Below, piece by piece: positions 1-64,000 of a stretch of 64,000 nucleotides of DNA. A program made the position numbers and the translations under genes. Where the stretch lies: the IMG/VR virus record IMGVR_UViG_3300043418_000072, positions 1 to 64,000 of that record. The stretch is one strand, 5' to 3'. Every line of letters begins with the position of its first letter. The stretch's first letter is position 1. The notes beneath the pieces are model-generated. The model saw only the letters and a program-made list of their open reading frames with translations. It did not search any database and was not told the origin of the DNA. This stretch comes from a virus.

Positions 1-36
1 GATGATGTATTCAATCAACTGTTCGTATTTGTTCAT
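1..36 (-). CDS. 5' end of a minus-strand gene running off the window; possible prohead core protein
   Basis: An ATG on the minus strand at 36-34 opens a frame of twelve codons (MNKYEQLIEYII) that leaves the window. It is preceded by a good ribosome binding site, AAAGGAA, about 6 bases upstream. It follows the 80-residue gene on the same strand, in the place where T4-type phages carry prohead core and protease genes downstream of the portal. Too little protein is visible to identify it; a prohead-core role is inferred from position only. Confidence 0.5.
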   Translation of the reverse strand, partial: MNKYEQLIEYII

Positions 37-137
37 ATTAAAAATTCCTTTCAATAATATGGCTTGTAATGATATTTACTAATCTACGCAGATTACTGCT
101 TTAAATGGGGGTTTTTTGAATCGTTTTGTCGGAATAA

Positions 138-380
138 TTAAATTCCACCAGGCATAGCACCCATTCCAGCGTCAGCGGCCGGAGCTTTGTACTGCTTGGT
201 AACTTTCTTCAATTTGTCTTCGTGTTCGAATTTGCGTACATCGTTTGCCATTCTCAGCTTGTTTAGGTGAGCAAAGGTTAGCTTAGTTTTACGCATATCT
301 TTAAGATGCTGGATGCTGTTATCGTCCTCTTCAGAACGATAACCTGCTTGTCTGCCGTCAAATAATTCAGTTATAAACAT
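138..380 (-). CDS. Small head-associated protein, gp67-like candidate (80 aa)
   Basis: This 80-residue, strongly charged protein is encoded just downstream of the portal gene, the position held by prohead core protein gp67 (also about 80 residues) in T4. Residues 30-60 are rich in Lys, Arg and Glu and probably helical. The C terminus is Ala/Gly/Met rich. The N terminus, MFITELFDG, contains an ITE tripeptide that fits the (L/I)xE recognition rule of the T4 gp21 head protease, and it resembles the start of T4 Alt, which is cut after an ITE. Packaging in the head and processing are therefore plausible. A late-promoter-like box lies just upstream in the gap after the portal gene. The identification rests on size and synteny, not on a recognised domain. 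Confidence 0.55.
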   Translation of the reverse strand: MFITELFDGRQAGYRSEEDDNSIQHLKDMRKTKLTFAHLNKLRMANDVRKFEHEDKLKKVTKQYKAPAADAGMGAMPGGI

Positions 381-396
381 ATATAGTGTATTTACT

Positions 397-404
397 TATT
401 TATG
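397..404 (-). promoter_or_regulatory. T4-type late promoter box (CATAAATA)
   Basis: On the minus strand CATAAATA matches seven of eight bases of the T4 late consensus TATAAATA. It lies in the short gap between the portal stop and the start of the 80-residue gene, with the expected transcription start about 8-10 bases before that ATG. A second TAAATAC follows at once. The window encodes a gp55-type sigma factor that would read such sites. Confidence 0.5.
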
Positions 405-410
405 TTGAAT

Positions 411-2117
411 TTACGCTGCTGCGGGAGGACCGCCCGGGGCCATTGCACCACCAGCTGCTGGTGCTCCAGGTGCTGGACCTACTCCGGGTGCGCCGGGTGG
501 CCCTTCTTCAGGGGCAGGGGCAACAGACTCTAAGTCTCCTGCAATACCGCCTGGTGTAACGCCAACGCTACGTAAGTCTGCGCCAGGTGCTGGTGCTGCT
601 TCTACGTCGCCTTGTTCTTCGTTCCACTGTTGTTCGTTTTCATTCATCTCTTGTTCGCTTAGACCTAAGTAACGAGTCATCAACCAACGCTTAGAGAAGT
701 ATGGGAACGCTTCTAAGCTAGTAAACGTTGCAATTCGTGCTTGGTCGGCTTCCGCTTGACTGTAGCTTGCAAAGTTTTGTGGCTCTTCGAATACCAAATC
801 AAACAATGAACCGTCGATGTTAATGCCTCTCCAACGCATAAACATCTTAAACTCTTGGTCAAGTTTGTCTACTACCATTGACTGTAAACGCTTGCAATAC
901 TGGTTGAAGCGCCATTCTTGGATCATTGCTGTGCCGACTTTACCGTCATTGGCACTTTGAGTTCCATCATCTAAGCCTGTTGGCAAATAGCTAGACGGAA
1001 TACGCAACCCACGGAATAGCTTGTTAGTAAAGAAACGCAAGTCTGTAATTTCGCCTAAGTTCTGACCGCCGGGTAGTGTATCAACACTAGATCCGCGACC
1101 GTCTGCTGTTACAGGGAAGAAGTAATCTTCGTTTGTGCTCAATGGATTGTACGTAGCATCCATCATGTTGGCACCGCCACCTGTTTGTGTAGGGATTCGG
1201 CGCTGTGAAACTTCGTTTTTAATACGGTCAACGAATGCCATAGCCATATGTGTTGGCATATTACCTACGTCAATCTTAAAGATTCTACGCTCCGGAGCAC
1301 GTTGCACACGGTAGATAATAATGCTGTCTTCGAGCAACTCTTTTTGCTTAAACACCTTGAAAACGTTTTCTAATACGCTGTTACCAAACGGCCAATATAC
1401 GTCTAAGCCTTCTGTTAAACTGATGTGTACCACATGTTCTGCGTTGATAACTGCTTCGTTTTGTTGGTGCGCAAAGCGTCCACCACCGCTTGATGGGCTG
1501 TTAGGTTGCACATAGCTACCGCTCGGACCGCCTACTTGTGGGTGGTTAGTGAATGTGTCACTGGTGCTAACTGCTGTAACTGTTAAGTTCTGGAAATTAG
1601 GGTTTAAGTCTTTAACAATATACTGTTCAGGCTTTTTGCCTTCTGCTTCGTTAACAATAACTTTAGTAACCTTGCTCATTTCAGTCCAGAATAACTTAAA
1701 TGTTTCTGGATCGCGGATAAACACTTGATCGCCGTACTTGATAACATTACGGAAAATCTTAAAGATGCGTTTGTTGAATTCGTTTAGAGCGACCCATTGC
1801 TGTAGCTGCTCTTTAATGATGTTTACTTCGTTGTCAGTTGGCTTGTCTTTGAAATGGATACTAAACGCTGTGTTGTTTTCCATGTTCTTTTGTGTAGAGA
1901 ACTCAGCTAAAATGTCTAGTGCAGCGTTAACTTCACTGTCCATGTCCATTTGTTCATACTGATTGTAACGCTCAACACGGTTAGGGTGACCGATATATAC
2001 TTCTGGTAGTGTGCTTTGATAGTTACGATAGCCAGGATCAGCTAAACGACCATTGGCCATTGGGCTTACGTTTGACGGTAAGTTTGCGCTCTTGAAATAC
2101 TTTTTCCACCCGGCCAT
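411..2117 (-). CDS. 20: Portal vertex protein gp20
   Basis: The 568-residue protein is the T4-type portal, the dodecameric ring at the capsid vertex through which DNA is packaged and ejected. Diagnostic stretches include the N-terminal region with NRVERYNQYEQMD (about residues 45-60), the helical section with KIFRNVIKYGDQVFIRD (about 120-137) and the hallmark RAPERRIFKIDVGNMP (about 272-288). The length is close to the family's usual 520-570. The last 60 residues are low-complexity Pro/Ala/Gly, longer than in T4. The ATG is preceded by AAAGGAA, which lies inside the end of the upstream homing endonuclease gene; that gene's stop is one base before this start. The protein would sit with the head genes that continue beyond position 1. 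Confidence 0.97.
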   Translation of the reverse strand: MAGWKKYFKSANLPSNVSPMANGRLADPGYRNYQSTLPEVYIGHPNRVERYNQYEQMDMDSEVNAALDILAEFSTQKNMENNTAFSIHFKDKPTDNEVNIIKEQLQQWVALNEFNKRIFKIFRNVIKYGDQVFIRDPETFKLFWTEMSKVTKVIVNEAEGKKPEQYIVKDLNPNFQNLTVTAVSTSDTFTNHPQVGGPSGSYVQPNSPSSGGGRFAHQQNEAVINAEHVVHISLTEGLDVYWPFGNSVLENVFKVFKQKELLEDSIIIYRVQRAPERRIFKIDVGNMPTHMAMAFVDRIKNEVSQRRIPTQTGGGANMMDATYNPLSTNEDYFFPVTADGRGSSVDTLPGGQNLGEITDLRFFTNKLFRGLRIPSSYLPTGLDDGTQSANDGKVGTAMIQEWRFNQYCKRLQSMVVDKLDQEFKMFMRWRGINIDGSLFDLVFEEPQNFASYSQAEADQARIATFTSLEAFPYFSKRWLMTRYLGLSEQEMNENEQQWNEEQGDVEAAPAPGADLRSVGVTPGGIAGDLESVAPAPEEGPPGAPGVGPAPGAPAAGGAMAPGGPPAAA

Positions 2118-2118
2118 A

Positions 2119-2664
2119 TTAAATTTCCTTTGCCTTATTGTTTAAATAAGCAGCTCTTCTTGTATCAGACCAGGAAGTTCCGGTTATCCCTTTATTCCAA
2201 GGAATCGTTCCTTTTTTAGTTTCTGAAATTTTTTGTTTAGTTTCCATTGATTTCGTTAATCCAATGTTAGCTTTTCTAATTTTGTTTGCATGTTGGATTG
2301 ACTTAGGCTTACTATAATTTTTTATTGCTTCCGCAGATCTAACTTTTCCTAAATTAGATTCTGATATTTTTATCTTAGTCTCAGCACTATGATGCCATCC
2401 CGATGTACATGCCCACTGATTTAATTTTATATTGTCAAGAACGCCGCCATCTAATTTTCTACCATATTTTCTTATCAACTGCATTTCAATTTGAAGAGCA
2501 TCGGCCTCTGTTAAATCTGTACAAATCAATTCTCTACAGTGTAAGGCAGGGACCGTTACATGTTTATGGGGTGCGTGGATACGGTTCCCTTTACCTTTTC
2601 CGATATAATATGGAGTTCCGTCTTCAGTTAAGTACCGATATACGTAGAAAATAGCTTGTGTCAT
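2119..2664 (-). CDS. GIY-YIG homing endonuclease with NUMOD3 repeats
   Basis: The N-terminal 90 residues form a GIY-YIG nuclease domain: FYVYRY near residue 6 and YYIGKGKG near 19-26, with a conserved Glu in IEMQLIRKYG near 80. The C-terminal half carries three NUMOD3-like DNA-binding motifs, each a K-I-S/R-x-S/A-x-x-G-K helix (for example ETKIKISESNLGK and ETKQKISETKKG), ending in PWNKG. This is the usual build of phage freestanding homing endonucleases. It sits between the tape measure and portal genes with no spare sequence on the portal side, and its last codons contain the portal gene's ribosome binding site. Upstream of its own ATG I see no Shine-Dalgarno sequence, only GGTAAATAC directly before the start. 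It would spread into related phages that lack the insertion. Confidence 0.93.
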   Translation of the reverse strand: MTQAIFYVYRYLTEDGTPYYIGKGKGNRIHAPHKHVTVPALHCRELICTDLTEADALQIEMQLIRKYGRKLDGGVLDNIKLNQWACTSGWHHSAETKIKISESNLGKVRSAEAIKNYSKPKSIQHANKIRKANIGLTKSMETKQKISETKKGTIPWNKGITGTSWSDTRRAAYLNNKAKEI

Positions 2665-2681
2665 TGTGTATTTACCGTTGC

Positions 2682-5168
2682 TTAACTCATGTTACGCATA
2701 AGACGTTCCGTAATGTCCCTATTATCGCCCATAATTCTAATTAAGTCTTCTGTTCTAGACAGTTGCTCTTTAAACAGTGAGGCTAACTCACTAGACGAAT
2801 CCGATGTAGCTGACCTGTTTGCCCCAAACATCTTTAAGAGTTCGCTCATTCCAGCAGACCCTTCTTTGAGGCCACCGTCTTCTTTCATTGGTAGCACTAG
2901 TTCCTTGCCGTGCAGCATAGACGCATATCCAGTCATTGGGCCACTAGCAATACCACCGTTAGCATACGATCCAGTTGGGGTAGCAGCTTTGTCTGGTTTT
3001 GATCCAGTTAGTCCGCCCCAGTTTTGATATAGTCCATAGCCTGCGCCAAGAACGCCGCCAGCTAATGCACCCATTGGGCCAAACATGGCACCCATACTAG
3101 CACCAGATAGTGCTGCACTACCAACACCAAGTCCGGCGCCAAGTTTTTCGTGCCCTGATTCTTTAGCCATGTCGGCACCCTTATCAAGGGCTAGGCCGCC
3201 CACCATACCAGCAATAGATCCCTTGTTGCTTTTTAGGAAATCTCCTGCACCACTCTTAGCACTCTTAGCCATTTCTTTTGCGCCACCACTAATGCCACCA
3301 CTTGCTCCGCCTTTTGCAGCAAATAATGACAGCACTGGTACTATCGCAGTTAATGCTGACACAATACCTGCCATTGCTGTTAACAAAGGCGACTGTGTGC
3401 CTGCGTTAATTCCCAGTTTAGCAAGCTCTTTAACAGAACCTTCAATGTCTTTAATAGTTGTATCAATTGCTTTTGCAAACTGTGGCAAGTTCTGTGCTGC
3501 AATCTTTTCCATTTCGACTGCAAAACGCTGCTGAGTTTCTTGTAGTCCAACTTCTTCTCGCTTGCCGCCCTTGCCTTCGTTCATTTGTTCAAGGATCTTC
3601 TTACGCTCTTCTTCAGTTGCCGCAGTTTGCAACTTACGTGTCAGCTGATCAGTTTTCATTTGATCACGGGCTGCGGCTGCTGCATCAGCATTACCTGCGT
3701 TACCAGCTTGTGCCAATGCTTTGTTAGCCATTGCACCTTTGTGGATTTCGTCTGAGTTCTCACCTTGCACCTTAAGGGTGTTATCTAAGTTTAGTCTACC
3801 TTCTGCTGCCAGGTTAGCAAACTCTTGGTTAGACTTGGCCAGTCCGCTGTTAGTTGCTTCTGCAATAGCAACATCTTTGCTAATAACAGTGCCGTAGATC
3901 ATACGCTCACGCAGGGCTTTGCGCTGAACTTCGCTCATACCCTTCATACTCTCAGTGATGTTGATACGTTCTTGCTCTGTCATTCCATCTAATTGCTGCT
4001 GGAATGCCAAGTTATCATTTTCTTGTCTAATCTGCTCTTGCTTGGCTTTCATATCTTCGCCAGTTAAGTCAGACAATAGCTTTAAATTCTTTGCGTATGT
4101 TTCTGTACGTGCAGCAATTTCTTCATTGCTTGCATTTAGCTTCCCGCTCGGTCCGGCCATCTGAGCCATAACTTGAGCATAAGCTCCTGCTTGCTCTTCC
4201 ATGCCCATGCCTAGAGCCATCATGCCTTTGCGGGCACTTGCTCCACCAGCTTCCATTGCTTTAGCTAGTTTCTTACTGCCTTCACCTACGCCCATTCCCA
4301 ACTGGGACAGTGCATCTTTGTTCTCTCCAACTGCCTTAGAAAACTGTTCTAGTGTTAGTCCTGCAGAGTTAGCAGTTCTAATCATTTCTTTCATGCCGCC
4401 GGCAAACATCGCACCACTGGCACTCATTGTTTGGAAGCCGCCGATTAGCTTTTGAGTCTGTGACAGCATAAAGCCAATACCAGCTTTAGCTAATTCACTT
4501 ACAGTATTACTTAGGAATCCTAGTGCGGCGCCAGCAACTGACGCAGCTATACCAAACTTACCCATTTTGCCACCAGCACCTGCTGTGGCTGCACCAAAAT
4601 CCCCAAGAGCCTTTGCACCAACTTGTGTTGCTGAGTTAGCAGTGTCAATATTGGCTTTCATAAACTCAGATGCCACAGACAGTGCATCACCACCACTTAG
4701 AGCTGCTGTTGCAGATCTAGTAAACGAGCTTGCAACCCCTTTAAGCACAGTGCCTGCCAGTGTACCCATTGAGTTCTTGAAGATTTCGCTGGATTTGTTT
4801 CTAGCATTGGCTTCTTCGAGTATTGCTTTCTCAGCAATTAGTGCAGCTTTCTTCTCTTTGTCCGCGGTATTGTTTACTTCTTTGCGTAAGCTAGCCAGTG
4901 ATTCTTCAAGATCATCAGCTGACATTCCTCCGCTTTTAAACTTTTCCTTAAGGCCCTTTAAGCTAGCGTCAATTTGATCATACGATCGCTTGAACATCTT
5001 ATTGGCTGATTCCATGTTCTTAGCAAAATCCAGCGCAGTCTTCTTAGCGTCGGCTTCACTTTTGCCCTTACCAAGCTCTGTTGCGATATTTTTCTCAATG
5101 GTGTGCCGATATACTTCGCTTATCTTCTTAAACTTTTCTAACTCTTCGTCCAGATTTACATCAGCCAT
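2682..5168 (-). CDS. Tail tape measure protein (gp29-like)
   Basis: An 828-residue Ala/Lys/Glu/Met-rich, largely helical protein that would set tail length and sit inside the tail tube. Long coiled-coil stretches occupy residues 1-130 and about 350-560. Hydrophobic Gly/Ala-rich segments near 205-240, 600-625 and 685-720 resemble the membrane-insertion parts of tape measures. Near residue 740 is the typical C-terminal tape-measure signature, an ANGGIASGP...MLHGKELVLPM stretch. T4 gp29 is about 590 residues, so this would imply a somewhat longer tail if the length rule holds. It is transcribed leftward from the divergent late promoter pair and is followed by the homing endonuclease and portal genes. 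The assignment as tape measure is good; equivalence to gp29 is inferred. Confidence 0.8.
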   Translation of the reverse strand: MADVNLDEELEKFKKISEVYRHTIEKNIATELGKGKSEADAKKTALDFAKNMESANKMFKRSYDQIDASLKGLKEKFKSGGMSADDLEESLASLRKEVNNTADKEKKAALIAEKAILEEANARNKSSEIFKNSMGTLAGTVLKGVASSFTRSATAALSGGDALSVASEFMKANIDTANSATQVGAKALGDFGAATAGAGGKMGKFGIAASVAGAALGFLSNTVSELAKAGIGFMLSQTQKLIGGFQTMSASGAMFAGGMKEMIRTANSAGLTLEQFSKAVGENKDALSQLGMGVGEGSKKLAKAMEAGGASARKGMMALGMGMEEQAGAYAQVMAQMAGPSGKLNASNEEIAARTETYAKNLKLLSDLTGEDMKAKQEQIRQENDNLAFQQQLDGMTEQERINITESMKGMSEVQRKALRERMIYGTVISKDVAIAEATNSGLAKSNQEFANLAAEGRLNLDNTLKVQGENSDEIHKGAMANKALAQAGNAGNADAAAAARDQMKTDQLTRKLQTAATEEERKKILEQMNEGKGGKREEVGLQETQQRFAVEMEKIAAQNLPQFAKAIDTTIKDIEGSVKELAKLGINAGTQSPLLTAMAGIVSALTAIVPVLSLFAAKGGASGGISGGAKEMAKSAKSGAGDFLKSNKGSIAGMVGGLALDKGADMAKESGHEKLGAGLGVGSAALSGASMGAMFGPMGALAGGVLGAGYGLYQNWGGLTGSKPDKAATPTGSYANGGIASGPMTGYASMLHGKELVLPMKEDGGLKEGSAGMSELLKMFGANRSATSDSSSELASLFKEQLSRTEDLIRIMGDNRDITERLMRNMS

Positions 5169-5178
5169 GGTTTTTACC

Positions 5179-5186
5179 TATAAATA
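5179..5186 (+). promoter_or_regulatory. T4-type late promoter (TATAAATA) for gene 26
   Basis: A perfect T4 late consensus octamer, TATAAATA, on the plus strand, 34 bases before the gene 26 start codon. Transcription would begin near 5192 and leave a short leader carrying AGGAA as ribosome binding site at 5211-5215. Confidence 0.8.
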
Positions 5187-5203
5187 TACATTAGTATCAA
5201 TTA

Positions 5204-5211
5204 TATTTATA
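5204..5211 (-). promoter_or_regulatory. T4-type late promoter (TATAAATA) for the tape measure gene
   Basis: Read on the minus strand, 5211-5204 is a second perfect TATAAATA. It faces the plus-strand copy at 5179-5186 across 17 bases, so the two predicted start sites (near 5198 and 5192) cross each other. It would drive the leftward tape measure, endonuclease and portal transcript. Confidence 0.78.
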
Positions 5212-5220
5212 GGAAATAAA

Positions 5221-6069
5221 ATGCCAAATTCAAGCATCAACCCACTATCTCGTCACTTTCGCCAACCTGCAATGTACATTAAGTTAACCAGCGGTGGCAA
5301 GTACTGGGCAGACGGTGCGCTAGAGCTTCCGGGTACAGGAGAACTTCCAGTGTTACCAATGACAACTAAAGATGAAATCATCTTACGCACTCCAGACGCA
5401 CTAGTTAACGGAACTAGCGTAGTGCAAGTGATTGAAAGCTGCTGCCCGAACATTAAAGATGCATGGGCTATGCCAAGCATTGACGTTGATTCTACGCTAA
5501 TTGCAATTCGCATCGCTAGCTACGGGCAACACATGCCTATTAGCAGCAAGTGCCCTGCATGTGAAGAAGAAAACGACTATGATATCGATCTAGCAGAGTC
5601 GTTGTCTAAGGTAAAAATTCCAGACTACGTTACCCCAATTGCAGCAGACGAAACGCTGACTATTCAGTTAAAGCCCATGCCTTACTCGCAAGTAAGCAAA
5701 TCAGGCGGTGTTAAACTAGAAGAAGAGAAATTAATCCAGGCCCTTGCTAATCCAGACCTAGATGAAGAATTGCGTATTGCAGAGTACGATAAGCATGTTA
5801 AGAAAATGATTAGTCTTAACTTAGACAACATTGTGGCATGTACTAAAAGCATCACTGCTGACGGGATTGTGGTTACAAACCCTGCACACATTAGAGAATA
5901 CTACGCAAACGCAGAAGCTGGTGTAATGCGTAAAATCAACACACGTATGGAAAGCATCGCAGCTGAAGCTGGTATCAAGCCACATGACGCTACCTGCAAT
6001 GAGTGTGGCCATCAATTCAAACTAGCTGTGGAGTTTGATTACTCTAATTTTTTCGCCAAAGGCTTTTGA
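5221..6069 (+). CDS. 26: Baseplate hub assembly protein gp26
   Basis: The 282-residue product belongs to the T4 gp26 baseplate hub/assembly chaperone family as seen in marine T4-like phages. Evidence includes the N-terminal stretch YIKLTSGGKYW, the central TPDALVNGTSVVQVIESC and an IASYGQHM stretch. Two CxxC pairs, near residues 111/114 (CPAC) and 259/262 (CNEC), probably form a zinc site. The frame is open further upstream, but that part is antisense to the tape measure. The ATG at 5221 is chosen because AGGAA lies 6-10 bases before it, the late promoter is upstream, and MPNSSINPLSRHFRQP is the family-like start. The stop overlaps the next gene (TTGA). Confidence 0.88.
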   Translation: MPNSSINPLSRHFRQPAMYIKLTSGGKYWADGALELPGTGELPVLPMTTKDEIILRTPDALVNGTSVVQVIESCCPNIKDAWAMPSIDVDSTLIAIRIASYGQHMPISSKCPACEEENDYDIDLAESLSKVKIPDYVTPIAADETLTIQLKPMPYSQVSKSGGVKLEEEKLIQALANPDLDEELRIAEYDKHVKKMISLNLDNIVACTKSITADGIVVTNPAHIREYYANAEAGVMRKINTRMESIAAEAGIKPHDATCNECGHQFKLAVEFDYSNFFAKGF

Positions 6070-6284
6070 TTCTCAACGCAGAAGACAGCATGGCCCTCAT
6101 TGAGGGTTATGAAAAAGAAACAAAAGCCATGAAAGAGGAAGTGCTGCGTATATGTTGGTATATGCGCGGCGGTATAAGTTACAACGATGCCATGCTGTTA
6201 AGCCAGCAGGAAAGAGAACTTATAGATAAAATCGTTAACGATAACATGGAAACAACAAAGAAATCAGGACTTCCGTTCTTCTAA
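6066..6284 (+). CDS. Small baseplate hub assembly protein, gp51-like candidate
   Basis: A 72-residue acidic helical protein with the core CWYMRGGISYNDAMLLS followed by an E-R-E-L-I-x-K-I helix. Short proteins with a CWYMRGG-type core follow gp26 in many marine T4-like phages and are usually equated with the baseplate hub assembly catalyst gp51; I recall this rather than being able to test it. Translation may start at a TTG at 6066 that overlaps the gp26 stop, with AAAGG just upstream, or at the ATG at 6090, which would give 64 residues. The overlap suggests translational coupling to gp26. The transcript then enters a long non-coding stretch. Confidence 0.6.
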   Translation: MILNAEDSMALIEGYEKETKAMKEEVLRICWYMRGGISYNDAMLLSQQERELIDKIVNDNMETTKKSGLPFF

Positions 6285-6815
6285 GTCTCAGTTATTCATT
6301 TATTAAAGTCTAAGGGTTTAAAGATGTCTACGACATCTGTTGTTTCGCTTATCAGCTCACAACATAGGTTAAAGTTTTAATTTGTTAGCTTACATACAGA
6401 GCGAAGCGATTTAATACTTCATCTAGATTAATTGGTCACACTTTGCCCGAGCAGGGCAAAAAATGATTGAACTTCATCTGAGTAGCACAGTCACTTAGCG
6501 TTACAACAATTACAGAGGCGGTCGTCCGGTACCTCGAGTTGCGTCTTTATACGACGGCAGTTTATATACATACGCTAACACATATATAAACGTTAGGGTT
6601 TTTCTCCCTTCTTTTAGCCTTGATTAAATTCTTTTCAAACAGCAAAACCGGTTTTATGAAGGCATATCCGATCGTCGTCCTGTTAAGGATAGTTGCTGAG
6701 TGCTCCATACAGCGTGGAGTCTTCCGTCCCTGTGACCCGAGGTCCAGTTTTCCTAGGCGCCCGACTTTTAGCTGGCGCTTGCCTTATACTGTGTATCCTG
6801 CTTAGACTTTGTGTC
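6285..6815. other. 530-base gene-free region with strong hairpins; candidate structured RNA
   Basis: No convincing gene is present in any frame between the plus-strand gp51-like gene and the minus-strand GIY-YIG gene. Inverted repeats seen directly: 6322-6328 with 6332-6338 (AGATGTC/GACATCT); 6442-6448 with 6454-6460 (TTTGCCC/GGGCAAA); 6495-6501 with 6572-6578 (TTAGCGT/ACGCTAA), which encloses a smaller CGTC/GACG hairpin at 6542-6556; 6665-6669 with 6687-6691; 6703-6707 with 6715-6719 (CTCCA/TGGAG); and 6754-6761 with 6774-6781, including GCGCC/GGCGC. The first may act as a weak terminator for the gp26 transcript. The rest look more GC-rich and structured than ordinary spacer. I could not match it to a known RNA family, and strand is uncertain. 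Confidence 0.45.
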
Positions 6816-7244
6816 TTAAATTTTGTTTATGATGTGGGAGCCATGGACACGAACAGAAATCTGTCCGTTATAATAATCTGTTGTTTCTAATACTTTACGT
6901 TCGAATTGCTCTCTAGCTTCAATGTAACTACATTCAGCCTTTGATTTGCAAATGTGAAGTATCTCTCTGGAAAAGTTTTCGGTGCCTAATTTTGTAATGT
7001 CTGAGGTTAACTCTGTGCTTGAACCATAATATTCTCTCCAATCGCTATCGATCTTTGAGCGGATTTTCTTTTTCTTTTTCGTGCCATTCTTTAATTTCAC
7101 TGTTTTTACAGTTGTCTTAGAGAACTTGGCTAGTTTTTTGCCTATGTACTTTCGGCCAGATAGATTATTTGTAATTAAGTAAACAAACCCAACACAGTCT
7201 TCGGGTAATTCTTCGACGGGTGCGCCTTGATATATCCAGGTCAT
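6816..7244 (-). CDS. GIY-YIG family nuclease (142 aa)
   Basis: Residues 18-60 carry a variant GIY-YIG motif: GFVYLITN near 19-26 and GRKYIGKK near 30-37, followed by a Lys-rich insertion. DSDWREYYGSS and FSREIL then follow, with a probable catalytic Glu in YIEAREQFE near residue 110. Small stand-alone nucleases of this build, with a K-rich loop and a WxxYYGSS motif, are widespread in cyanophages and other marine T4-like phages and are annotated as Seg-like endonucleases. It lacks the NUMOD3 tail of the larger GIY-YIG protein in this window. It lies 33 bases after a radical SAM gene and borders the gene-free structured region. Whether it is a homing enzyme or a resident DNA-processing nuclease cannot be decided here. 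Confidence 0.8.
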   Translation of the reverse strand: MTWIYQGAPVEELPEDCVGFVYLITNNLSGRKYIGKKLAKFSKTTVKTVKLKNGTKKKKKIRSKIDSDWREYYGSSTELTSDITKLGTENFSREILHICKSKAECSYIEAREQFERKVLETTDYYNGQISVRVHGSHIINKI

Positions 7245-7277
7245 GTTAGATTAGTTTTAGTGCCATGTGTTCTATAG

Positions 7278-8510
7278 TTATGCCTTGATGCTAGTAGTAA
7301 AATAATTTGTTATTTGGGGCTGTTTAAGCCATTGCCATAATGTTAGCTTCTCGTACAATTCCTGCGTTAAAACAGGATCGCCTGGTAGCTCTAGTGCCTT
7401 GATGATTGCCTTAATTTCGTTGTCTATGTGTTGCTTGAACCATGTAGGGTCGCGTGGGTTGCTATCTGCTGGTGCAGGTTCGCTATGCTCCCATTTGCTA
7501 TATTGTTCAAGCAACCGTTTTTTAATATCTTGTGGTAAGTGTTGTATCTGTTGATATGCTGGACGAACTAACATGTTAGTCATTACATCAACTTCTCTTG
7601 ATACACACCAGCGGTATAAATCGTCTAATGTGTGTACACTCAGTGCGCTAGGTACTGCACGTACTGTAACATAGACGTGTCCTTGTTTGCGATGCTTTAG
7701 GTATAAATCAATATTGTCTAATACTGTTTGCGTACTCGAACCCTGTCGAATCAAATCGTTAAGTTCCCCGGTGCATTCAATACTAACACCAACGTCTACG
7801 TGTCTGAATGCGTTTAGTTTCTGCATCAGTGATTGATTAAACACCGTTCCGTTGGTAGTAAATCCTAGATATATGTTGTTCTTGCCCGCAAGTAGCAGGC
7901 GGTCAATTAGCTGTTCAAAGCGAGGGTTAAGTAAGGGTTCTCCACCTATTAAGTGTACAAACTCCAAGTCTTTTGACCCGCAGATGTAGTCAGTTACATG
8001 ATCCCATGCTTGTTGATCTTCAGTCCAGTTCATACGGGCAGCACCTCTAAAGGTCCCTGCTTTAATTTCTTGGACTGCAATCTTACTGCTAGCCATTGGC
8101 GTACACATTCTGCAAGCAAGATTACATTCGTTACCTAAGCTGATATGAAAGCTGTTAATACGTGGTGCAATATTTTCGTACTTGCGTTGATCAAATGTTT
8201 TGTAGAAGTTAACGGGATCAATTCCGTCTTTGTGATTTTCTTTAACTCGTTTGCTACTAGACCCCATTGCATCTTCATGATAACACATAGCGCACAGGGG
8301 CTCATTGATGCCCGACAATTTGTTAACACGGGCAGCATGTTGGTGTTCACTAGCAACCCACTCGGGTATAGTCATGATATGTACATTGTACTGTGCAGCC
8401 GCAGGCGTCCCATATACACGGTTGGGCTGTGCTCCACAGGTATGATAAGTGCCATCTGCATTGATATGCACTTCCTTCCATGGCACATTACAAAATACTT
8501 TATCGATCAT
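7278..8510 (-). CDS. Radical SAM protein with N-terminal SPASM/twitch-like region (410 aa)
   Basis: The radical SAM cluster motif CNLACRMC places three cysteines at about 129, 133 and 136, ligands for the [4Fe-4S] cluster that cleaves S-adenosylmethionine. HLIGGEPLLNP, about 60 residues later, is the GGE motif that binds the SAM amino group. The N terminus has CNVPWKEVHINADGTYHTCG and a later CAMC, an arrangement like a SPASM/twitch auxiliary-cluster domain placed before rather than after the core. This matches the N-terminal-twitch radical SAM family found in bacteria and phages, whose substrates are unknown. Its start overlaps the end of the upstream radical SAM gene by 11 bases, so the two are probably translated together. 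Residues 230-360 complete the partial barrel. Confidence 0.88.
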   Translation of the reverse strand: MIDKVFCNVPWKEVHINADGTYHTCGAQPNRVYGTPAAAQYNVHIMTIPEWVASEHQHAARVNKLSGINEPLCAMCYHEDAMGSSSKRVKENHKDGIDPVNFYKTFDQRKYENIAPRINSFHISLGNECNLACRMCTPMASSKIAVQEIKAGTFRGAARMNWTEDQQAWDHVTDYICGSKDLEFVHLIGGEPLLNPRFEQLIDRLLLAGKNNIYLGFTTNGTVFNQSLMQKLNAFRHVDVGVSIECTGELNDLIRQGSSTQTVLDNIDLYLKHRKQGHVYVTVRAVPSALSVHTLDDLYRWCVSREVDVMTNMLVRPAYQQIQHLPQDIKKRLLEQYSKWEHSEPAPADSNPRDPTWFKQHIDNEIKAIIKALELPGDPVLTQELYEKLTLWQWLKQPQITNYFTTSIKA

Positions 8511-9450
8511 TTCTACACTTTATATTACAAACTTCTAACGGGAACAGTTCTAATCTAGTTAAAAACTCTTCCCATAATGGATCCGCAAGGATGTCAGACA
8601 AGGGTCGTGTCTTGATACTTAAACGATCGCGATACTTTTCGACAAAATCGTTTTGCTGATATCCGCTGTTGAACCAAGGACAGGGAAACACTAGTCCGTT
8701 AACGTTAATGAACATTTCCTTTTTCCAGTTCAAGCACTTGGCCCAACTATGCACATCCTTTTGATACTGGATATCAATTACCATGCCACGGGCACTGAGT
8801 GCGCCTTTTTTCTTTTGATAGTTAGGCACATTAATAACAATCTCAGGGCATAATGGATCGACCCCGTTAACTGCATAGCGACCGTCAAACTTGGTACTAT
8901 GCACCTCATTGAACTCGTCGACTCCCGCAGCCCGTGCAACTTCTTTGATCTCCCTGGTGTGGTGCTCGTTGAAGTTAAAAATAATGTAACTCCAAATGAT
9001 CCTACACGGCGACGCTGCACGTAGACTCTTGATACCAGCAATGATACTGTCAAAATTGCTATTGACTCGATATAGTTCATTGCTCGCTTGATCCCACCCG
9101 TCTACGCTAAATGTAACTGCATCATGCTCTGTTAGCATGTGCCCTAGTCGATCCCACCAGTCTACGCTCTTGTAGCTACCATTGGTTACAATCTTAACTT
9201 GTATGCGATTGAGTTTTAGATACTCAACGATTTCTAGGAACTCTGTTGCATAGATTGGATCGCCTACATCGCCGCAGAACAAGAATGTCTTCATGTTAGT
9301 TAGCATAGACGGAGGAAACGCCAACATGAATTCATGTAGCGTTATTTCTCTATTCAGTTGTTCGGGCTTTAATTCAGTACGAGGGCAGCGTGGACATTTT
9401 AGTGTACACTTGCTGCTGATCTCGATATGAATGTCTTGTAGGTTAAACAA
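8500..9450 (-). CDS. Radical SAM protein with C-terminal SPASM-like cysteines (316 aa)
   Basis: The cluster motif CTLKCPRC is near the N terminus (Cys15, 19, 22), and FCGDVGDP near residue 58 stands where the GGE motif normally is. The C terminus contains a Cys in AKCLNWKKEMFINVNG, a following PCPWF and a final CNIKC, the layout of a normal C-terminal SPASM domain with an auxiliary iron-sulfur cluster. SPASM enzymes commonly modify peptides or other carbon centres, but no substrate peptide gene is evident nearby. The start overlaps the gp46 stop by 8 bases and the end overlaps the next radical SAM gene. It is therefore co-transcribed with the recombination nuclease, an odd pairing. Domain order differs from the other six radical SAM proteins here. 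Confidence 0.87.
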   Translation of the reverse strand: MFNLQDIHIEISSKCTLKCPRCPRTELKPEQLNREITLHEFMLAFPPSMLTNMKTFLFCGDVGDPIYATEFLEIVEYLKLNRIQVKIVTNGSYKSVDWWDRLGHMLTEHDAVTFSVDGWDQASNELYRVNSNFDSIIAGIKSLRAASPCRIIWSYIIFNFNEHHTREIKEVARAAGVDEFNEVHSTKFDGRYAVNGVDPLCPEIVINVPNYQKKKGALSARGMVIDIQYQKDVHSWAKCLNWKKEMFINVNGLVFPCPWFNSGYQQNDFVEKYRDRLSIKTRPLSDILADPLWEEFLTRLELFPLEVCNIKCRNDR

Positions 9451-11215
9451 TGTCTATGTCTGTATTATAACTGGTGTAGCCGTTTTCCTTAACAACGTGT
9501 AATGTGTTGTTAACTCGGCCCGCTAACTCATCTTTGTGCGACACAAGCCAAATGCTCTTGTTGCTTTCACGACTCATCTTCTTAAGGATGCTTAGTGCAT
9601 TTTCAACACCACTGGTGTCCATGCCGCTGTCTACTAGCTCGTCAATGAACAACAGGTTAATGGGTTGATATAAACTTTCCCAAACATCACGGAACGCCCA
9701 GCTCAATGACAAAATCAATCTGTTACGTTCGCCACGTGACAAGTTGTCAAAGTCTAGATCGCGCCCTAGTTCGGTAATGCTAACTGATAAGTCGTTGTTG
9801 AATTTTACAGTATGCGGCAAGCCAATGCGATCTAAGTATTGTCCTAAACGTGCATTTAAGTAGCTCAAGTTTTGATCGATAATGCGCTTACGGATAAAGC
9901 TGTCTTTATTAGTTAACAATTTAAGCAAGAACTCTTGGTGCTCTTTCAAACTCACAAGTTCGTTCATTACATCGTATGAGATTTCTTCTAACGCTTGCTC
10001 ACTCATTTCTTTAATTTGCTCTGCATAAGGATCGGCTTCCTTTTCCTTTGCAGACAATTGGGCAAGTACGCTAGCCATACTGCTACGGTGTTCAAACGCA
10101 TCGCTTTCGCGATCGTAATAGACTTTTGGTTGCGCACCAGCTTCGCCAAATTCGGCTAAGGCATTCTTTAGTTCTACAATTTGAAAACCTAGAGCTTCAA
10201 AGTCAACGGTAACAGTTTCTAATTCTTTTAGTTTGGCTGCTAATTGTGTTTCGTGATTTTCATCATGCAGCTCGTGGCCACACGCATGACACTTGTGTTC
10301 ATGTAATGCAGCAACTTCTTGCTCAATGCGAGCGTAGAGCTTACGTTCACGGTCCTGATCTAACTCTGCACGTTTAAGGGCTTTGTTTAGCTCATTAATG
10401 TCTTTGACTTTCTGATTGTACTCGCTAAGTTCTTTGTGCGCTTGCAATTCAGCTTCGATGTCTAACGTGCTTAACTCATCAAAGGCACGTTGGAACTGTA
10501 GCACATCACGATCGTGGTGCTCTGTCCACATTTTCTGGCGTCTACGCAGACTACCAATCTGTTCTTCGATACGCTTGTTAGCATCGCCTACTGCTTTGAT
10601 GCGATATTCTTCTTGTGTGATTGCATCTTTAGTGGCTTTAGACAGTTCTTTCAATGACTCTGCCTTCTCGCTTAACAAGGTAATGCCCAACAACTGCTCA
10701 ATAATAGTGCGTTGATCATTGGCTTTGAGTGCAAGGAATGGTTCAGTGTAGGTGTTGAGTGCAAGGATATGCTTAAACATATCGTGGCTCATACCTAACA
10801 TACGCTCAATCTCTGCTTGAGTTTCGCGGCTGTCGCCTTGGGCCTCATCGGTAATTTCTTTTTCAGTACCTGACACAAAGAACTTCATAATGCCAGGCTT
10901 GCGCCCGCGCTCAATGCGATAGTCAATACCATCCTTTTCAAAATCAATGGTAACCAACATGCCTTTGCCATTGGTCTTATTGATCAAGTTATCTTTCTTG
11001 ATGTTAGTAAGTGCATTACCGTACAAGGCGAAGCTTAGTGCATTGATGATGGTTGTTTTACCTGTGCCATTACGTGCGCCAGTATCGTCGCCGCCTAAGT
11101 CTAAGTTTTCACCAAGTACTAGCGTCAAGTCATTGCGGTCAAAGTTGACGGCTTGCGTGGCATTTCCTACGCTCATGAAATTCTTCACGGTTAAATCTTT
11201 GATCTTGAAAGTCAT
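9443..11215 (-). CDS. 46: Recombination endonuclease subunit gp46 (Rad50/SbcC-like ATPase)
   Basis: This 590-residue SMC-like ATPase works with gp47 to resect DNA ends for recombination-dependent replication. A Walker A motif (GARNGTGKTT, residues 46-55) follows the N-terminal strand, then coiled coil. A zinc hook CHAC lies near residues 309-312, then returning coiled coil, the ABC signature LSRGERNR near 490, Walker B LLFIDELVDSGMD near 517 and a switch His in VSHKDEL. The ATG overlaps the stop of the upstream homing endonuclease gene (ATGA). Its first ten codons are repeated almost exactly as a relic beyond that endonuclease, showing that the gene's original start was next to gp47. It is followed by two overlapping radical SAM genes. 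Confidence 0.96.
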   Translation of the reverse strand: MTFKIKDLTVKNFMSVGNATQAVNFDRNDLTLVLGENLDLGGDDTGARNGTGKTTIINALSFALYGNALTNIKKDNLINKTNGKGMLVTIDFEKDGIDYRIERGRKPGIMKFFVSGTEKEITDEAQGDSRETQAEIERMLGMSHDMFKHILALNTYTEPFLALKANDQRTIIEQLLGITLLSEKAESLKELSKATKDAITQEEYRIKAVGDANKRIEEQIGSLRRRQKMWTEHHDRDVLQFQRAFDELSTLDIEAELQAHKELSEYNQKVKDINELNKALKRAELDQDRERKLYARIEQEVAALHEHKCHACGHELHDENHETQLAAKLKELETVTVDFEALGFQIVELKNALAEFGEAGAQPKVYYDRESDAFEHRSSMASVLAQLSAKEKEADPYAEQIKEMSEQALEEISYDVMNELVSLKEHQEFLLKLLTNKDSFIRKRIIDQNLSYLNARLGQYLDRIGLPHTVKFNNDLSVSITELGRDLDFDNLSRGERNRLILSLSWAFRDVWESLYQPINLLFIDELVDSGMDTSGVENALSILKKMSRESNKSIWLVSHKDELAGRVNNTLHVVKENGYTSYNTDIDIV

Positions 11216-11802
11216 TCTTTATATTGCCTCATTAAATTATCTTTCCATGGTAGCATTCTGAGATTGCTGATTTGTGCTGCTTCATGCGGACTCTGCCCTT
11301 TTTCGAAGCACTCTTTAATAGGGGTTATATGGTCTAATTGCCATCCACCTTCTACACCGCATAATGTCCTTGGGTAGTTATTAGGGTTAATTGCATCTTT
11401 ATGTTTTTCATACATCTTCTGACTAAGTCCGTGTACTTTTCTTGCATACCTAGTATATTCTTCGATATTTGGATTACGAATTGGCCTAAGCATCCCCTTA
11501 TACGATGGATTTTGTGTAAGCATCTGGCATCGTGGAGAACAAAATCTTTTTTTGGAGGCTTGGTTAACGGTAAACGAAGTTGAACAATCTTTACAAATGC
11601 AACTACGGGTAACTTGCCGTATTTTTTTAATATTTGGTTTTCCAGGTTTAGCTCCGATTGGGATAATGATTCCTTGTTGCTTTCTAAATCGATATACTGT
11701 TTGCGGGTGTATGTTTAGCAATTTTCCTATTTCGGCTGCGGCCAATAATGGGTTACTAATTAATTCTATTTCTTTTGTTGTGTAGATTCTTGCGTTAGCC
11801 AT
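11212..11802 (-). CDS. HNH-type homing endonuclease between genes 46 and 47
   Basis: The N-terminal 45 residues form a helix-turn-helix-like DNA-binding segment (AAEIGKLLNIHPQTVYRFRKQ). A four-cysteine zinc-ribbon-like part follows (CICKDC ... CSPRC, about residues 68-92). The C terminus holds the nuclease core GGWQLDHITPIKECF with a later NLRMLPWKDN, matching the HNH pattern: Asp-His, a central metal/Asn region, and a final Asn. This is a freestanding homing endonuclease. A strong AAAGGAG ribosome binding site precedes the ATG, but it lies in a hairpin that also overlaps a late-promoter-like box. The stop overlaps the gp46 start. The flanking relic of the gp46 start marks this gene as an insertion. 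Confidence 0.9.
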   Translation of the reverse strand: MANARIYTTKEIELISNPLLAAAEIGKLLNIHPQTVYRFRKQQGIIIPIGAKPGKPNIKKIRQVTRSCICKDCSTSFTVNQASKKRFCSPRCQMLTQNPSYKGMLRPIRNPNIEEYTRYARKVHGLSQKMYEKHKDAINPNNYPRTLCGVEGGWQLDHITPIKECFEKGQSPHEAAQISNLRMLPWKDNLMRQYKE

Positions 11803-11804
11803 AG

Positions 11805-11828
11805 AAATACTCCTTTGGGGTATTTACC
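11805..11828 (-). promoter_or_regulatory. RBS-sequestering hairpin overlapping a late-promoter-like box of the HNH gene
   Basis: On the minus strand AAATACCCC (11825-11817), loop AAA, then GGAGTATTT (11813-11805) pair at eight of nine positions. The 3' arm contains the GGAG ribosome binding site of the HNH gene. The 5' arm overlaps GGTAAATAC (11828-11820), which matches six of eight bases of the late consensus. A late transcript would start about six bases after that box, lose the 5' arm and expose the site. T4 intron endonuclease genes such as I-TevI are known to be controlled this way. Confidence 0.6.
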
Positions 11829-11859
11829 TCTTTACAGTTAAATCTTTGATCTTAAACAT
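11824..11859 (-). pseudogene. Relic of the original 5' end of gene 46
   Basis: Immediately after gp47, with the stop and start overlapping as TAATG, an ATG begins an 11-codon frame, MFKIKDLTVKR, then a stop. Gene 46 itself starts MTFKIKDLTVKN. Over the shared codons FKIKDLTVK only three bases differ, all synonymous third positions. The relic therefore appears to be the ancestral gene 46 start, cut off when the HNH gene inserted; the functional copy lies on the far side of that insertion. Confidence 0.85.
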
Positions 11860-12875
11860 TAGAGGTTTCTATAGATATCGAGTAGTAGGTTTTTATTGAA
11901 TTTGCCGTTGTCTAAATTAGTAAGTTGACCAGTAACAATTTGATCAATTGATTCAAATTCAATATTGCCTTGAATTTCATATTCAGTTAAGTCAGTAACC
12001 TTAGCTGGGATAAGAGTAAGCTCGCGTAATTTGTATGTATCAACGAACGTTTCTTTAATAAACGTTGCCTCTTCGTAGCTGATATCAATGTCTAAGTTAA
12101 CACGGCAGTGCATACCGGGTTGCAACATCTTTTCAGTATGAGTGATAACGTCACTAAGTTGGAACACACGGTACTTGGGCTGATCTGGCCACGAATGATA
12201 TTCGGGATCCTTGCCCCAATCTAAGATAGTTAATCCTCGATCGTCGTCGCCGGCGTCTGCATAGTTGTGGGGGAACGCATTTCCGATGTAGGTAATGTTG
12301 CGTTGGGTTTGTCGTTTATGGAAGTGTCCACTAAACACATGACCAAAGCCCTGCATGTCGTCGCCAGTTAACTCACCGTGATCTGGCATGGCAACCATTG
12401 CGTTCATTAAGTAACCCGGAAGCTCAAAATGGCCAAACATGTATTGGCCCTTCATCTTCTTCAGCTTTTTATAATCGTCGCCTACAAGCCAAGGGGCAAT
12501 AGTGACATTACCGTCGCTAAACCAATCATTGCAGATTTGAATATTAGGGAGGTGCTTCGCCCACTCCACGCTCTGAACGTCACGTTTATCGCGATAGTAT
12601 AAATCATGGTTACCAGGAATAAAATACACACGTTCAAAATTTGCATTCAGATGCTCCAATGCTTGCAGGCTATACCCTAGTGTTAGGATGTTAATGCTTG
12701 CGCGGTTGTTATGCCAGTCGCCTAAAAACAAACAGGTTTCGCAACCTTCTGCTTTGGCTTTGGCTGTGGCCCACTTGACAAAGTTCAAACAGTCCTCGTT
12801 GTGTAGAGTGCTGTTTGACTTTAAGCCAAAGTGGATGTCAGTAAAGATTGCGGCTTTTTTAAATAAATTACTCAT
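11859..12875 (-). CDS. 47: Recombination endonuclease subunit gp47 (Mre11/SbcD-like)
   Basis: A 338-residue calcineurin-like phosphoesterase that forms the nuclease subunit with gp46. The metal-binding motifs are in order: FTDIHFG (Asp13, His15), FLGDWHNN near residue 50, GNHDLYY near 94, a His in FGHFELPG near 150 and GHFHKRQ near 188. The length agrees with T4 gp47 (339 residues). It starts with ATG overlapping the stop of the upstream unknown gene. Its stop overlaps the relic gene 46 start, which fits the ancestral 47-46 translational coupling now interrupted by the HNH gene. Confidence 0.96.
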   Translation of the reverse strand: MSNLFKKAAIFTDIHFGLKSNSTLHNEDCLNFVKWATAKAKAEGCETCLFLGDWHNNRASINILTLGYSLQALEHLNANFERVYFIPGNHDLYYRDKRDVQSVEWAKHLPNIQICNDWFSDGNVTIAPWLVGDDYKKLKKMKGQYMFGHFELPGYLMNAMVAMPDHGELTGDDMQGFGHVFSGHFHKRQTQRNITYIGNAFPHNYADAGDDDRGLTILDWGKDPEYHSWPDQPKYRVFQLSDVITHTEKMLQPGMHCRVNLDIDISYEEATFIKETFVDTYKLRELTLIPAKVTDLTEYEIQGNIEFESIDQIVTGQLTNLDNGKFNKNLLLDIYRNL

Positions 12876-13816
12876 TCACAGATTTTTCGTAAATCGGTTA
12901 GATTAGTGGGTAGCATATTAAGATTGTACACTTTTAACCTAATTCCTTTTTTGCCAAGTTGATGTTGTATTACAGATTCGTCCAAAATACTTAAAGTATC
13001 CCAGTTAAAGTTAACAGTGGAATCGATATTTTGGATGATGTTATTAACTAATTGATCTTTGTTTATATGCGTTTGCGTAGACATCCAATGTGTATGTATT
13101 GTAGACATCTTATCTTGGTTCTGCAACGTATATGGTTGACCTAGCCATTGGATGCACTCACAAATTGTGTCTTCGAAATTTTGATAGAAATCTATTTGAC
13201 TAATTTTAAAAACATTTCCGGGGCAAGCATCTAACTTAGTTGGGTGCGCTGTTTTAGATAGTGACACTAAGTCTAGTCCGCTAAGTATTTCCCTGAGGAT
13301 CCATGCCGGGAGATGCTTAATTTGAGAGCTTGCAGCCTTTGAAGGCACCCGTGGGATGTTGATATTATAAATTTCCTTATACAATAAAGAATTTGCAACA
13401 ATCATTGAGCACACATGCCCCCAAAAAATCCCACCAAATGCAGCTCTAAAGAATGCGTTATTTAATTGCGTTAGTGTGTGCTCAGGGGACGACACTATTG
13501 AGATCATATGTAACGAATCTTCTCCAACGCAATCTACAAAATTTTTATAGTCGTTGGATTTCAATGGTGGGTGCATTAAGACAATATTCGAATTTCGAGC
13601 AGTGCCAGACCTGATACAAGATCTCCATTGGAAATAATCATCAATTGTTACACCGTTGTTGTTTTCTTTTCTAAAAATGTGATTGTGTGATGCATTATTT
13701 AAATCCAACGGAATAGGCATATTGCAGTATTCCTTGATTCCAAAGTAATTTAAGCACCACAGTAACCAATTTCCATGGTTACCAGAGTGATACAATAACG
13801 GAATAAGGTTACTCAT
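12872..13816 (-). CDS. Unidentified protein between gp55 and gp47 (314 aa)
   Basis: I do not recognise a family with confidence. I start it at the ATG that overlaps the gp55 stop (MSNLIPLLYHSGNHG). The open frame extends nine codons further upstream to a GTG, but that part lies over the Gly-rich end of gp55. The N-terminal HSGNHGNWLLWCLN is reminiscent of the phosphosulfate-binding loop of sulfotransferases (SGTTWLxxLLN), and the Trp/Cys-rich C-terminal DFYQNFEDTICECIQWLG is the kind of helix seen late in such enzymes. This is a weak resemblance only. The base composition looks more AT-rich than its neighbours, suggesting later acquisition. It is embedded in the replication/late transcription operon, with overlaps at both ends. 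Confidence 0.6.
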   Translation of the reverse strand: MSNLIPLLYHSGNHGNWLLWCLNYFGIKEYCNMPIPLDLNNASHNHIFRKENNNGVTIDDYFQWRSCIRSGTARNSNIVLMHPPLKSNDYKNFVDCVGEDSLHMISIVSSPEHTLTQLNNAFFRAAFGGIFWGHVCSMIVANSLLYKEIYNINIPRVPSKAASSQIKHLPAWILREILSGLDLVSLSKTAHPTKLDACPGNVFKISQIDFYQNFEDTICECIQWLGQPYTLQNQDKMSTIHTHWMSTQTHINKDQLVNNIIQNIDSTVNFNWDTLSILDESVIQHQLGKKGIRLKVYNLNMLPTNLTDLRKICE

Positions 13817-14678
13817 CGCCATCGTACCCTCCGCCGCCGCCACCGCCCATACCTTGACGAGTATAACTTGGGTTTAGGTTATTCATTTCTAAGATATCGT
13901 CTCTCAGATTCTGGTTACGCTTTTCGATGTTCAAGACACGAGTAAAACTGTTAGTGATAGCGGCAGTATAATACGCAAAAGGGTTCTGCGATTTGGATTC
14001 GTCAAACTGGAGTCCGATTTGGCTGAGTTGAAGTAGGGCTTGGCTTCGCATTTCGTCATTGTATGTGTATCCTCTCCAGTTAGAGCGTGTGGCGTAACGC
14101 TCGCATAATTTCATAAACATGTGCGCTAGCTTGCGGGTCATTGCGCCATGATCCTTGCTATATACGCCGTCTTCTAAGGTACCTTTCCAGTGGCTTCTAC
14201 CAACTACAACAGGCTCGCCTGCTTCGTTAAGTTTATAATGCAAGAATGGAGGAAAGTTACATTTGGTGTATTTGGTAGTTTTTGCTTCTTCGGGTTCGTC
14301 GTATTCGCTTAGGATTTCGTCATCCTCGTCTACCCATGCAGCAACTTTTTTGCCTTTTTTACTATCGTCAAGTGGTACATGCTCCCAACTCATTACCCTA
14401 AAAATAACGTCCGACTCGGCAATAGTGTCCAATTCGATTGCAAATTCATCTAGTTTACGCTTTGTGCCATCTGCGGTAGCTAGTTCATGTGCTGCTTTTG
14501 CTAAACGTTCTGCTCTATTAGTGCGACCTTCTAAGATATTGGCCTTGTTTAGTCTTTTCAAATCCGGTAAGATGATGTCGTAATCGCCATATTCTGGTTG
14601 AGTGTAGCAACAATAGGTGTTCTTACTTTTATGAATTTCCTTTAGGATGTCTTTGTTGTTGAGATAGTTGTGTTTCAT
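13809..14678 (-). CDS. 55: Late-transcription sigma factor gp55
   Basis: A 289-residue sigma factor that directs host RNA polymerase to TATAAATA late promoters together with the sliding clamp. The sigma region 2-like core lies at about residues 180-265: a YATRSNWRGYTYNDEMRSQA helix, then FDESKSQNPFAYYTAAI, NSFTRVLNIEKRNQ and DDILEMN. The C terminus is a poly-Gly stretch followed by acidic YDGDE; T4 gp55 likewise ends in a short clamp-binding tail. T4 gp55 is 185 residues, so the first 100 residues here are extra, as in cyanophage versions. Late-promoter-like boxes in this window (5179, 5204, 14720, 22421, 41548) are its expected targets. Confidence 0.9.
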   Translation of the reverse strand: MKHNYLNNKDILKEIHKSKNTYCCYTQPEYGDYDIILPDLKRLNKANILEGRTNRAERLAKAAHELATADGTKRKLDEFAIELDTIAESDVIFRVMSWEHVPLDDSKKGKKVAAWVDEDDEILSEYDEPEEAKTTKYTKCNFPPFLHYKLNEAGEPVVVGRSHWKGTLEDGVYSKDHGAMTRKLAHMFMKLCERYATRSNWRGYTYNDEMRSQALLQLSQIGLQFDESKSQNPFAYYTAAITNSFTRVLNIEKRNQNLRDDILEMNNLNPSYTRQGMGGGGGGGYDGDE

Positions 14679-14719
14679 GTTTTAACACGTTCCTTATAAT
14701 AATAGTACATAATATAACA

Positions 14720-14728
14720 AATAAATAC
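14720..14728 (+). promoter_or_regulatory. Late promoter box (AATAAATAC)
   Basis: AATAAATAC in the 71-base gap between divergent gp55 and the first baseplate gene, 22 bases before the ATG at 14750. It matches seven of eight bases of TATAAATA. The leader would contain AGAGAAA as a weak ribosome binding site. Confidence 0.6.
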
Positions 14729-14749
14729 TACAATAGCAAGAGAAATCAT

Positions 14750-15625
14750 ATGTCAGACAGTTTATTTTCGTCCGTTTCTAGCATGTTTAACACAGCTAAG
14801 GAGAGCGTTGCTGACGCAATAACTTCTGCTGAGTCCAATCCTGTAATAAGAAAAGCACTCAACATTGTTGACCCTGCACAAACCCGTTTAAAAGCAGCAG
14901 GATTACTAAAAGGCGGAGCAAAAACATCTGCTACGAATTCTAGTGCCCCAAATGTTTCATTTGCCACTAGCGACACCGACTGGAGATTGAAAATTAGTCT
15001 TGCTCAGTCGGCAGACTATTTTTACAAAAATCCAGAAGATGCGGGTATTATGAATCCGCTAGCGCCAACAGGAGGGGTTATTTTCCCTTACACTCCTCAA
15101 GTGAGTGTTACACATGCAGCACGTTACGGCTCACAAAACCTTACACATAGTAATTATACCAATTACTTCTACGAAGGTTCAGAAGTTCAAGCAATCAGCA
15201 TCAGCGGCGACTTTACTGTTCAAACTGTTGCAGAAGGACAGTACTTGATGGCAGCAATTTATTTCTTTAGAGCAGCAACAAAGATGTTCTTTGGGCAAGG
15301 TAACAAAGTAGGCAATCCTCCACCAATGGTGTTTTTAACAGGTTATGGTAGCCACTATTTTCCAAATGTACCTTGCGTAGTTACTAGTTTTGCGCACACT
15401 ATGCCTCAGGATGTTGATTATCTAGCAATACCAACAGGTGGCGGCCAAGCAGTAGCACAAGATGCAGGTAGACCAGTGTCGGGGATGACTACTCGAGTAC
15501 CAACAAATAGCACATTGACTATAAGTTTACAGCCAATTTACTCTAGAGCCAATTTATACGACAACTTCAATCTTGAAGATTTTGCTGCTGGCAAACTTAT
15601 CAATGGCAAAGGTGGATACATTTAA
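14750..15625 (+). CDS. Baseplate structural protein, tail tube cap/initiator candidate (291 aa)
   Basis: The first gene of the rightward late block. Residues 1-70 are helical and Ser/Ala-rich. The rest is beta-rich, with PTGGVIFPYTPQVSV near 105, NYFYEGSEVQAISISGDF near 140, and QPIYSRANLYDNFNLEDF near the C terminus. Similar proteins precede gp53 in marine T4-like phages. The FPYTP...YEGSE...ISG pattern suits a tail-tube-like fold, so a tube cap role (gp48/gp54 equivalent) is my guess. The stop overlaps the gp53 start as TAATG, implying coupled translation with a baseplate wedge protein. Confidence 0.55.
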   Translation: MSDSLFSSVSSMFNTAKESVADAITSAESNPVIRKALNIVDPAQTRLKAAGLLKGGAKTSATNSSAPNVSFATSDTDWRLKISLAQSADYFYKNPEDAGIMNPLAPTGGVIFPYTPQVSVTHAARYGSQNLTHSNYTNYFYEGSEVQAISISGDFTVQTVAEGQYLMAAIYFFRAATKMFFGQGNKVGNPPPMVFLTGYGSHYFPNVPCVVTSFAHTMPQDVDYLAIPTGGGQAVAQDAGRPVSGMTTRVPTNSTLTISLQPIYSRANLYDNFNLEDFAAGKLINGKGGYI

Positions 15626-15927
15626 TGACAACTACATACAACAAAGCTAGCCCTTACGCAGCAACTAATAAATTTGGACAATTTCTAGACCTATTAGAAT
15701 ACCGTGCTATTTCTAAGAAATCTGATGATGTGTCTTACACCATTGACCGTGTTTACAAATACCGCCCTGACATGCTGGCATACGACTTGTACGGTGACAG
15801 CGCATTGTGGTGGGTGTTTATTGCACGAAATCCCAATGTTCTTAAAGATCCAGTATTTGGATTTAAGCCAGGTGTGACTATTTACATTCCCAAGAAGGAA
15901 ACCCTTGTTGCTGAATTAGGAATCTAA
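15625..15927 (+). CDS. 53: Baseplate wedge protein gp53-like
   Basis: A 100-residue protein with YKYRPDMLAYDLYGDSALWW followed by FIARNP and a C-terminal TIYIPKK. The Y-G-D-S-x-L-W-W / A-R-N-P / G-x-x-I-x-I-P pattern is a LysM-like module characteristic of gp53-family wedge proteins. It is shorter than T4 gp53 (196 residues), as in marine relatives. It overlaps the upstream gene by one base and is followed three bases later by the hub-associated gene. Confidence 0.78.
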   Translation: MTTTYNKASPYAATNKFGQFLDLLEYRAISKKSDDVSYTIDRVYKYRPDMLAYDLYGDSALWWVFIARNPNVLKDPVFGFKPGVTIYIPKKETLVAELGI

Positions 15928-15930
15928 TCT

Positions 15931-18738
15931 ATGGCAACGTTTAGTAAATTCACCCTAGTAATTGATCCAGTTACTGGACAAGAAGTCGAGTTTGGGTCTT
16001 TATCAAAATCCGCACAACAACAAATTCTTGCAGCAGATGAAGCAGCAACAGCACAACAGCTTGGGTTATATTCTGCTGCATCACAAAATGCAGGCACCGC
16101 AGTTAACAGTGTAGCGACCCCAGTTAATGAGCCAATTGTGGCTCCAGCGGTTCCGGTAGATCCACCGGTCACAGACGGTGAAGCTGCTAATGAGTTAGCA
16201 GCCACACAAAGCGATGACGAACCGATTAGTGATGAGGAATCTGACATCATTGATTCCTCAGACGACTCTCCTACTGAAGACGACGTTGCTGATTTTAATG
16301 CTCGACATGCAGCCGATGACGAAGACGCATCCAACGAGTCAGCAAGTCCCGAATCTAAGACACAGCTAGGCGATAGCACAACCGCAGTAGCATCATCATC
16401 TGATATTGAAAAACCTACGCCTACTAGAAATCCGTTGCATTCGTATGCTACATCTACTTACGGCATTACGCTGTCTGTATTAAGCAAGGATGCGTACAAG
16501 AGTTTAATAAATGGCGAACTTAAAGGTGCATGGCAACCGACGTACAGTTTAATTAGTAGCGGCGGCGGGGAACATTCTAACCGTAGTAAGTTCTTCCACG
16601 ACGACTTCTATTTTGAAAATCTTAAGATGACAACCATTATTGGACCGAGCTCACAGTCTCGTAACACTAATGCTATCGATTTGTCATTTACTATCATTGA
16701 GCCGTACGGCATTACGTTGCTTGATAGAATCATTGATGTATGCGCTGATCCCAAGGTCAATGGCAAGAACTATTTGCAACAGCCATATTTGCTTGAAATT
16801 AATTTCTTTGGTTCAGACGCCCTGGGCAAACAACACACTAAAATCCACGAGTTACAAAAGCGTATTCCTATCAAGTTACTAGAGATGAAAATTCGAGTAA
16901 CTGCTAAAGGCACAGAATACGCAATGAAAGCAATTCCGTTTAACCACGGTGCTCTATTAGAATCTGTAAACTCCACTCCTGCAAACTTTGAAATCAAAGC
17001 TACTAAAGTTAGCGACTTCTTCAATGGCATGGAACAAGGGGAGATGGCTAAGCAAATTCAACAAAAGAACCAAGCTCGCAGCGATGCAATTTTAGCAGCG
17101 GGTATTACTAAAGACGATGACGGTAATGATATCCTACCTCCAGGGCAGCGTGTTGGATTAGGCGGCGACGAAAAAGCACTAGCCGCAGCAGAAAAAACAA
17201 TTAACGCACCTTACTCGGTTAAGAGCTATCCGGGTGCATATAACGCATGGCAACAGAGTGCAGTTGATGGTGCGCACGTAACTGTGGCTAACCAAATTAA
17301 ATTTGAATTTGATCCCGAGTTAAATTCAGAGATTGTTGACCCTACTAAAGTGCCGTTGTACAGATCTAAGATGACTGTAGCCGATAAGGCGTCAGAGCAG
17401 GGAAAAGATGCTAGCACCAGCAGCAAGACTCCGACTAACGACTTTGATCCAAATACTATGTCGTTTAACATTAGCTCCGGTACTAGCGTAGTTGATGTTA
17501 TTAACATGGTTATGCGTAACAGCAAGTATATTAAAGATCAGGTAGTTGACCCACTAAGCGACAAGAATACTCTCCCAACTGATACTACTGTTAAGTATTA
17601 TAAAATTGTACCAAAAGTTGAATTGTTAGACTTTGACGACAAGCGCAATGAGTACGCAAAGCTGACTACCTTCTACGTTAAGAAGTACGATTACTATAAT
17701 AGCAAGAGTCCCAACTTACCAGTTGCAAAACCTAAAGGTGCAGTTAAAGAATACAACTACATTTACACTGGTAAAAACATTGATATCTTAGAGTTTTCCT
17801 TGGACTTTGACACAGCTTACTATACTACGGTAGTTGTTAACCGTGAGAAAACAGAAGCAACCAGTGGCGCTGCAAACGCAGACTCGGGTGATGCTAGCAA
17901 AGACAATTTAAAAAATCAGCCAACACACAATGACAGAGTAGCCAAGGCAACTACACAACCAGTGAGTGCAGATGCACAAGCAACAGCCACTAACGCCGAT
18001 TCTGCAAAGTCTGTATTAGTCGCTAATGCAACAAAGAGTATTGCAGCATCAAGTCGTGGTGATATGCTTAACGTTAAATTAAAGATTCTTGGCGACCCTC
18101 ATTTTATTAAACAAGATGATGTTTATGCAAACCCCGGTCACAGTGATTATGCAGATACTAAAACGTTAATCATGCCCGGAACATTAAACATGGATCGTGT
18201 AGAGATTTTCTGTAAGATTAATTTTACAACTCCAGTAGACATGGATGATAAAACCGGTCTAACTAGAAAAGATACTAGATACACAAATGCTGGTTTCAGT
18301 GGCTATTACAAAATTTTAACAGTGGAGAGCGAGTTCTCTAAAGGCCAATTTATACAGACACTTGATTGCATTCGCGTATTTGATCAAGACACTCCTAACG
18401 AACAAGAGCGTGCTCAATCAAAAGCAGAAAAAGCACGTAGAGACTTTGCTCAAACAGACCCACGTTTAATCAATCAGCAGACTGACGATGAAGATCCGTT
18501 TGAAGCGATGCGCAAACAGAATGAAGAACAAGAAGACGAGCCAATTGATGTTGATGAATTGTTTGACACGCCAGACGAAGAAGCCGGGCAGGACGACGAT
18601 AACAACAGCGAAGAAACTAGCGCCAGCAATGAAGGGCAATCAATTGCAGATGATTTAGATGGCGCACCTGAGATAGATGTAGACACTCAACTAGCTGAAG
18701 ACAATTCAAGCTCTGAGCCACAAAACCCGTTTGCATAA
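15931..18738 (+). CDS. Large baseplate hub-associated structural protein (935 aa)
   Basis: Residues 1-160 and 840-935 are acidic, disordered Ser/Asp/Glu-rich tails. The ordered core includes an N-terminal domain around 175-350 (HSYATSTYGITLSVLS, FYFENLKMTTIIGPS, PYLLEINFFG) and a C-terminal domain around 700-830 (LNVKLKILGDPHFIKQDD, FSGYYKILTVESEFSKGQF). The G-D-P-x-x-I-K-Q-D-D and YxIxxVxxxFxxGxFxQxL patterns are typical of phage hub proteins of the gp27/late-control-D type. Position just before the gp5 spike supports a hub role, since gp27 and gp5 form one complex in T4. It is much longer than gp27 (391 residues). Exact equivalence is inferred. Confidence 0.6.
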   Translation: MATFSKFTLVIDPVTGQEVEFGSLSKSAQQQILAADEAATAQQLGLYSAASQNAGTAVNSVATPVNEPIVAPAVPVDPPVTDGEAANELAATQSDDEPISDEESDIIDSSDDSPTEDDVADFNARHAADDEDASNESASPESKTQLGDSTTAVASSSDIEKPTPTRNPLHSYATSTYGITLSVLSKDAYKSLINGELKGAWQPTYSLISSGGGEHSNRSKFFHDDFYFENLKMTTIIGPSSQSRNTNAIDLSFTIIEPYGITLLDRIIDVCADPKVNGKNYLQQPYLLEINFFGSDALGKQHTKIHELQKRIPIKLLEMKIRVTAKGTEYAMKAIPFNHGALLESVNSTPANFEIKATKVSDFFNGMEQGEMAKQIQQKNQARSDAILAAGITKDDDGNDILPPGQRVGLGGDEKALAAAEKTINAPYSVKSYPGAYNAWQQSAVDGAHVTVANQIKFEFDPELNSEIVDPTKVPLYRSKMTVADKASEQGKDASTSSKTPTNDFDPNTMSFNISSGTSVVDVINMVMRNSKYIKDQVVDPLSDKNTLPTDTTVKYYKIVPKVELLDFDDKRNEYAKLTTFYVKKYDYYNSKSPNLPVAKPKGAVKEYNYIYTGKNIDILEFSLDFDTAYYTTVVVNREKTEATSGAANADSGDASKDNLKNQPTHNDRVAKATTQPVSADAQATATNADSAKSVLVANATKSIAASSRGDMLNVKLKILGDPHFIKQDDVYANPGHSDYADTKTLIMPGTLNMDRVEIFCKINFTTPVDMDDKTGLTRKDTRYTNAGFSGYYKILTVESEFSKGQFIQTLDCIRVFDQDTPNEQERAQSKAEKARRDFAQTDPRLINQQTDDEDPFEAMRKQNEEQEDEPIDVDELFDTPDEEAGQDDDNNSEETSASNEGQSIADDLDGAPEIDVDTQLAEDNSSSEPQNPFA

Positions 18739-18750
18739 CAGAGAATATAT

Positions 18751-21700
18751 ATGAGTTCAGATAAAAGATTAGTTAATAGATTACCAGAGCGGGTACGCCG
18801 CGAAGACACTCCCGGGGTACGAATTGACTCGGGGCCCTTCATTGGAATTATTAGAAACAATAATGATCCTACTAGGGCAGGACGTTTGCAAGTATGGATT
18901 CCTGACTTGGGTGGTAAAAGCGATGACCCGTCTAGCTGGCGCACAGTAAGTTATGCTAGTCCATTCTATGGAACAACATTCCAACCAGACAACGTACAAA
19001 ACAACAAGTTTACAGACGTATCTCATAGCTATGGCATGTGGGCAGTAGTGCCCGACATTGGTAACCAAGTAATCTGTACATTCATTGCAGGCGACCCTAA
19101 CAGAGGGTTCTGGTTTGCTTGTATTAACCCTAATTTAAGTCATCACATGGTTCCAGCAATGGGAACAGGTGGATCAGTTGACAACAACTTAACAACCGCA
19201 GGACTTAAAGAAAAGTACGATCCAAATACCAGCATTTGGCCAGTGGCAGAATTTAACGAAAACTCAACAGGTGCGATTAAACCAGGTTGGACTAACAACC
19301 CTAAGCCTGTGCATGAGTTCCAGGCAAACATTTTGATCCAGCAGGGACTAGACAGAGACGGACTCCGTGGTGCAATTGGATCTAGCAGCCAGCGAGAAAG
19401 TCCTAGCACTGTATTTGGTATTAGTACTCCTGGTAGACCGCTTAATGATCCGATGGATAACCCTCAATATCAAGCTAAGTTGAAAGCCGGTACACTAACG
19501 GAAGCAGATACTGCGATTACAGGTCGTAAGGGTGGCCACACTTTTGTTATGGACGATGGATCATCAACTGGTGCTGATCAGTTAATGCGTTTACGAACAG
19601 CAGGTGGGCATCAGTTGCTAATGAACGACAGTGACCGCGTTGTGTATCTTGCTAACAGTGATGGCAGTGTGTGGCTTGAGTTTACTGGTGGCGGACATAT
19701 TAACGTATTCAGTGCAGCAGGCATTAACATGCGCACTGATGGTGAGTTTAACCTTCACGCAGGAAAAGACATTAACATGCACAGCGGTGGCTCTATTAAG
19801 ATGAAAGCCGATGTGTCGATTAACAGCCAAGCCAAAGATTACACAATTAAAGCCAGCAACAGTGTGGGCATCCAGTCTGGTAAAGTTGGAGTATTAGCAG
19901 ACGGTGCGCTGAGTTTGCAGTCTGCCAATGGCGGATGGTTAAGCGATGGTAAACTAGCACTGCAAGGCAGCAAAGTATTGCTTAATACCGAAGCTCCGGC
20001 AGCAGTTACGCCAGTGGCAGATATTAAAACAAACAAACAAACAGATACCGGATGGGATGACAAAAAGGGTATTTGGTCAAACCAAGCGGACGTATTTGAA
20101 AGCATTGCTACAATTACTCCATCGCACGAGCCGTGGCCACGTGGTCCGGGCAAAGGTGCAACAAAGAAAGCAGTTAGTCAGTTTGCTGCGGCACCACAGC
20201 CAGTTAAACCTACTAGCGTGTGTGCTCCGCCAGGACAAACATTGCCACCTAACATCAATAACATTACCCCAAGTGGGGGAAGCAATGAGGCAATGCTTGA
20301 GTCTACATTAACTGGATATGGGCTAACTGATAGAATACAAATTGCAGCGATTATGGCACAGTGTGCCCATGAGTCCGGTAACTTCCAGTTCTTAACCGAA
20401 CTTGGAGCAGACAGCTACTTCCAGAAATATGAAGGTCGTGCAGATTTAGGCAACACACAGCCGGGCGATGGACTAAAGTACAAAGGCCGCGGGTTTATTC
20501 AGATCACAGGTCGTGACTTATATACCCAAGCAGGAGCTTACTTGAACATTGACTTGGTTAACCAGCCACAGTTAGCAGCAGATCCAGCAACAGCAGCAAA
20601 GCTAGTATTGTTCTTCTTCTTCCAGTTTAAGAAAAGCAGAACCGCCGGCGTCAACTGGGGCGATGTAACCGCAGTAACTCGAATTGTTAACGGTGGTACA
20701 AACGGGCTACCTGACAGGGTTGCTAAATTCTCTGCGTACACACAAAAATACACTAACGGAATCGTTATAACAGGATCAGGTGGCGTTCTAACCGACGGCA
20801 GCGGAAACCCAGTAACAACAGGATCTACTAAACTAGATCCGGGGCCAGACATTGCAAAGAGCAAGTCAGTAGTAAGTCCTGCACCAGGCGAATCAATGAA
20901 GAAACAAGATGCCCCAAATCCGGGCGCAATTACTTCAACTGAATCTAAGATTCCGGGACTGATTCCTACGCAAATGAAAGCACTGATGATCGAAATTGGA
21001 TTTGCAGAATCCAATTCAGACTATGCTGCACAAGATACAGACCTAAACAGAATCGGTCGTTATGCAGTCAACGCTAATCTATTGCGTGACAACGGATACA
21101 TCAAATCTGACTACGTTAAAAAGTACAAAGGTGCTGCTATATTCCAAGCTGGTGCATGGACTGGCAAAGATGGTATTAGTGATGCAGCGGGATTTACTAG
21201 TGCAAAAGGAACACAAGACACGCTAATGGAGAAAATTCTCAACGATTACTATACAGCGTTAGTAAGTAATCGAGGTATTCAAATTGAAGACGATGTGTGT
21301 ACCGTTGCAGGCATGATGAGTGTTGCATACTTCTTACGAGACAGTGAGCGTGGATTCTTTAGCGGTAGTCCGCCTGACCAAGCTAAGTTCTGGAGAGAAC
21401 AGGGTAATAACATCACCAATGAGCAGAAGCAAACACCAGATTCTGCATACAATCAAGGTCGATATGCGATTGACGTATTAAGTATATCAACTGCTGGCGC
21501 AGCTAGCGGAGCAGTTGGGACTATAACTCCATCTACCACTGGTATTGATCCCAACGAAGTGTTTACATTCACAAACCGCAGCGGCGATGCAGCTCACTTT
21601 GATGTTGCAACCGTTGACTTTAAGGATCGATTGCTACAAGCAGCCCGTGACTACAAAGCAGCAACCGGCAAGAAAGTTACTATTAGCAGCACAGTGCGTA

Positions 21701-22017
21701 CACAGGATGAGCAGACATCAATTTACGATGGATGGATTGCTGCTGGCGGTCAGTTGCCGGGGAACCCAACAGTTAACGTTACCCCATACGGTAATATTAG
21801 CAGACCAGTTAAGACAGTTGGCAATCACGGTCTAGGTATTGCAGCAGACATTGGGGTTGCAGATGCAATCGCAATGGAGAGCATGGGCATATTAGCCAAG
21901 TACGGCTTATACAGATTTGACCCTGCAGGCGATCCACCTCACATTCAGTTAAAGCCCGAGCTACGCCCAGCTAATTTAGCAACTATCCAGAGTTTACCCG
22001 GCAATAGCACAGCATAA
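18751..22017 (+). CDS. 5: Baseplate spike gp5 with fused GH19, lysozyme-like and M15 peptidase domains (1088 aa)
   Basis: The N-terminal 135 residues are the gp5/gpV OB-fold: a GIIRNNNDPTRAGRLQVWIPDLGG stretch (two segments), then WAVVPDIGNQVICTF and DPNRGFWFACI. Residues about 270-420 are short beta repeats resembling the spike beta-helix. From about 513 to 665 is a GH19 chitinase-like muramidase: AHESGNF with Glu near 539, then YKGRGFIQITGRDLY. Around 740-900 is a second lysozyme-like segment (IEIGFAESNSDYAAQD). From about 955 is an M15/VanY-type peptidase with HGLGIAADIG near 1025 and PPHIQL near 1062. The enzyme domains lie after the beta-repeat part, whereas in T4 gp5 lysozyme lies before it. 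It would cut peptidoglycan as the tail penetrates. It precedes gp25 by 8 bases. Confidence 0.88.
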   Translation: MSSDKRLVNRLPERVRREDTPGVRIDSGPFIGIIRNNNDPTRAGRLQVWIPDLGGKSDDPSSWRTVSYASPFYGTTFQPDNVQNNKFTDVSHSYGMWAVVPDIGNQVICTFIAGDPNRGFWFACINPNLSHHMVPAMGTGGSVDNNLTTAGLKEKYDPNTSIWPVAEFNENSTGAIKPGWTNNPKPVHEFQANILIQQGLDRDGLRGAIGSSSQRESPSTVFGISTPGRPLNDPMDNPQYQAKLKAGTLTEADTAITGRKGGHTFVMDDGSSTGADQLMRLRTAGGHQLLMNDSDRVVYLANSDGSVWLEFTGGGHINVFSAAGINMRTDGEFNLHAGKDINMHSGGSIKMKADVSINSQAKDYTIKASNSVGIQSGKVGVLADGALSLQSANGGWLSDGKLALQGSKVLLNTEAPAAVTPVADIKTNKQTDTGWDDKKGIWSNQADVFESIATITPSHEPWPRGPGKGATKKAVSQFAAAPQPVKPTSVCAPPGQTLPPNINNITPSGGSNEAMLESTLTGYGLTDRIQIAAIMAQCAHESGNFQFLTELGADSYFQKYEGRADLGNTQPGDGLKYKGRGFIQITGRDLYTQAGAYLNIDLVNQPQLAADPATAAKLVLFFFFQFKKSRTAGVNWGDVTAVTRIVNGGTNGLPDRVAKFSAYTQKYTNGIVITGSGGVLTDGSGNPVTTGSTKLDPGPDIAKSKSVVSPAPGESMKKQDAPNPGAITSTESKIPGLIPTQMKALMIEIGFAESNSDYAAQDTDLNRIGRYAVNANLLRDNGYIKSDYVKKYKGAAIFQAGAWTGKDGISDAAGFTSAKGTQDTLMEKILNDYYTALVSNRGIQIEDDVCTVAGMMSVAYFLRDSERGFFSGSPPDQAKFWREQGNNITNEQKQTPDSAYNQGRYAIDVLSISTAGAASGAVGTITPSTTGIDPNEVFTFTNRSGDAAHFDVATVDFKDRLLQAARDYKAATGKKVTISSTVRTQDEQTSIYDGWIAAGGQLPGNPTVNVTPYGNISRPVKTVGNHGLGIAADIGVADAIAMESMGILAKYGLYRFDPAGDPPHIQLKPELRPANLATIQSLPGNSTA

Positions 22018-22025
22018 ATATTACT

Positions 22026-22400
22026 ATGGTAACTTATCGCGGATTTAACACAATTAACCAAGTCAAGAAGTTTAGATTAACAGATCTTGACTTGGTTAAA
22101 CGCAACCTCTTAAATCATTTCATGATTCGCAAAGGGGAGAAGTTAATGCAACCAAATTTTGGTAGTATTATCTGGAACATATTGTTTGAACCATTGACTG
22201 AGGAAACTAAAAAGGTTATCCTTGATGATGTAACAACGATTGTAGGGTACGATCCGCGTATTGCAGTGGATGAGGTTATTATCCAGGAGCTAGGCAACGG
22301 GTTGCAACTGCAAATAGCATTGACTTACAAGCCAGGTAACACCACAACAAGCATGACGTTAGCGTTTGATAAAAATAGTCAAACGCTAACTATGTCTTAA
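22026..22400 (+). CDS. 25: Baseplate wedge protein gp25
   Basis: A 124-residue protein with the gp25/GpW-like hallmark: LLNHFMIRKGEKLMQPNFGS, then IIWNILFEP. This corresponds to the conserved R-x-G-E-x-x-x-x-P-x-F-G-S stretch of the sheath-initiator family. A second conserved part, VGYDPRIAVDEV, follows. It forms the wedge platform that starts sheath assembly and sits directly before gp6, as in other T4-type phages. The CATAAATA that spans the gp5 stop is too close to this start to be its promoter. Confidence 0.93.
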   Translation: MVTYRGFNTINQVKKFRLTDLDLVKRNLLNHFMIRKGEKLMQPNFGSIIWNILFEPLTEETKKVILDDVTTIVGYDPRIAVDEVIIQELGNGLQLQIALTYKPGNTTTSMTLAFDKNSQTLTMS

Positions 22401-22420
22401 TAGTACCACTTTTTACACGC

Positions 22421-22429
22421 CATAAATAC
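22421..22429 (+). promoter_or_regulatory. Late promoter box (CATAAATAC) of gene 6
   Basis: CATAAATAC lies 17 bases before the gp6 ATG, in a 45-base gap. It matches seven of eight bases of the T4 late consensus. The predicted start near 22434 leaves a leader with AAGGT as ribosome binding site. Confidence 0.7.
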
Positions 22430-22445
22430 TGAATAAGGTATAGAT

Positions 22446-25400
22446 ATGGCTACTACAACACGTCAAACGAGTTTACTTGTCCAACAGGATTGGACAAAAT
22501 TGTATCAAACTTTCCGCAATGCGGACTTCCAAAGTTATGATTACGAAACGCTACGCAAGTCAATGATTGACTATTTGCGTACTTATTATCCTGAAGATTT
22601 CAACGACTTCACTGAGAGCAGCGAATACATCGCATTAATTGACTTGATTGCGTTCCTAGGGCAGTCACTTGCTTTCCGTACAGATTTGAACGCACGTGAA
22701 AACTTCTTAGATACAGCAGAACGTCGTGATAGCGTATTAAAGCTAGCCAAGCTAATCAGCTACAATCCTAAACGAAACCTACCTTCCACTGGTTATTTAA
22801 AAATTAACAGTGTAAGCACGACCGAAACAATTACTGACAGCAACGGCCTAAACTTAGCTAACTTGCTAATTAGCTGGAATGATGCTGCAAACGAAAACTG
22901 GTTAGAGCAATTTACTTCTATTATTAACGCATCCTTGTTAAGCAGTCAAGTAGTAGGCAAGCCCGGCGCAAGCAACACAATCAATGGCGTATTAACTGAT
23001 GAGTATGGCATTAGTATTGTTCCTGGGGTACTACCAGTTTACAAGTTTACATCTTCTATTGAAGGAGTGAACATGCCGTTTGAGGCAGTTAGTGCAACCA
23101 GCTATAACCAAAGCTATATCTACGAAAAAGATCCAAAGCCAACGGGTGTGTTTAACATCTTGTCTCGTAATGACAACCAAGGCAACGGATCAAATAACAC
23201 AGGCTTCTTTGTTTACTTTAAGCAAGGTGAATTAAAGAGCTTGGACTTTTCTCTAACTGATAGCTTGCCTAACCGTGTTGCTAACATTAACTTTGACAAC
23301 ATCAACGACATTGACGTCTGGTTATACCAATTAACATCGTCAAACATTCCTGGCGCTAAGTGGACACAGATTCCAGCCATTGGCGGATTGAACGTAGTAT
23401 ACAACCAAGAAAGTCAGCGTAACCTATTCCAAGTAGCAACTCGTGCAAACGACCAAATTGACTTGGTATTTGGTGACGGCGCCTTTGCAAACGTACCACA
23501 AGGTAACTTCCGTTTGTACTACCGTCAAAGCAACGGATTGAACTACAAGATTACTCCCGACGAAATGCAGGCTGTGTCGTTTAGCATCAGTTACGTTAGC
23601 CGTACTAACCGCATCGAAACTCTAACTATCTCTGCTAGCTTGAACTACACAGTTACAAACAGCAGTGCAAAAGAGTCTATTAACGATATCCGCACAAAAG
23701 CACCTCAACAGTACTATACTCAAAACCGTATGGTGACTGGCGAAGACTACAATACATTACCGTTCACTAGCTTTAACAACATTTTAAAAGTTAAAGCAGT
23801 AAACCGCTCTAGCTCGGGTATCAGTCGCTACCTTGATGTAGTTGACAGTAGCGGAAAATATTCTAGTACCAACATCTTTGCACAAGATGGCATGGTGTAT
23901 AAGAACTATCAGAATACCACAACATCGTTTACATATTCAACGATTAACGACATTAACAAGACTATATTTAACGTTGCCAAACCAATGATTGCAACCAAAG
24001 AGTCTGTGCATTTGTATTACAACACGGCGGCAACGTTTGTTCCATCTACAACTGCAAATTGGACTAAAGTTTCTATTGCAAACGGGACAACCACTGGTTA
24101 CTTTAACTCAGGTACTAACATTGGTATCGGTGCAACAGGCAACTATCAATACATTACAATGGGTGCATTGATTAAATTTGTGCCGCCTACAGGATTTTAC
24201 TTTGACAAGAACAATCAGTTGCAAGCAGGTACTCCTACATTAAACACTGACAAGACTTACATTTATGCGTCGGTTGATTCTACATCATCGCCGACATTGG
24301 TAGTGAGTCAGATTGTTCCAACTGATGCAATAATTGAATCTATTATTCCTGTCTTCAAGAATGACTGGACAACTTCTTTAATTTCAAATATTGCAAGTCA
24401 GATTCAAGCTAACAAAAACTTTGGCGTAAGCTATTCTGTTGCAACAGCTGGTGCTCAACCAACATGGAACATTATTCCTAACACTAACTTGAGTTTAGGC
24501 GATTACGATCTGGCTTCTGCAGGTACAGCAGTAGATACCAGCTGGTATTTGGCATTCACTTACAACAACGGTCAGTACACTATTACTCAGCGTAATTTGT
24601 ATTACTATATCGAGAGTGTACTAGAAACTCGTTTCTACTTTGACCCTAAAGTTAAAACTTACGACAGTAACACTGGCTTGATTCTTAAAGACCACATTAA
24701 GATCTTGAAGACTAACAGCATGCCTGATTCTTCTGCGGCGCTGTCAGTTGATCAAAATTGGTATGTATATAACAGCATTGTGCAAGCCGACGGCTACCAA
24801 GACACTAAGAAAGTATTGATTACTTTCCCTGATTCAAATAACGATGGTATCCCTGATGATCCTACATTGTTTGAAACTCTAGTGGCTCCAGCAGTTAATA
24901 CATTTAACAAATATGTATACTTCAAGCAAGTGGTAAGTTACAGCAGCTTCGTTGATTACGTAGTAGTTGATGCTGGCACGATTGTTGCTACTTACGGAAC
25001 TAAAACAGCAATTTCATTAAATGCAAGTCTATATAACGAGACACAGATCTTCTACGCATTTACTGAAAACAAATTCTATGTACTAACTAACGGAAACTTA
25101 ATTGAGAATACTCAATATATTGCCCGTGTTGGTCGCCAAGACTTGTATTTCCAATACCGTCACAATAGTCCTAACAACCGTCGCATTGACCCAAGTCCAA
25201 ACAACATCATGGATTTGTATTTGTTAACAAAGACTTACAACACATTGTACACAGCATGGATCCGTGATAGCAGCAATAAAATCACGCAGCCAGTTGCTCC
25301 TACCACTGAAGAATTGCGAGTTGACTTTAGTACCCTAGAGAACTTAAAAGCAATGAGTGATACTATCATTTATAACTCTGCTAAGTTTAAGCCAATCTTT

Positions 25401-25778
25401 GGTGCTAAGGCTCCACTGGCATTACAAGCAACATTTAAAATCGTTAAAAACCCTAACGTTACAGTAAGCGACAATGACATTAAGAGTCAAGTGATTTCGG
25501 CCATTAACGCATACTTTGACATCACTAACTGGGACTTTGGCGAAACGTTTTACTTCTCTGAGTTGAGCGCATATCTACATAACAAACTAACTCCTAACGT
25601 GAGTAGTATTATCATTGTTCCTAGTTCGGGACAAGGACAATTTGGCGGCCTGTATCAAATCAATGCAGAGCCAAATGAAATCATTACTAGTGCAGCTACA
25701 GTTGATAACGTACAAATTATCAGCGCAATCACCGCATCACAATTGAACCAGACTGCATCTGGGTTAAATATTGTATAA
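22446..25778 (+). CDS. 6: Baseplate wedge protein gp6
   Basis: A 1110-residue wedge protein, longer than T4 gp6 (660). The N terminus has the conserved block: MIDYLRTYYPEDFNDF near residue 40, SSEYIALIDLIAFLGQSLAFR near 58-79 (given in part), NARENFLDTAERRDSV near 83, then KLISYNPKRNLPS. Later, VFGDGAFANVPQG and MVTGEDYNTLPF (near 430) match the gpJ-like core of the family. The C terminus contains the YFDITNWDFGETFYFSELS pattern of baseplate J-like proteins. It forms the inner iris of the baseplate with the neighbouring gp25 and the giant protein downstream. Confidence 0.92.
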   Translation: MATTTRQTSLLVQQDWTKLYQTFRNADFQSYDYETLRKSMIDYLRTYYPEDFNDFTESSEYIALIDLIAFLGQSLAFRTDLNARENFLDTAERRDSVLKLAKLISYNPKRNLPSTGYLKINSVSTTETITDSNGLNLANLLISWNDAANENWLEQFTSIINASLLSSQVVGKPGASNTINGVLTDEYGISIVPGVLPVYKFTSSIEGVNMPFEAVSATSYNQSYIYEKDPKPTGVFNILSRNDNQGNGSNNTGFFVYFKQGELKSLDFSLTDSLPNRVANINFDNINDIDVWLYQLTSSNIPGAKWTQIPAIGGLNVVYNQESQRNLFQVATRANDQIDLVFGDGAFANVPQGNFRLYYRQSNGLNYKITPDEMQAVSFSISYVSRTNRIETLTISASLNYTVTNSSAKESINDIRTKAPQQYYTQNRMVTGEDYNTLPFTSFNNILKVKAVNRSSSGISRYLDVVDSSGKYSSTNIFAQDGMVYKNYQNTTTSFTYSTINDINKTIFNVAKPMIATKESVHLYYNTAATFVPSTTANWTKVSIANGTTTGYFNSGTNIGIGATGNYQYITMGALIKFVPPTGFYFDKNNQLQAGTPTLNTDKTYIYASVDSTSSPTLVVSQIVPTDAIIESIIPVFKNDWTTSLISNIASQIQANKNFGVSYSVATAGAQPTWNIIPNTNLSLGDYDLASAGTAVDTSWYLAFTYNNGQYTITQRNLYYYIESVLETRFYFDPKVKTYDSNTGLILKDHIKILKTNSMPDSSAALSVDQNWYVYNSIVQADGYQDTKKVLITFPDSNNDGIPDDPTLFETLVAPAVNTFNKYVYFKQVVSYSSFVDYVVVDAGTIVATYGTKTAISLNASLYNETQIFYAFTENKFYVLTNGNLIENTQYIARVGRQDLYFQYRHNSPNNRRIDPSPNNIMDLYLLTKTYNTLYTAWIRDSSNKITQPVAPTTEELRVDFSTLENLKAMSDTIIYNSAKFKPIFGAKAPLALQATFKIVKNPNVTVSDNDIKSQVISAINAYFDITNWDFGETFYFSELSAYLHNKLTPNVSSIIIVPSSGQGQFGGLYQINAEPNEIITSAATVDNVQIISAITASQLNQTASGLNIV

Positions 25779-25797
25779 GACATAAATTGAGATAATA

Positions 25798-28700
25798 ATG
25801 GCAGCTACAAAAACAATTAACTTTTTACCTGAGATTTTTCAGACCGATACAAACAAGAAATTTCTTAACGCGACCCTAGACCAATTAATTAGTGAACCTA
25901 ATTTTAAAAAGGTCAATGGATACATTGGTAGAAAGTTTGCGCCGACGTTTAAAACAACTGACAGCTACATCAGCGAAATTGATGCAGCTCGTCAAAACTA
26001 TCAACTTGAGCCAAGTACTGTAATCGTTAACCCACAAACTGACACTGTTGATTTTTATAGCAGCTATGTTGATTTAATTAACAAGATTAAATTTTACGGT
26101 GGTAATGTTGACAACCATAGCCGTTTGTTCTCTAATGAAATGTACAGCTTTGACGGTAAGTTTGACTTTGACAAGTTTATTAACTTCTCGCAGTACTACT
26201 GGATTGAAAATGGCCCTGAGTCTGTTATGATCAGTGCCAGCGGTGTACCAACTGAATACTCTTGGGATGTAACAATTGATTCTACTACCGGTGCATACAA
26301 CTTCGCAAGTAAAGCTGGCGCAGATAACAACCCAAACATTACACTAGCATACGGTGGCAAGTACACCTTTAACGTTAAGGCTGGCGAATTCTGGATCCAA
26401 GCTAAACCCGGCACTAGTGGATTTGACAGCGACCACCCAAACATTAACGTGCGACAAGTTCTTGGCGTAGCAAACAACGGAGCCACAACAGGATCAGTTG
26501 AGTTTATTGTACCGCAACCAAACGGTCAATCGCGTTACACTGATATGCCATTGTCACAAAGTGTTGACTATGCTACTACTATTGCATTCAGAGACATCAA
26601 TGGTGCAACCTCTGCAGACTTTATCTCTCAGTTTAATGGCTTTGATGGTGTTTCTGCTGCAATTAACGGTAAGAGAATTATTTTTGTTGGTAGTAACATC
26701 GACGAATACTACTGGACTAGCGCACTAACAAATAACGATGTAGTTCCAACCGCCGACCGTTCTAAAACTTGGCAAGTACAAGTGGATCAAAACACTGACA
26801 TCATCACTTTGGTGCCAGCAGAGATCGTAAACAAGAACGAACGTGTTTACATTAAGTCTGGTAATACAAATGCAAGCAAGAACTTCTTCCTTGACTACAC
26901 TGGATTCTATAAAGAAGTACCATTATTAACTGCTCCGTTGAAGACATTGTTCTATCAAAACTCATTGAGCGGATTGTCAGCTGGTATTATTTCTCTAGTA
27001 GACCCAGCAAGTGCAGTAATTGATCCAGCGTCGGACATTGTAGGACAGAAGTCGTACATTAGTCCAACTGGTGTAGTGTTTACTAACGGACTTCGTATTA
27101 GATTTGATACTACAGCAATTAACGGGTACGCAGATAACGAATACTATGTTGAAGGCGTTGGGTCTGCCATTAGATTGGTTCCGGTTGCGGCATTGATTGC
27201 ACCTGAGCTACCAAACTTGTCCACTCACGATTATTTGACCATTAACCGTAGCAGTTTAAGTGTTAACGCATGGAGCCGTAGCAATCGCTGGTTCCACGTT
27301 GACGTGTTAAAAGCTACCGCAGCATACAACAACGAAGACTTAGTCTTAGATCAAAGTCTAAGAGCAAGCCGTTCTATCATTGAATTTGAACCAGACGTTC
27401 AATTGTTTAACTACGGTTTTGTTGCCAAGAACCCAATTGACATTTTTGATACTAGCATTACCAATGCTTACACTCAAATTGAAAACAAAGCCACAGACAA
27501 CGACACTACATTAACTGTAACCAACAGTGGTATTACACTGACACTAACACACGGCGATAGAGTAATTTTCTCTAACGATTCGAGTCCAACTGTTAGAAGT
27601 AAAATTTATGTGTTTAAAATTGTAGACATTAGTGAAAACATTAACGTCCAACAATACATCGGTAACATTGTTGAGGCAGACGATGCAGAGATTGTTGCCC
27701 GTAATAACCTATTAGTGACTGGCGGCACAAGTGCTGGAAAAGAAATCTGGTATGATGGCACAAGCTGGCACACTGCCCAACAAAAAACAGCAGTAAACCA
27801 AGCACCGTTGTTTGATATGTACGACGAAGCAGGAAACAGCTTTGGTGATACAAACTATTATGTTAACACCAGCTTTGCAGGTACCAAGTTATTTTCTTAT
27901 AAGCCAGGCACAGGCGCAAATGACCTAGTGCTTGGATTCCCATTAAGCTACCGTACGTTTAACAACGTGGGTGATATTCAATACGAAAACAACTTTGATG
28001 TTGACACGTTTACATACCTAGTTAGTCCATCAACTAAAGTTGAGAGCATTAACACTGGATATCTACATGTAACAACTGCAATTGATACACACGATACTAC
28101 AAACATCTGGACAAAGACAACAGAGAAAAGCAAGCAATATCAGATTATTCGTCACACTGCTGATGGAACTAATAACTTGTTTGAAATTGACATATTGCCG
28201 AACCCAAGCGCGGATATTCCTAACGTTAAAGTTCTTGTAAACAGTAAAGTAATTGATGTAACTAACTTTGGATTAACACAAATTGGCGCACGATATGCAG
28301 TATTGATTAACCCAACATTGTTGGCAGTCGGTGATAGCGTTGACTTGTTAATCTATAGCAGCAGTGTTAGTAAGTTAGGATACTACCAAGTTCCATCTAA
28401 CTTAGATAATAACTCACTAAACGGAAACTTTACATCATTGACATTGGGACAAATTCGTAATCACTTGATTACGTTAAGTCAAAATTCTCAATCAGTAACT
28501 GGTACAGTACCAGGTAATAACAACCTACGAGACATCAACATCAAAGCCAATGGTGGCAACATTTTAAAACATGCTAGCCCAGTGGTGTACAGCAGCTTGT
28601 TCTTAGTTGACGGGACAATGAATTTTGTTGACGGACTACGTAACGCACAAAAAGAATATGCCAAGTTCAAGAATAAAATCCTTGAGCTATCAACTCAAAT

Positions 28701-31700
28701 TGAAATAGATGTAAACGACATTGCCGGTTCTCTTGATACTATCATTGGTACAATCAATGCAGTAAAGAACTCCAACTTCCCTTGGTACTATAGCGATATG
28801 GCTCCGTGGGGACAAAACAAAACTACTCTGCCATTGTATACTGTATTAGATCCACGAATTCGTGAATACGAATTAACTAAGATCTTTAATGATACTGAGT
28901 TAAGCAATCTTGCGGTGCTGGTATATTTGACTCGCACAGTTAACGGTGCAACCACAAAAGAATTGCTAGTTAAAGGTCGAGACTATGTGTTTAACAGTGA
29001 CAGACCTACTATCACTGTGGTTGATTCGTTCAACTTAAACTACAACGACATTATCACTATCGTAGAATATAGCAATACCGACGGTAACTATATTCCTGAA
29101 ACACCATCTAAGATGGGTATGTGGACTTCATCGGTTCCGATGATCTATTCCGACGATACATTTGCTAGTGGTCCAGTTGATGTAATCCAAGGACACGACG
29201 GAAGCATTACACCTGCGTTTGGTGATTACCGCGATGCTATCTTGCTTGAATTTGAACGTAGAATCTACAACAACATTAAGCAAGAGTTGACACCATTGGT
29301 TGTGCAAGCAGGAAGCCAATTCCCTGGACGTTTCCGTGTAACAGATTACAGCCTAGCTGAATTTAACCAAGTGTTAAGCTCAAATTTCTTGAGCTGGGTT
29401 GGTAACAACAGACTTGACTACACTACAAATAACTATTTCCAAAGTAACAATCCTTGGACTTGGAACTACAAAAATTTCAAAGATGTGCTAACAGGTGATT
29501 ACTTACCGGGCACATGGAGAGCAATTTTTGATTATTTCTACGATACAGATCGTCCTCACACACATCCATGGGAAATGTTAGGTTTCACCGAGAAGCCAGA
29601 TTACTGGGATGACCGTTACGGTGCCGCACCATACACAGGTGGTAACTTAGTACTATGGACAGACTTGAGTTTAGGTTATATCCATGCAGGAGACCGTGCA
29701 GGTATCTACGCTGAGTTTGCTCGTCCTGGATTATTGAATATTATCCCCGTAGATGACAACGGTAATTTGCGCAGCCCTGAAAAATTTGCAGTACTAGATT
29801 TTGATAGTTCGAAGGCAAACTCGAGCTATGCAGTGGGCGATTTTGGCCCAGTTGAAACTGCATGGCGCCGTAGCAGCGATTATCCGTTTGTTTTAATGCA
29901 AACATTGGCTCTGTTAAAGCCTGCCTACTTCTTCTCAAACTTTGCTAACATTGACCGTTACAAGTACAATAATAACATTGCACAATACCTAGTAAGCCCA
30001 GGTAACCAACACCTTACTCCTACTAGCTTAGAAGTAAACGGTGCAGTAGATTCCAATGGCAATATCCAACGCACTGCTGGATATGTTAACTGGATTAGCG
30101 ATTACCTAAAGAACTTAGGCATCGGCGAACCGCAGGCTAAAATTAAAACTTACCTGAAAAACTTAAACGTACAGTTGAGCTACAAAGCAGCAGGTTTTAC
30201 AGACAAGCGTTATATTAACTTGCTAGCGGAACAAGGTAGCCCAAACTCAACTAGTGACAGTATTATTATCCCTGACGATAACTATCGCGTTGAACTGTTT
30301 AAATCAGTTCCTACTAATAAGATTGCGTACAGTGCAGTTATTGTTGAGCGTAGTCAGAATGGTTACACAGTAAGCGGCTACAACCTAAGCAGCCCTTACT
30401 TTACAATCGTACCTAGCCTATCTAATAACAACGCCTATACGATTACTGCTGGTAAAGCAAGAGGCGTAATATACAAAGACTATCAGAAAGTTCGTGTACG
30501 TGTTCCGTACGGATTTGAATTTAAAACAACACAAGAAGTAGTTGACTTCTTGGTAAGCTACCAACGTCAATTACAAAGCCAAGGTTTTGTATTTACAGAA
30601 TTTGATAATGACTTAGGTGCAAAGCAAGATTGGATATTGAGCGCACGAGAATTTTTAACTTGGGCACAACAAGGATGGCAAGCTGGTAATGTTATCATCT
30701 TGAGTCCAGTTAACCAATCGTTGTCAGTAAAGTCAACTAACACAGTAGTGGACGAGATCACAAACTTGCCAACAGGATCTAAAGTAATGGATCCTAACTT
30801 TAGTGTAATTAAACCTAGTGCATTCTCAGTGATCCGCGAAGACAATAAATTTAATATCTCAACCACTAAAGGTCAGACTATTGCGTTTGCGGAATTGCAC
30901 CTAGTGCAGTACGAACATGTATTAATATTTGATAACAAGACTTCGTTTAACGATATTATCTATAGTCCAGACACTGGTAACAGACAATACCGCTTGAAAC
31001 TAATTGGTAGCAAGACTGCTGATTGGTCTGGAGCACTTAACCCGGCTGGCTTCATCTACAACAACAACAAAGTTGATGAATGGCAACAAGGCAAGGACTA
31101 CAAAAAAGGTTCGTTAGTTTCATACAAGAATAGTTACTATGTTGCATTAGGCAAAGTAGTTGCGGCTGATTTGTTTGATATTAAACAGTGGAAGCAAATT
31201 GACCAGAACAGCATCAAGACTGGTCTGTTGCCTAACTTTGCTACTAACGCTGCAAAATTTGAATCTATCTACGACATTAACAATCAACCAGTTGATGAAG
31301 AACTAAACTTCTATAGCAACGGTATTACTGGATTCAGAGAGCGTCAGTACTTAACTGACTTAGCACTTGATGTAGAAACACAAAGCAAATTCTACCAAGG
31401 GTATATTAAGCAAAAAGGTACAAAGAACGCGATCCTTGCATTGGCGCAAGCGCAGCTAGCTAACATTAGCAACGAGATTACCGTATCAGAAGAGTGGGCA
31501 TTGCGTGTCGGCGAATACGGCGCAACTGATAGCGATCGTTTTGTTGAATTGCAACTCGACGAAGCGATTATAACTAACAATCCTGCACCGATACAGCTTC
31601 TAAAAGATAATGAAGTTCCATTGCGTGGAGTAGCACATTACTACCCTCGAGAAGTATACAGAAGTTCTTTAACTCACACTCCCGACATGTTTGGTGATTA

Positions 31701-34700
31701 TGTGTCAACTGCCGATGACGTGGGCTATCCAACTGCTGGTTATGTAAACATTGATGACGTAGATGCTACTATTTTTGACATTCAAAATTTTGCAGACCTT
31801 GGAAACGTGTTAAACAAAATTGGTACTGGATTTACTATCTGGGCTGCAAAAGGGTTTAGCGGAGACTGGGATGTTTACCGAGTAAGCGAAACAGAGTGTG
31901 CGGTCACAGGATTGTCATACAGCATCAACAATTACGCAACAGTGACCACAAGTGCAGAGCACAATTTATCAATCGGTGATATTGTTGCAGTTCGTAGATT
32001 TGATGATAGATTTGATGGCTTCTACCAAGTGTATGCCATTAATGGAATTAACAGTTTCACAATTGGATTGCGCCAAAACTACAAACTACTAAGTCAGTTA
32101 CAGACAGTGTCGGGTAACGGAATTTTATTTAAGTTAGCAAGTGGTCGTATGGCAAACCCAACAGAAATCGACTCACATACTCCGCCATACGGATGGGTAC
32201 AGAACGACAAAGTCTGGGTTGATACATTGGATGCAGCAGGTAACTGGGGAGTCTACAATAAAACTAGCCCATGGGAATCTGCAACTAAGATTTATCTAAA
32301 CAGCAGTGAATACCAGGGCCAAGACAACTTTGGTCAAAGTTTGAAAATTTCAAGCGATGGTAAGATTATGTTTGCTGGCGCTCCAAATAGCGGCACCGGT
32401 CGAGCAGCGATCTTCTTAAAGACAACCGATGGCGAATGGTTAGAAAACAGTAATTTCGTAGTTGGTAGCACAGGTACTAGCGGCTTCGGACAAGTAATTG
32501 ATGCTAGCGATAGATCGTTTGTAATTGCAGCCCCAAGAAGTTTGTCAAACACTGGTTATGTGTACGTATACTCTGTAGACGTAGCAACTGGCGTGTCAAT
32601 GAGTCAAGTCATAACGGTACCAACTGGACAAGCAAACGACTTATTTGGCGCAAGTCTTGCAGTTAGTCAGAATGGTAACTGGTTGTACATTGGTGCGCCG
32701 GGCGCAGGAAAAGTGTATGCTTATGGATTGTTTGCTGATTCTACTAATATCCAAACTCTTGCAGCCACTGGTAGCAATAATGACTTTACATTAACTAATC
32801 AAACAATTACAGATCCAAGTGAGCTGCTAGTTAACGGTGATACGACGTTAGTTCCTAACGTTGATTTTACAATTATCGACGTTAGTGGAACATACAAGAT
32901 CCGATTCTTAGTTAACGGCATGGCCACCCCGCCTGCGGCTGGCCCAATCCTAGTAACAGTACACTCTCGTTACAAGTTAATCGATACATGGATTCAGGGC
33001 AACGGGTTTGGTACTAGCGTTGCATGTAACCCTGCAGGAGATCAAATTGCAATTGGTGCAAACACTGCAACAGTCGGCAGCGTTGCTAATGCTGGTAAGG
33101 GCTACGTATATGACCGTATGGTTGAAGGCTTCTATGCAAACGGGTCGAATAACACATTTATCCCTGTGCGACAAATCGGTAGCACACGCAGAGTAACAGC
33201 AAATAATGTAGAACAAATTGCAGGAGTTGATTACAATATCGTCGGTAACAACGTTCAATTTGTAGTAGCTCCGACAGCAGGTACATTGATTAACATTGAG
33301 ACTAACCAGTTTAACTTGATTCAAACATTGTCTAGCAGTACTGCAACTGATGGTCAACGCTTTGGTACAAAGGTAGTTATTAGTCCAGACACTACTAAGA
33401 TTTACTTTAGTGCTCCGTACTTTAACTTGCCGTACTACAGAAGCGGCGCAGTATACACCTTTGCAAACCAAGGTCGTCTATACGGATCCATTATTGGTAC
33501 AGTAGCTAATCCAACAGTTACGCCAGGTCACAGTATCCGTGTTAACACAGTTGAAATTCAGTTCACTAGCAATACATTGGCGCACGTTGTTAGTAAGATT
33601 AACGGTGCTGGTATTCCCGGTATTACAGCATTTGATGACAACGGTCACTTGAAGATTGTGTCTGCTCGTGTTACTTCGTTTAACAACATTGGTGTGTTAA
33701 CTAAGAGTAATAAACTAGACGTATTGCCGGGCAGCGGAACTACACTGGCTCCTGGAACAGGAACAGCATTAGTTGATTTGGGACTAACAATCTTTGTTCA
33801 GACTCAAACTATCACACACCCAATGAGCAATGAAAACGAATTCTTTGGTTCGGCTCTTGCTATTAGCGACAATGCCACAACATTGGCTATTGGTAGCACA
33901 GGTGCTAAGACTATCAACGGAACATCGTTTGATTCAACCGAAACGACATTTGACGTTGGTAGCTTGAACTTTAAGGATGCTATTGCCAACAGTGGTGCGG
34001 TATACATTTACGATTTGATGGACAACCCATTTGAATCAATTGATAATCCAGCATTGTTTGCTTACGTACAACAGTTGCAGGCACCGGCACTTGATGACAA
34101 CTTTAACTTTGGTGCGTCAATTGACATTGTTGGTAATTACATTGTTGCTGGCGCAATCAATGATTACTCAATTACTGCACGTGGCGGTAGCATCTATGCG
34201 TTTGAAAACACAATGGGCACACAAGGGTGGGACTTGATTCGTTTCAATGAAACTCGTGTTGAGCCAAACAGCATTGACAAGTTGTACATCTATAACACAA
34301 AGACACAGAACATTACTGCTAGACTAGATTACTTTGATCCAGTTAAAGGCAAGTTGTTGGGTGTTGCACAACAAGACATTGATTATGCAAGCATAACTGA
34401 CCCAGCAATTTACAACGACGGTACTGGTGTCGACACTGGCCCTACTAGTAAGTTTGATACAACATTCCACTGGACAAATGCACAAGTTGGCAAGACATGG
34501 TGGGACACAGATCAAATGCGTTTTATTGATTACGAACAAGGTGATATTGTGTACCGTAGCAAGCACTGGGGTGATATGTTCCCTGGCAGCAATGTTAAGG
34601 TATACGAGTGGGTTGAGAGCAGCGTATTGCCAAGCAAGTATGTTGAAAGTGGCGGCAACGGAATTCCTAGAGATGACTCAAACGGCGCATTTGTTAGCTA

Positions 34701-37700
34701 TACATTTGTTGATGCAGCAACTGGCTTGTTTAAGACATTGTATTATTTCTGGGTAAGTGATAAAACCACTGTTGATGTTATCAAAACTAACAGAACAAAC
34801 AGTGTAAGCACAATCCAACAAATTATTAAGAATCCAAAAGACCAAGGGATCTCTTATGTTGCTGCATTGGCTAAAAATGCAATTAGTTTGTACAACGTGA
34901 ACTCGTTCTTAACAGGAACAGACGCAGTGTTGCATATTGATTACAGCCCTGCAACTAGCACAAACATTATTCATAGCGAATATCAGCTAGTTGAAGAGAA
35001 CAGCGATGCGACACCAATTCCGACTCGTATTATTACCAAGATGCAAGACAGTTTATCTGGGCTTGACCGTGCGGGATTAGTAGTACCAGATCCGGAGCTA
35101 ACTGCGGTTGCACAGGTAGGTATTGATATTCGTCCTCGCCAAACTATGTTCGTGGATCGTTTAGCAGCACTAGAGAATTTTGTAAAATACGTAAACAGTA
35201 TTTTTGCATTGTACCCGATTGTTGACAGCAGAGACATTTCTACATTAGAAGCAGGGGCGCCAATTCCGGCTGCTGGTACAGGCGAATGGGATGCTAAGAT
35301 TGCAGAGCGCATTGAATTAGATTACATTGTAACATCAGCTCTTGCTGATGGCTATAAGATCTTAATTGAGTCTGACAGTGAGCATAGTGGCTTATGGACA
35401 ATCTTTAAATGGATTTCTGCAACTCAAAGCTGGTTCTTAGTAAGAATTCAAAGTTTTGCCACCAGCATCTACTGGACAAAGATTGATTGGTATGCAACTG
35501 ATTTTGACTACACTCAAAAGCCAACACACACCATTGATCGTTATTACCAACTTGATAAGCTAGCTTTAACAGCAGGCGACACTATCAAGTTGAACGACAA
35601 TGGTGCTGGACGATTTGTGTACTACCGTGTTGCTAGCGATTTATCGTTAACTCAAGTGGGTATCCAAGATGGAACTATCGAGTTGTCAAGCAGCATCTAT
35701 GACCTGGAATCAGGTAACATGGCGTTCGACAACGACAACTTTGACACTGTTCGATTCGACCAAAACCCTAACCAAGAAGTTCGCTACATCTTTGATAGTG
35801 TGTACAATGACATCTTTACTAAGGAAATTAAGGTTGAATTTAACAAGCTATTCTTTGGATTAGTGAACTATATTTTCAGCGAACAAAAGTCCACTGATTG
35901 GATCTTTAAGACCAGCTTTATCCGTGTACTACACAAGATTCGTGATCTTGTGCAATACCCTAGCTATGTTAAAGACAACCAAACATTCTACGAAGACTAC
36001 ATTAACGAAGTTAAGCCATATCGCACACAAATCCGTGAATACGTACCTTTATACAGAGGTACTGATTACCTACACGCAGGTGCAACAGACTTTGACTTGC
36101 CGTCGTACTACGACACAGTGTCTAGTACATTCCGCAGTCCAGACGGCACATACACAACCGACGCTGAGTTGTTAACTACTGCAAATTATGCAGACTGGAA
36201 TAACAATCACACCTATAGCGTAGTCGAAATTGACATCGCAAATGGTGGTACTGGTTATACATTGACTCCGAACGTCGAAGTATCGGGCGGCAATGGTTCA
36301 GGCGTAGTTGCACATGCAACAATTAACGTCACTTACGGAAACGTTGCAAGCGTTACTATTATTAGTCCTGGTTCAGGCTTTACTACTCCTCCGGTTGTTA
36401 CTGTTAACGGTAACGGTACTGGTGCAATTCTTGTACCTAAGTTAAAGAACGTATTCTTTAAGCCAGATCCTGCCAGCAGCTACAATACAGTGCGTACATT
36501 TGATACAACTATTAAATTTGACCGCACTAACTTTACAAGCAACGTAGTGGACTGGGCTGCAAATACAGCGTATTCTGCAACGGTGTCAACTGGTACAGGT
36601 ACAGGTAACATCTGGCTAGCAAGTGGCAACTTAGTTACATACAACAATATCATTTACAAGCCAGTGGCTGCAAATGCAAACACTCATGCAACATTTGATT
36701 CTAGTTTGTTTGAAGTTGTTAATGCTGGTAACGCACTAATCAGAGCAAACGATCGTATAATGGGCTACTATCAGCCAGGTGTTGGTATGCCAGCTCGTGT
36801 GGTCTCTATGCTAATCGACGGCACCGAGTATCCAGGGGTAAATGTAACTGGTGGCAAATTTGATAGCTTTACAAGCAACGTCAATGTTGGTGCAACTGTG
36901 GCATTCTTTAGCGCAAACTCAAGTATCATTAGCACTAATGCAAATGTTGATTTCATTGAATTAGGTTACGAATTGAACCAACAAATTACAGTGATTGGGT
37001 CAGCTAACAATAACAAGGTATTTGGTATTGTTGACGTAAGCGCAAACACAATGATCTTAGATACTGCCCTAGTATCAAATGAAAGCGTTGGTGCAAACGT
37101 AACCCTACGTTACTTAGATTATACTGATACCAGCAAGATTGATGGTACAATTTCTAGTAGCTACCTTGATAGTGCATTAGGTACCCGCCCAGAAGATATT
37201 AATATCGATGGTGGTGCATACGTAGACACATTCAGCAGCCATGCTCCTGAAGAGTTGATTCCTGGACGTGTATACGACACATTGTCGATGACAGTATTTA
37301 CTAAGATTTCTGGCAACACCGTAACTCTTGGGCACAGAGTGTTCCAAAACATGAACGGTCAAGTGCAGTATCACCGTATTACGGATGCAAATACAACCAC
37401 TTTGATCGCCGACTTATCCCTAAGTGATAGTAACGTTCATGTAACAAATGCTAGCGTATTACCTGCACCTAACGCAGAACAGGGTCATCCTGGTATTGTG
37501 TTTATTAACGGCGAAAAGATCACATATTACACAATTGATACTGTAAATAATGTGTTAGGTCAGATCCGTCGTGGTGTTGATGGCACAGGCGCCCCGTTAA
37601 CTCATGTTGCTGGTAGCCGCGTTGTTGATGCTAGTATGCAACAAATTGTTCCCGGAAGTACCACAACTGAATCATGGTTAAACATGACAGCTAACGTAGC

Positions 37701-37776
37701 AGATGGGACAGGATTTGAGGGATCTACCACAAGCGAAGTAACGTTCCTTAAAGCTAGCCCAAGTTATACACCATGA
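25798..37776 (+). CDS. Giant baseplate/tail structural protein (3992 aa) with a seven-repeat FG-GAP-like propeller
   Basis: At almost 12 kb this is by far the largest gene. The N terminus (INFLPEIFQTDTNKKFLNATLDQL) is typical of the giant structural proteins that follow gp6 in marine T4-like phages, in the place of T4 gp7. Residues about 2170-2805 hold seven FG-GAP-like units, each starting F-G-x-x-[LV] and ending with an x-G-A-P/G-A-x strand and a V/I-Y-x-Y/F: for example FGQSLKISSDGKIMFAGAP, FGASLAVSQNGNWLYIGAP and FGASIDIVGNYIVAGA. Seven is the number needed for one closed beta-propeller. Near 3490-3560 a Gly-rich repeat pair (NGGTGYTLTPNVEVSGGNGSG, SPGSGFTTPPVVTVNGNG) occurs. It probably forms peripheral wedge and receptor-proximal parts of the baseplate. 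I see no frameshift along its length. Confidence 0.85.
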   Translation: MAATKTINFLPEIFQTDTNKKFLNATLDQLISEPNFKKVNGYIGRKFAPTFKTTDSYISEIDAARQNYQLEPSTVIVNPQTDTVDFYSSYVDLINKIKFYGGNVDNHSRLFSNEMYSFDGKFDFDKFINFSQYYWIENGPESVMISASGVPTEYSWDVTIDSTTGAYNFASKAGADNNPNITLAYGGKYTFNVKAGEFWIQAKPGTSGFDSDHPNINVRQVLGVANNGATTGSVEFIVPQPNGQSRYTDMPLSQSVDYATTIAFRDINGATSADFISQFNGFDGVSAAINGKRIIFVGSNIDEYYWTSALTNNDVVPTADRSKTWQVQVDQNTDIITLVPAEIVNKNERVYIKSGNTNASKNFFLDYTGFYKEVPLLTAPLKTLFYQNSLSGLSAGIISLVDPASAVIDPASDIVGQKSYISPTGVVFTNGLRIRFDTTAINGYADNEYYVEGVGSAIRLVPVAALIAPELPNLSTHDYLTINRSSLSVNAWSRSNRWFHVDVLKATAAYNNEDLVLDQSLRASRSIIEFEPDVQLFNYGFVAKNPIDIFDTSITNAYTQIENKATDNDTTLTVTNSGITLTLTHGDRVIFSNDSSPTVRSKIYVFKIVDISENINVQQYIGNIVEADDAEIVARNNLLVTGGTSAGKEIWYDGTSWHTAQQKTAVNQAPLFDMYDEAGNSFGDTNYYVNTSFAGTKLFSYKPGTGANDLVLGFPLSYRTFNNVGDIQYENNFDVDTFTYLVSPSTKVESINTGYLHVTTAIDTHDTTNIWTKTTEKSKQYQIIRHTADGTNNLFEIDILPNPSADIPNVKVLVNSKVIDVTNFGLTQIGARYAVLINPTLLAVGDSVDLLIYSSSVSKLGYYQVPSNLDNNSLNGNFTSLTLGQIRNHLITLSQNSQSVTGTVPGNNNLRDINIKANGGNILKHASPVVYSSLFLVDGTMNFVDGLRNAQKEYAKFKNKILELSTQIEIDVNDIAGSLDTIIGTINAVKNSNFPWYYSDMAPWGQNKTTLPLYTVLDPRIREYELTKIFNDTELSNLAVLVYLTRTVNGATTKELLVKGRDYVFNSDRPTITVVDSFNLNYNDIITIVEYSNTDGNYIPETPSKMGMWTSSVPMIYSDDTFASGPVDVIQGHDGSITPAFGDYRDAILLEFERRIYNNIKQELTPLVVQAGSQFPGRFRVTDYSLAEFNQVLSSNFLSWVGNNRLDYTTNNYFQSNNPWTWNYKNFKDVLTGDYLPGTWRAIFDYFYDTDRPHTHPWEMLGFTEKPDYWDDRYGAAPYTGGNLVLWTDLSLGYIHAGDRAGIYAEFARPGLLNIIPVDDNGNLRSPEKFAVLDFDSSKANSSYAVGDFGPVETAWRRSSDYPFVLMQTLALLKPAYFFSNFANIDRYKYNNNIAQYLVSPGNQHLTPTSLEVNGAVDSNGNIQRTAGYVNWISDYLKNLGIGEPQAKIKTYLKNLNVQLSYKAAGFTDKRYINLLAEQGSPNSTSDSIIIPDDNYRVELFKSVPTNKIAYSAVIVERSQNGYTVSGYNLSSPYFTIVPSLSNNNAYTITAGKARGVIYKDYQKVRVRVPYGFEFKTTQEVVDFLVSYQRQLQSQGFVFTEFDNDLGAKQDWILSAREFLTWAQQGWQAGNVIILSPVNQSLSVKSTNTVVDEITNLPTGSKVMDPNFSVIKPSAFSVIREDNKFNISTTKGQTIAFAELHLVQYEHVLIFDNKTSFNDIIYSPDTGNRQYRLKLIGSKTADWSGALNPAGFIYNNNKVDEWQQGKDYKKGSLVSYKNSYYVALGKVVAADLFDIKQWKQIDQNSIKTGLLPNFATNAAKFESIYDINNQPVDEELNFYSNGITGFRERQYLTDLALDVETQSKFYQGYIKQKGTKNAILALAQAQLANISNEITVSEEWALRVGEYGATDSDRFVELQLDEAIITNNPAPIQLLKDNEVPLRGVAHYYPREVYRSSLTHTPDMFGDYVSTADDVGYPTAGYVNIDDVDATIFDIQNFADLGNVLNKIGTGFTIWAAKGFSGDWDVYRVSETECAVTGLSYSINNYATVTTSAEHNLSIGDIVAVRRFDDRFDGFYQVYAINGINSFTIGLRQNYKLLSQLQTVSGNGILFKLASGRMANPTEIDSHTPPYGWVQNDKVWVDTLDAAGNWGVYNKTSPWESATKIYLNSSEYQGQDNFGQSLKISSDGKIMFAGAPNSGTGRAAIFLKTTDGEWLENSNFVVGSTGTSGFGQVIDASDRSFVIAAPRSLSNTGYVYVYSVDVATGVSMSQVITVPTGQANDLFGASLAVSQNGNWLYIGAPGAGKVYAYGLFADSTNIQTLAATGSNNDFTLTNQTITDPSELLVNGDTTLVPNVDFTIIDVSGTYKIRFLVNGMATPPAAGPILVTVHSRYKLIDTWIQGNGFGTSVACNPAGDQIAIGANTATVGSVANAGKGYVYDRMVEGFYANGSNNTFIPVRQIGSTRRVTANNVEQIAGVDYNIVGNNVQFVVAPTAGTLINIETNQFNLIQTLSSSTATDGQRFGTKVVISPDTTKIYFSAPYFNLPYYRSGAVYTFANQGRLYGSIIGTVANPTVTPGHSIRVNTVEIQFTSNTLAHVVSKINGAGIPGITAFDDNGHLKIVSARVTSFNNIGVLTKSNKLDVLPGSGTTLAPGTGTALVDLGLTIFVQTQTITHPMSNENEFFGSALAISDNATTLAIGSTGAKTINGTSFDSTETTFDVGSLNFKDAIANSGAVYIYDLMDNPFESIDNPALFAYVQQLQAPALDDNFNFGASIDIVGNYIVAGAINDYSITARGGSIYAFENTMGTQGWDLIRFNETRVEPNSIDKLYIYNTKTQNITARLDYFDPVKGKLLGVAQQDIDYASITDPAIYNDGTGVDTGPTSKFDTTFHWTNAQVGKTWWDTDQMRFIDYEQGDIVYRSKHWGDMFPGSNVKVYEWVESSVLPSKYVESGGNGIPRDDSNGAFVSYTFVDAATGLFKTLYYFWVSDKTTVDVIKTNRTNSVSTIQQIIKNPKDQGISYVAALAKNAISLYNVNSFLTGTDAVLHIDYSPATSTNIIHSEYQLVEENSDATPIPTRIITKMQDSLSGLDRAGLVVPDPELTAVAQVGIDIRPRQTMFVDRLAALENFVKYVNSIFALYPIVDSRDISTLEAGAPIPAAGTGEWDAKIAERIELDYIVTSALADGYKILIESDSEHSGLWTIFKWISATQSWFLVRIQSFATSIYWTKIDWYATDFDYTQKPTHTIDRYYQLDKLALTAGDTIKLNDNGAGRFVYYRVASDLSLTQVGIQDGTIELSSSIYDLESGNMAFDNDNFDTVRFDQNPNQEVRYIFDSVYNDIFTKEIKVEFNKLFFGLVNYIFSEQKSTDWIFKTSFIRVLHKIRDLVQYPSYVKDNQTFYEDYINEVKPYRTQIREYVPLYRGTDYLHAGATDFDLPSYYDTVSSTFRSPDGTYTTDAELLTTANYADWNNNHTYSVVEIDIANGGTGYTLTPNVEVSGGNGSGVVAHATINVTYGNVASVTIISPGSGFTTPPVVTVNGNGTGAILVPKLKNVFFKPDPASSYNTVRTFDTTIKFDRTNFTSNVVDWAANTAYSATVSTGTGTGNIWLASGNLVTYNNIIYKPVAANANTHATFDSSLFEVVNAGNALIRANDRIMGYYQPGVGMPARVVSMLIDGTEYPGVNVTGGKFDSFTSNVNVGATVAFFSANSSIISTNANVDFIELGYELNQQITVIGSANNNKVFGIVDVSANTMILDTALVSNESVGANVTLRYLDYTDTSKIDGTISSSYLDSALGTRPEDINIDGGAYVDTFSSHAPEELIPGRVYDTLSMTVFTKISGNTVTLGHRVFQNMNGQVQYHRITDANTTTLIADLSLSDSNVHVTNASVLPAPNAEQGHPGIVFINGEKITYYTIDTVNNVLGQIRRGVDGTGAPLTHVAGSRVVDASMQQIVPGSTTTESWLNMTANVADGTGFEGSTTSEVTFLKASPSYTP

Positions 37777-38456
37777 TAATGAATACAATAAATACAGATA
37801 TGGATAAAAATATGACAGACGTACAACCAGAAAACAATGCCGTTACTGCGGTAGTTAAGCAGCCTGATGAACAAGGCAACATGACTATCCGCGGTCACAT
37901 TAAAATTTCGGACCCAGAAACAGGGGAAGTGTTTATTGATAAGCCAAACGCTATTCACTACGAAAATATCAGTGAAGCAATGGCCTACAGTTTAGCTGAC
38001 AAAAGCGGAAACTTCATTAACGTAATGAATTTTGGTAACGGTGGTACAAGTGTTGACCCAACTGGCGTTATTAACTACTTGCCAACTAACACAAACAGTC
38101 AAAACGCTGCATTGTATAATCAAACATTTAGTAAAAACGTTGACGATACTAGCATTGCTAACTTAGACCCAACTAATAATAAGATGGAAATCCGTCATAT
38201 TCCTGGGCAAGTGTTTACAGACATTCTAGTAACATGTCTATTAGACTACGGCGAGCCTTCAAGTCAAGCAGCGTTCGACAATAGCCAGAACTTAACTGAA
38301 GCCTTTGTTTTTGATGAACTAGGTTTGTTCAGTACTGCTGGAAAAATGCTTACTCACGTGGTATTCCACCCAGTACAAAAAGCTCTTAACCGCAAAATTC
38401 AAATCGACTATACAGTGCGTATTCAAGCCTTGACTAACCTAAGCGCGATCGGATAA
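37773..38456 (+). CDS. Virion protein, baseplate/tail-fibre connector candidate (up to 227 aa)
   Basis: The core runs from RGHIKISDPETGEVFIDKPNAIHYEN through NFGNGGTSVDPTG (each part under twenty residues matters: GHIKISDPETGE, NAIHYEN, FGNGGTSVDP) to LLDYGEPSSQAAFDN and VFDELGLFS near the C terminus. Proteins with this pattern are widespread in marine T4-like phages next to tail fibre genes; their role is not established. The longest start, ATG at 37773, overlaps the stop of the giant gene (ATGA) and would be coupled to it. ATGs at 37800 and 37812 are alternatives giving 218 and 214 residues, and the last gives the natural-looking MTDVQPENN start. Confidence 0.7.
   Translation: MIMNTINTDMDKNMTDVQPENNAVTAVVKQPDEQGNMTIRGHIKISDPETGEVFIDKPNAIHYENISEAMAYSLADKSGNFINVMNFGNGGTSVDPTGVINYLPTNTNSQNAALYNQTFSKNVDDTSIANLDPTNNKMEIRHIPGQVFTDILVTCLLDYGEPSSQAAFDNSQNLTEAFVFDELGLFSTAGKMLTHVVFHPVQKALNRKIQIDYTVRIQALTNLSAIG
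37787..37795 (+). promoter_or_regulatory. Possible late promoter box (AATAAATAC)
   Basis: AATAAATAC lies inside the first codons of the longest reading of the next gene. If used, transcription would start near 37800 and translation at the internal ATG at 37812. It resembles the boxes at 14720 and 22421, but its location makes it doubtful. Confidence 0.35.
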
Positions 38457-38462
38457 TAACGT

Positions 38463-39929
38463 ATGTCATACCTAGTTAATAAAACAGACGGCCAGTTACT
38501 TGCCACTATCTTAGACGGACAAACCAATGGCTCTGCCAGCAGTATTGTTTTAATCGGTAAACAAGTAACAGGCTATGGTGAAATACAAAACGAAAATTTT
38601 GTACACATCATGGAAAACTTTGCAAATAGCATTGATCCTGCTCACCCATTGGCGGGCCAATTGTGGTGGAACACCGCAGCTAACACTATGCAGGTGTTTG
38701 ACGGAGCAAACTGGCGACCAGTAACTGGTTTTACTAGTGCAGCCACTGCCCCATCTAATGCTTATATTGGCGATCAGTGGTGGGATACAACTAACGACCA
38801 GTACAGAATTTACAATGGCACTGAGTGGGCTCTAGTGGGACCATCGTATAGTAAACTAGACGGTAAAAGCGGCGCATTAGTTGAAACAGTTTATGACACT
38901 GGGCTAACTAAACACACAGTTATTAAACTATATCATAACGGAAACGTAACTGCAATTATCAACCGCGATGCAGAGTTTACTCCAAACGTGTCAATCTCTG
39001 GCTTTACAACAGTACAGCCTGGTATTAGTTTTACTAGCGAAGTTGATGCTATTAAGTTTTACGGTACAGCAACAAACGCAGACACATTGGGTAACTTAAC
39101 TCCGAGTCAGTTCTTACGCAGCGACATTGATTCAACAACTACGGGTACATTAAGTGTCAATGGTCAACTTAACGTTGGACAAAATAACGAATTTAATGCA
39201 ACAGTTAACGGACTTAGTCAAGTAATTCTAAAGAATACAGCAAACAACCAAGACCTGCAGATTAAAGTAACAGTGGCTAACGCATTAACCACTGCATTGG
39301 TGGTAAGTGGAACAGACGGCTTAGTAACAGTTGCACAAAATCCTGTTGATGCAATGGGGGTCGCAACTAAGGGCTACGTTGACGCAGTAGCTGACAATTT
39401 ACGCAACGATACATCTGCAGAAATACTAGCTAACGTTGCAACAATCAACGTTGACTTAACAACTATGCGTGCCAACACAGCGGCTGCTAACGTTGCGATT
39501 AACATTTTGCGTGGTGGTAAAGCAAACATTGCTGGACCAACATTCACAGGTAACGTACAAGCACCTACCCCAACCGCAGGCGATAGCTCTAATAGAATTG
39601 CAACAACAGCATTTGTTGCAAACGCAATTGATATCTTTGACGCGACACAAATCTATAACAATACCACAAATGTAAAAGCAAATGATGGTTCTATTGATTT
39701 GGTTGCTAGCGGTATTACTACTGCAACTATCACTAGCAGCGGTATTACTACTGCAACTCGTCCGCAAAACGACAATAACACTTTTGCTGCTACTACAGCA
39801 TACGTGGATCGCGGCGACAAGAACTTTGTATTAAACTCGGTTAAGTATCAGCCAACGTGCTATGTGTCAGACCAGTTACCGAATAACAGCATTGGCGCAA
39901 ATGGCGACCTTTGGTTCCAATACCAATAA
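38463..39929 (+). CDS. Tail fibre protein (488 aa), paralogue of the 41576 gene product
   Basis: The N-terminal 120 residues (IVLIGKQVTGYGEIQNENF, MENFANS, LAGQLWWNT, W-R-P-V) align by eye with the start of the 513-residue fibre encoded at 41576. This indicates a shared baseplate-attachment module. The middle is Thr/Asn/Ala-rich beta sequence (SGFTTVQPGISF). Near residue 300 there is a GVATKGYVDAVADNL helix, the common fibre motif V-A-T-K-x-Y-V-D, followed by a helical stretch and TAFVANAI. Near residue 415-432 ASGITTATITSSGITTA is encoded by a 21-base direct repeat. It ends in DLWFQYQ. Receptor contact or fibre shaft role is inferred. Confidence 0.78.
   Translation: MSYLVNKTDGQLLATILDGQTNGSASSIVLIGKQVTGYGEIQNENFVHIMENFANSIDPAHPLAGQLWWNTAANTMQVFDGANWRPVTGFTSAATAPSNAYIGDQWWDTTNDQYRIYNGTEWALVGPSYSKLDGKSGALVETVYDTGLTKHTVIKLYHNGNVTAIINRDAEFTPNVSISGFTTVQPGISFTSEVDAIKFYGTATNADTLGNLTPSQFLRSDIDSTTTGTLSVNGQLNVGQNNEFNATVNGLSQVILKNTANNQDLQIKVTVANALTTALVVSGTDGLVTVAQNPVDAMGVATKGYVDAVADNLRNDTSAEILANVATINVDLTTMRANTAAANVAINILRGGKANIAGPTFTGNVQAPTPTAGDSSNRIATTAFVANAIDIFDATQIYNNTTNVKANDGSIDLVASGITTATITSSGITTATRPQNDNNTFAATTAYVDRGDKNFVLNSVKYQPTCYVSDQLPNNSIGANGDLWFQYQ
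39708..39758 (+). repeat. 21-base direct repeat inside the tail fibre gene
   Basis: The sequence AGCGGTATTACTACTGCAAC plus one T occurs at 39708-39728 and again at 39738-39758, a 30-base period, and encodes SGITTAT twice. Identity at the DNA level suggests a recent in-frame duplication. Confidence 0.85.
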
Positions 39930-39938
39930 GGATAATTA

Positions 39939-41519
39939 ATGGCTAGCGAATTAGAAACCGTTGTTACCGTCCCGCTTTCGTACATAGGCGGGCGCTACGT
40001 TTTAACCATGCCAGAATTTGGATTCACTGGTAAAGTTGGATTCAACTTATGGGGTGCCGGTGGCGGATGCGGCGGCAATGATTCTCATCACGGCGGCAAC
40101 GGCGCAGGCGGCGGCTACGTTGAGGGTATTATTAATCGTGTTAAAGCTGGGGCAACAATTGAAGTATTTGTTGGGCAAGGCGGCGGCGCTGGAGGATCCA
40201 GTTCCGGCGGCGGTGGCGGATATAACGGAAAAAGTGGAACAGGCTTTAGCGGGGGCGCTGGCGGCAATGCAGGACCAGCTGGCTGGTCGGGTGGCGGCGG
40301 CGGCGGAGGTGGCGCCACTGTAGTTGCTATTAACGGACGTCCTGTTGCAGTTGCAGGTGGAGGTGGTGGCGGAGGTGGAGGCGGAAATCACGGATTTGGT
40401 GTAGACGCTGGAATCTCATTTAACCACACCTATAAAGACAATGTAGCACTAACTGATCAGTCAAAAGGCATCGCAGGCGGAAGCCATCACGGAGATGGTG
40501 GCGGTGGTGGCGGCGGGGGTGGCGGCATTGCCGGCGGCAGTGGCGGATATCCCTCAGGTGGCGACAGCGGCGGCGATTGCGGATCCAACGGAACTAACGA
40601 TGCACGTTCTGAACAACCTGTGTTTACAGGAGAGTACTGTAATTACAAAGTACCGGGTGGATTTAATTCTCCATTATATCCAGGCAGTAACGTTGGGTTC
40701 GGCGGAGCAAACGATGCAGCCGCTAGCTATTATCCCAATGGTGGCGCAAACGGTGCATGGAGCTGGTTGTTAAACACATACAGCGTTTGGCAAGGCAACG
40801 GCAATTATACTTACAGCGTATACTTTCCTGCTTCGCAAAACTATCAATTTGATCTAGCGATTGACAACTACGGTTGGTTGTATGTAGATGATGTTGAAAT
40901 GGTGTATGCACCGAGTTTCAACGGAGTATGGTCAGCAACACACTTTATTGCAGCAGGTTGGCACACAGTCAGAGTATATGGTATTAACACAGGCGGCCCG
41001 GGCGCAATTGGCGCACAGATTTTACAAAACGGGACACAGATTTGGAATACTCGCAGCGCGATTAATCCTAACGATGGATCTAGAACCGCACAAGGTGGCA
41101 ACGGGTATGCAATTATCACATTCTACAGATCGTCGGGATTCTTTGTAAAGAAAGACGGAGCTTACACTCTCATTCGTCCCCGCGTAAAGGTTAATCATGT
41201 ATTTGCAGCTAGGCTGCACACATGGGTTAAGATTGACGGGGAATGGCGCAGCGCCAATGGATCAGACACTGTGGTTTTTGATCAAGATAGCGTAAACTGG
41301 AGCGATAGCGGATTGCCATCAGATTTTATTACTCCTCCAACTTACTACTTAGGTGGCGACGGCGGAGGCGGCGGATGGGGCGGTGATGGCCAGTCAGATA
41401 GTGGCAACGACGGAACTGACGGAGATGGTGACGGCGATGGCGATGGCGACGGAGGAGATGGCGGAGGCGGCGGAGGAGATGGCGGGGGCGGCGGCGATGG
41501 CGGAGGCGGTGACGGTTGA
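39939..41519 (+). CDS. Glycine-rich tail adhesin-like protein with a lectin-like middle domain (526 aa)
   Basis: Residues 35-205 contain many glycine tracts (up to ten in a row) separated by short polar turns, as in the polyglycine-sandwich receptor-binding domains of T2/S16-type gp38 adhesins. The YVLTMPEFGFTGKVGFNLWGAG start and GATIEVFVGQGG are typical of glycine-rich phage fibre proteins. Residues about 225-380 form a beta-domain (NYQFDLAIDNYGWLYVDD, HTVRVYGINTGGPG) resembling PA14-type carbohydrate-binding modules. The last 45 residues are Gly-Asp repeats of unknown role, possibly calcium-binding. The DNA is dense in GGC/GGA triplets, prone to slippage. The ribosome binding site is AAGGATAA. 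It sits between two related fibre genes. Confidence 0.72.
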   Translation: MASELETVVTVPLSYIGGRYVLTMPEFGFTGKVGFNLWGAGGGCGGNDSHHGGNGAGGGYVEGIINRVKAGATIEVFVGQGGGAGGSSSGGGGGYNGKSGTGFSGGAGGNAGPAGWSGGGGGGGGATVVAINGRPVAVAGGGGGGGGGGNHGFGVDAGISFNHTYKDNVALTDQSKGIAGGSHHGDGGGGGGGGGGIAGGSGGYPSGGDSGGDCGSNGTNDARSEQPVFTGEYCNYKVPGGFNSPLYPGSNVGFGGANDAAASYYPNGGANGAWSWLLNTYSVWQGNGNYTYSVYFPASQNYQFDLAIDNYGWLYVDDVEMVYAPSFNGVWSATHFIAAGWHTVRVYGINTGGPGAIGAQILQNGTQIWNTRSAINPNDGSRTAQGGNGYAIITFYRSSGFFVKKDGAYTLIRPRVKVNHVFAARLHTWVKIDGEWRSANGSDTVVFDQDSVNWSDSGLPSDFITPPTYYLGGDGGGGGWGGDGQSDSGNDGTDGDGDGDGDGDGGDGGGGGGDGGGGGDGGGGDG

Positions 41520-41547
41520 TCCTATTGTAAAAGCACCATAAAACTAA

Positions 41548-41556
41548 GATAAATAA
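41548..41556 (+). promoter_or_regulatory. Late promoter box (GATAAATAA)
   Basis: GATAAATA matches seven of eight bases of the late consensus and lies 20 bases before the ATG at 41576. The leader includes CAGG as ribosome binding site. It is in the only sizeable gap between the fibre genes. Confidence 0.6.
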
Positions 41557-41575
41557 CTAATAATCAGGTAAAAGA

Positions 41576-43117
41576 ATGTCGTATACAATATCATTATCAA
41601 ACGGGCAATCACTTTTCGGAGCCGATGGGTTGCCGGATGGAACAATTGACACCACTTCTACTAGCTTGGCATTAGTTGGTAAAAACTACCCTGGCTACGG
41701 CGTGTTCCTTAACAGCAACTTAGTTCACTTAGTTGAAAACTTTGCTAACTCGTCTGCTCCTATCGCAGCATTACCGGGTCAAATCTGGTTTGACTCTGCA
41801 AACAAGTCGTTAAAAGTAAACGTTGCAAGCGCAGTGGGAACAGAATCGTGGAAAGTACTTGCTGGTATCACTAACGCTGCAACTAAAGCAGCTATCACTA
41901 TTGCCCCAAATGTGGGCGAGTTTTGGTGGGACACTACTAACAACCAACTTAAAGTCTATAGCGGATTGCTATCACAAGGTGATACAGGTTGGGTAACAGT
42001 GGGTCCAGCAAGTAACACAACTACTGGTCAAACCGGTGCACAGCCCGACACAGTTGTTGACGTAGGATCAGTTTCGCACGTGGTTGTTAAGTTCTACATT
42101 GCCGGCGGCGACCCTGTTGCTATCTTGAGTAAAGACGTTGAATTTACACCTAGTGCCACTATTCCGGGTTTCCAGACTATCAAGCCTGGGTTTAACTTGA
42201 GCACAGCTACTACTAACCGTTTGCAATATTTCGGTAACGCCAACGTTGCAATGAGCTTGATGGTTAACGGGTCAGTTGTAAGCGCCAGCAACTTTACCCG
42301 GTCTGATGTAGTAACAACTAGTACAGTGCCGATTATCACAAGCAACATAGCGGGATTGGCAATTGGCCCAACCAGCGATTTTGTAGTTAACGTAACCCCT
42401 GCAACCACTTCAGTTGGTTTGTATAACACAGACAACAATTACGATACCGTTTTCTATGTTAAAACAGGCGGCGTAACTACTCCAGTTCTAAAAGCAAACG
42501 GCGCACTGGGCGCATTGCAATTATACAATGACCCAACAACTGGTTTGGGCGTTGCAACCAAACAGTATGTTGACTTAGCTAACGCTTCGATTGCGTCGAC
42601 TATGTTAAAACGAGATGGTACAACTACTATCACAGGATCATTGACACCTGCAGCCAACGTAACGTATAATCTAGGTTCTAGTACAGCTTGGTTTAACGTC
42701 ATGTACGGTAAATCCTACCAAGCACAATACGCTGACTTGGCAGAACGCTTTGCTGCTGATGCAGCTTATGAAAAAGGTACAGTAGTTGAATTAGGTGGCG
42801 ACAAAGAAGTTACATTAGTCAAGGATGATCTTAGCGATGCAGTGTTTGGTGTTGTAAGCACCGGTGCTGCTTATTTGCTAAACTCCACAGTTGGTTCAGA
42901 CAAGTCGCATCCGGCCATTGCATTAGCAGGACGAGTACCGGTTAATGTAGTTGGTATAATTACCAAAGGCGACCGCTTAGTGAGCGCAGGCAATGGATTT
43001 GCTAGAGCAGGAACCAAAGAGGAAATTACTCCGTGGAACGTAATTGGGCGAGCACTAGAGAACAAAACCACAACCGGCAATGGCGTAATTGAAGCTATTG
43101 TTAAAGTTAATAGCTAA
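41576..43117 (+). CDS. Tail fibre protein with a G2-peptidase-like C-terminal domain (513 aa)
   Basis: The N terminus (LALVGKNYPGYGVFLNSN, VENFANS, LPGQIWFDS, WKVLAG) is paralogous to the fibre at 38463. Near residue 320 is the fibre motif TGLGVATKQYVDLANA. From about residue 380 a domain begins with YADLAERFAADAAYEKGTVV and continues through GVVSTGAAYLLNS, ALAGRVPVNVVG and KGDRLVSAGNGFAR. This pattern occurs at the C termini of many phage fibres and is often assigned to the G2 peptidase/intramolecular chaperone group, which promotes trimer folding and may be autocleaved. I see the pattern but cannot confirm the catalytic residues. Confidence 0.77.
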   Translation: MSYTISLSNGQSLFGADGLPDGTIDTTSTSLALVGKNYPGYGVFLNSNLVHLVENFANSSAPIAALPGQIWFDSANKSLKVNVASAVGTESWKVLAGITNAATKAAITIAPNVGEFWWDTTNNQLKVYSGLLSQGDTGWVTVGPASNTTTGQTGAQPDTVVDVGSVSHVVVKFYIAGGDPVAILSKDVEFTPSATIPGFQTIKPGFNLSTATTNRLQYFGNANVAMSLMVNGSVVSASNFTRSDVVTTSTVPIITSNIAGLAIGPTSDFVVNVTPATTSVGLYNTDNNYDTVFYVKTGGVTTPVLKANGALGALQLYNDPTTGLGVATKQYVDLANASIASTMLKRDGTTTITGSLTPAANVTYNLGSSTAWFNVMYGKSYQAQYADLAERFAADAAYEKGTVVELGGDKEVTLVKDDLSDAVFGVVSTGAAYLLNSTVGSDKSHPAIALAGRVPVNVVGIITKGDRLVSAGNGFARAGTKEEITPWNVIGRALENKTTTGNGVIEAIVKVNS

Positions 43118-43131
43118 TATCGGAATACAAA

Positions 43132-44127
43132 ATGGCATACGGATCAGGAAATCAAATTATTGCGTTAGACTACAACACCTTTGCACAAGGTGGTGCGTCA
43201 GTTAACCATGCAGTAGCAAACATCAACACCATTTGGGGCACAGGACAAGGCGACAAAGGCTATGGACAAAGCACAGTGTTGTCAACAGTTGCAGGCGGTA
43301 CAGATACGGTAACTGCTACCCAATGGGCAACAATGATTTCCCGTTTAAACAGTATGCTAACTCACCAAATCGGATCGGGTTCGGGCATCACTGCACCAAC
43401 AGCAGGCGCGACTATTGCGTACCTAAACACATTAAGCTCAAGCATAACCACAGCGTTTAACAACCGTCTAAATGCTGCATCTAACGGAACGGACGTTGCT
43501 GGAACAGCAACTAACAGTGTGTGGAGCACTGGTGCACCAACTACATTCCAGATTATTAAAACAGCATCTTGGGCAAGTGCAGATCAAGCACGTTACTTCT
43601 TTAATGCTGGCGGCAAACTAATCCTTACATTTGGTACAGTTACTAACTCAGCAGGTAACAGCAAAGGTGCTGATTGGGCAACTCTAATTAACACTAAATT
43701 CAGTAGCATTACAGTTGGTGGTTACTCAAACGTGCGTAACGGCACTGGCGGTACTGCTGGTTTTACTAACAGTGCAATCGGATACTGGAATGCCGGTACA
43801 AGTAACAACTCAATGATTAACTTAACCTCTGCATCTGGTACAGCAGATTATGGCTCCAACTCTATTGCAGTTGGTATCAAGACAAACGGTGTACAAGGTA
43901 GCAATGGAGACGTTGGGTCTATTATGACGTTCCAAATTGATTTAAGCGATGCAGCAGCAGATACAAACATTGCACCAGCAGGTATTCCGGCATATACTCC
44001 AGCTGGTACAGCACCATCTCAAGGTAACTTTAACGATTCGTTGAACCTAACTATCCCAGTAAGCATTACAATCAGGCCACCAGAGACATCAAACCTATCT
44101 GGTATTGTTAACCCAACAATCGCGTAA
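43132..44127 (+). CDS. Tail-fibre-region virion protein (331 aa)
   Basis: A Ser/Thr/Asn/Gly-rich, mostly beta protein with no charged core, ending SLNLTIPVSITIRPPETSNL. The N terminus YGSGNQIIALDYNTFAQGG and a following IWGTGQGDKGYGQ are found in structural proteins of marine T4-like phages, although no function is known to me. It is the last gene of the late block, followed after four bases by a hairpin terminator. A tip or decoration role for the fibre is inferred from position. Confidence 0.68.
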   Translation: MAYGSGNQIIALDYNTFAQGGASVNHAVANINTIWGTGQGDKGYGQSTVLSTVAGGTDTVTATQWATMISRLNSMLTHQIGSGSGITAPTAGATIAYLNTLSSSITTAFNNRLNAASNGTDVAGTATNSVWSTGAPTTFQIIKTASWASADQARYFFNAGGKLILTFGTVTNSAGNSKGADWATLINTKFSSITVGGYSNVRNGTGGTAGFTNSAIGYWNAGTSNNSMINLTSASGTADYGSNSIAVGIKTNGVQGSNGDVGSIMTFQIDLSDAAADTNIAPAGIPAYTPAGTAPSQGNFNDSLNLTIPVSITIRPPETSNLSGIVNPTIA

Positions 44128-44131
44128 TATT

Positions 44132-44153
44132 AAAAGCACTTTCGGGTGCTTTT
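44132..44153 (+). terminator. Rho-independent terminator ending the late block
   Basis: AAAAGCACT and GGTGCTTTT form a nine-pair stem (one T-G pair) closed by a stable TTCG tetraloop and followed by AATTT. It lies directly after the last fibre gene and before the sigma70-type promoter, so it separates late structural from accessory transcription. Confidence 0.88.
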
Positions 44154-44156
44154 AAT

Positions 44157-44186
44157 TTGACTCTTTCCTTTCCCTTTGTGTATAAT
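44157..44186 (+). promoter_or_regulatory. Sigma70-type promoter for the accessory operon
   Basis: TTGACT (44157-44162) and a perfect TATAAT (44181-44186) are separated by 18 bases, directly after the terminator. Unlike the late boxes elsewhere, this is a host sigma70 promoter. It suggests early expression of the following genes. The -10 box ends only six bases before the ATG at 44193, so the transcript may be leaderless. Confidence 0.72.
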
Positions 44187-44192
44187 TGTGTT

Positions 44193-44507
44193 ATGAGTAA
44201 CATACCTACGATTGTGGACCAAATTCGATTAGCCACTAACTATCAAAAGAACAAGCGCATACTACGGGAGCGCATCCAAACTGATCTGCATTTTGCACAT
44301 AATGGCGGTTTATTTAAAATCACTCCGGGCCTGATCTCTTTTGTAAAAGAATGGCCTGTTGACGAACTGTACATTGAAGATGTGTACGAGAATCCAATTC
44401 AAGTGGATAGACAGGTATTCTTAGTGCAAGCACAACAACATTACAGTCGAGTTATGAATGAATGGCATCAACAACATGCAGAACTTAAAAAGATTAGAAA
44501 AATCTAA
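44193..44507 (+). CDS. Conserved-looking small protein of unknown function (104 aa)
   Basis: I do not recognise the family. The product is helical and basic at its ends (IVDQIRLATNYQKNKRILRE at the start; EWHQQHAELKKIRKI at the end) with a small beta section GGLFKITPGLISFV. The ATG at 44193 is chosen. The frame remains open to a TTG at 44157, but that lies in the promoter. There is no Shine-Dalgarno sequence: the ATG falls where the mRNA of the sigma70 promoter should begin. It is the first gene of the accessory operon and overlaps the next gene by 50 bases. Confidence 0.7.
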   Translation: MSNIPTIVDQIRLATNYQKNKRILRERIQTDLHFAHNGGLFKITPGLISFVKEWPVDELYIEDVYENPIQVDRQVFLVQAQQHYSRVMNEWHQQHAELKKIRKI

Positions 44508-45303
44508 GGGCGTGTTATTGTTTGCATTTAACAATGCAGATACTGATTACATTAAGCTAACCAGCAACACTATTCGCTTGATTAAGCATAACCTCGGCTT
44601 GCCAGTTACGTTAGTAACGGGCTTAGATGAAGTAGTTGATTTTGAAGTTGATAACATAGTACGCATTGAATCACAAGGTGGCAACACACGTTACAGCACA
44701 GAGCTAGGTCAACGTGTACAGTGGCGAAACTTTGGTCGGTATATGGCCTACGAGCTTAGTCCATACGATGAAACTATTCTTATGGACACTGACTACCTTG
44801 TATTAGATAACAGTCTATTGACATATTTTGATACAACGTGGGACTACTTAATTCCACATCGTAATATTAATTTGGGACAAGATGAATTTGCGGATACCAT
44901 GGGCATGTACAGCTTGCCATTTATCTGGGCCACAGTTATCTTGTTTCGCAAAACAACCAAAGCAGAAACGCTATTTGATTTAGTGGGACGAGTGCAGCGT
45001 AATTACGATTACTATAAGATGTTATACAATATCCCTGCAACTAATTATCGTAACGATTATGCGTTTGCGATTGCAGATTATTTGGTTAACGGTTACCAGA
45101 CTGATAAACAAACGCAGTTACCACAGCCTTTATTAACTGCCACTGGGCAGCTACAAAGTATTAATAGGATTGGATCTTTACTGCACGTCAAAGACACTAA
45201 CGAAGGCTATGTTATCCCATTGGGTAATTTACATGTCCTGAGTAAAGGATATTTACTTAGTAACAACTTTAAAACATTTGTGGATCAGCACTGTGCAGCA
45301 TAA
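44458..45303 (+). CDS. Glycosyltransferase-like protein, GT-A fold (281 aa)
   Basis: After a short basic N terminus, GVLLFAFNNADTDYIKL and a segment of alternating strands and helices lead to ETILMDTDYLVLDN near residue 100. This is a D-x-D-like motif of nucleotide-sugar enzymes (compare LDxDxLV in GT8). Later, MGMYSLPFIWATVILF and YRNDYAFAIADYL match the acceptor side of such folds. It lacks membrane segments and is probably cytosolic. An ATG six codons into the frame (44476) is an alternative start. It overlaps the next gene, which has a similar organisation, so both may act on the same glycan. Substrate unknown. Confidence 0.68.
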   Translation: MNGINNMQNLKRLEKSKGVLLFAFNNADTDYIKLTSNTIRLIKHNLGLPVTLVTGLDEVVDFEVDNIVRIESQGGNTRYSTELGQRVQWRNFGRYMAYELSPYDETILMDTDYLVLDNSLLTYFDTTWDYLIPHRNINLGQDEFADTMGMYSLPFIWATVILFRKTTKAETLFDLVGRVQRNYDYYKMLYNIPATNYRNDYAFAIADYLVNGYQTDKQTQLPQPLLTATGQLQSINRIGSLLHVKDTNEGYVIPLGNLHVLSKGYLLSNNFKTFVDQHCAA

Positions 45304-46135
45304 AGAACAACAGGGATTTTTAACTATTGCACAAAACGGCAATGCAGATTATCTGCGAATGGCCTACGTGCAAGCATTGAGTATTAAGGCAGTGACACCG
45401 GGTGCCAGGTATGCAGTTATTGTAGACGCAGCTACTATGGCACAAGTGTCAGAGCAACATCGCAAGGTGTTTGATTATGTAATTGAATTAACACATGATT
45501 ATTCAACTGGTACTGATTGGAAGTTAGCAAATGAATGGCAAGTATTTTGGCTTACTCCTTTTAAGGAAACGATCAAGCTGGAAGCAGACATCGTGGTTAC
45601 ACGGGACATGACACAGAGGTGGGACCTATACCGTATGCGTGATGTGGTATTGGGACTAGGATGCAGAAACTATCATGGCGACCAAGTGCCAAGTCCATAT
45701 CGAACATTGTTCGTAGACAATGAGTTACCTGATGTATATAATGGACTGATGTATTTTCGTTATAGTAAAACAGCATTAGAATTCTTTAAGGTCGCAAGAG
45801 AGCTGTTCCTTACGTGGGAGCAGGTTGGGGCAGAGTTTAAGCGAACAGCAACTACTCAGGCCACTACAGATTTCGTATATGCAGTGGCCTCTAACATTGT
45901 TGGTAGAGAGTTAACTACGTTACCCGGGGTTGGAACAAGTTTTGTACACATGAAGCCCGGTATTAATGGATGGCCGTCGGATACTGAATTTCATAGGGCA
46001 GTTAATGTAGTAGTAGATGCACCAGATATTAGAATCAATAATGTGCTGCAACTATTTCCGGTCCATTATCATTACAAAGACTTTATCACAGATGAGATAA
46101 TTAGAGATTATGAACGAGCTGCCGGAGTTAATTAA
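45278..46135 (+). CDS. Glycosyltransferase-like protein (285 aa)
   Basis: QQGFLTIAQNGNADYLRMAY begins a GT-A-like domain; KETIKLEADIVVTRDM near residue 100 supplies an acidic E-A-D metal/sugar-nucleotide motif. DVYNGLMYFRYSKTALEFF near 150 and a later HMKPGINGW are typical of GT8-like enzymes. The longest frame starts at a TTG (45278); a GTG at 45293 just before the overlap with the upstream stop is equally possible, and there is no ATG nearby. It seems to be a distant paralogue of the upstream gene product. It would act in the phage's glycan modification set; donor and acceptor are unknown. Confidence 0.65.
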   Translation: MWISTVQHKEQQGFLTIAQNGNADYLRMAYVQALSIKAVTPGARYAVIVDAATMAQVSEQHRKVFDYVIELTHDYSTGTDWKLANEWQVFWLTPFKETIKLEADIVVTRDMTQRWDLYRMRDVVLGLGCRNYHGDQVPSPYRTLFVDNELPDVYNGLMYFRYSKTALEFFKVARELFLTWEQVGAEFKRTATTQATTDFVYAVASNIVGRELTTLPGVGTSFVHMKPGINGWPSDTEFHRAVNVVVDAPDIRINNVLQLFPVHYHYKDFITDEIIRDYERAAGVN

Positions 46136-46460
46136 AGCATTTGGTTTGATTGAACCAGAGGTTGCGCAAACCATTGAATATCGTTTATACTACGATGTAC
46201 ATGGTAATGCCCTGTACATGGGTATGGGTGATAGTAAAGGTACTAATTATATCACTATACCAAAATCAGTTTATGATAGAGCAACAGTACATAACCTAAA
46301 AGTTGTAAATGAACAGTTAATCACAATCGATGCTGGTACAATGTGGTTGCAGTTACGTAAATCAACAAGTGGGTACGCAGTAGTTAAGAACCATCCTGCG
46401 CTGCTAATAGAACAAGACGAAGAGTATACAGACATCGAATACTATGACAGAAATAATTGA
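46110..46460 (+). CDS. Unidentified small protein (116 aa)
   Basis: I do not recognise the family. A beta-rich middle (YRLYYDVHGNALYMGMG, NYITIPKSVYDRATVHNL) is followed by a very acidic tail (EQDEEYTDIEYYDRNN). It overlaps the preceding glycosyltransferase-like gene by 26 bases and the following one by 17, so it is translated as part of the same chain. A partner or chaperone role for the neighbouring transferases is possible, but nothing in the sequence proves it. Confidence 0.65.
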   Translation: MNELPELIKAFGLIEPEVAQTIEYRLYYDVHGNALYMGMGDSKGTNYITIPKSVYDRATVHNLKVVNEQLITIDAGTMWLQLRKSTSGYAVVKNHPALLIEQDEEYTDIEYYDRNN

Positions 46461-47343
46461 CGTTGCAGACCTGGACTGCATCTTCCTTACATATGATGAA
46501 CCTAAAAAAGAAGAATTCTGGATTCAGATACAGAATGTCGTTCCTTGGGCCAAGCGGGTGGATGGCGTTAGCGGGAGCGATGCTGCACACAAAGCAGCGG
46601 CAAGAGCTAGTGACACGGACCGCTTCATTCTTATTGACGGAGACAACCTCCCCGATCCTTCTTTCTTTAACCGGCAACTTAGTATTGATGATACTAATCG
46701 TGATTGTGTATTTAGATGGAGAGCAAGGAATATTATAAATGGATTACAATATGGCAATGGTGGGATTTCGTGCTGGACTAGGAGCTTTGTCGAATCTATG
46801 CGCACACACGAAGCCACTGACGGTAGTCATGAGACACAAGTTGAATTCTGTTTCCATCCTCAATACTGGGCTATGGCCGACTGCTACAGTACCACGCATC
46901 CGAATGCCACTGCGTTCCAGGCTTGGCGTGCAGGATTTAGGGAAGGCGTTAAAATGTGTTTGGACCGTGGACGTAAACCAAGTTTATCTGATTTCAAAAA
47001 TAGCGTTGTTAGGCGAAACCTTGACAACTTATCTATCTGGCACAACGTGGGATCAGATGTGGAAAATGGACTGTGGGCAATGGCAGGTGCCCGCCAAGGT
47101 ACTTACAACACCATGCTCTCAGACTGGGACTACACAGAAGTCCAAGACTTCCAAAAGTTAAAAGACTATTGGGATAACACGGTACACAAGTTTGATGTTA
47201 TTGACTTTGTAAACTTATACAGCGTTGAATTGACGAGATGCTTGGACTTACCTATTATTGACTTGGACGAATACCAAAGTAAATTTTTCAAACATCACTA
47301 CAATAGTCAGTTTAAGAATAAGGGAATCATGTGCAGAGAATAA
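46444..47343 (+). CDS. GT-A-like glycosyltransferase-related protein (299 aa), paralogue of the last module of the 60278 protein
   Basis: LDCIFLTYDEPKKEEFW starts the domain. AAHKAAARASDTDRFILIDGDN near residue 46-67 (given in part) contains D-G-D, a plausible metal-binding motif. NGLQYGNGGISCWTRSF and FQAWRAGFREGVKM follow. The same succession (D-x-x-F-I-S-N-G-E-P, AAYQAAANASTTDWFL, NGLVYGHQGMIAYN, W-R-T-A-F-R-E-V-L-K-L) forms the C-terminal part of the 815-residue protein at 60278, so the two are homologous. In the latter the D-G-D is replaced by V-F-A-K, hinting that only this copy is catalytic. Activity as a sugar transferase is inferred from fold-like features. Confidence 0.66.
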   Translation: MTEIIDVADLDCIFLTYDEPKKEEFWIQIQNVVPWAKRVDGVSGSDAAHKAAARASDTDRFILIDGDNLPDPSFFNRQLSIDDTNRDCVFRWRARNIINGLQYGNGGISCWTRSFVESMRTHEATDGSHETQVEFCFHPQYWAMADCYSTTHPNATAFQAWRAGFREGVKMCLDRGRKPSLSDFKNSVVRRNLDNLSIWHNVGSDVENGLWAMAGARQGTYNTMLSDWDYTEVQDFQKLKDYWDNTVHKFDVIDFVNLYSVELTRCLDLPIIDLDEYQSKFFKHHYNSQFKNKGIMCRE

Positions 47344-47897
47344 AAGGCATGATAGTCATTGGTACTGCTCGCAGTGGTAGTCACATGACCTGCGACATGC
47401 TTTATAACGAGTCGCAGTTGCCTGAAAAACTTATACTAGGTGAAGTCACTGAGCTGCCTGATATAGCTGACAAGTTTGTGTATTGCAGCATTGTGCAAAA
47501 CTGGGTAAAGATTGCGCTAGCAGTAGACATTAGTTGGACAAGTGATTACTATGTGGTTAATTTACGCCGTAGAGACAAAGTAGCACAGTATCTAAGTTGG
47601 TGCGTGTTTAGGGCGCAAACACAGGCTAGCATAAGCAAACATTCGCCGGACTGGAATGACTATAAAGACTTGTTACCGTGGGAGTCGACTAAGGACGACA
47701 TAGAGCAATTTCTAATGGAACAATATTTGGACTTTGCAATTACACCAAATGAGATTGTCTATTACGAAGATATGATCAAGTCCTGCAAGACAACTAAGTT
47801 TAAGCAGAACCAATACCCGATCCCTCCCCAAGAGATAGTAACCAATTACACATTAGTTAAAAACATGTTAGAGAAATTTTCATATGACAACAGGTAA
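47331..47897 (+). CDS. Sulfotransferase-like protein (188 aa)
   Basis: GMIVIGTARSGSHMTCDML at the N terminus is a phosphosulfate-binding loop like that of Stf0-type sulfotransferases (G-T-x-R-S-G-S/T-x). NLRRRDKVAQYLSWCVFRAQ near residue 80 matches the 3'-phosphate-binding segment with its conserved Arg and Ser and the family's R-x-D-K-x-x-Q helix. YYEDMIK near 145 is another common element. The enzyme would move sulfate from PAPS to a hydroxyl, perhaps on a sugar or lipid. The translated start is a GTG at 47331 overlapping the upstream stop, or the ATG at 47349. A kinase that could make PAPS is encoded in the same operon at 58742. Confidence 0.82.
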   Translation: MQRIKGMIVIGTARSGSHMTCDMLYNESQLPEKLILGEVTELPDIADKFVYCSIVQNWVKIALAVDISWTSDYYVVNLRRRDKVAQYLSWCVFRAQTQASISKHSPDWNDYKDLLPWESTKDDIEQFLMEQYLDFAITPNEIVYYEDMIKSCKTTKFKQNQYPIPPQEIVTNYTLVKNMLEKFSYDNR

Positions 47898-49275
47898 GAG
47901 CGACTTTATGAGTGCAGCTGATGAGATGAAGGCCAACTTGGGCCCTGCTCTCTGTTTGGCTAAATGGCAACAAGTAAGTCTGCACCTACCAACTGGATTA
48001 AACAACAGTTGCTACCATCCACCATTGCACAAGATCGACCCAGAAGCCATTAAACTTAACCCTGGCGCACTGCATAACACTGAGCACAAAAAGCAACAGC
48101 GTGTGATCATGCTAAAGGATGAAAAGCCTAGCGAGTGCAGCTATTGCTGGAACATTGAAGCACATGATCAACTAAGCGACAGACATTACAGAAGCGGAGA
48201 GCCCTGGGCAGCAGAACACTATGACGAGATCAAAAATTCTACAGGATCCGAAGATACGATTCCAAGTTATGTGGAAGTCAATTTTAATCACGCTTGTAAC
48301 CTTAAGTGTAGTTATTGCAGCCCTCAGTTTAGCAGTAGTTGGGCTGATGAAGTTGCTAGGCACGGAGCATTTCCTACTAGTGTTCCCCATAATGACCCTG
48401 CTCATTTTACGGGTGTTCGACGACCAATCCCTGCTCGTGAAGACAACCCTTATGTTGATGCGTTTTGGGAGTGGTGGCCTGAACTGTACCCTAAACTTAA
48501 ACATTTTAGAATGACAGGCGGCGAGCCACTAATGGACAAGAACACTTACAAGGTGTTTGACTATGTGCTGGCCATGCCCAAGCCTGACCTGCACTTAAAC
48601 GTAACCAGTAACTTCAGTGTAGAGCCCAAGCTAATGGATCAGTACCTTGACTACGTTAAGCGATTGTGCGATACACAAATTGAACACTTCATGCAGTATG
48701 TTAGTTTAGATAGCGGTAACATGGAACAGGCTGAGTACATTCGACATGGCATGACAGCATCTCGTGTTCATAATAATGTGCAGCGTTACCTAACTGATAT
48801 TCCTTATCGCAACAGTCTCACATTCATTATCACAATGAATAATTTAAGCATCGTTGGCTTACAGGCGCAGCTGGATTGGATTCTGGATTTACGAAAACAG
48901 CATAGCACAACTTATCAACGTGTTTGGTTCGACACTCCGTTGTTACGCACACCTAGCTGGCAAAGCATCCAGATCATGCCATGGGTCTATGTCAAGCGTA
49001 TGGAAGATGTACTAAAATGGATGCAAGCAAATGCCGAAACAGCAGACAAACCATTTCAGGGTTTTAAGGACTACGAGATACAACGTATGGCTCGTGACAT
49101 AGAATGGATGAAGGAAGGTAGCACTCTTGACCCTGAATATGTTACACTGCAACGTGCTGACTTTTATCGCTTCTTTAATCACCACGATACGAGACGCGGC
49201 ACTGACTTTAAAACAACATTCCCGGAAATGAAAGAGTTCTGGGACGAATGTAGGTACCATGCCCAGAATCAATAA
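47884..49275 (+). CDS. Radical SAM protein 1 of 5 in tandem (463 aa)
   Basis: CNLKCSYC (Cys138, 142, 145) is the radical SAM cluster motif, extended as SPQFSSSW. FRMTGGEPLMDK about 70 residues later is the SAM-binding GGE motif. The N-terminal 110 residues contain NSCYHPPLHKI and ECSYCW, cysteines in the layout of an auxiliary cluster or twitch-like domain in front of the core. VSLDSG near 270 and a C-terminal FYRFFNHHDTRRGTDF complete the pattern, the last shared with the next gene (FKNFFAQYDQRRGKDF). Start ATG overlaps the sulfotransferase stop. The family occurs in marine phages; the reaction is unknown. Confidence 0.92.
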   Translation: MTTGKSDFMSAADEMKANLGPALCLAKWQQVSLHLPTGLNNSCYHPPLHKIDPEAIKLNPGALHNTEHKKQQRVIMLKDEKPSECSYCWNIEAHDQLSDRHYRSGEPWAAEHYDEIKNSTGSEDTIPSYVEVNFNHACNLKCSYCSPQFSSSWADEVARHGAFPTSVPHNDPAHFTGVRRPIPAREDNPYVDAFWEWWPELYPKLKHFRMTGGEPLMDKNTYKVFDYVLAMPKPDLHLNVTSNFSVEPKLMDQYLDYVKRLCDTQIEHFMQYVSLDSGNMEQAEYIRHGMTASRVHNNVQRYLTDIPYRNSLTFIITMNNLSIVGLQAQLDWILDLRKQHSTTYQRVWFDTPLLRTPSWQSIQIMPWVYVKRMEDVLKWMQANAETADKPFQGFKDYEIQRMARDIEWMKEGSTLDPEYVTLQRADFYRFFNHHDTRRGTDFKTTFPEMKEFWDECRYHAQNQ

Positions 49276-50608
49276 CGAAACAGACCTAGAATACAAACGC
49301 AGAGTAATCGACATTAAGAGCGAAAGCTTCTGCGGAGCAAAATGGTACAACGCCACTATCTGGTTAGGTAGTGGTCAAACCACTAGTTGCCATCATCCGT
49401 TGCCACATGCAATCGATGTAAGCGAGCTATCATCTAACCCCAAAGCATTGCACAACACTACCAAGAAGAAAATGGAACGTGAGCAGATGCAAAAGGGAGA
49501 ACGTCCTGCAGGTTGTGAATACTGCTGGAAGATTGAAGATATGGGCAAAGACGCAGTAAGCGACCGTGTTTACAAAACAGTTATATATGACGATAAGGAT
49601 TTGAATTATGCTTTTAGTACCCCAGCCAGCACCGATGTGGATTTGCAAACTTTGGAAATTGCTTTCGACCGCACTTGTCAGTTTGCATGTAGCTACTGCA
49701 ATCCTGCTTTTAGCAGCACTTGGGTTAAAGACATTAGGAATAACGGGGCCTATAACGGATTGGTTAGTGACGGACGAAATCACTTTACTCATGCTCATGA
49801 TAGCTCTCAACTGTATCGCTTCGGTCAAGCTAATCCTTATGTGGACGCCTTTCACAAGTGGTGGGAAAGCGATCTCCACAGAACACTAAAGGAACTACGC
49901 ATTACTGGCGGCGAGCCGTTAATGTCAGGTGAGACTTGGAAGCTAATTGACTGGTTTAAGACTAATAACGGCAAGAGCAAGACACGTCTGGCTATTAACA
50001 GTAACTTAGGCACAGAGGTAGATATTGATCGTTTGCTCGATGCCATTGATGGAGTAGAAGTTGACTTGTACACTAGCAACGAATCTATTGGCTTGCAGTC
50101 TGAGTACATCCGTGATGGTATTAACTTTGGGGACTGGACTAACAACGTAGAGCGTTTACTGGCTAGTGGCAAGTTCCGTGGCCTGCATGTGATGTGTACT
50201 ATTAACGCACTATGTCTTACTAGCTTAGACAGCTTCCTTGAAATGTTGTTAGCATGGAAGAGTAGGTATGGTAAGGACTCGATTAACTTTTCGCTAAATA
50301 TTTTACGATTCCCAAGTTTTCAAAGCCCGTTGGTATTACCCGACGAACTACGCACCCAATACAGAACAAATCTCAGCAACTTCTATCAAGCTCACAAAGA
50401 CACTGGCGTGTGCCACGGATTTGAAATTGATCAATTGAAACGACTAATTGATTACCTTGATGTAATGATAACTCCACATGCAGGTGCGGCAGAGCAATCA
50501 GTGCTACAACAGGACTTTAAAAACTTCTTTGCACAGTACGATCAACGCAGGGGCAAAGACTTCTGCAACACATTCCCTGAGCTAGCAGCTTGGTATAATC
50601 AACTATAA
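49259..50608 (+). CDS. Radical SAM protein 2 of 5 (449 aa)
   Basis: Close paralogue of radical SAM protein 1: the same N-terminal block (AKWYNATIWLGSGQTTSCHH, then CEYCWKIED), the cluster motif CQFACSYC (Cys140, 144, 147) followed by NPAFSSTW, and LRITGGEPLMSG. The C terminus repeats the D-x-R-R-G-K-D-F signature. Its ATG lies 14 bases inside the end of the first gene. The stop codon TAA is embedded in a run of 10-base repeats that leads to the next radical SAM gene. Proteins 1 and 2 probably arose by duplication; whether they form a heterodimer or act on successive sites is open. Confidence 0.92.
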   Translation: MPRINNETDLEYKRRVIDIKSESFCGAKWYNATIWLGSGQTTSCHHPLPHAIDVSELSSNPKALHNTTKKKMEREQMQKGERPAGCEYCWKIEDMGKDAVSDRVYKTVIYDDKDLNYAFSTPASTDVDLQTLEIAFDRTCQFACSYCNPAFSSTWVKDIRNNGAYNGLVSDGRNHFTHAHDSSQLYRFGQANPYVDAFHKWWESDLHRTLKELRITGGEPLMSGETWKLIDWFKTNNGKSKTRLAINSNLGTEVDIDRLLDAIDGVEVDLYTSNESIGLQSEYIRDGINFGDWTNNVERLLASGKFRGLHVMCTINALCLTSLDSFLEMLLAWKSRYGKDSINFSLNILRFPSFQSPLVLPDELRTQYRTNLSNFYQAHKDTGVCHGFEIDQLKRLIDYLDVMITPHAGAAEQSVLQQDFKNFFAQYDQRRGKDFCNTFPELAAWYNQL

Positions 50609-50639
50609 TTCACTATAATTCACTATAATTCACTATAAT
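50594..50639 (+). repeat. Five TATAAT hexamers at exact 10-base spacing
   Basis: TATAAT occurs at 50594, 50604, 50614, 50624 and 50634. The central unit CACTATAATT repeats three to four times without change. The first copies overlap the end of the upstream coding region and the last runs into the ATG at 50638. The spacing is about one helical turn. No good -35 element is seen 17 bases before any copy. Confidence 0.9.
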
Positions 50640-51954
50640 GGCAGATAACCTAAACGACTACTACAAAGATTACAACTACGGCGCACGTAAGCCGGTGTAC
50701 ATCAAAGAAGAAGACCTACGCACGGATCAGCTCGATCGACTAATTAAGAGCGATCAGTTCTGCATGATTCCCTGGATCCACATGCACGCCTTTCCTGACG
50801 GTCGTGCATATCCTTGCTGCCTGAGCGAGCCAGACCATCCAATTGGTAATCTTAAAACGCAAACCATGCGTGAGATTTGGAACGATGCTCCGCTAAAGGA
50901 CATGCGTAAACGTATGCTACTAAATCAACCTTGCAAGGAATGTACCAAGTGCTATGAGCAAGAAGATAGCAAACTGTTTAGTATGCGTGAAAGTGCTAAC
51001 AAGAACTTCGGGCACCACATTGGATTAGTTGACGACACAAAAGAGGATGGACAATATGATGACTTTAAATTGCGCTACTATGATATTCGCTTTAGCAACC
51101 TTTGTAACTTTAGCTGCCGTACCTGCGGTAGCATCTTTTCAAGTAGTTGGTATAGAGATGAAAAAGCAGCTGGATGGGATCCAAAACACCCTCAAGTGAT
51201 GTATGCTGGTAAAGACAAAGGCGACATGTGGGAGCAGATGCAAGAGCATATCCCACATTTGGAACAAATCTACTGGGCAGGTGGCGAACCGCTTATTATG
51301 GAAGAACACTGGAAGGTACTTGACGAACTAGTTAAGCGCAAGATGTTCCACGTGCGACTGATCTATAACACTAACTTTAGCGAAATGAAGTTTAAAGGTC
51401 GTGACGTATTCGAAATGTGGAAACTGTTTGATTGTGTTAGCGTTGGTGCTAGCTTAGATGGCAGCTATGAGCGCGGCGAGTACATCCGCAAAGGACAAGA
51501 TTGGCAGCAAACCGTTGACAACCGCAAGCGCATGATTGAAGTATGCCCTAACGTAGACTTTTACGTTAGTAGTACAGTAAGCATGATGAACGTGTTGCAT
51601 ATTGCAGACTTTCACCGAGAGTGGAGCGACCTTGGTCTAGTACGCCCAATGGATTGGAACATCAACATCCTACAACATCCGCATCGTTATCGTGTTGATG
51701 TGTTGCCTCAGCATTTGAAAGAGCAAGCCAAAGCAAAGATTGAAGAACACTTACAGTGGCTACGCCCGCAAGACAAACTAAGCAGAGCCACTAGCGGTTA
51801 CGAAGGTATTATTAACTTCATGATGGCAAACGATAGCACAAGCCAATTGCCCGAGTTCTTTAAGAACAATGACTTGATTGATAATGTACGCAAGGAAAAC
51901 TTCTTTGCCGTATTCCCGGAACTTGGAGACCTAAAGAACTATGCACCTACCTAA
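50638..51954 (+). CDS. Radical SAM protein 3 of 5, N-terminal SPASM/twitch type (438 aa)
   Basis: Residues 40-115 form a SPASM-like domain: CMIPWIHMHAFPDGRAYPCC, then GNLKTQTMREIWN and CKECTKCYEQE, the usual C-x-x-P-W ... C-C ... G-N-L ... W pattern that normally follows a radical SAM core but here precedes it. The core has CNFSCRTC (Cys156, 160, 163) and IYWAGGEPLIMEEHW. VGASLDGSYERGEYIRKG near 280 is also typical. The ATG has no Shine-Dalgarno sequence and directly abuts the TATAAT repeats; the gene before it ends within those repeats. The 3' end overlaps the next gene by 14 bases. Confidence 0.93.
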   Translation: MADNLNDYYKDYNYGARKPVYIKEEDLRTDQLDRLIKSDQFCMIPWIHMHAFPDGRAYPCCLSEPDHPIGNLKTQTMREIWNDAPLKDMRKRMLLNQPCKECTKCYEQEDSKLFSMRESANKNFGHHIGLVDDTKEDGQYDDFKLRYYDIRFSNLCNFSCRTCGSIFSSSWYRDEKAAGWDPKHPQVMYAGKDKGDMWEQMQEHIPHLEQIYWAGGEPLIMEEHWKVLDELVKRKMFHVRLIYNTNFSEMKFKGRDVFEMWKLFDCVSVGASLDGSYERGEYIRKGQDWQQTVDNRKRMIEVCPNVDFYVSSTVSMMNVLHIADFHREWSDLGLVRPMDWNINILQHPHRYRVDVLPQHLKEQAKAKIEEHLQWLRPQDKLSRATSGYEGIINFMMANDSTSQLPEFFKNNDLIDNVRKENFFAVFPELGDLKNYAPT

Positions 51955-53149
51955 GACTATTTGTATGCTGCCGTGGGTTAGTATTGAGACTAGCCCAATG
52001 GGAACCACACGCCCATGTTGTCTCGCACAAGAGCAGATCACAGACGAAAACGGGGTCAAGTACGATCTTAATGAAACAGACTTAGCAACAGTGTACAAGA
52101 GCGAATACATGCAGAATCTGCGTAGACAATTCCGTGCAGGTGAAAAGCCTGCAACATGTAGTGACTGCTGGAAAGAAGAAGAAATTGGTCGCAACAGCAA
52201 ACGTATCAACAGCCAGATTCGACTAAAGGAATTGTACCCGCTCGTGGACTGGGCCAACGACACGCCAGACCAGCTGTGGTTCATTGACTTAAAGTTAGGC
52301 AACATCTGTAACTTAAAATGCCGTATCTGCGGAAGCTGGAGCAGCAGCAAGTGGGCAGAGGAAGAAATGAATTACATGCCTGCAGGCGCAGACAAGAAAC
52401 AACATATCGCATACCAGTGGTTAAAGAAAGGCGCATGGCCACGCAAGACCACAACGTTCTGGGACAACCTCAGAGAGATGCTACCTAACATCAAATACTT
52501 TGAGTTCACTGGCGGAGAACCATGGTTGATTCAAGAGCACTTTGATCTATTGCGTTATGCAGCCGACAACGGCTTTGCAAAGGGTATTGATATTCACTAC
52601 AATACAAATGCTACCCAATGGCCCGAAAATGCAGTAGATCTATGGAAAGAGTTTGGTCGTGTGGATATTGCATTTAGCGTTGATAACGTAGGTGATCGGT
52701 TTGAATATGAACGCTACGGCGCTAAGTGGGATCGAGCAAACGAAGTAATTGATGCAGCACATCAACTGCGCCGAGTGCAGAAGAATATTACAACTCAGCT
52801 ATGTTTTACAATCAACATTCAAAACGTTTATTACATCGATGAATTGCTAGCTTGGGCTGCACCTAAGATGTTTAACAGCATCCACTTCAACATGTTACAT
52901 AGCCCTAACCATATGAGCGTACAATACATGACACCCGCAGCACAAGAGCTGGTTGTTGCTAAACTGCAATCAGTAACATGGCCGGGTCGTTATCAGCAAG
53001 AAGTTGACAACGTAGTTAGGTTTATACAAAATGGGCAGGGCAGTGATGGTGCAGAATTCCTGCGCCAAATGCAGCGCACAGACGAATACCGCAAGCAAGA
53101 CTTTAGAACAACTCACTTAGACATCGCAAAGGCAATGGGGTATGAATAA
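51941..53149 (+). CDS. Radical SAM protein 4 of 5, N-terminal SPASM/twitch type (402 aa)
   Basis: The N terminus has CMLPWVSIETSPMGTTRPCC and CSDCWKEEE (about residues 8-80), a SPASM/twitch-like auxiliary domain. The core follows with CNLKCRIC (Cys123, 127, 130), GSWSSSKW and FEFTGGEPWLIQEH. Compared with protein 3 the N-terminal domain lacks the long first extension. The C terminus ends with RQDF-like RKQDFRTTHLDIAKAMGYE, resembling the end of the others (F-x-x-x-F-P-E-L). It overlaps the third and fifth genes by 14 and 8 bases. Likely cytosolic; substrate unknown. Confidence 0.93.
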   Translation: MHLPKTICMLPWVSIETSPMGTTRPCCLAQEQITDENGVKYDLNETDLATVYKSEYMQNLRRQFRAGEKPATCSDCWKEEEIGRNSKRINSQIRLKELYPLVDWANDTPDQLWFIDLKLGNICNLKCRICGSWSSSKWAEEEMNYMPAGADKKQHIAYQWLKKGAWPRKTTTFWDNLREMLPNIKYFEFTGGEPWLIQEHFDLLRYAADNGFAKGIDIHYNTNATQWPENAVDLWKEFGRVDIAFSVDNVGDRFEYERYGAKWDRANEVIDAAHQLRRVQKNITTQLCFTINIQNVYYIDELLAWAAPKMFNSIHFNMLHSPNHMSVQYMTPAAQELVVAKLQSVTWPGRYQQEVDNVVRFIQNGQGSDGAEFLRQMQRTDEYRKQDFRTTHLDIAKAMGYE

Positions 53150-54446
53150 ACCTGCCACTATGTGCCTTGCACCTTGGGTACATACATATCTAAGTCCACA
53201 AACAGAACGCAGAATGTGTTGCGCTAGCCGCGAACCTGCACAAAATTTTCAACAGTATATCGACGTTTCAGCGGGTACAGGACGTTATATACCAATAACT
53301 CTAGAAGAACACTGGAATAGCGAGCACATGCGGTCGGTCCGTCGTCGCATGATTGCTGGGGAAACCCTACCAGAGTGTGAAGTATGTAATGATAAACTGT
53401 TGAATACTTCCGTTTACCGCAGCTATTTTGACCATATGTTCGGGCATAAGTATGATTACAATGTTGTAATAAACGCAACGGACGAGACGGGCTACACTAC
53501 AATGAAACCCGTTAGCTGGGATTACAGGTTTACCAATCTGTGTAATTTCAAATGCCGTATGTGTGGTGACATGTTAAGTAGTAGTTGGGAGACAGAGCAA
53601 AGACAGCATAACATGATAGATTGGTCTAATCCAAAGAATACTTGGATGCAACCTGAAGTCAAAAAACAAATTGAGCAATTTCAAGATAGAGAAATTGAGG
53701 CAGAGTTTAGTCAAGCCGTCGAAGAACACCGTGTTGAAGAAGTCTACTGGGTTGGCGGAGAACCGCTCATGTATGAACAACACTGGCGCTATATGCAACG
53801 CATCATAGAACTAGGAGATGGCCAAAATGTCTATGCACGATATAATACAAATCTTTCTCGAACTACTTATCGTGGTGTTAACTTGTACACTGATATCCTT
53901 GCTAATATACGGGATTGGCAAATATGTGCAAGTCTTGACGGTACGGGACCAATTGGCGAATACATTAGAACAGGCCTTGATTACCCTAGATGGCTTGAAA
54001 ACTTCCGTGCAGGAATTGCGATCCAGCGTCACCGTCGACAAATGCGAATCGACTTTACCCTTACCTTGCCGGGTATGTTCGAGCTCGAATCCATGCAAAG
54101 ACTGTCCCAAGAACTCAACGTTGACCTCCTTGCCAAAGTAATTTTTAGTTTCAGCCCGGACATAGTTATGTCACCTTTAGCCCTACCTAGACATCTACTA
54201 GATGAATGGATAGATGAACAACTTAACTTAATCAGTAACGATCCGTTAAAGGATATCTTAGTCCAGCTGAAAACTAGACCCACTTTTGCTGAACAATGGC
54301 CCAATGAATATCAAGATGGACTAAAGCGTGGCAAAGCTCGTATCAAAAAACTTGAACAAATTCGCAATGACCAGTATACTATGAGAGATATACTTGCAGA
54401 CAGACCTGCGGTATTAGAATGGTGGGACTCAATTGGGATATCGTGA
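53142..54446 (+). CDS. Radical SAM protein 5 of 5, N-terminal SPASM/twitch type (434 aa)
   Basis: CLAPWVHTYLSPQTERRMCC near residue 7 and CEVCNDK near 85 form the auxiliary domain. CNFKCRMC (Cys134, 138, 141) with GDMLSSSWE is the radical SAM motif. VYWVGGEPLMYEQHW is the GGE motif and is nearly the same as in protein 3. ASLDGTGPIGEYIRTGLDY near 268 is conserved too. Residues 290-434 complete the barrel and a helical tail. The start is within the previous gene's end, with no promoter in between. The next small gene starts inside its last codons. Confidence 0.93.
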   Translation: MNKPATMCLAPWVHTYLSPQTERRMCCASREPAQNFQQYIDVSAGTGRYIPITLEEHWNSEHMRSVRRRMIAGETLPECEVCNDKLLNTSVYRSYFDHMFGHKYDYNVVINATDETGYTTMKPVSWDYRFTNLCNFKCRMCGDMLSSSWETEQRQHNMIDWSNPKNTWMQPEVKKQIEQFQDREIEAEFSQAVEEHRVEEVYWVGGEPLMYEQHWRYMQRIIELGDGQNVYARYNTNLSRTTYRGVNLYTDILANIRDWQICASLDGTGPIGEYIRTGLDYPRWLENFRAGIAIQRHRRQMRIDFTLTLPGMFELESMQRLSQELNVDLLAKVIFSFSPDIVMSPLALPRHLLDEWIDEQLNLISNDPLKDILVQLKTRPTFAEQWPNEYQDGLKRGKARIKKLEQIRNDQYTMRDILADRPAVLEWWDSIGIS

Positions 54447-54642
54447 ACGCTTAGACAGACTATATCACTCTCATGCAAAAACTCTCCAAGGGTTCGAGAG
54501 AGTAACCGAATTGCTCCAACAGGAATATCCGGGCAACTATCGAGTGCATGAGGCATTTGTCCCGTCTAAGATGAGTTGGGGACCACGATTGGTATTTGAG
54601 GACGAACAAGAAGAAATTGTGTTTCGATTAAAGTATGAATAA
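54433..54642 (+). CDS. Unidentified small protein (69 aa)
   Basis: A 69-residue, charged protein (GYRERLDRLYHSHAKTLQG, MSWGPRLVFEDEQEE) with no recognised motif. The only start in frame is a TTG overlapping the end of the fifth radical SAM gene; its stop overlaps the next start. Its place at the end of the radical SAM run makes it worth considering as a small partner or substrate, but it has none of the Cys or Gly-rich features of known radical SAM substrate peptides. Confidence 0.55.
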   Translation: MGYRERLDRLYHSHAKTLQGFERVTELLQQEYPGNYRVHEAFVPSKMSWGPRLVFEDEQEEIVFRLKYE

Positions 54643-55723
54643 AGTAACAGTAACCCTGCAAAACCCCTTAGACAAAAGCGACACGTTAGATTACTACATC
54701 AACGTAAACGATACTCCAATGGGCAAACTGTGGTTCGAAGCATTGCAGGATGTAGTGCAGCGTAATCTATATCTTGAAAAGAACTTTTGCTTTTTGGGAT
54801 TTCCTGACAGCCAACGTGACTTGCGTTTTATTTGCCAAGAACTGTTTTGGGCAGTAAATGAGATTAACAGTTTCTTTGACGACTATCATATCGAAGAATT
54901 GTATACTCATACCACATTACGTGATCCAGTTACACTCGATCCCAACCAAGACTTGATGAACAAGTTGCATAATCATTTTGAGATACTGCAAGGCACTGTT
55001 AACGGACTTAGTGAATATTACAAGCGGGCAGACTACACTACAAAGTTTGCTATCCGCCAACTAAACTTACTATGCCACGAAGCAGAAAGTTTAATGTTAA
55101 GCCAGCGTAAAAAAGCAACAGCGCCAGAGTGGGTACGCCCTAGCCAAATCACAACCTTTTTAAATTGTCCACGATATGAATTCCCAGGAATATGTAAAAC
55201 TGCTTTTAGCGAACATAACTACGATCGACGCTTTGGGGAAGTCTACTTACATTGGACACAGATTGGCAAAACACTGTTTGAAGTTTATAGAGATGAGGCG
55301 GGAGTCGATATTGACCAGGCCACTTGTGATGCTATTACTCACCTACGTTACTATAGCGGGGAGTTTGACATTGAATGGGCGCAAGATGTATGCTTTAATG
55401 GTCCGCATCCTTGGCACACCCGAGAGCTTACAGGATTTAGGGATTGGCTTGTCCGTAACGGATTCGACTTACATGACACGCAATATAACTATGGATACCA
55501 TTCAGTGGGCCAAGTTTCGTTGCAAGAAAGTTTTGGCACAACTGATTACGCCAACATATGGCCCATCCTCTCTAAATACCTTGACATACAGGGGATCACT
55601 ACAGATGACGGGCGAGGGAATGTACTACGCTCCCTATATCCCTACACTTGGACAGACCAAGACTACTACCAACAACAAATCAACCGTTTAAAGCCTGGAT
55701 ATGATTATAGCAGCAGGCGATAG
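54635..55723 (+). CDS. Unidentified protein (362 aa)
   Basis: I do not recognise a family. The first 160 residues are helical (DFDDYHIEELYTHTTL-like acidic and His-rich parts; QDLMNKLHNHFEILQG; FAIRQLNLLCHEAESLM). The second half is aromatic-rich with several His and Cys (PRYEFPGICKTAF, GEVYLHWTQIGKTLFEVY). HNHFE and LCHEAE could bind metal, but this is speculative. It overlaps both neighbours and so belongs to the radical SAM/SGNH operon. Proteins of this appearance occur in marine phage gene clusters beside glycan-modifying genes, as far as I recall. Confidence 0.62.
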   Translation: MNKVTVTLQNPLDKSDTLDYYINVNDTPMGKLWFEALQDVVQRNLYLEKNFCFLGFPDSQRDLRFICQELFWAVNEINSFFDDYHIEELYTHTTLRDPVTLDPNQDLMNKLHNHFEILQGTVNGLSEYYKRADYTTKFAIRQLNLLCHEAESLMLSQRKKATAPEWVRPSQITTFLNCPRYEFPGICKTAFSEHNYDRRFGEVYLHWTQIGKTLFEVYRDEAGVDIDQATCDAITHLRYYSGEFDIEWAQDVCFNGPHPWHTRELTGFRDWLVRNGFDLHDTQYNYGYHSVGQVSLQESFGTTDYANIWPILSKYLDIQGITTDDGRGNVLRSLYPYTWTDQDYYQQQINRLKPGYDYSSRR

Positions 55724-56525
55724 TTTTGTTTATGGCAGTGAGCTAGCAAGCCCTGCCAATACCTTTACAGCATTGTTAGGCGCAGACGAGTGCGTTGCAT
55801 GGCCAGGATATAGCAACGATGCTATTGCCCGCACCACCATTGAACGTTGCGAGCAAGGCGGGGTAACTGGTGTAATCGTTAGCTGGACATTTCCCGGTCG
55901 TTACGAGTTTAGATTTGCATACGATACAAAGCAACGCAAAAGTCCATGGTACAGCATTAACTCGTGGACGATAAAACAAGATGCAAGAGAAATTGAAAAA
56001 GAATTCGTTACTAAGGATAAGGCTATTCTGGATGCCCAGCTGGAGACCATCGGCAGAGCGCAGACGACTGGTGTTGCAGATTTTGCAAGAACGTTCTACG
56101 CACACGTGGGTTCTACGGAATATTGGGAAGTGTATTCAAGTCTTAAAGAAATTGTGTACCTTCAAAATTACCTTCAAGTAAAAGGCATTCCCTACATGTT
56201 TACTTGTGCAGACAATAGCTTGATCTATAACTACACCGTTAGCCAAAACGATCCTACTATTATGAGTCTTGTAAACCAAATTGATTTGTTGAAATGGTAT
56301 TGGTTTCCTGCAGGAACTAAGTTTAATGAAACATGCGACCCAAGAGGTTTCTATCAGTGGGCAAAGGAAAATAAATACCCTATAGGCACCACACATCCGC
56401 TAGAGCAAGCGCACAGTGACGCAGCCCTATTAATGAAAGAACAATTCAATGAACTGGTTAAAAAGTCTGTACAACAGAATCCGTCTAGAGATTCGTTACC
56501 GCAAGAAACTCAAGGAATTGCGTAA
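55701..56525 (+). CDS. SGNH-hydrolase-like protein A (274 aa)
   Basis: MIIAAGDSFVYGSEL contains the block I G-D-S nucleophile motif at the N terminus. AWPGYSNDAIARTTIE near residue 34 holds an N-D that fits the block III Asn. THPLEQAH near 237 supplies the catalytic His. The usual Asp three residues before that His is absent (G in its place). SGNH enzymes remove or add O-acetyl groups on glycans or act as esterases. A close relative follows at once. It overlaps the upstream gene by 23 bases. Loss of the Asp may mean a dyad mechanism or a non-catalytic role. Confidence 0.72.
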   Translation: MIIAAGDSFVYGSELASPANTFTALLGADECVAWPGYSNDAIARTTIERCEQGGVTGVIVSWTFPGRYEFRFAYDTKQRKSPWYSINSWTIKQDAREIEKEFVTKDKAILDAQLETIGRAQTTGVADFARTFYAHVGSTEYWEVYSSLKEIVYLQNYLQVKGIPYMFTCADNSLIYNYTVSQNDPTIMSLVNQIDLLKWYWFPAGTKFNETCDPRGFYQWAKENKYPIGTTHPLEQAHSDAALLMKEQFNELVKKSVQQNPSRDSLPQETQGIA

Positions 56526-56546
56526 GCGCGATCCATTTATATACAA

Positions 56547-57092
56547 ATGATGTTTGTTAACGGTGACAGCTTTACATACGGGGAAGAACTACCACACGAC
56601 CAAAAACCGTGGCCACAGTTATTAGACTGCCCTGTTATGAATAGAGCTCAGCCGGGCTATAGCAATGATGCAATCGTTAAGTCTACGGTGGTTGCAGTAG
56701 AGAATAATTACCCAACCTATGCAATCATTGCTTGGACTACACCTAATAGGATAGAAGTAAACGGACAACACCTTACTCCAAGTAGTCATAGAAAGTATGG
56801 ATCGATTTGCGATCATGTATTCTTGGATTGGGACGAAGAATGGGCCATAACAAAGTTTTTAACGCAAGTGGTAATGTTAGATGCGTACTTGCGTGATCGC
56901 AATGTACCTTATGTATTTGTAAGAACGTTCGATGTTCCTAATTGCAAGGTAGGCAATTGGATACCGGGCAGTATGGTAGAATGGATGGGCGATTGCCCTA
57001 AAGGACCCGGCGGGCATCCGCTAGAGCTAGGTCATCAAAGAATAGCAGATAAAATAAATGAACATATTAGGCATCTCGGCTGGTTATCATGA
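56547..57092 (+). CDS. SGNH-hydrolase-like protein B (181 aa)
   Basis: A shorter paralogue of protein A: NGDSFTYGEELPHD, QPGYSNDAIVKSTV and GGHPLELGHQRIA line up with GDSFVYGSEL, WPGYSNDAIARTT and THPLEQAH. As in A, no Asp lies three residues before the final catalytic-type His. The middle insertion of A (about 90 residues) is missing. It starts 21 bases after protein A, preceded by little ribosome-binding sequence, and its end overlaps the carbamoyltransferase gene by 35 bases. A role in trimming or adding acyl groups on a surface glycan is inferred. Confidence 0.72.
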   Translation: MMFVNGDSFTYGEELPHDQKPWPQLLDCPVMNRAQPGYSNDAIVKSTVVAVENNYPTYAIIAWTTPNRIEVNGQHLTPSSHRKYGSICDHVFLDWDEEWAITKFLTQVVMLDAYLRDRNVPYVFVRTFDVPNCKVGNWIPGSMVEWMGDCPKGPGGHPLELGHQRIADKINEHIRHLGWLS

Positions 57093-58545
57093 CGCAGCCG
57101 CAACAGTGTTAGACGAAGATGGGAACATCCTTTTCGCCAGTCATTCCGAAAGATATAGTAAGTCAAAGTCGGATGCTAATTTCTGTAGTCCACTTATTCG
57201 TAAGCTCGAGGAATACAATCCCATTCAGACCGTGGCTTATTACGAACGTCCTATATATAAGCAGCTACGTCAGGCTTATGCAGGACAAGGATTTGAGTGG
57301 GATAAGCTCAGCGTTAAGAAACTTGTGCATAAGCAGATTGGTCATGCCAAGTGGTGGGATCTTGCCCACTACAAAAACTACAACCATCACCTTAGCCATG
57401 CAGCAGCGGGATTTCAAACAAGCGATTTTAACAGAGCAACCGTGGTCGTTATTGATGCCATTGGGGAGTTTGAAACAACCACTATATGGGGAGCTGAATA
57501 CATTAACGGTAAGGCAACGTATAAAAAACTTTGGCAACAGAATTACCCACATTCAATCGGACTCTTTTATAGTGGAGTTACTCAGCGGGTTGGCCTACGC
57601 CCACTAGACGAAGAATACATTCTAATGGGCATGGCTGCTTATGGTAATCCGGTGCAAACTAGCAATAGTATGCGTTATGACTTAATCGATGATGAATGGG
57701 AGATTAAGTTTAAAGAAAACATGCACATAGGACTTTCGCAAAAGTATCTATGTGATTTTAAAGACTATGATCTAGCGGCCGGCGCTCAAGACTTAGCAGA
57801 GGATTTAATTCTCAATGTTATGGTTCGAGCAAAGCAATTTAAGTGGAGTGACAATCTTGTATACATGGGCGGGTGCGCTTTAAACTGTGCAGCAAATGCA
57901 CGTATAGGAAACTACTTTGAGAATATATGGATTATGCCTAACCCTGGCGATGCTGGCAGTAGCCTTGGTGCTGCTGCTTTGGCTTATGGGGGTGCCCTTA
58001 ACTGGAGAGACGCTTATCTCGGGCATGATATTCCTGGGCCTTACCCTGTTAACAACATTTTGGACGAGTTACTTACTCGGCAAATTGTGGGAGTGGCTTC
58101 CGGGCGAGCCGAATTCGGACCAAGGGCACTTGGAAACAGAAGCCTGCTTGCAGATCCTAGAGGCAGCGAGATTAAGGAGAAAGTAAATGACATTAAACGT
58201 AGACAACAATTCAGACCATTTGCGCCCGTTATTTTGGAAGAACTGGCTGATACTTACTTTGATATGCCTCGCGGTTTCGAGCATAGTAGGTATATGCAGT
58301 CAGTCGCTCGTTGCAGGGTACCTGACTTATTTCCTGCTATCGTTCACGCTGACGGGACTAGTCGTGTCCAGACAGTGCCGAAAGATGGAAGCGGCATTAG
58401 AGAGCTGCTCGAGAAGTGGTATGTAATGACCGGATGCCCTATGCTGTTAAACACAAGCCTTAACATTCGTGGGGAACCAATGGTAAACGATCGTGCAGAC
58501 GCCGACCGCTTTGAACAATTATACAGCGTAAAGGTCTGTTCATGA
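57058..58545 (+). CDS. Carbamoyltransferase, NodU/TobZ family (495 aa)
   Basis: MNILGISAGYHDAAATVL is the hallmark start (ILGI-x-x-x-H-D-A/S-x-x). YNHHLSHAAAGF near residues 106-117 provides the metal-binding His pair. GCALNCAANARIGN near 272, DAGSSLGAA near 300 and EFGPRALGNRSLLADPR near 352 complete the Kae1-like and C-terminal domains. Such enzymes use carbamoyl phosphate and ATP to carbamoylate a hydroxyl on sugars (Nod factors) or antibiotics. Length is somewhat below the family's 550-600 but all core motifs are present. It overlaps both neighbours. Phage copies are known from other large phages and fit with glycan decoration. Confidence 0.92.
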   Translation: MNILGISAGYHDAAATVLDEDGNILFASHSERYSKSKSDANFCSPLIRKLEEYNPIQTVAYYERPIYKQLRQAYAGQGFEWDKLSVKKLVHKQIGHAKWWDLAHYKNYNHHLSHAAAGFQTSDFNRATVVVIDAIGEFETTTIWGAEYINGKATYKKLWQQNYPHSIGLFYSGVTQRVGLRPLDEEYILMGMAAYGNPVQTSNSMRYDLIDDEWEIKFKENMHIGLSQKYLCDFKDYDLAAGAQDLAEDLILNVMVRAKQFKWSDNLVYMGGCALNCAANARIGNYFENIWIMPNPGDAGSSLGAAALAYGGALNWRDAYLGHDIPGPYPVNNILDELLTRQIVGVASGRAEFGPRALGNRSLLADPRGSEIKEKVNDIKRRQQFRPFAPVILEELADTYFDMPRGFEHSRYMQSVARCRVPDLFPAIVHADGTSRVQTVPKDGSGIRELLEKWYVMTGCPMLLNTSLNIRGEPMVNDRADADRFEQLYSVKVCS

Positions 58546-58745
58546 CTGACGCAACTAGTAGAAGTATTGCTAAGACTATTAGTTGGAGAGTAACTGGTAC
58601 CGCATCAACTTTATTGATATCGTATTTGGTACTTGGGAATCTTCAAATAGCTGGCGCAATAGCATCAACACAATTAGTAATTAATACTGTGTTATATTTT
58701 ATGCACGAACGTGCCTGGAATAAAATTAGATGGGGTAGAGAATGA
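58542..58745 (+). CDS. DUF2061 small membrane protein (67 aa)
   Basis: The sequence ISWRVTGTASTLLISYLVLG, followed by a second hydrophobic helix (AGAIASTQLVINTVLYFMHE) and ending W-N-K-I-R-W-G, fits the DUF2061 family. This gives two membrane helices with a short connecting loop. DUF2061 genes are commonly next to or fused with adenylylsulfate kinase genes; here the kinase-like gene starts in the ATGA overlap. It is probably an inner-membrane protein. The function is unknown, but the genomic link to sulfate activation supports the reading of the next gene. Confidence 0.85.
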   Translation: MTDATSRSIAKTISWRVTGTASTLLISYLVLGNLQIAGAIASTQLVINTVLYFMHERAWNKIRWGRE

Positions 58746-59164
58746 CTAAAAAGATTTTAATATTTGGGTTGCCGGGCAGTGGCAAAAGTACGCTAGCTAA
58801 ACCATTTGCAGAGCTAATTGGTGGTGTGTGGCTTAACGCAGATGCAGTTCGTGACGAATACAATGACTGGGATTTTACTCCCGAAGGTCGTATGCGTCAA
58901 GCAATGCGTATGAAATATCTAGCCGACGGCGTAGTTAAGGCCGGTAAGATTGCAGTAGCTGATTTTGTATGCCCTACTGAAGCAGCAAGAGCAGAATTTG
59001 ATGCTGAGTTTACAGTGTGGATGGACACTATCACCGAAGGTAGATTTGAAGACACTAATAAACTATTTGAAAAGCCTGCCTACTGTGATTATCATGTTAG
59101 CACTTGGTTTGATGATACACACAAGCAACTAGCAGAAGTAGTTGCAAAGTACATGAAGCATTAA
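58742..59164 (+). CDS. Adenylylsulfate (APS) kinase-like protein (140 aa)
   Basis: IFGLPGSGKSTLAKPF near residues 6-21 is the Walker A loop. VWLNADAVRDEYNDWDF has the N/D-x-D-x-V-R element of APS kinases, ADFVCPTEAARAEF corresponds to the I-S-P-x-x-x-x-R segment, and VWMDTITEGRFEDTNKLFEKP stands for the W-V-D-T ... K-x-L-Y lid. The enzyme would phosphorylate APS to PAPS, the donor for the sulfotransferase encoded 11 kb upstream in the same operon. At 140 residues it is shorter than CysC (about 200), so activity needs proof; a general small-molecule kinase is the alternative. The DUF2061 neighbour favours APS. Confidence 0.78.
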   Translation: MTKKILIFGLPGSGKSTLAKPFAELIGGVWLNADAVRDEYNDWDFTPEGRMRQAMRMKYLADGVVKAGKIAVADFVCPTEAARAEFDAEFTVWMDTITEGRFEDTNKLFEKPAYCDYHVSTWFDDTHKQLAEVVAKYMKH

Positions 59165-60279
59165 AGCGGAATGGCAAATCGTAGATTGTCAGTTAGTTCA
59201 CACCAAGCTGCATCCAAGAAGTCTTGGCTGTAGAATCGATTATAGTTGTAAGAGAGCACATCCTGCATTTCTTTAAGCATACGCTCTAACTGCTTGTCTG
59301 TCTTTTTGCAGATAGTTTCTAATACATCTGCAACAGCTTTTAGTCGCAGCACAGGATCCTCAATATCGTCGTAACTTTCGTCCCACCATTGGCTAAATGT
59401 TTCAAATCCGTATTCGCGTAAATACTTTAAGTTGTGAGCAGGCCCAACAAGTAAGAATGGCATTTGGCTCACAATAGGTTTGAATATCTTTTCAGTTAGG
59501 TGATGTTTACGATCCCAGAAACAAGTTTCGGTAACCACGTACACAAAACTCTCTTGAGTCTCTGGTACTGCACTTAACACAAAGCTATGATTAGGAATTG
59601 AATCCCGGTCTTTGTAATCAACACGTAACGGTAATGGTGCCGTTGAAATATTTGCAATGGCTTTGTTCGCTGCATCCCATGATATTAACCAATTTGATGC
59701 CGCAGATGATAAGTTGTCTACGTATGTTCCGCCATCTGGGCAAGTATCGTTATAACTAACATGCCCTTTGCTTAGGATATTGCGTTCGATTAGTTCACTA
59801 ATCAACAAACTTCTATAAACCCTTGAATTACTAGTGAGTCTATTAAATGTCACATACTTCTTTTTTATTGTTCTATCTACTGGTATTGTTAATCTGCTAT
59901 CGTAGCTGTATCCGCGGAACCAATCATGTGCGGCAAACACATGATGAAAGTAATACACAACCTCCCAACCGTAACGAGCACGAATCTCTTCAACGCCACT
60001 ACTTTCCTTTTCCGTAGTGACAAGAACAAAAGGGCCACTCATGTTATCTCTAATGTAGTCAAACAATCTAAAATTGTACGCACCATAGATAGGTTCTTGG
60101 TCATAAAAGATAAACAATGGGTCGCCGTTATTGGGCAAATGACTCATATCCTTTGCTAGCACTTCGATGTTTTCCGGTTGACTTGACCCAAATGGGTGTA
60201 GGTATAATACCCTTGGTTGTGCTACAATAGTAGACAAGAAGTGATAGATGTTTTCGTAATGACTGTTAAGATTATACAT
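59161..60279 (-). CDS. Glycosyltransferase (372 aa), exostosin/GT10-like
   Basis: Residues 1-170 are a Rossmann-like N-terminal domain. The C-terminal half carries FVYVVTETCFWDRKHHLTEK followed by IFKPIVSQMPFLLVGPAHNL and KYLREYGFETF. This E-K-I-F-K/R-P-I-x-x-x-x-P-F-x-x-x-G pattern is the donor-binding core of phage and bacterial GT-B enzymes related to fucosyltransferases and exostosins. It is on the strand opposite to the operon, and its stop meets the kinase stop end to end. Its ATG overlaps the start codon of the divergent 815-residue gene at the palindrome CATG. Sugar donor unknown. Confidence 0.8.
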   Translation of the reverse strand: MYNLNSHYENIYHFLSTIVAQPRVLYLHPFGSSQPENIEVLAKDMSHLPNNGDPLFIFYDQEPIYGAYNFRLFDYIRDNMSGPFVLVTTEKESSGVEEIRARYGWEVVYYFHHVFAAHDWFRGYSYDSRLTIPVDRTIKKKYVTFNRLTSNSRVYRSLLISELIERNILSKGHVSYNDTCPDGGTYVDNLSSAASNWLISWDAANKAIANISTAPLPLRVDYKDRDSIPNHSFVLSAVPETQESFVYVVTETCFWDRKHHLTEKIFKPIVSQMPFLLVGPAHNLKYLREYGFETFSQWWDESYDDIEDPVLRLKAVADVLETICKKTDKQLERMLKEMQDVLSYNYNRFYSQDFLDAAWCELTDNLRFAIPL

Positions 60280-62725
60280 GTTTGACGTATTTTATTATGG
60301 CCGCAAGCCAAACCTATTTGAATTTGAACAATATGCGCCGAGCATAGAAGCAGCAGCGGCCAAGTGTGAAACTGGGTACTACTGGTATATTTATGGGGGC
60401 AACGATTACACTGGGTTTGATTTCAATTGGCGTCCTGCGCCGTGGGAACACAGCCATCTGCATGTATGGCCTAGTCAACATCAGCGATGCGGTGATGTAT
60501 TTCTTGCGCACGTAGATACCTATGCGCATAAACAATATCACTTTAGAGCTGAACAATCAATTAAACGTTTACCTTATCCTGCGGGATGGACAATACCCGA
60601 TTACATTGATCAGAACTCTGTGGACCTAACGTGGCACCCGGACACCACCGAAGGCAACTTCACTTATCACTTTCCTAGCCAACATCAAAGTGCAAGCGGC
60701 GTCTACTACACCATGTTGCATACAACTGGCATCAAGTTCGGTAGTGCGTTTACGGTTACAGCATTAGCAGACAAAACTCATTGGGTAGTCCCAGAAGAGA
60801 TTAACGAATCAACAGTTGATTTTAGTTGGCATCCAAATCCGCTTGATCCGCCTTACGAGTATCACTTCGGTAGTGACTACCAACAAAGCATTGGATTAAC
60901 TTACACAGTATCTGGCGCAACCAACATCAGCTTTGCGGGCCCAATGCCTACTCTCGGGTATCACAAATTAACTGCAATGCAAGTGCTGGATATTTTCTTC
61001 ATTGATAAAGGCAACCCGACTGCACAAGTTCGTTACGATAGACTTAACGAACTGCACAATGTCACGAAGGTGCGTTATGCTAACAGCATGATGGACACAA
61101 TCAAGCGATGTGTTGCACGAAGCAAGACCAATAAGTTTTGGGTAGTTAGCAGCGAGTATGACTACACTGGCTTTGACTTCCGTTGGCACGCCGAGCCATG
61201 GCAACAGTATATGACCCATGTGTTTCCAAGTCAGCACAACAAATGGAGTGACACATTCCTAATCAACAAGTGGGAATTCAATCGCCATGCAGAGTGGGCA
61301 AAAGATATAGAAGAGTTTCCTAACTTGAATTTTGTGCCTGACCAAAGTGTAGTTAAACCCGATACCAACTGCAACATGTACTTCGTAGATCACGGCAATC
61401 CCGAAAGCGATATTGATTACACTGCAATGTTAGCTATAGTTCCCGATCTAGTAAAAACACGCTTTGCAAACACCTACCTTGATACCTTTAAGCGTATCAT
61501 GCAAAACGCAGACACTGAGTATGTGTGGATTCTCAACAGCATCTGCGATTACTGGCTATTTGACTTCTCGTGGGAACCAGAGCCGTGGCAACGCGAAATG
61601 ATACACTGCTTCTCTAATGAGTCAGCATCGGTGATATCCAAAGATCAACGTGGCGACACATTCTACATACATGTTGAATCATTTAAAAAGCAAATGATTG
61701 AGCTGGAGTTACTGGATTGGTTTAATGTAATCAATTACATAGATGGGCACGAGGTAAAGCGTTATCCTGTACCAGCAGTATATTACAACTCGGACAACCT
61801 AATAGAAGCAATCAAGAATCATAACTTTACTACTCCGTATGCCTTGTTCACAAAGGACTCGCAACACAAAGGCATGATCGGAAATACCACATGCCTGTGG
61901 ACTGAGAAGGATCGTATTGCCATTGACGTTAGTGCAGACAAAAGCACCAGCTTGATTCCCCGCGATGTTAAGAAGTATATCAAGACTCAAGTATACGATT
62001 ACCCACACCTTGTGGAACATCCTCGCCTACGTAATATGCGGGCAGTGAAGGACTTGGACATTGTGTTTATCAGCAATGGCGAGCCAGACGAACAAAAATG
62101 GTTTGAGCATACTGAGTACATGAGTAACCGCGATGTAAAATGGATTCGTGGGGTTAATGGGCGTGTTGCTGCATATCAAGCCGCAGCTAATGCCAGCACA
62201 ACAGATTGGTTTCTAGCAGTGTTTGCCAAGCTAGAAGTAGTTGGCAATAGAGATATCTGGGAGTTCCGCCCGGACTATTGGCAAGGTCCCAAGCATTACA
62301 TCTTTAACGCACAGAATCCTGTCAATGGACTAGTATACGGACACCAAGGAATGATTGCCTACAATAAGAGCCTTGTTTTAGCAAATAACGACCCTGGAAT
62401 TGACTTTACCCTGTCACAACCGCACGAATCGGTGCCTATTCTTAGCGGGGTAGCACACTATAACCAAGACGCTTGGACCACATGGCGCACAGCCTTTAGA
62501 GAGGTGTTAAAGCTGCGATTGTTTATGGACACACAGCCTACACTGGAAACTGAGCATAGACTGGAAATATGGCGCACAGTTGCGGCAGGCAACTACAGCA
62601 ACTACAGCATCGATGGTGCTAACGATGCCGTTGCGTACTATGAAGAAGTACAGGGTGATTTAGCAAAGCTACAGTTGAGCTTTGAATGGGCGTGGCTACG
62701 TGCCCGTTACGATGCTAAATACTGA
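60278..62725 (+). CDS. Protein with tandem degenerate GT-A-like modules (815 aa)
   Basis: Four related modules are visible at about residues 1-85, 236-345, 365-470 and 593-735. The first three share F-x-x-x-x-G-x-P near the start, a W-V/I-x-x-x-x-x-D-Y-x-x-F-D-F-x-W-x-x-E/A-P-W line (DYTGFDFNWRPAPWE, DYTGFDFRWHAEPWQ, DYWLFDFSWEPEPWQ) and H-x-F-P-S-Q-H ... D-T/V-F. The last aligns with the protein encoded at 46444. Between modules 1 and 2 are two extra copies of a W-H-P-x ... Y-H-F unit (VDLTWHPD, VDFSWHPN). Repeated modules suggest a multi-site or scaffold glycosyltransferase. No clear D-x-D is conserved in the modules, so some may be inactive. Confidence 0.7.
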   Translation: MFDVFYYGRKPNLFEFEQYAPSIEAAAAKCETGYYWYIYGGNDYTGFDFNWRPAPWEHSHLHVWPSQHQRCGDVFLAHVDTYAHKQYHFRAEQSIKRLPYPAGWTIPDYIDQNSVDLTWHPDTTEGNFTYHFPSQHQSASGVYYTMLHTTGIKFGSAFTVTALADKTHWVVPEEINESTVDFSWHPNPLDPPYEYHFGSDYQQSIGLTYTVSGATNISFAGPMPTLGYHKLTAMQVLDIFFIDKGNPTAQVRYDRLNELHNVTKVRYANSMMDTIKRCVARSKTNKFWVVSSEYDYTGFDFRWHAEPWQQYMTHVFPSQHNKWSDTFLINKWEFNRHAEWAKDIEEFPNLNFVPDQSVVKPDTNCNMYFVDHGNPESDIDYTAMLAIVPDLVKTRFANTYLDTFKRIMQNADTEYVWILNSICDYWLFDFSWEPEPWQREMIHCFSNESASVISKDQRGDTFYIHVESFKKQMIELELLDWFNVINYIDGHEVKRYPVPAVYYNSDNLIEAIKNHNFTTPYALFTKDSQHKGMIGNTTCLWTEKDRIAIDVSADKSTSLIPRDVKKYIKTQVYDYPHLVEHPRLRNMRAVKDLDIVFISNGEPDEQKWFEHTEYMSNRDVKWIRGVNGRVAAYQAAANASTTDWFLAVFAKLEVVGNRDIWEFRPDYWQGPKHYIFNAQNPVNGLVYGHQGMIAYNKSLVLANNDPGIDFTLSQPHESVPILSGVAHYNQDAWTTWRTAFREVLKLRLFMDTQPTLETEHRLEIWRTVAAGNYSNYSIDGANDAVAYYEEVQGDLAKLQLSFEWAWLRARYDAKY

Positions 62726-63565
62726 ATGCGAATTAATGAAATTATAACCGAAGCAACTAACCCCGATATTCATCACTCAGAGTTCAAGCACGAGCAAGAG
62801 ATTGGGGGACTACTGTATAAGGCCGAAGCAGATAACAACTCAGGCTACGGTACTACACTAGTCATTACAGTATACAATGGTAGAAAACAAATTGCGTCGA
62901 CTGAATTCATTATAGACGAAGACCACAATTCACTAGTTAGTGCAAACACCTGGGTTTTGCCCAAGTACCAAGATCGGGGTGTAGCTACCACAATGTATGC
63001 TTATGCTAAGATGTTGGGCAACGACATTGTTCCGAGCAGGATACAAACAGATCAGGGCAACAGCATGTGGCGCTCATGGAATCAATCCAAACAAAGCAAA
63101 CACATTCTGCCCCGTGGTCACAAAGGCTACAACGAAGATACAGTGGGCCAATCTCTTGCTGAACTATTTGAGCCTGGTAAAGACTACAAATGGAGTTTCA
63201 CTGGCAGTGAAGAAGCAGTAGCAGTATTCCACATTGGCGAAGTGCCCTATCAATTCCATGCCTATACCTATCCCGGAGAGAATGGTACGTGGGAAGTGGA
63301 GTTTAAAAATGCCGAACGTGGACGCGGCCGCACTACTAAATTTGGATTAACTGGGACTGGTAATTCAGCTGAAGTAATGTCCACTATCACTGATATTATG
63401 CGTGAGTTCTTGCAGCGTTATCAAGGTAAAGTAACAGCACTCACATTCACAGCAGACGAACAGTCACGTCAATCGTTGTATGCTAGAATGGCCAAACGTT
63501 TATTACCAACGTGGCAGTTAACACAAACCGATAAGCAGTTTATATTAACTGCGCCTGCTAACTAA
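62726..63565 (+). CDS. GNAT-like protein with a capsid-targeting-like N terminus (279 aa)
   Basis: MRINEIITE|A at the start resembles T4 capsid-targeting sequences of internal head proteins and contains ITE followed by Ala, which satisfies the head-protease rule (L/I)xE. Residues 20-125 look like a GNAT N-acetyltransferase: ANTWVLPKYQDRGVATTMYAYAK includes the acetyl-CoA loop Q-x-R-G-V-A. A second domain (150-275; FGLTGTGNSAEVMSTI, FTADEQSRQSLYARMAKRL) recurs in hypothetical proteins of aquatic phages. The start follows the upstream stop without a gap. It may be packed into the head and delivered with DNA. Alternatively it acts with the glycan genes. Confidence 0.65.
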   Translation: MRINEIITEATNPDIHHSEFKHEQEIGGLLYKAEADNNSGYGTTLVITVYNGRKQIASTEFIIDEDHNSLVSANTWVLPKYQDRGVATTMYAYAKMLGNDIVPSRIQTDQGNSMWRSWNQSKQSKHILPRGHKGYNEDTVGQSLAELFEPGKDYKWSFTGSEEAVAVFHIGEVPYQFHAYTYPGENGTWEVEFKNAERGRGRTTKFGLTGTGNSAEVMSTITDIMREFLQRYQGKVTALTFTADEQSRQSLYARMAKRLLPTWQLTQTDKQFILTAPAN

Positions 63566-64000
63566 AGAACTTTTTGATTGTGCGAACCACATGTTCGACT
63601 TCGCTATCAGTCATTTCGGGGTAGATAGGCAAGCTCATACATTCGCGTGTATATGCACTTGATTCTCTAAAGAATTCATTCATATAGTCGGTGTATTCGT
63701 AACCAACTGGCAATTCAAACAATGGCTTGTCGTAGTGTATCTTTGTTTCGATGCCTGCGTCACGCATATACTGCATCAATGCGTGTCGGTTACTTAGGCG
63801 AATAACAAACTTGTGCCATGCGTGTACAACATCGTCATTGGGCAGTAGCACATCTACGTAAGACACAAGGTTCTCAATATAGTACTCAGCAATGGCTGTT
63901 CTACGCTTTTGCCAATCATCAAAGTGCTTGAGCTTCACTAACATTTGAGCACAATCACTTTCACTCATTCTACTGTTAGTCCCGGGGATTTGATGCCCGC
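63558..64000 (-). CDS. DegT/DnrJ/EryC1-type aminotransferase, C-terminal part (runs off the window)
   Basis: The frame is open to the window edge, beyond the internal ATG at 63968. The residues before that Met, GTNSRMSESDCAQMLVKL, are the conserved G-x-N-x-R-M-S-E segment of PLP-dependent sugar aminotransferases, so the gene starts outside. Downstream, HAWHKFVIRLSNR, ETKIHYDKPLFELP (the H-Y motif) and CMSLPIYPEMTD are the standard C-terminal elements. The enzyme would add an amino group to a keto-sugar nucleotide, supplying aminosugars for the glycosyltransferases nearby. Its stop overlaps the end of the convergent GNAT-like gene by 8 bases. Confidence 0.93.
   Translation of the reverse strand, partial: GHQIPGTNSRMSESDCAQMLVKLKHFDDWQKRRTAIAEYYIENLVSYVDVLLPNDDVVHAWHKFVIRLSNRHALMQYMRDAGIETKIHYDKPLFELPVGYEYTDYMNEFFRESSAYTRECMSLPIYPEMTDSEVEHVVRTIKKFFS

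Follow-up and report, generated by a model that had tools for sequence, protein, structure and literature searches.

Radical SAM cassettes beside phage sugar genes

In pelagimyophages, radical SAM cassettes lie within a hypervariable host-recognition cluster, together with tail fibres and glycosyltransferases (PMC7029224). There, two genomes differ in which radical SAM genes have been added (PMC7029224). Another example is the T4-like marine phage TARA_ERS488813_N000010, for which the available excerpt of the published account reports 12 radical SAM genes and an A-type Fe-S carrier (PMC5332604). Glycans on virion proteins have also been described for mycobacteriophages, as cited in PMC12619734, the available part of which does not mention radical SAM tailoring.

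The locus described here comes from an uncultured, aquatic T4-like jumbo phage of 354 kb that infects bacteria. The window comprises 64,000 nucleotides, positions 1 to 64,000 of IMG/VR record IMGVR_UViG_3300043418_000072, and carries five radical SAM genes, R1-R5, at 47884-54446. Its arrangement resembles the pelagimyophage cluster in that glycosyltransferase and radical SAM genes come after the tail-fibre genes of a T4-like phage; unlike the genes of pelagimyophages, these five form a conserved core with fixed partners, and the same genes stand in the same order at more than 100 other loci, so that a chance arrangement is not a concern. With TARA_ERS488813_N000010 the phage shares a large number of radical SAM genes, and A-type carriers are likewise present in seven of ten long relatives; the excerpt of PMC5332604 describes neither a block nor its order, its partners or a role in sugar chemistry. 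In comparison with the virion glycosylation treated in PMC12619734, a virion glycan is here a prediction.

All five proteins fit almost the whole of the NF033640 (N_Twi_rSAM) model above its curated cut-off. NF033640 is defined by sequence and has no known reaction, and its definition includes neither a fixed order of five members nor a glycan or tail-fibre setting. Because the family is curated and phage radical SAM cassettes have been published (PMC7029224 and, in the excerpt, PMC5332604), the term "undescribed system", used in a preliminary description of this DNA, is too strong. The block is a new variant of already reported phage radical SAM cassettes beside glycosyltransferases. Members of N_Twi_rSAM are abundant in phages and bacteria, and a literature search found no reaction assigned to any of them. 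The fixed block thus offers a defined five-enzyme set with defined partners (glycosyltransferases and a carbamoyltransferase), and its reduced R1-only and R1-R2 versions represent minimal enzyme sets. If the sugar reading developed below is true, radical chemistry would be tied to host recognition in aquatic phages.

Sequence, fold and origin of R1-R5

The block consists of five intact, full-length open reading frames lying side by side on the + strand: R1 (47884..49275, 463 aa), R2 (49259..50608, 449 aa), R3 (50638..51954, 438 aa), R4 (51941..53149, 402 aa) and R5 (53142..54446, 434 aa). Counting both flanks, five of the six junctions overlap, by 14, 17, 14, 8 and 14 bases, and the sole exception is R2/R3, with a gap of 29 bases; the overlaps first noted are therefore real, with the count (four of five) and the sizes (8-16 bases) corrected. 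Against the NF033640 cut-off of 170 bits for the whole protein, R1 to R5 score 301, 293, 412, 334 and 284 bits, respectively, near full model length. This profile comparison, proposed earlier as a check of subgroup, identifies all five as N-terminal-twitch radical SAM enzymes. Three further full members occur elsewhere in the record, at 7389-8501, 178664-179581 and 291416-292591.

Each of the five adjacent genes encodes CxxxCxxC and GGE motifs, as had been claimed, and these motifs are invariant among relatives. In R1, the core cysteines are C138, C142 and C145 and the GGE occupies residues 212-214, preceded by C24, C43, C85 and C88 in the N-terminal part. Auxiliary-cluster cysteines of this conserved pattern precede the core in all five proteins. 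R3 has a clear N-terminal SPASM/twitch domain, with the Pfam SPASM and Radical_SAM models both over cut-off, and R1 and R2 carry a SPASM-like form, CxxKW...SC[YH]H...CxxC, whose cysteines are invariant in about 100 relatives of each. The preliminary description placed such a domain correctly in front of the core and restricted it to three genes, a restriction that does not hold, since R1 and R2 have it too. The N-terminal part of the NF033640 profile finds its match in BtrN's auxiliary-cluster domain (E 1.4e-4), which in that enzyme lies behind the core rather than in front of it.

R1, the one member of the five that was modelled, gave a predicted structure with a pLDDT of 95.3. Its nearest solved folds are BlsE (the top match), NifB, viperin, anSME, AprD4 and MoaA, with SuiB and SkfB also among the neighbours. 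The matches to radical SAM structures have E values of 1e-5 to 1e-3, and identity in these fold matches is low (11-17%). The model has the radical SAM fold, which answers for R1 the earlier question of whether the core has SAM-binding geometry.

Because the genes adjoin one another and belong to one subfamily, they might be recent tandem duplicates with redundant functions. This possibility is negligible: mutual identity is only about 20-32% (32% between R2 and R1), each protein forms a separate clade, the bacterial sequences among which R1 nests differ from those around R3, and a single origin of the five is rejected by the AU test (p 2e-6). The phylogeny suggested beforehand as a test of duplication thus decides against it. 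What the locus presents is five intact enzymes of one subfamily and of distinct lineages, kept together with tail-fibre, glycosyltransferase-like and O-carbamoyltransferase genes.

The flanking operon and the candidate substrate

The radical SAM genes belong to a run of genes, most of them overlapping, on the same + strand as the tail-fibre genes. The tail-fibre region upstream comprises genes 40-44 (37773..44127), of which genes 41 and 43 match tail-fibre and virion PHROGs and gene 44 is kept in 61 of 63 relatives. Gene 45 (44157..44507, +), a small conserved protein (59/63) with no PHROG match, separates the tail fibres from the sugar genes. Gene 46 (44458..45303, +) has invariant DxD columns and occurs in all 63 relatives; it has no Pfam or PDB sequence match. 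Its neighbour, gene 47 (45278..46135, +), is equally constant (63/63), belongs to phrog_1903, of unassigned function, and has no Pfam match; it looks glycosyltransferase-like by eye. On motif and context, genes 46 and 47 are classed as glycosyltransferase-like. They are followed by gene 48 (46110..46460, +), a small protein without a Pfam match found in 36 of 63 relatives, and by gene 49 (46444..47343, +), a predicted GT-A-like glycosyltransferase and conserved partner of R1 (63/63) with a conserved DGD motif. The gene 49 model (pLDDT 91) has SunS, HddC and WrtF as top Foldseek matches (E 1e-4 to 1e-3), the fold match being modest (TM about 0.3). Gene 50 (47331..47897, +) shows a sulfotransferase-like P-loop motif only, without a convincing Pfam or PDB match, and is rejected as part of the system: it occurs in two of 63 relatives and the annotation is unsupported.

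Downstream lie gene 57 (54635..55723, +), conserved in 51 of 53 relatives and without a Pfam, PHROG or PDB match, and two genes that are SGNH-hydrolase-like by motif, gene 58 (55701..56525, +; GDSF; 47/53) and gene 59 (56547..57092, +; 49/53), both matching DUF6071 below threshold only. Gene 60 (57058..58545, +) encodes an O-carbamoyltransferase of the NodU/CmcH type (Pfam Carbam_trans_N and Carbam_trans_C, phrog_1601; 52/53), and gene 62 (58742..59164, +) a small P-loop kinase with APS kinase as its top Pfam match (PF01583, over cut-off at 32.8 bits; 40/53). The constant partners of the block are therefore the tail-fibre genes, genes 46, 47 and 49, and the O-carbamoyltransferase; the sulfotransferase drops out of the flank of sugar genes originally proposed, and its glycosyl- and carbamoyltransferases stand. 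Conserved glycosyltransferases next to sugar-tailoring enzymes mark the region as a probable glycan biosynthesis cluster, genes 46 and 47 being counted by motif only. An Rfam search of 37000-64000 gave no match, a search around the operon revealed no T4-type late promoter (the motif is not enriched), a point against the reading proposed next, and promoter and terminator scans of the operon returned many chance-like matches and no clear internal break.

These observations suggest that the N-terminal-twitch radical SAM enzymes form a modular set for sugar tailoring, placed inside a tail-fibre-linked glycan operon, a reading for which the case is about evenly balanced. The R1-R5 set probably builds unusual sugars. 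Each enzyme would use a 5'-deoxyadenosyl radical to oxidise, epimerise or deoxygenate a sugar, either a nucleotide sugar or a growing glycan, while a single auxiliary [4Fe-4S] cluster per enzyme may act as electron acceptor or substrate-binding site. By analogy, the chemistry could follow that of BtrN, AprD4 and BlsE on cyclitol, aminoglycoside and nucleoside sugars. As for phage electron donors, neither Fer2 nor flavodoxin was found in the source record or in nine long relatives. R1, usually with R2, would make a core sugar, which R3-R5 and extra copies between R1 and R2 would vary; the products would be joined by genes 46, 47 and 49 and carbamoylated by gene 60.

Peptides are the substrates of most characterised SPASM/twitch enzymes, and SuiB, SkfB and anSME are among the fold neighbours of R1. 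Since tail-fibre genes adjoin the block, the enzymes might instead act directly on a protein or peptide, either a tail fibre or a small precursor. This is unlikely, as no conserved small precursor-like gene was found among open reading frames of at least 60 aa (gene 56, of 69 aa, is seldom matched in relatives), the tail proteins have almost no cysteine, and the conserved partners resemble sugar enzymes.

For a sugar-tailoring set, the weakest step is transfer of the finished glycan to the phage's own tail fibres, which are most likely its target. The main rival places the product at the host surface: during infection, the operon would make or alter an O-antigen or capsule glycan, for instance as a bar to superinfection. 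Similar host-recognition clusters of phages have been interpreted in this way in the literature (PMC7029224), and bacterial relatives occur in surface-polysaccharide clusters. It is nevertheless the less probable destination: the operon contains no gene recognisable as a flippase, polymerase or ligase, the core is tied to tail-fibre genes in both of two phage groups that differ in their glycosyltransferases, and it is strongly conserved across very diverse phages (median pairwise identity 0.74 among relatives of R5, the best conserved of the five), whereas a host-specific surface change should turn over more quickly.

Distribution in phages and bacteria

Hundreds of related viruses hold part or the whole of the R1-R5 set. 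Among 88 distinct contigs of the phage's own clade that extend far enough downstream, R1 is followed by R2, R3 and R5 in all 88 and by R4 in 78. Marine relatives retain all five genes, with the order of R4 and R5 swapped, and more distant phages carry R1 alone or R1-R2. The block thus travels as a unit, as had been asked of it, within its own clade and not in distant groups; an invariant five-gene unit across all phages is rejected, and the reduced versions do not support the idea of an obligatory five-step set. R1 is found in every phage group examined, R1 relatives having been the query in two of the four scans. Extra N_Twi copies vary between phages, most often inserted between R1 and R2, which fits modular tailoring. 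Cultured phages lack the block in all 50,697 records of the collection searched; the best-matching genes belong to Vibrio phages (about 23% identity), and none encodes gene 49. The cultured Vibrio phage K566 has a smaller radical SAM cluster, three genes at 161548-165950.

The link to sugar genes recurs in a second phage group and in bacterial chromosomes. In the second T4-like group, R1 comes directly after tail-fibre-like genes and unrelated GT7 and GT2 glycosyltransferases; the set is completed either by a carbamoyltransferase or by sugar epimerases plus a cytidylyltransferase-like gene. On a Bdellovibrionota chromosome, an R1/R2-like pair lies beside GT2, NTP transferase, DegT and GDP-mannose-dehydratase-like genes, and another bacterial N_Twi pair (L222) adjoins Wzt-type export, GT1 and sulfotransferase genes. 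A fuller version of the sugar reading can be put forward tentatively: a multi-step radical SAM line assembled from separate N_Twi lineages would place a new sugar on the phage's own tail fibres, and the same R1/R2 chemistry would serve surface glycans in Bdellovibrionota.

Neighbourhoods read by eye also place some bacterial N_Twi genes beside nuo/atp operons and others, from Paenibacillus and Poseidonocella, in carrier-protein clusters; the family is therefore not confined to glycans. The carrier-protein clusters, and the presence of viperin and BlsE among the nearest solved cores, would suit a set whose product is a small molecule or a modified nucleotide, such as ddhCTP, as in viperin, or a base destined for DNA hypermodification. 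This is very improbable here, given that the operon is tied to tail fibres and not to DNA-replication genes; a viperin-like role is itself rejected, with scores of at most about 26 bits against viperin cut-offs of 180 and 450. Across 37 bacterial genomes, carbamoyltransferase relatives near N_Twi genes number 7 against 0.26 expected, and gene-49 relatives 5 against 0.13, in a test that treats related genomes as independent. Up to 32 N_Twi matches occur in one genome, weak ones counted.

Family membership and gene content of the phage

The five radical SAM genes R1–R5 (47884-49275, 49259-50608, 50638-51954, 51941-53149 and 53142-54446, all on the plus strand) have intact reading frames and lie exactly where the preliminary description had placed them. 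Their products match nearly the whole length of the already curated N_Twi_rSAM model (NCBIfam NF033640, cut-off 170 bits) at 301, 293, 412, 334 and 284 bits, respectively. Five of the six junctions overlap by 8-17 bases, R2 and R3 being separated instead by a 29-base gap. The SPASM-like N-terminal domain reported for R3–R5 is present there, but it is not restricted to these three, as R1 and R2 carry a variant of it (CxxKW...SC[YH]H...CxxC). In every family, sampled through 88-110 distinct relatives, the GGE motif and both sets of cysteines (radical SAM and N-terminal) are conserved at 97% or more, up to full invariance. Further conserved positions differ from family to family, and pairwise identity has a median of 0.70 (R1), 0.67 (R2), 0.54 (R3), 0.61 (R4) and 0.74 (R5).

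R1, the one protein modelled from the block, is predicted with confidence to adopt a radical SAM fold (AlphaFold pLDDT 95.3, pTM 0.91). Since this model matches solved radical SAM structures, namely BlsE (E 1.2e-5) and then NifB, viperin, anSME, AprD4 and MoaA, a broken SAM site, raised earlier as a possible objection, is not predicted for R1. In the family profile, the N-terminal part matches the BtrN auxiliary-cluster domain (E 1.4e-4) and the core matches viperin, BlsE and MoaA, a split expected if the auxiliary domain had moved from behind the core to before it. A-type Fe-S carriers (PF01521) occur in one or two copies each in seven of ten long records (L043, L080, L126, L162, L037, L084 and L157), consistent with heavy demand for Fe-S clusters; none was found in the window's own record.

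The window covers the initial 64 kb of that record, whose full length is 354,098 bases. The portal, the baseplate hub/lysozyme and the baseplate wedge protein have T4-type PHROG families as their matches, and the large terminase is closest to those of jumbo phages (PA5oct 53%, Phosso 50%, then Atu_ph07 and GAP32). A giant tail protein is probably encoded by the 3992-aa ORF that separates the tail-fibre genes from the baseplate wedge gene (25798-37776, plus strand; Ser+Thr 17%, only two cysteines). Outside the block, full N_Twi genes occur three more times in the record and weaker radical SAM matches four times; each of 15 long relatives has 7-16 matches. One extra full gene (7278-8510, minus strand) and one weaker gene (8500-9450, minus strand) adjoin SbcCD-type nuclease genes, distant from the block. 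A second sugar-type region, read by eye (L172 1-18609, record 274-293 kb), holds C-methyltransferase-like and dTDP-glucose-dehydratase-like genes, a nucleotidyltransferase with a cupin-like tail, two PP-loop-like proteins and another N_Twi gene.

A conserved block and its constant partners

Two scans of IMG/VR yielded 160 loci; only best matches were retained, and the sample therefore represents the near clade, the phages closest to that of the window. There the block travels as a unit, a point that the preliminary description had proposed to survey: 118 of the 160 best matches carry R1-R2-R3-R4-R5 in this order on a single strand. In 88 contigs, counted after removal of identical R1 sequences and extending at least 9.5 kb beyond the R1 start, R2, R3 and R5 are each present in 88/88 and R4 in 78/88. 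The block region of the near clade also holds 70 additional N_Twi copies from 16 families, most commonly in the R1/R2 interval.

Two more scans used distant R1 relatives as queries, with a family HMM threshold of 250 bits. Loci found with a marine R1 (L246-L304) have the same upstream genes as the window and the order R1-R2-R3-R5-R4, with R4 and R5 exchanged; all five genes are present in 41 of 47 eligible loci of the tallied group L246-L313. R1-R2-R5 is retained in L305-L312, and the majority of L314-L337 have R1 alone, frequently in two copies, with gene-63-like genes. Phages with different neighbours (L338-L405) all carry R1, with R2 in 45/59 and R3–R5 in mixtures. Because content is graded across these groups, R1, also the query of the scans, is constant, R2 almost so, and R3–R5 are optional modules.

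In the window, the block is part of a run of same-strand genes, most of them overlapping, that begins with gene 45 (44157), immediately after tail-fibre genes 40-44, and ends with gene 62 (59164). Upstream, tail-fibre-region gene 44 is kept in 61/63 relatives, gene 45 in 59/63, and genes 46, 47 and 49 in 63/63 each; downstream, gene 57 is kept in 51/53, the SGNH-like genes 58 and 59 in 47/53 and 49/53, carbamoyltransferase gene 60 in 52/53 and kinase gene 62 in 40/53. The sulfotransferase-like gene 50, earlier counted as a partner, is found in 2/63, and Pfam and PDB searches gave no support for its name. Gene 46 is called glycosyltransferase-like from its conserved DxD motif only, and gene 47 by eye and context only. 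Gene 49 matches no Pfam family; its confident model (pLDDT 91) resembles GT-A glycosyltransferases and sugar nucleotidyltransferases, including SunS, HddC and WrtF (E 1e-4 to 1e-3, TM about 0.3). Convergent DegT aminotransferase and NAD-dependent epimerase-like genes at the distal end of the operon (L169 58-2117, record 63558-65617) could be its amino-sugar source.

Radical SAM cassettes next to glycosyltransferases in phage host-recognition clusters have been published (PMC7029224), and so has a T4-like phage whose radical SAM genes number 12 (PMC5332604). The literature searched held no description of the fixed R1–R5 core and its partners, of its assembly from separate lineages or of a link to Bdellovibrionota clusters, and the annotated phage collection has no phage record with the block.

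Assembly from separate lineages

In a tree of 87 sequences, R1–R5 each form one clade with 99-100% support. R1 falls inside Bdellovibrionota chromosome sequences and R3 inside other bacterial sequences, in a quick tree with some long branches. Local duplication, for which a phylogeny had been suggested as the check, is excluded as the source of the block, as forcing R1–R5 into a single clade was rejected by the AU test (p-AU 2e-6). The block was put together from separate lineages. Bdellovibrionota genomes among L183-L240 are rich in N_Twi genes, with up to 32 matches in one genome, weak ones counted; no description of this expansion was found.

Links to sugar genes and proposed role

Phages and bacteria beyond the near clade provide, as judged from gene content, independent lines to sugar. 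R1 in phage locus L388 has tail-fibre-like genes upstream (read by eye), as well as a GT2-like gene and, between the tail-fibre-like genes and R1, two GT7 galactosyltransferase-type genes fused to LamG-like lectin domains (7066-9977); a carbamoyltransferase lies downstream. In L379, R1 lies amid epimerases and a cytidylyltransferase-like gene. Both loci belong to the group L338-L405; the GT7 genes of L388 do not match genes 46, 47 or 49. Among bacteria, an R1/R2-like pair in a polysaccharide-type cluster (L232) adjoins GT2, NTP transferase, DegT, GDP-mannose-dehydratase and epimerase genes; N_Twi genes elsewhere adjoin carbamoyltransferase, SIS and cytidylyltransferase genes (L214) or lie near Wzt-type export, GT1, sulfotransferase and aminotransferase genes (L222). 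In 0.68 Mb of N_Twi loci from 37 genomes (Poisson test, kinship among genomes ignored), carbamoyltransferase genes numbered 7 against 0.26 expected (P 1e-8) and gene-49 relatives 5 against 0.13 (P 2e-7).

BtrN, AprD4 and BlsE act on sugars or cyclitols. By analogy with these enzymes, and from their partner genes, R1–R5 would act on a sugar substrate, presumably in a modular manner. The glycan acceptor would most likely be the virion, because the block is locked to tail-fibre genes and strongly conserved across very diverse phages. The main rival is that a host-surface glycan is modified, the reading given to similar phage clusters (PMC7029224).

As a counterpoint to these sugar links, the N_Twi family is broader than glycans, because members adjoin nuo or atp operons (L195, L223 and L230, by eye) and sit in carrier-protein clusters. 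Those of Paenibacillus and Poseidonocella (L183, L211), read by eye, have acyl-carrier-protein genes and ketosynthase- or NRPS-like genes as neighbours, pointing to substrates other than glycans for part of the family. Some of the bacterial contigs come from MAGs and may in fact be viral; two binned as Pelagibacter and Neomarinimicrobiota (L176, L236) carry tail-fibre genes with R genes and have the look of phage DNA. Vibrio phage K566 (161548-165950; L174 16007-20409), the nearest experimental handle, has three radical SAM genes among uncharacterised neighbours, with a PagP gene nearby.
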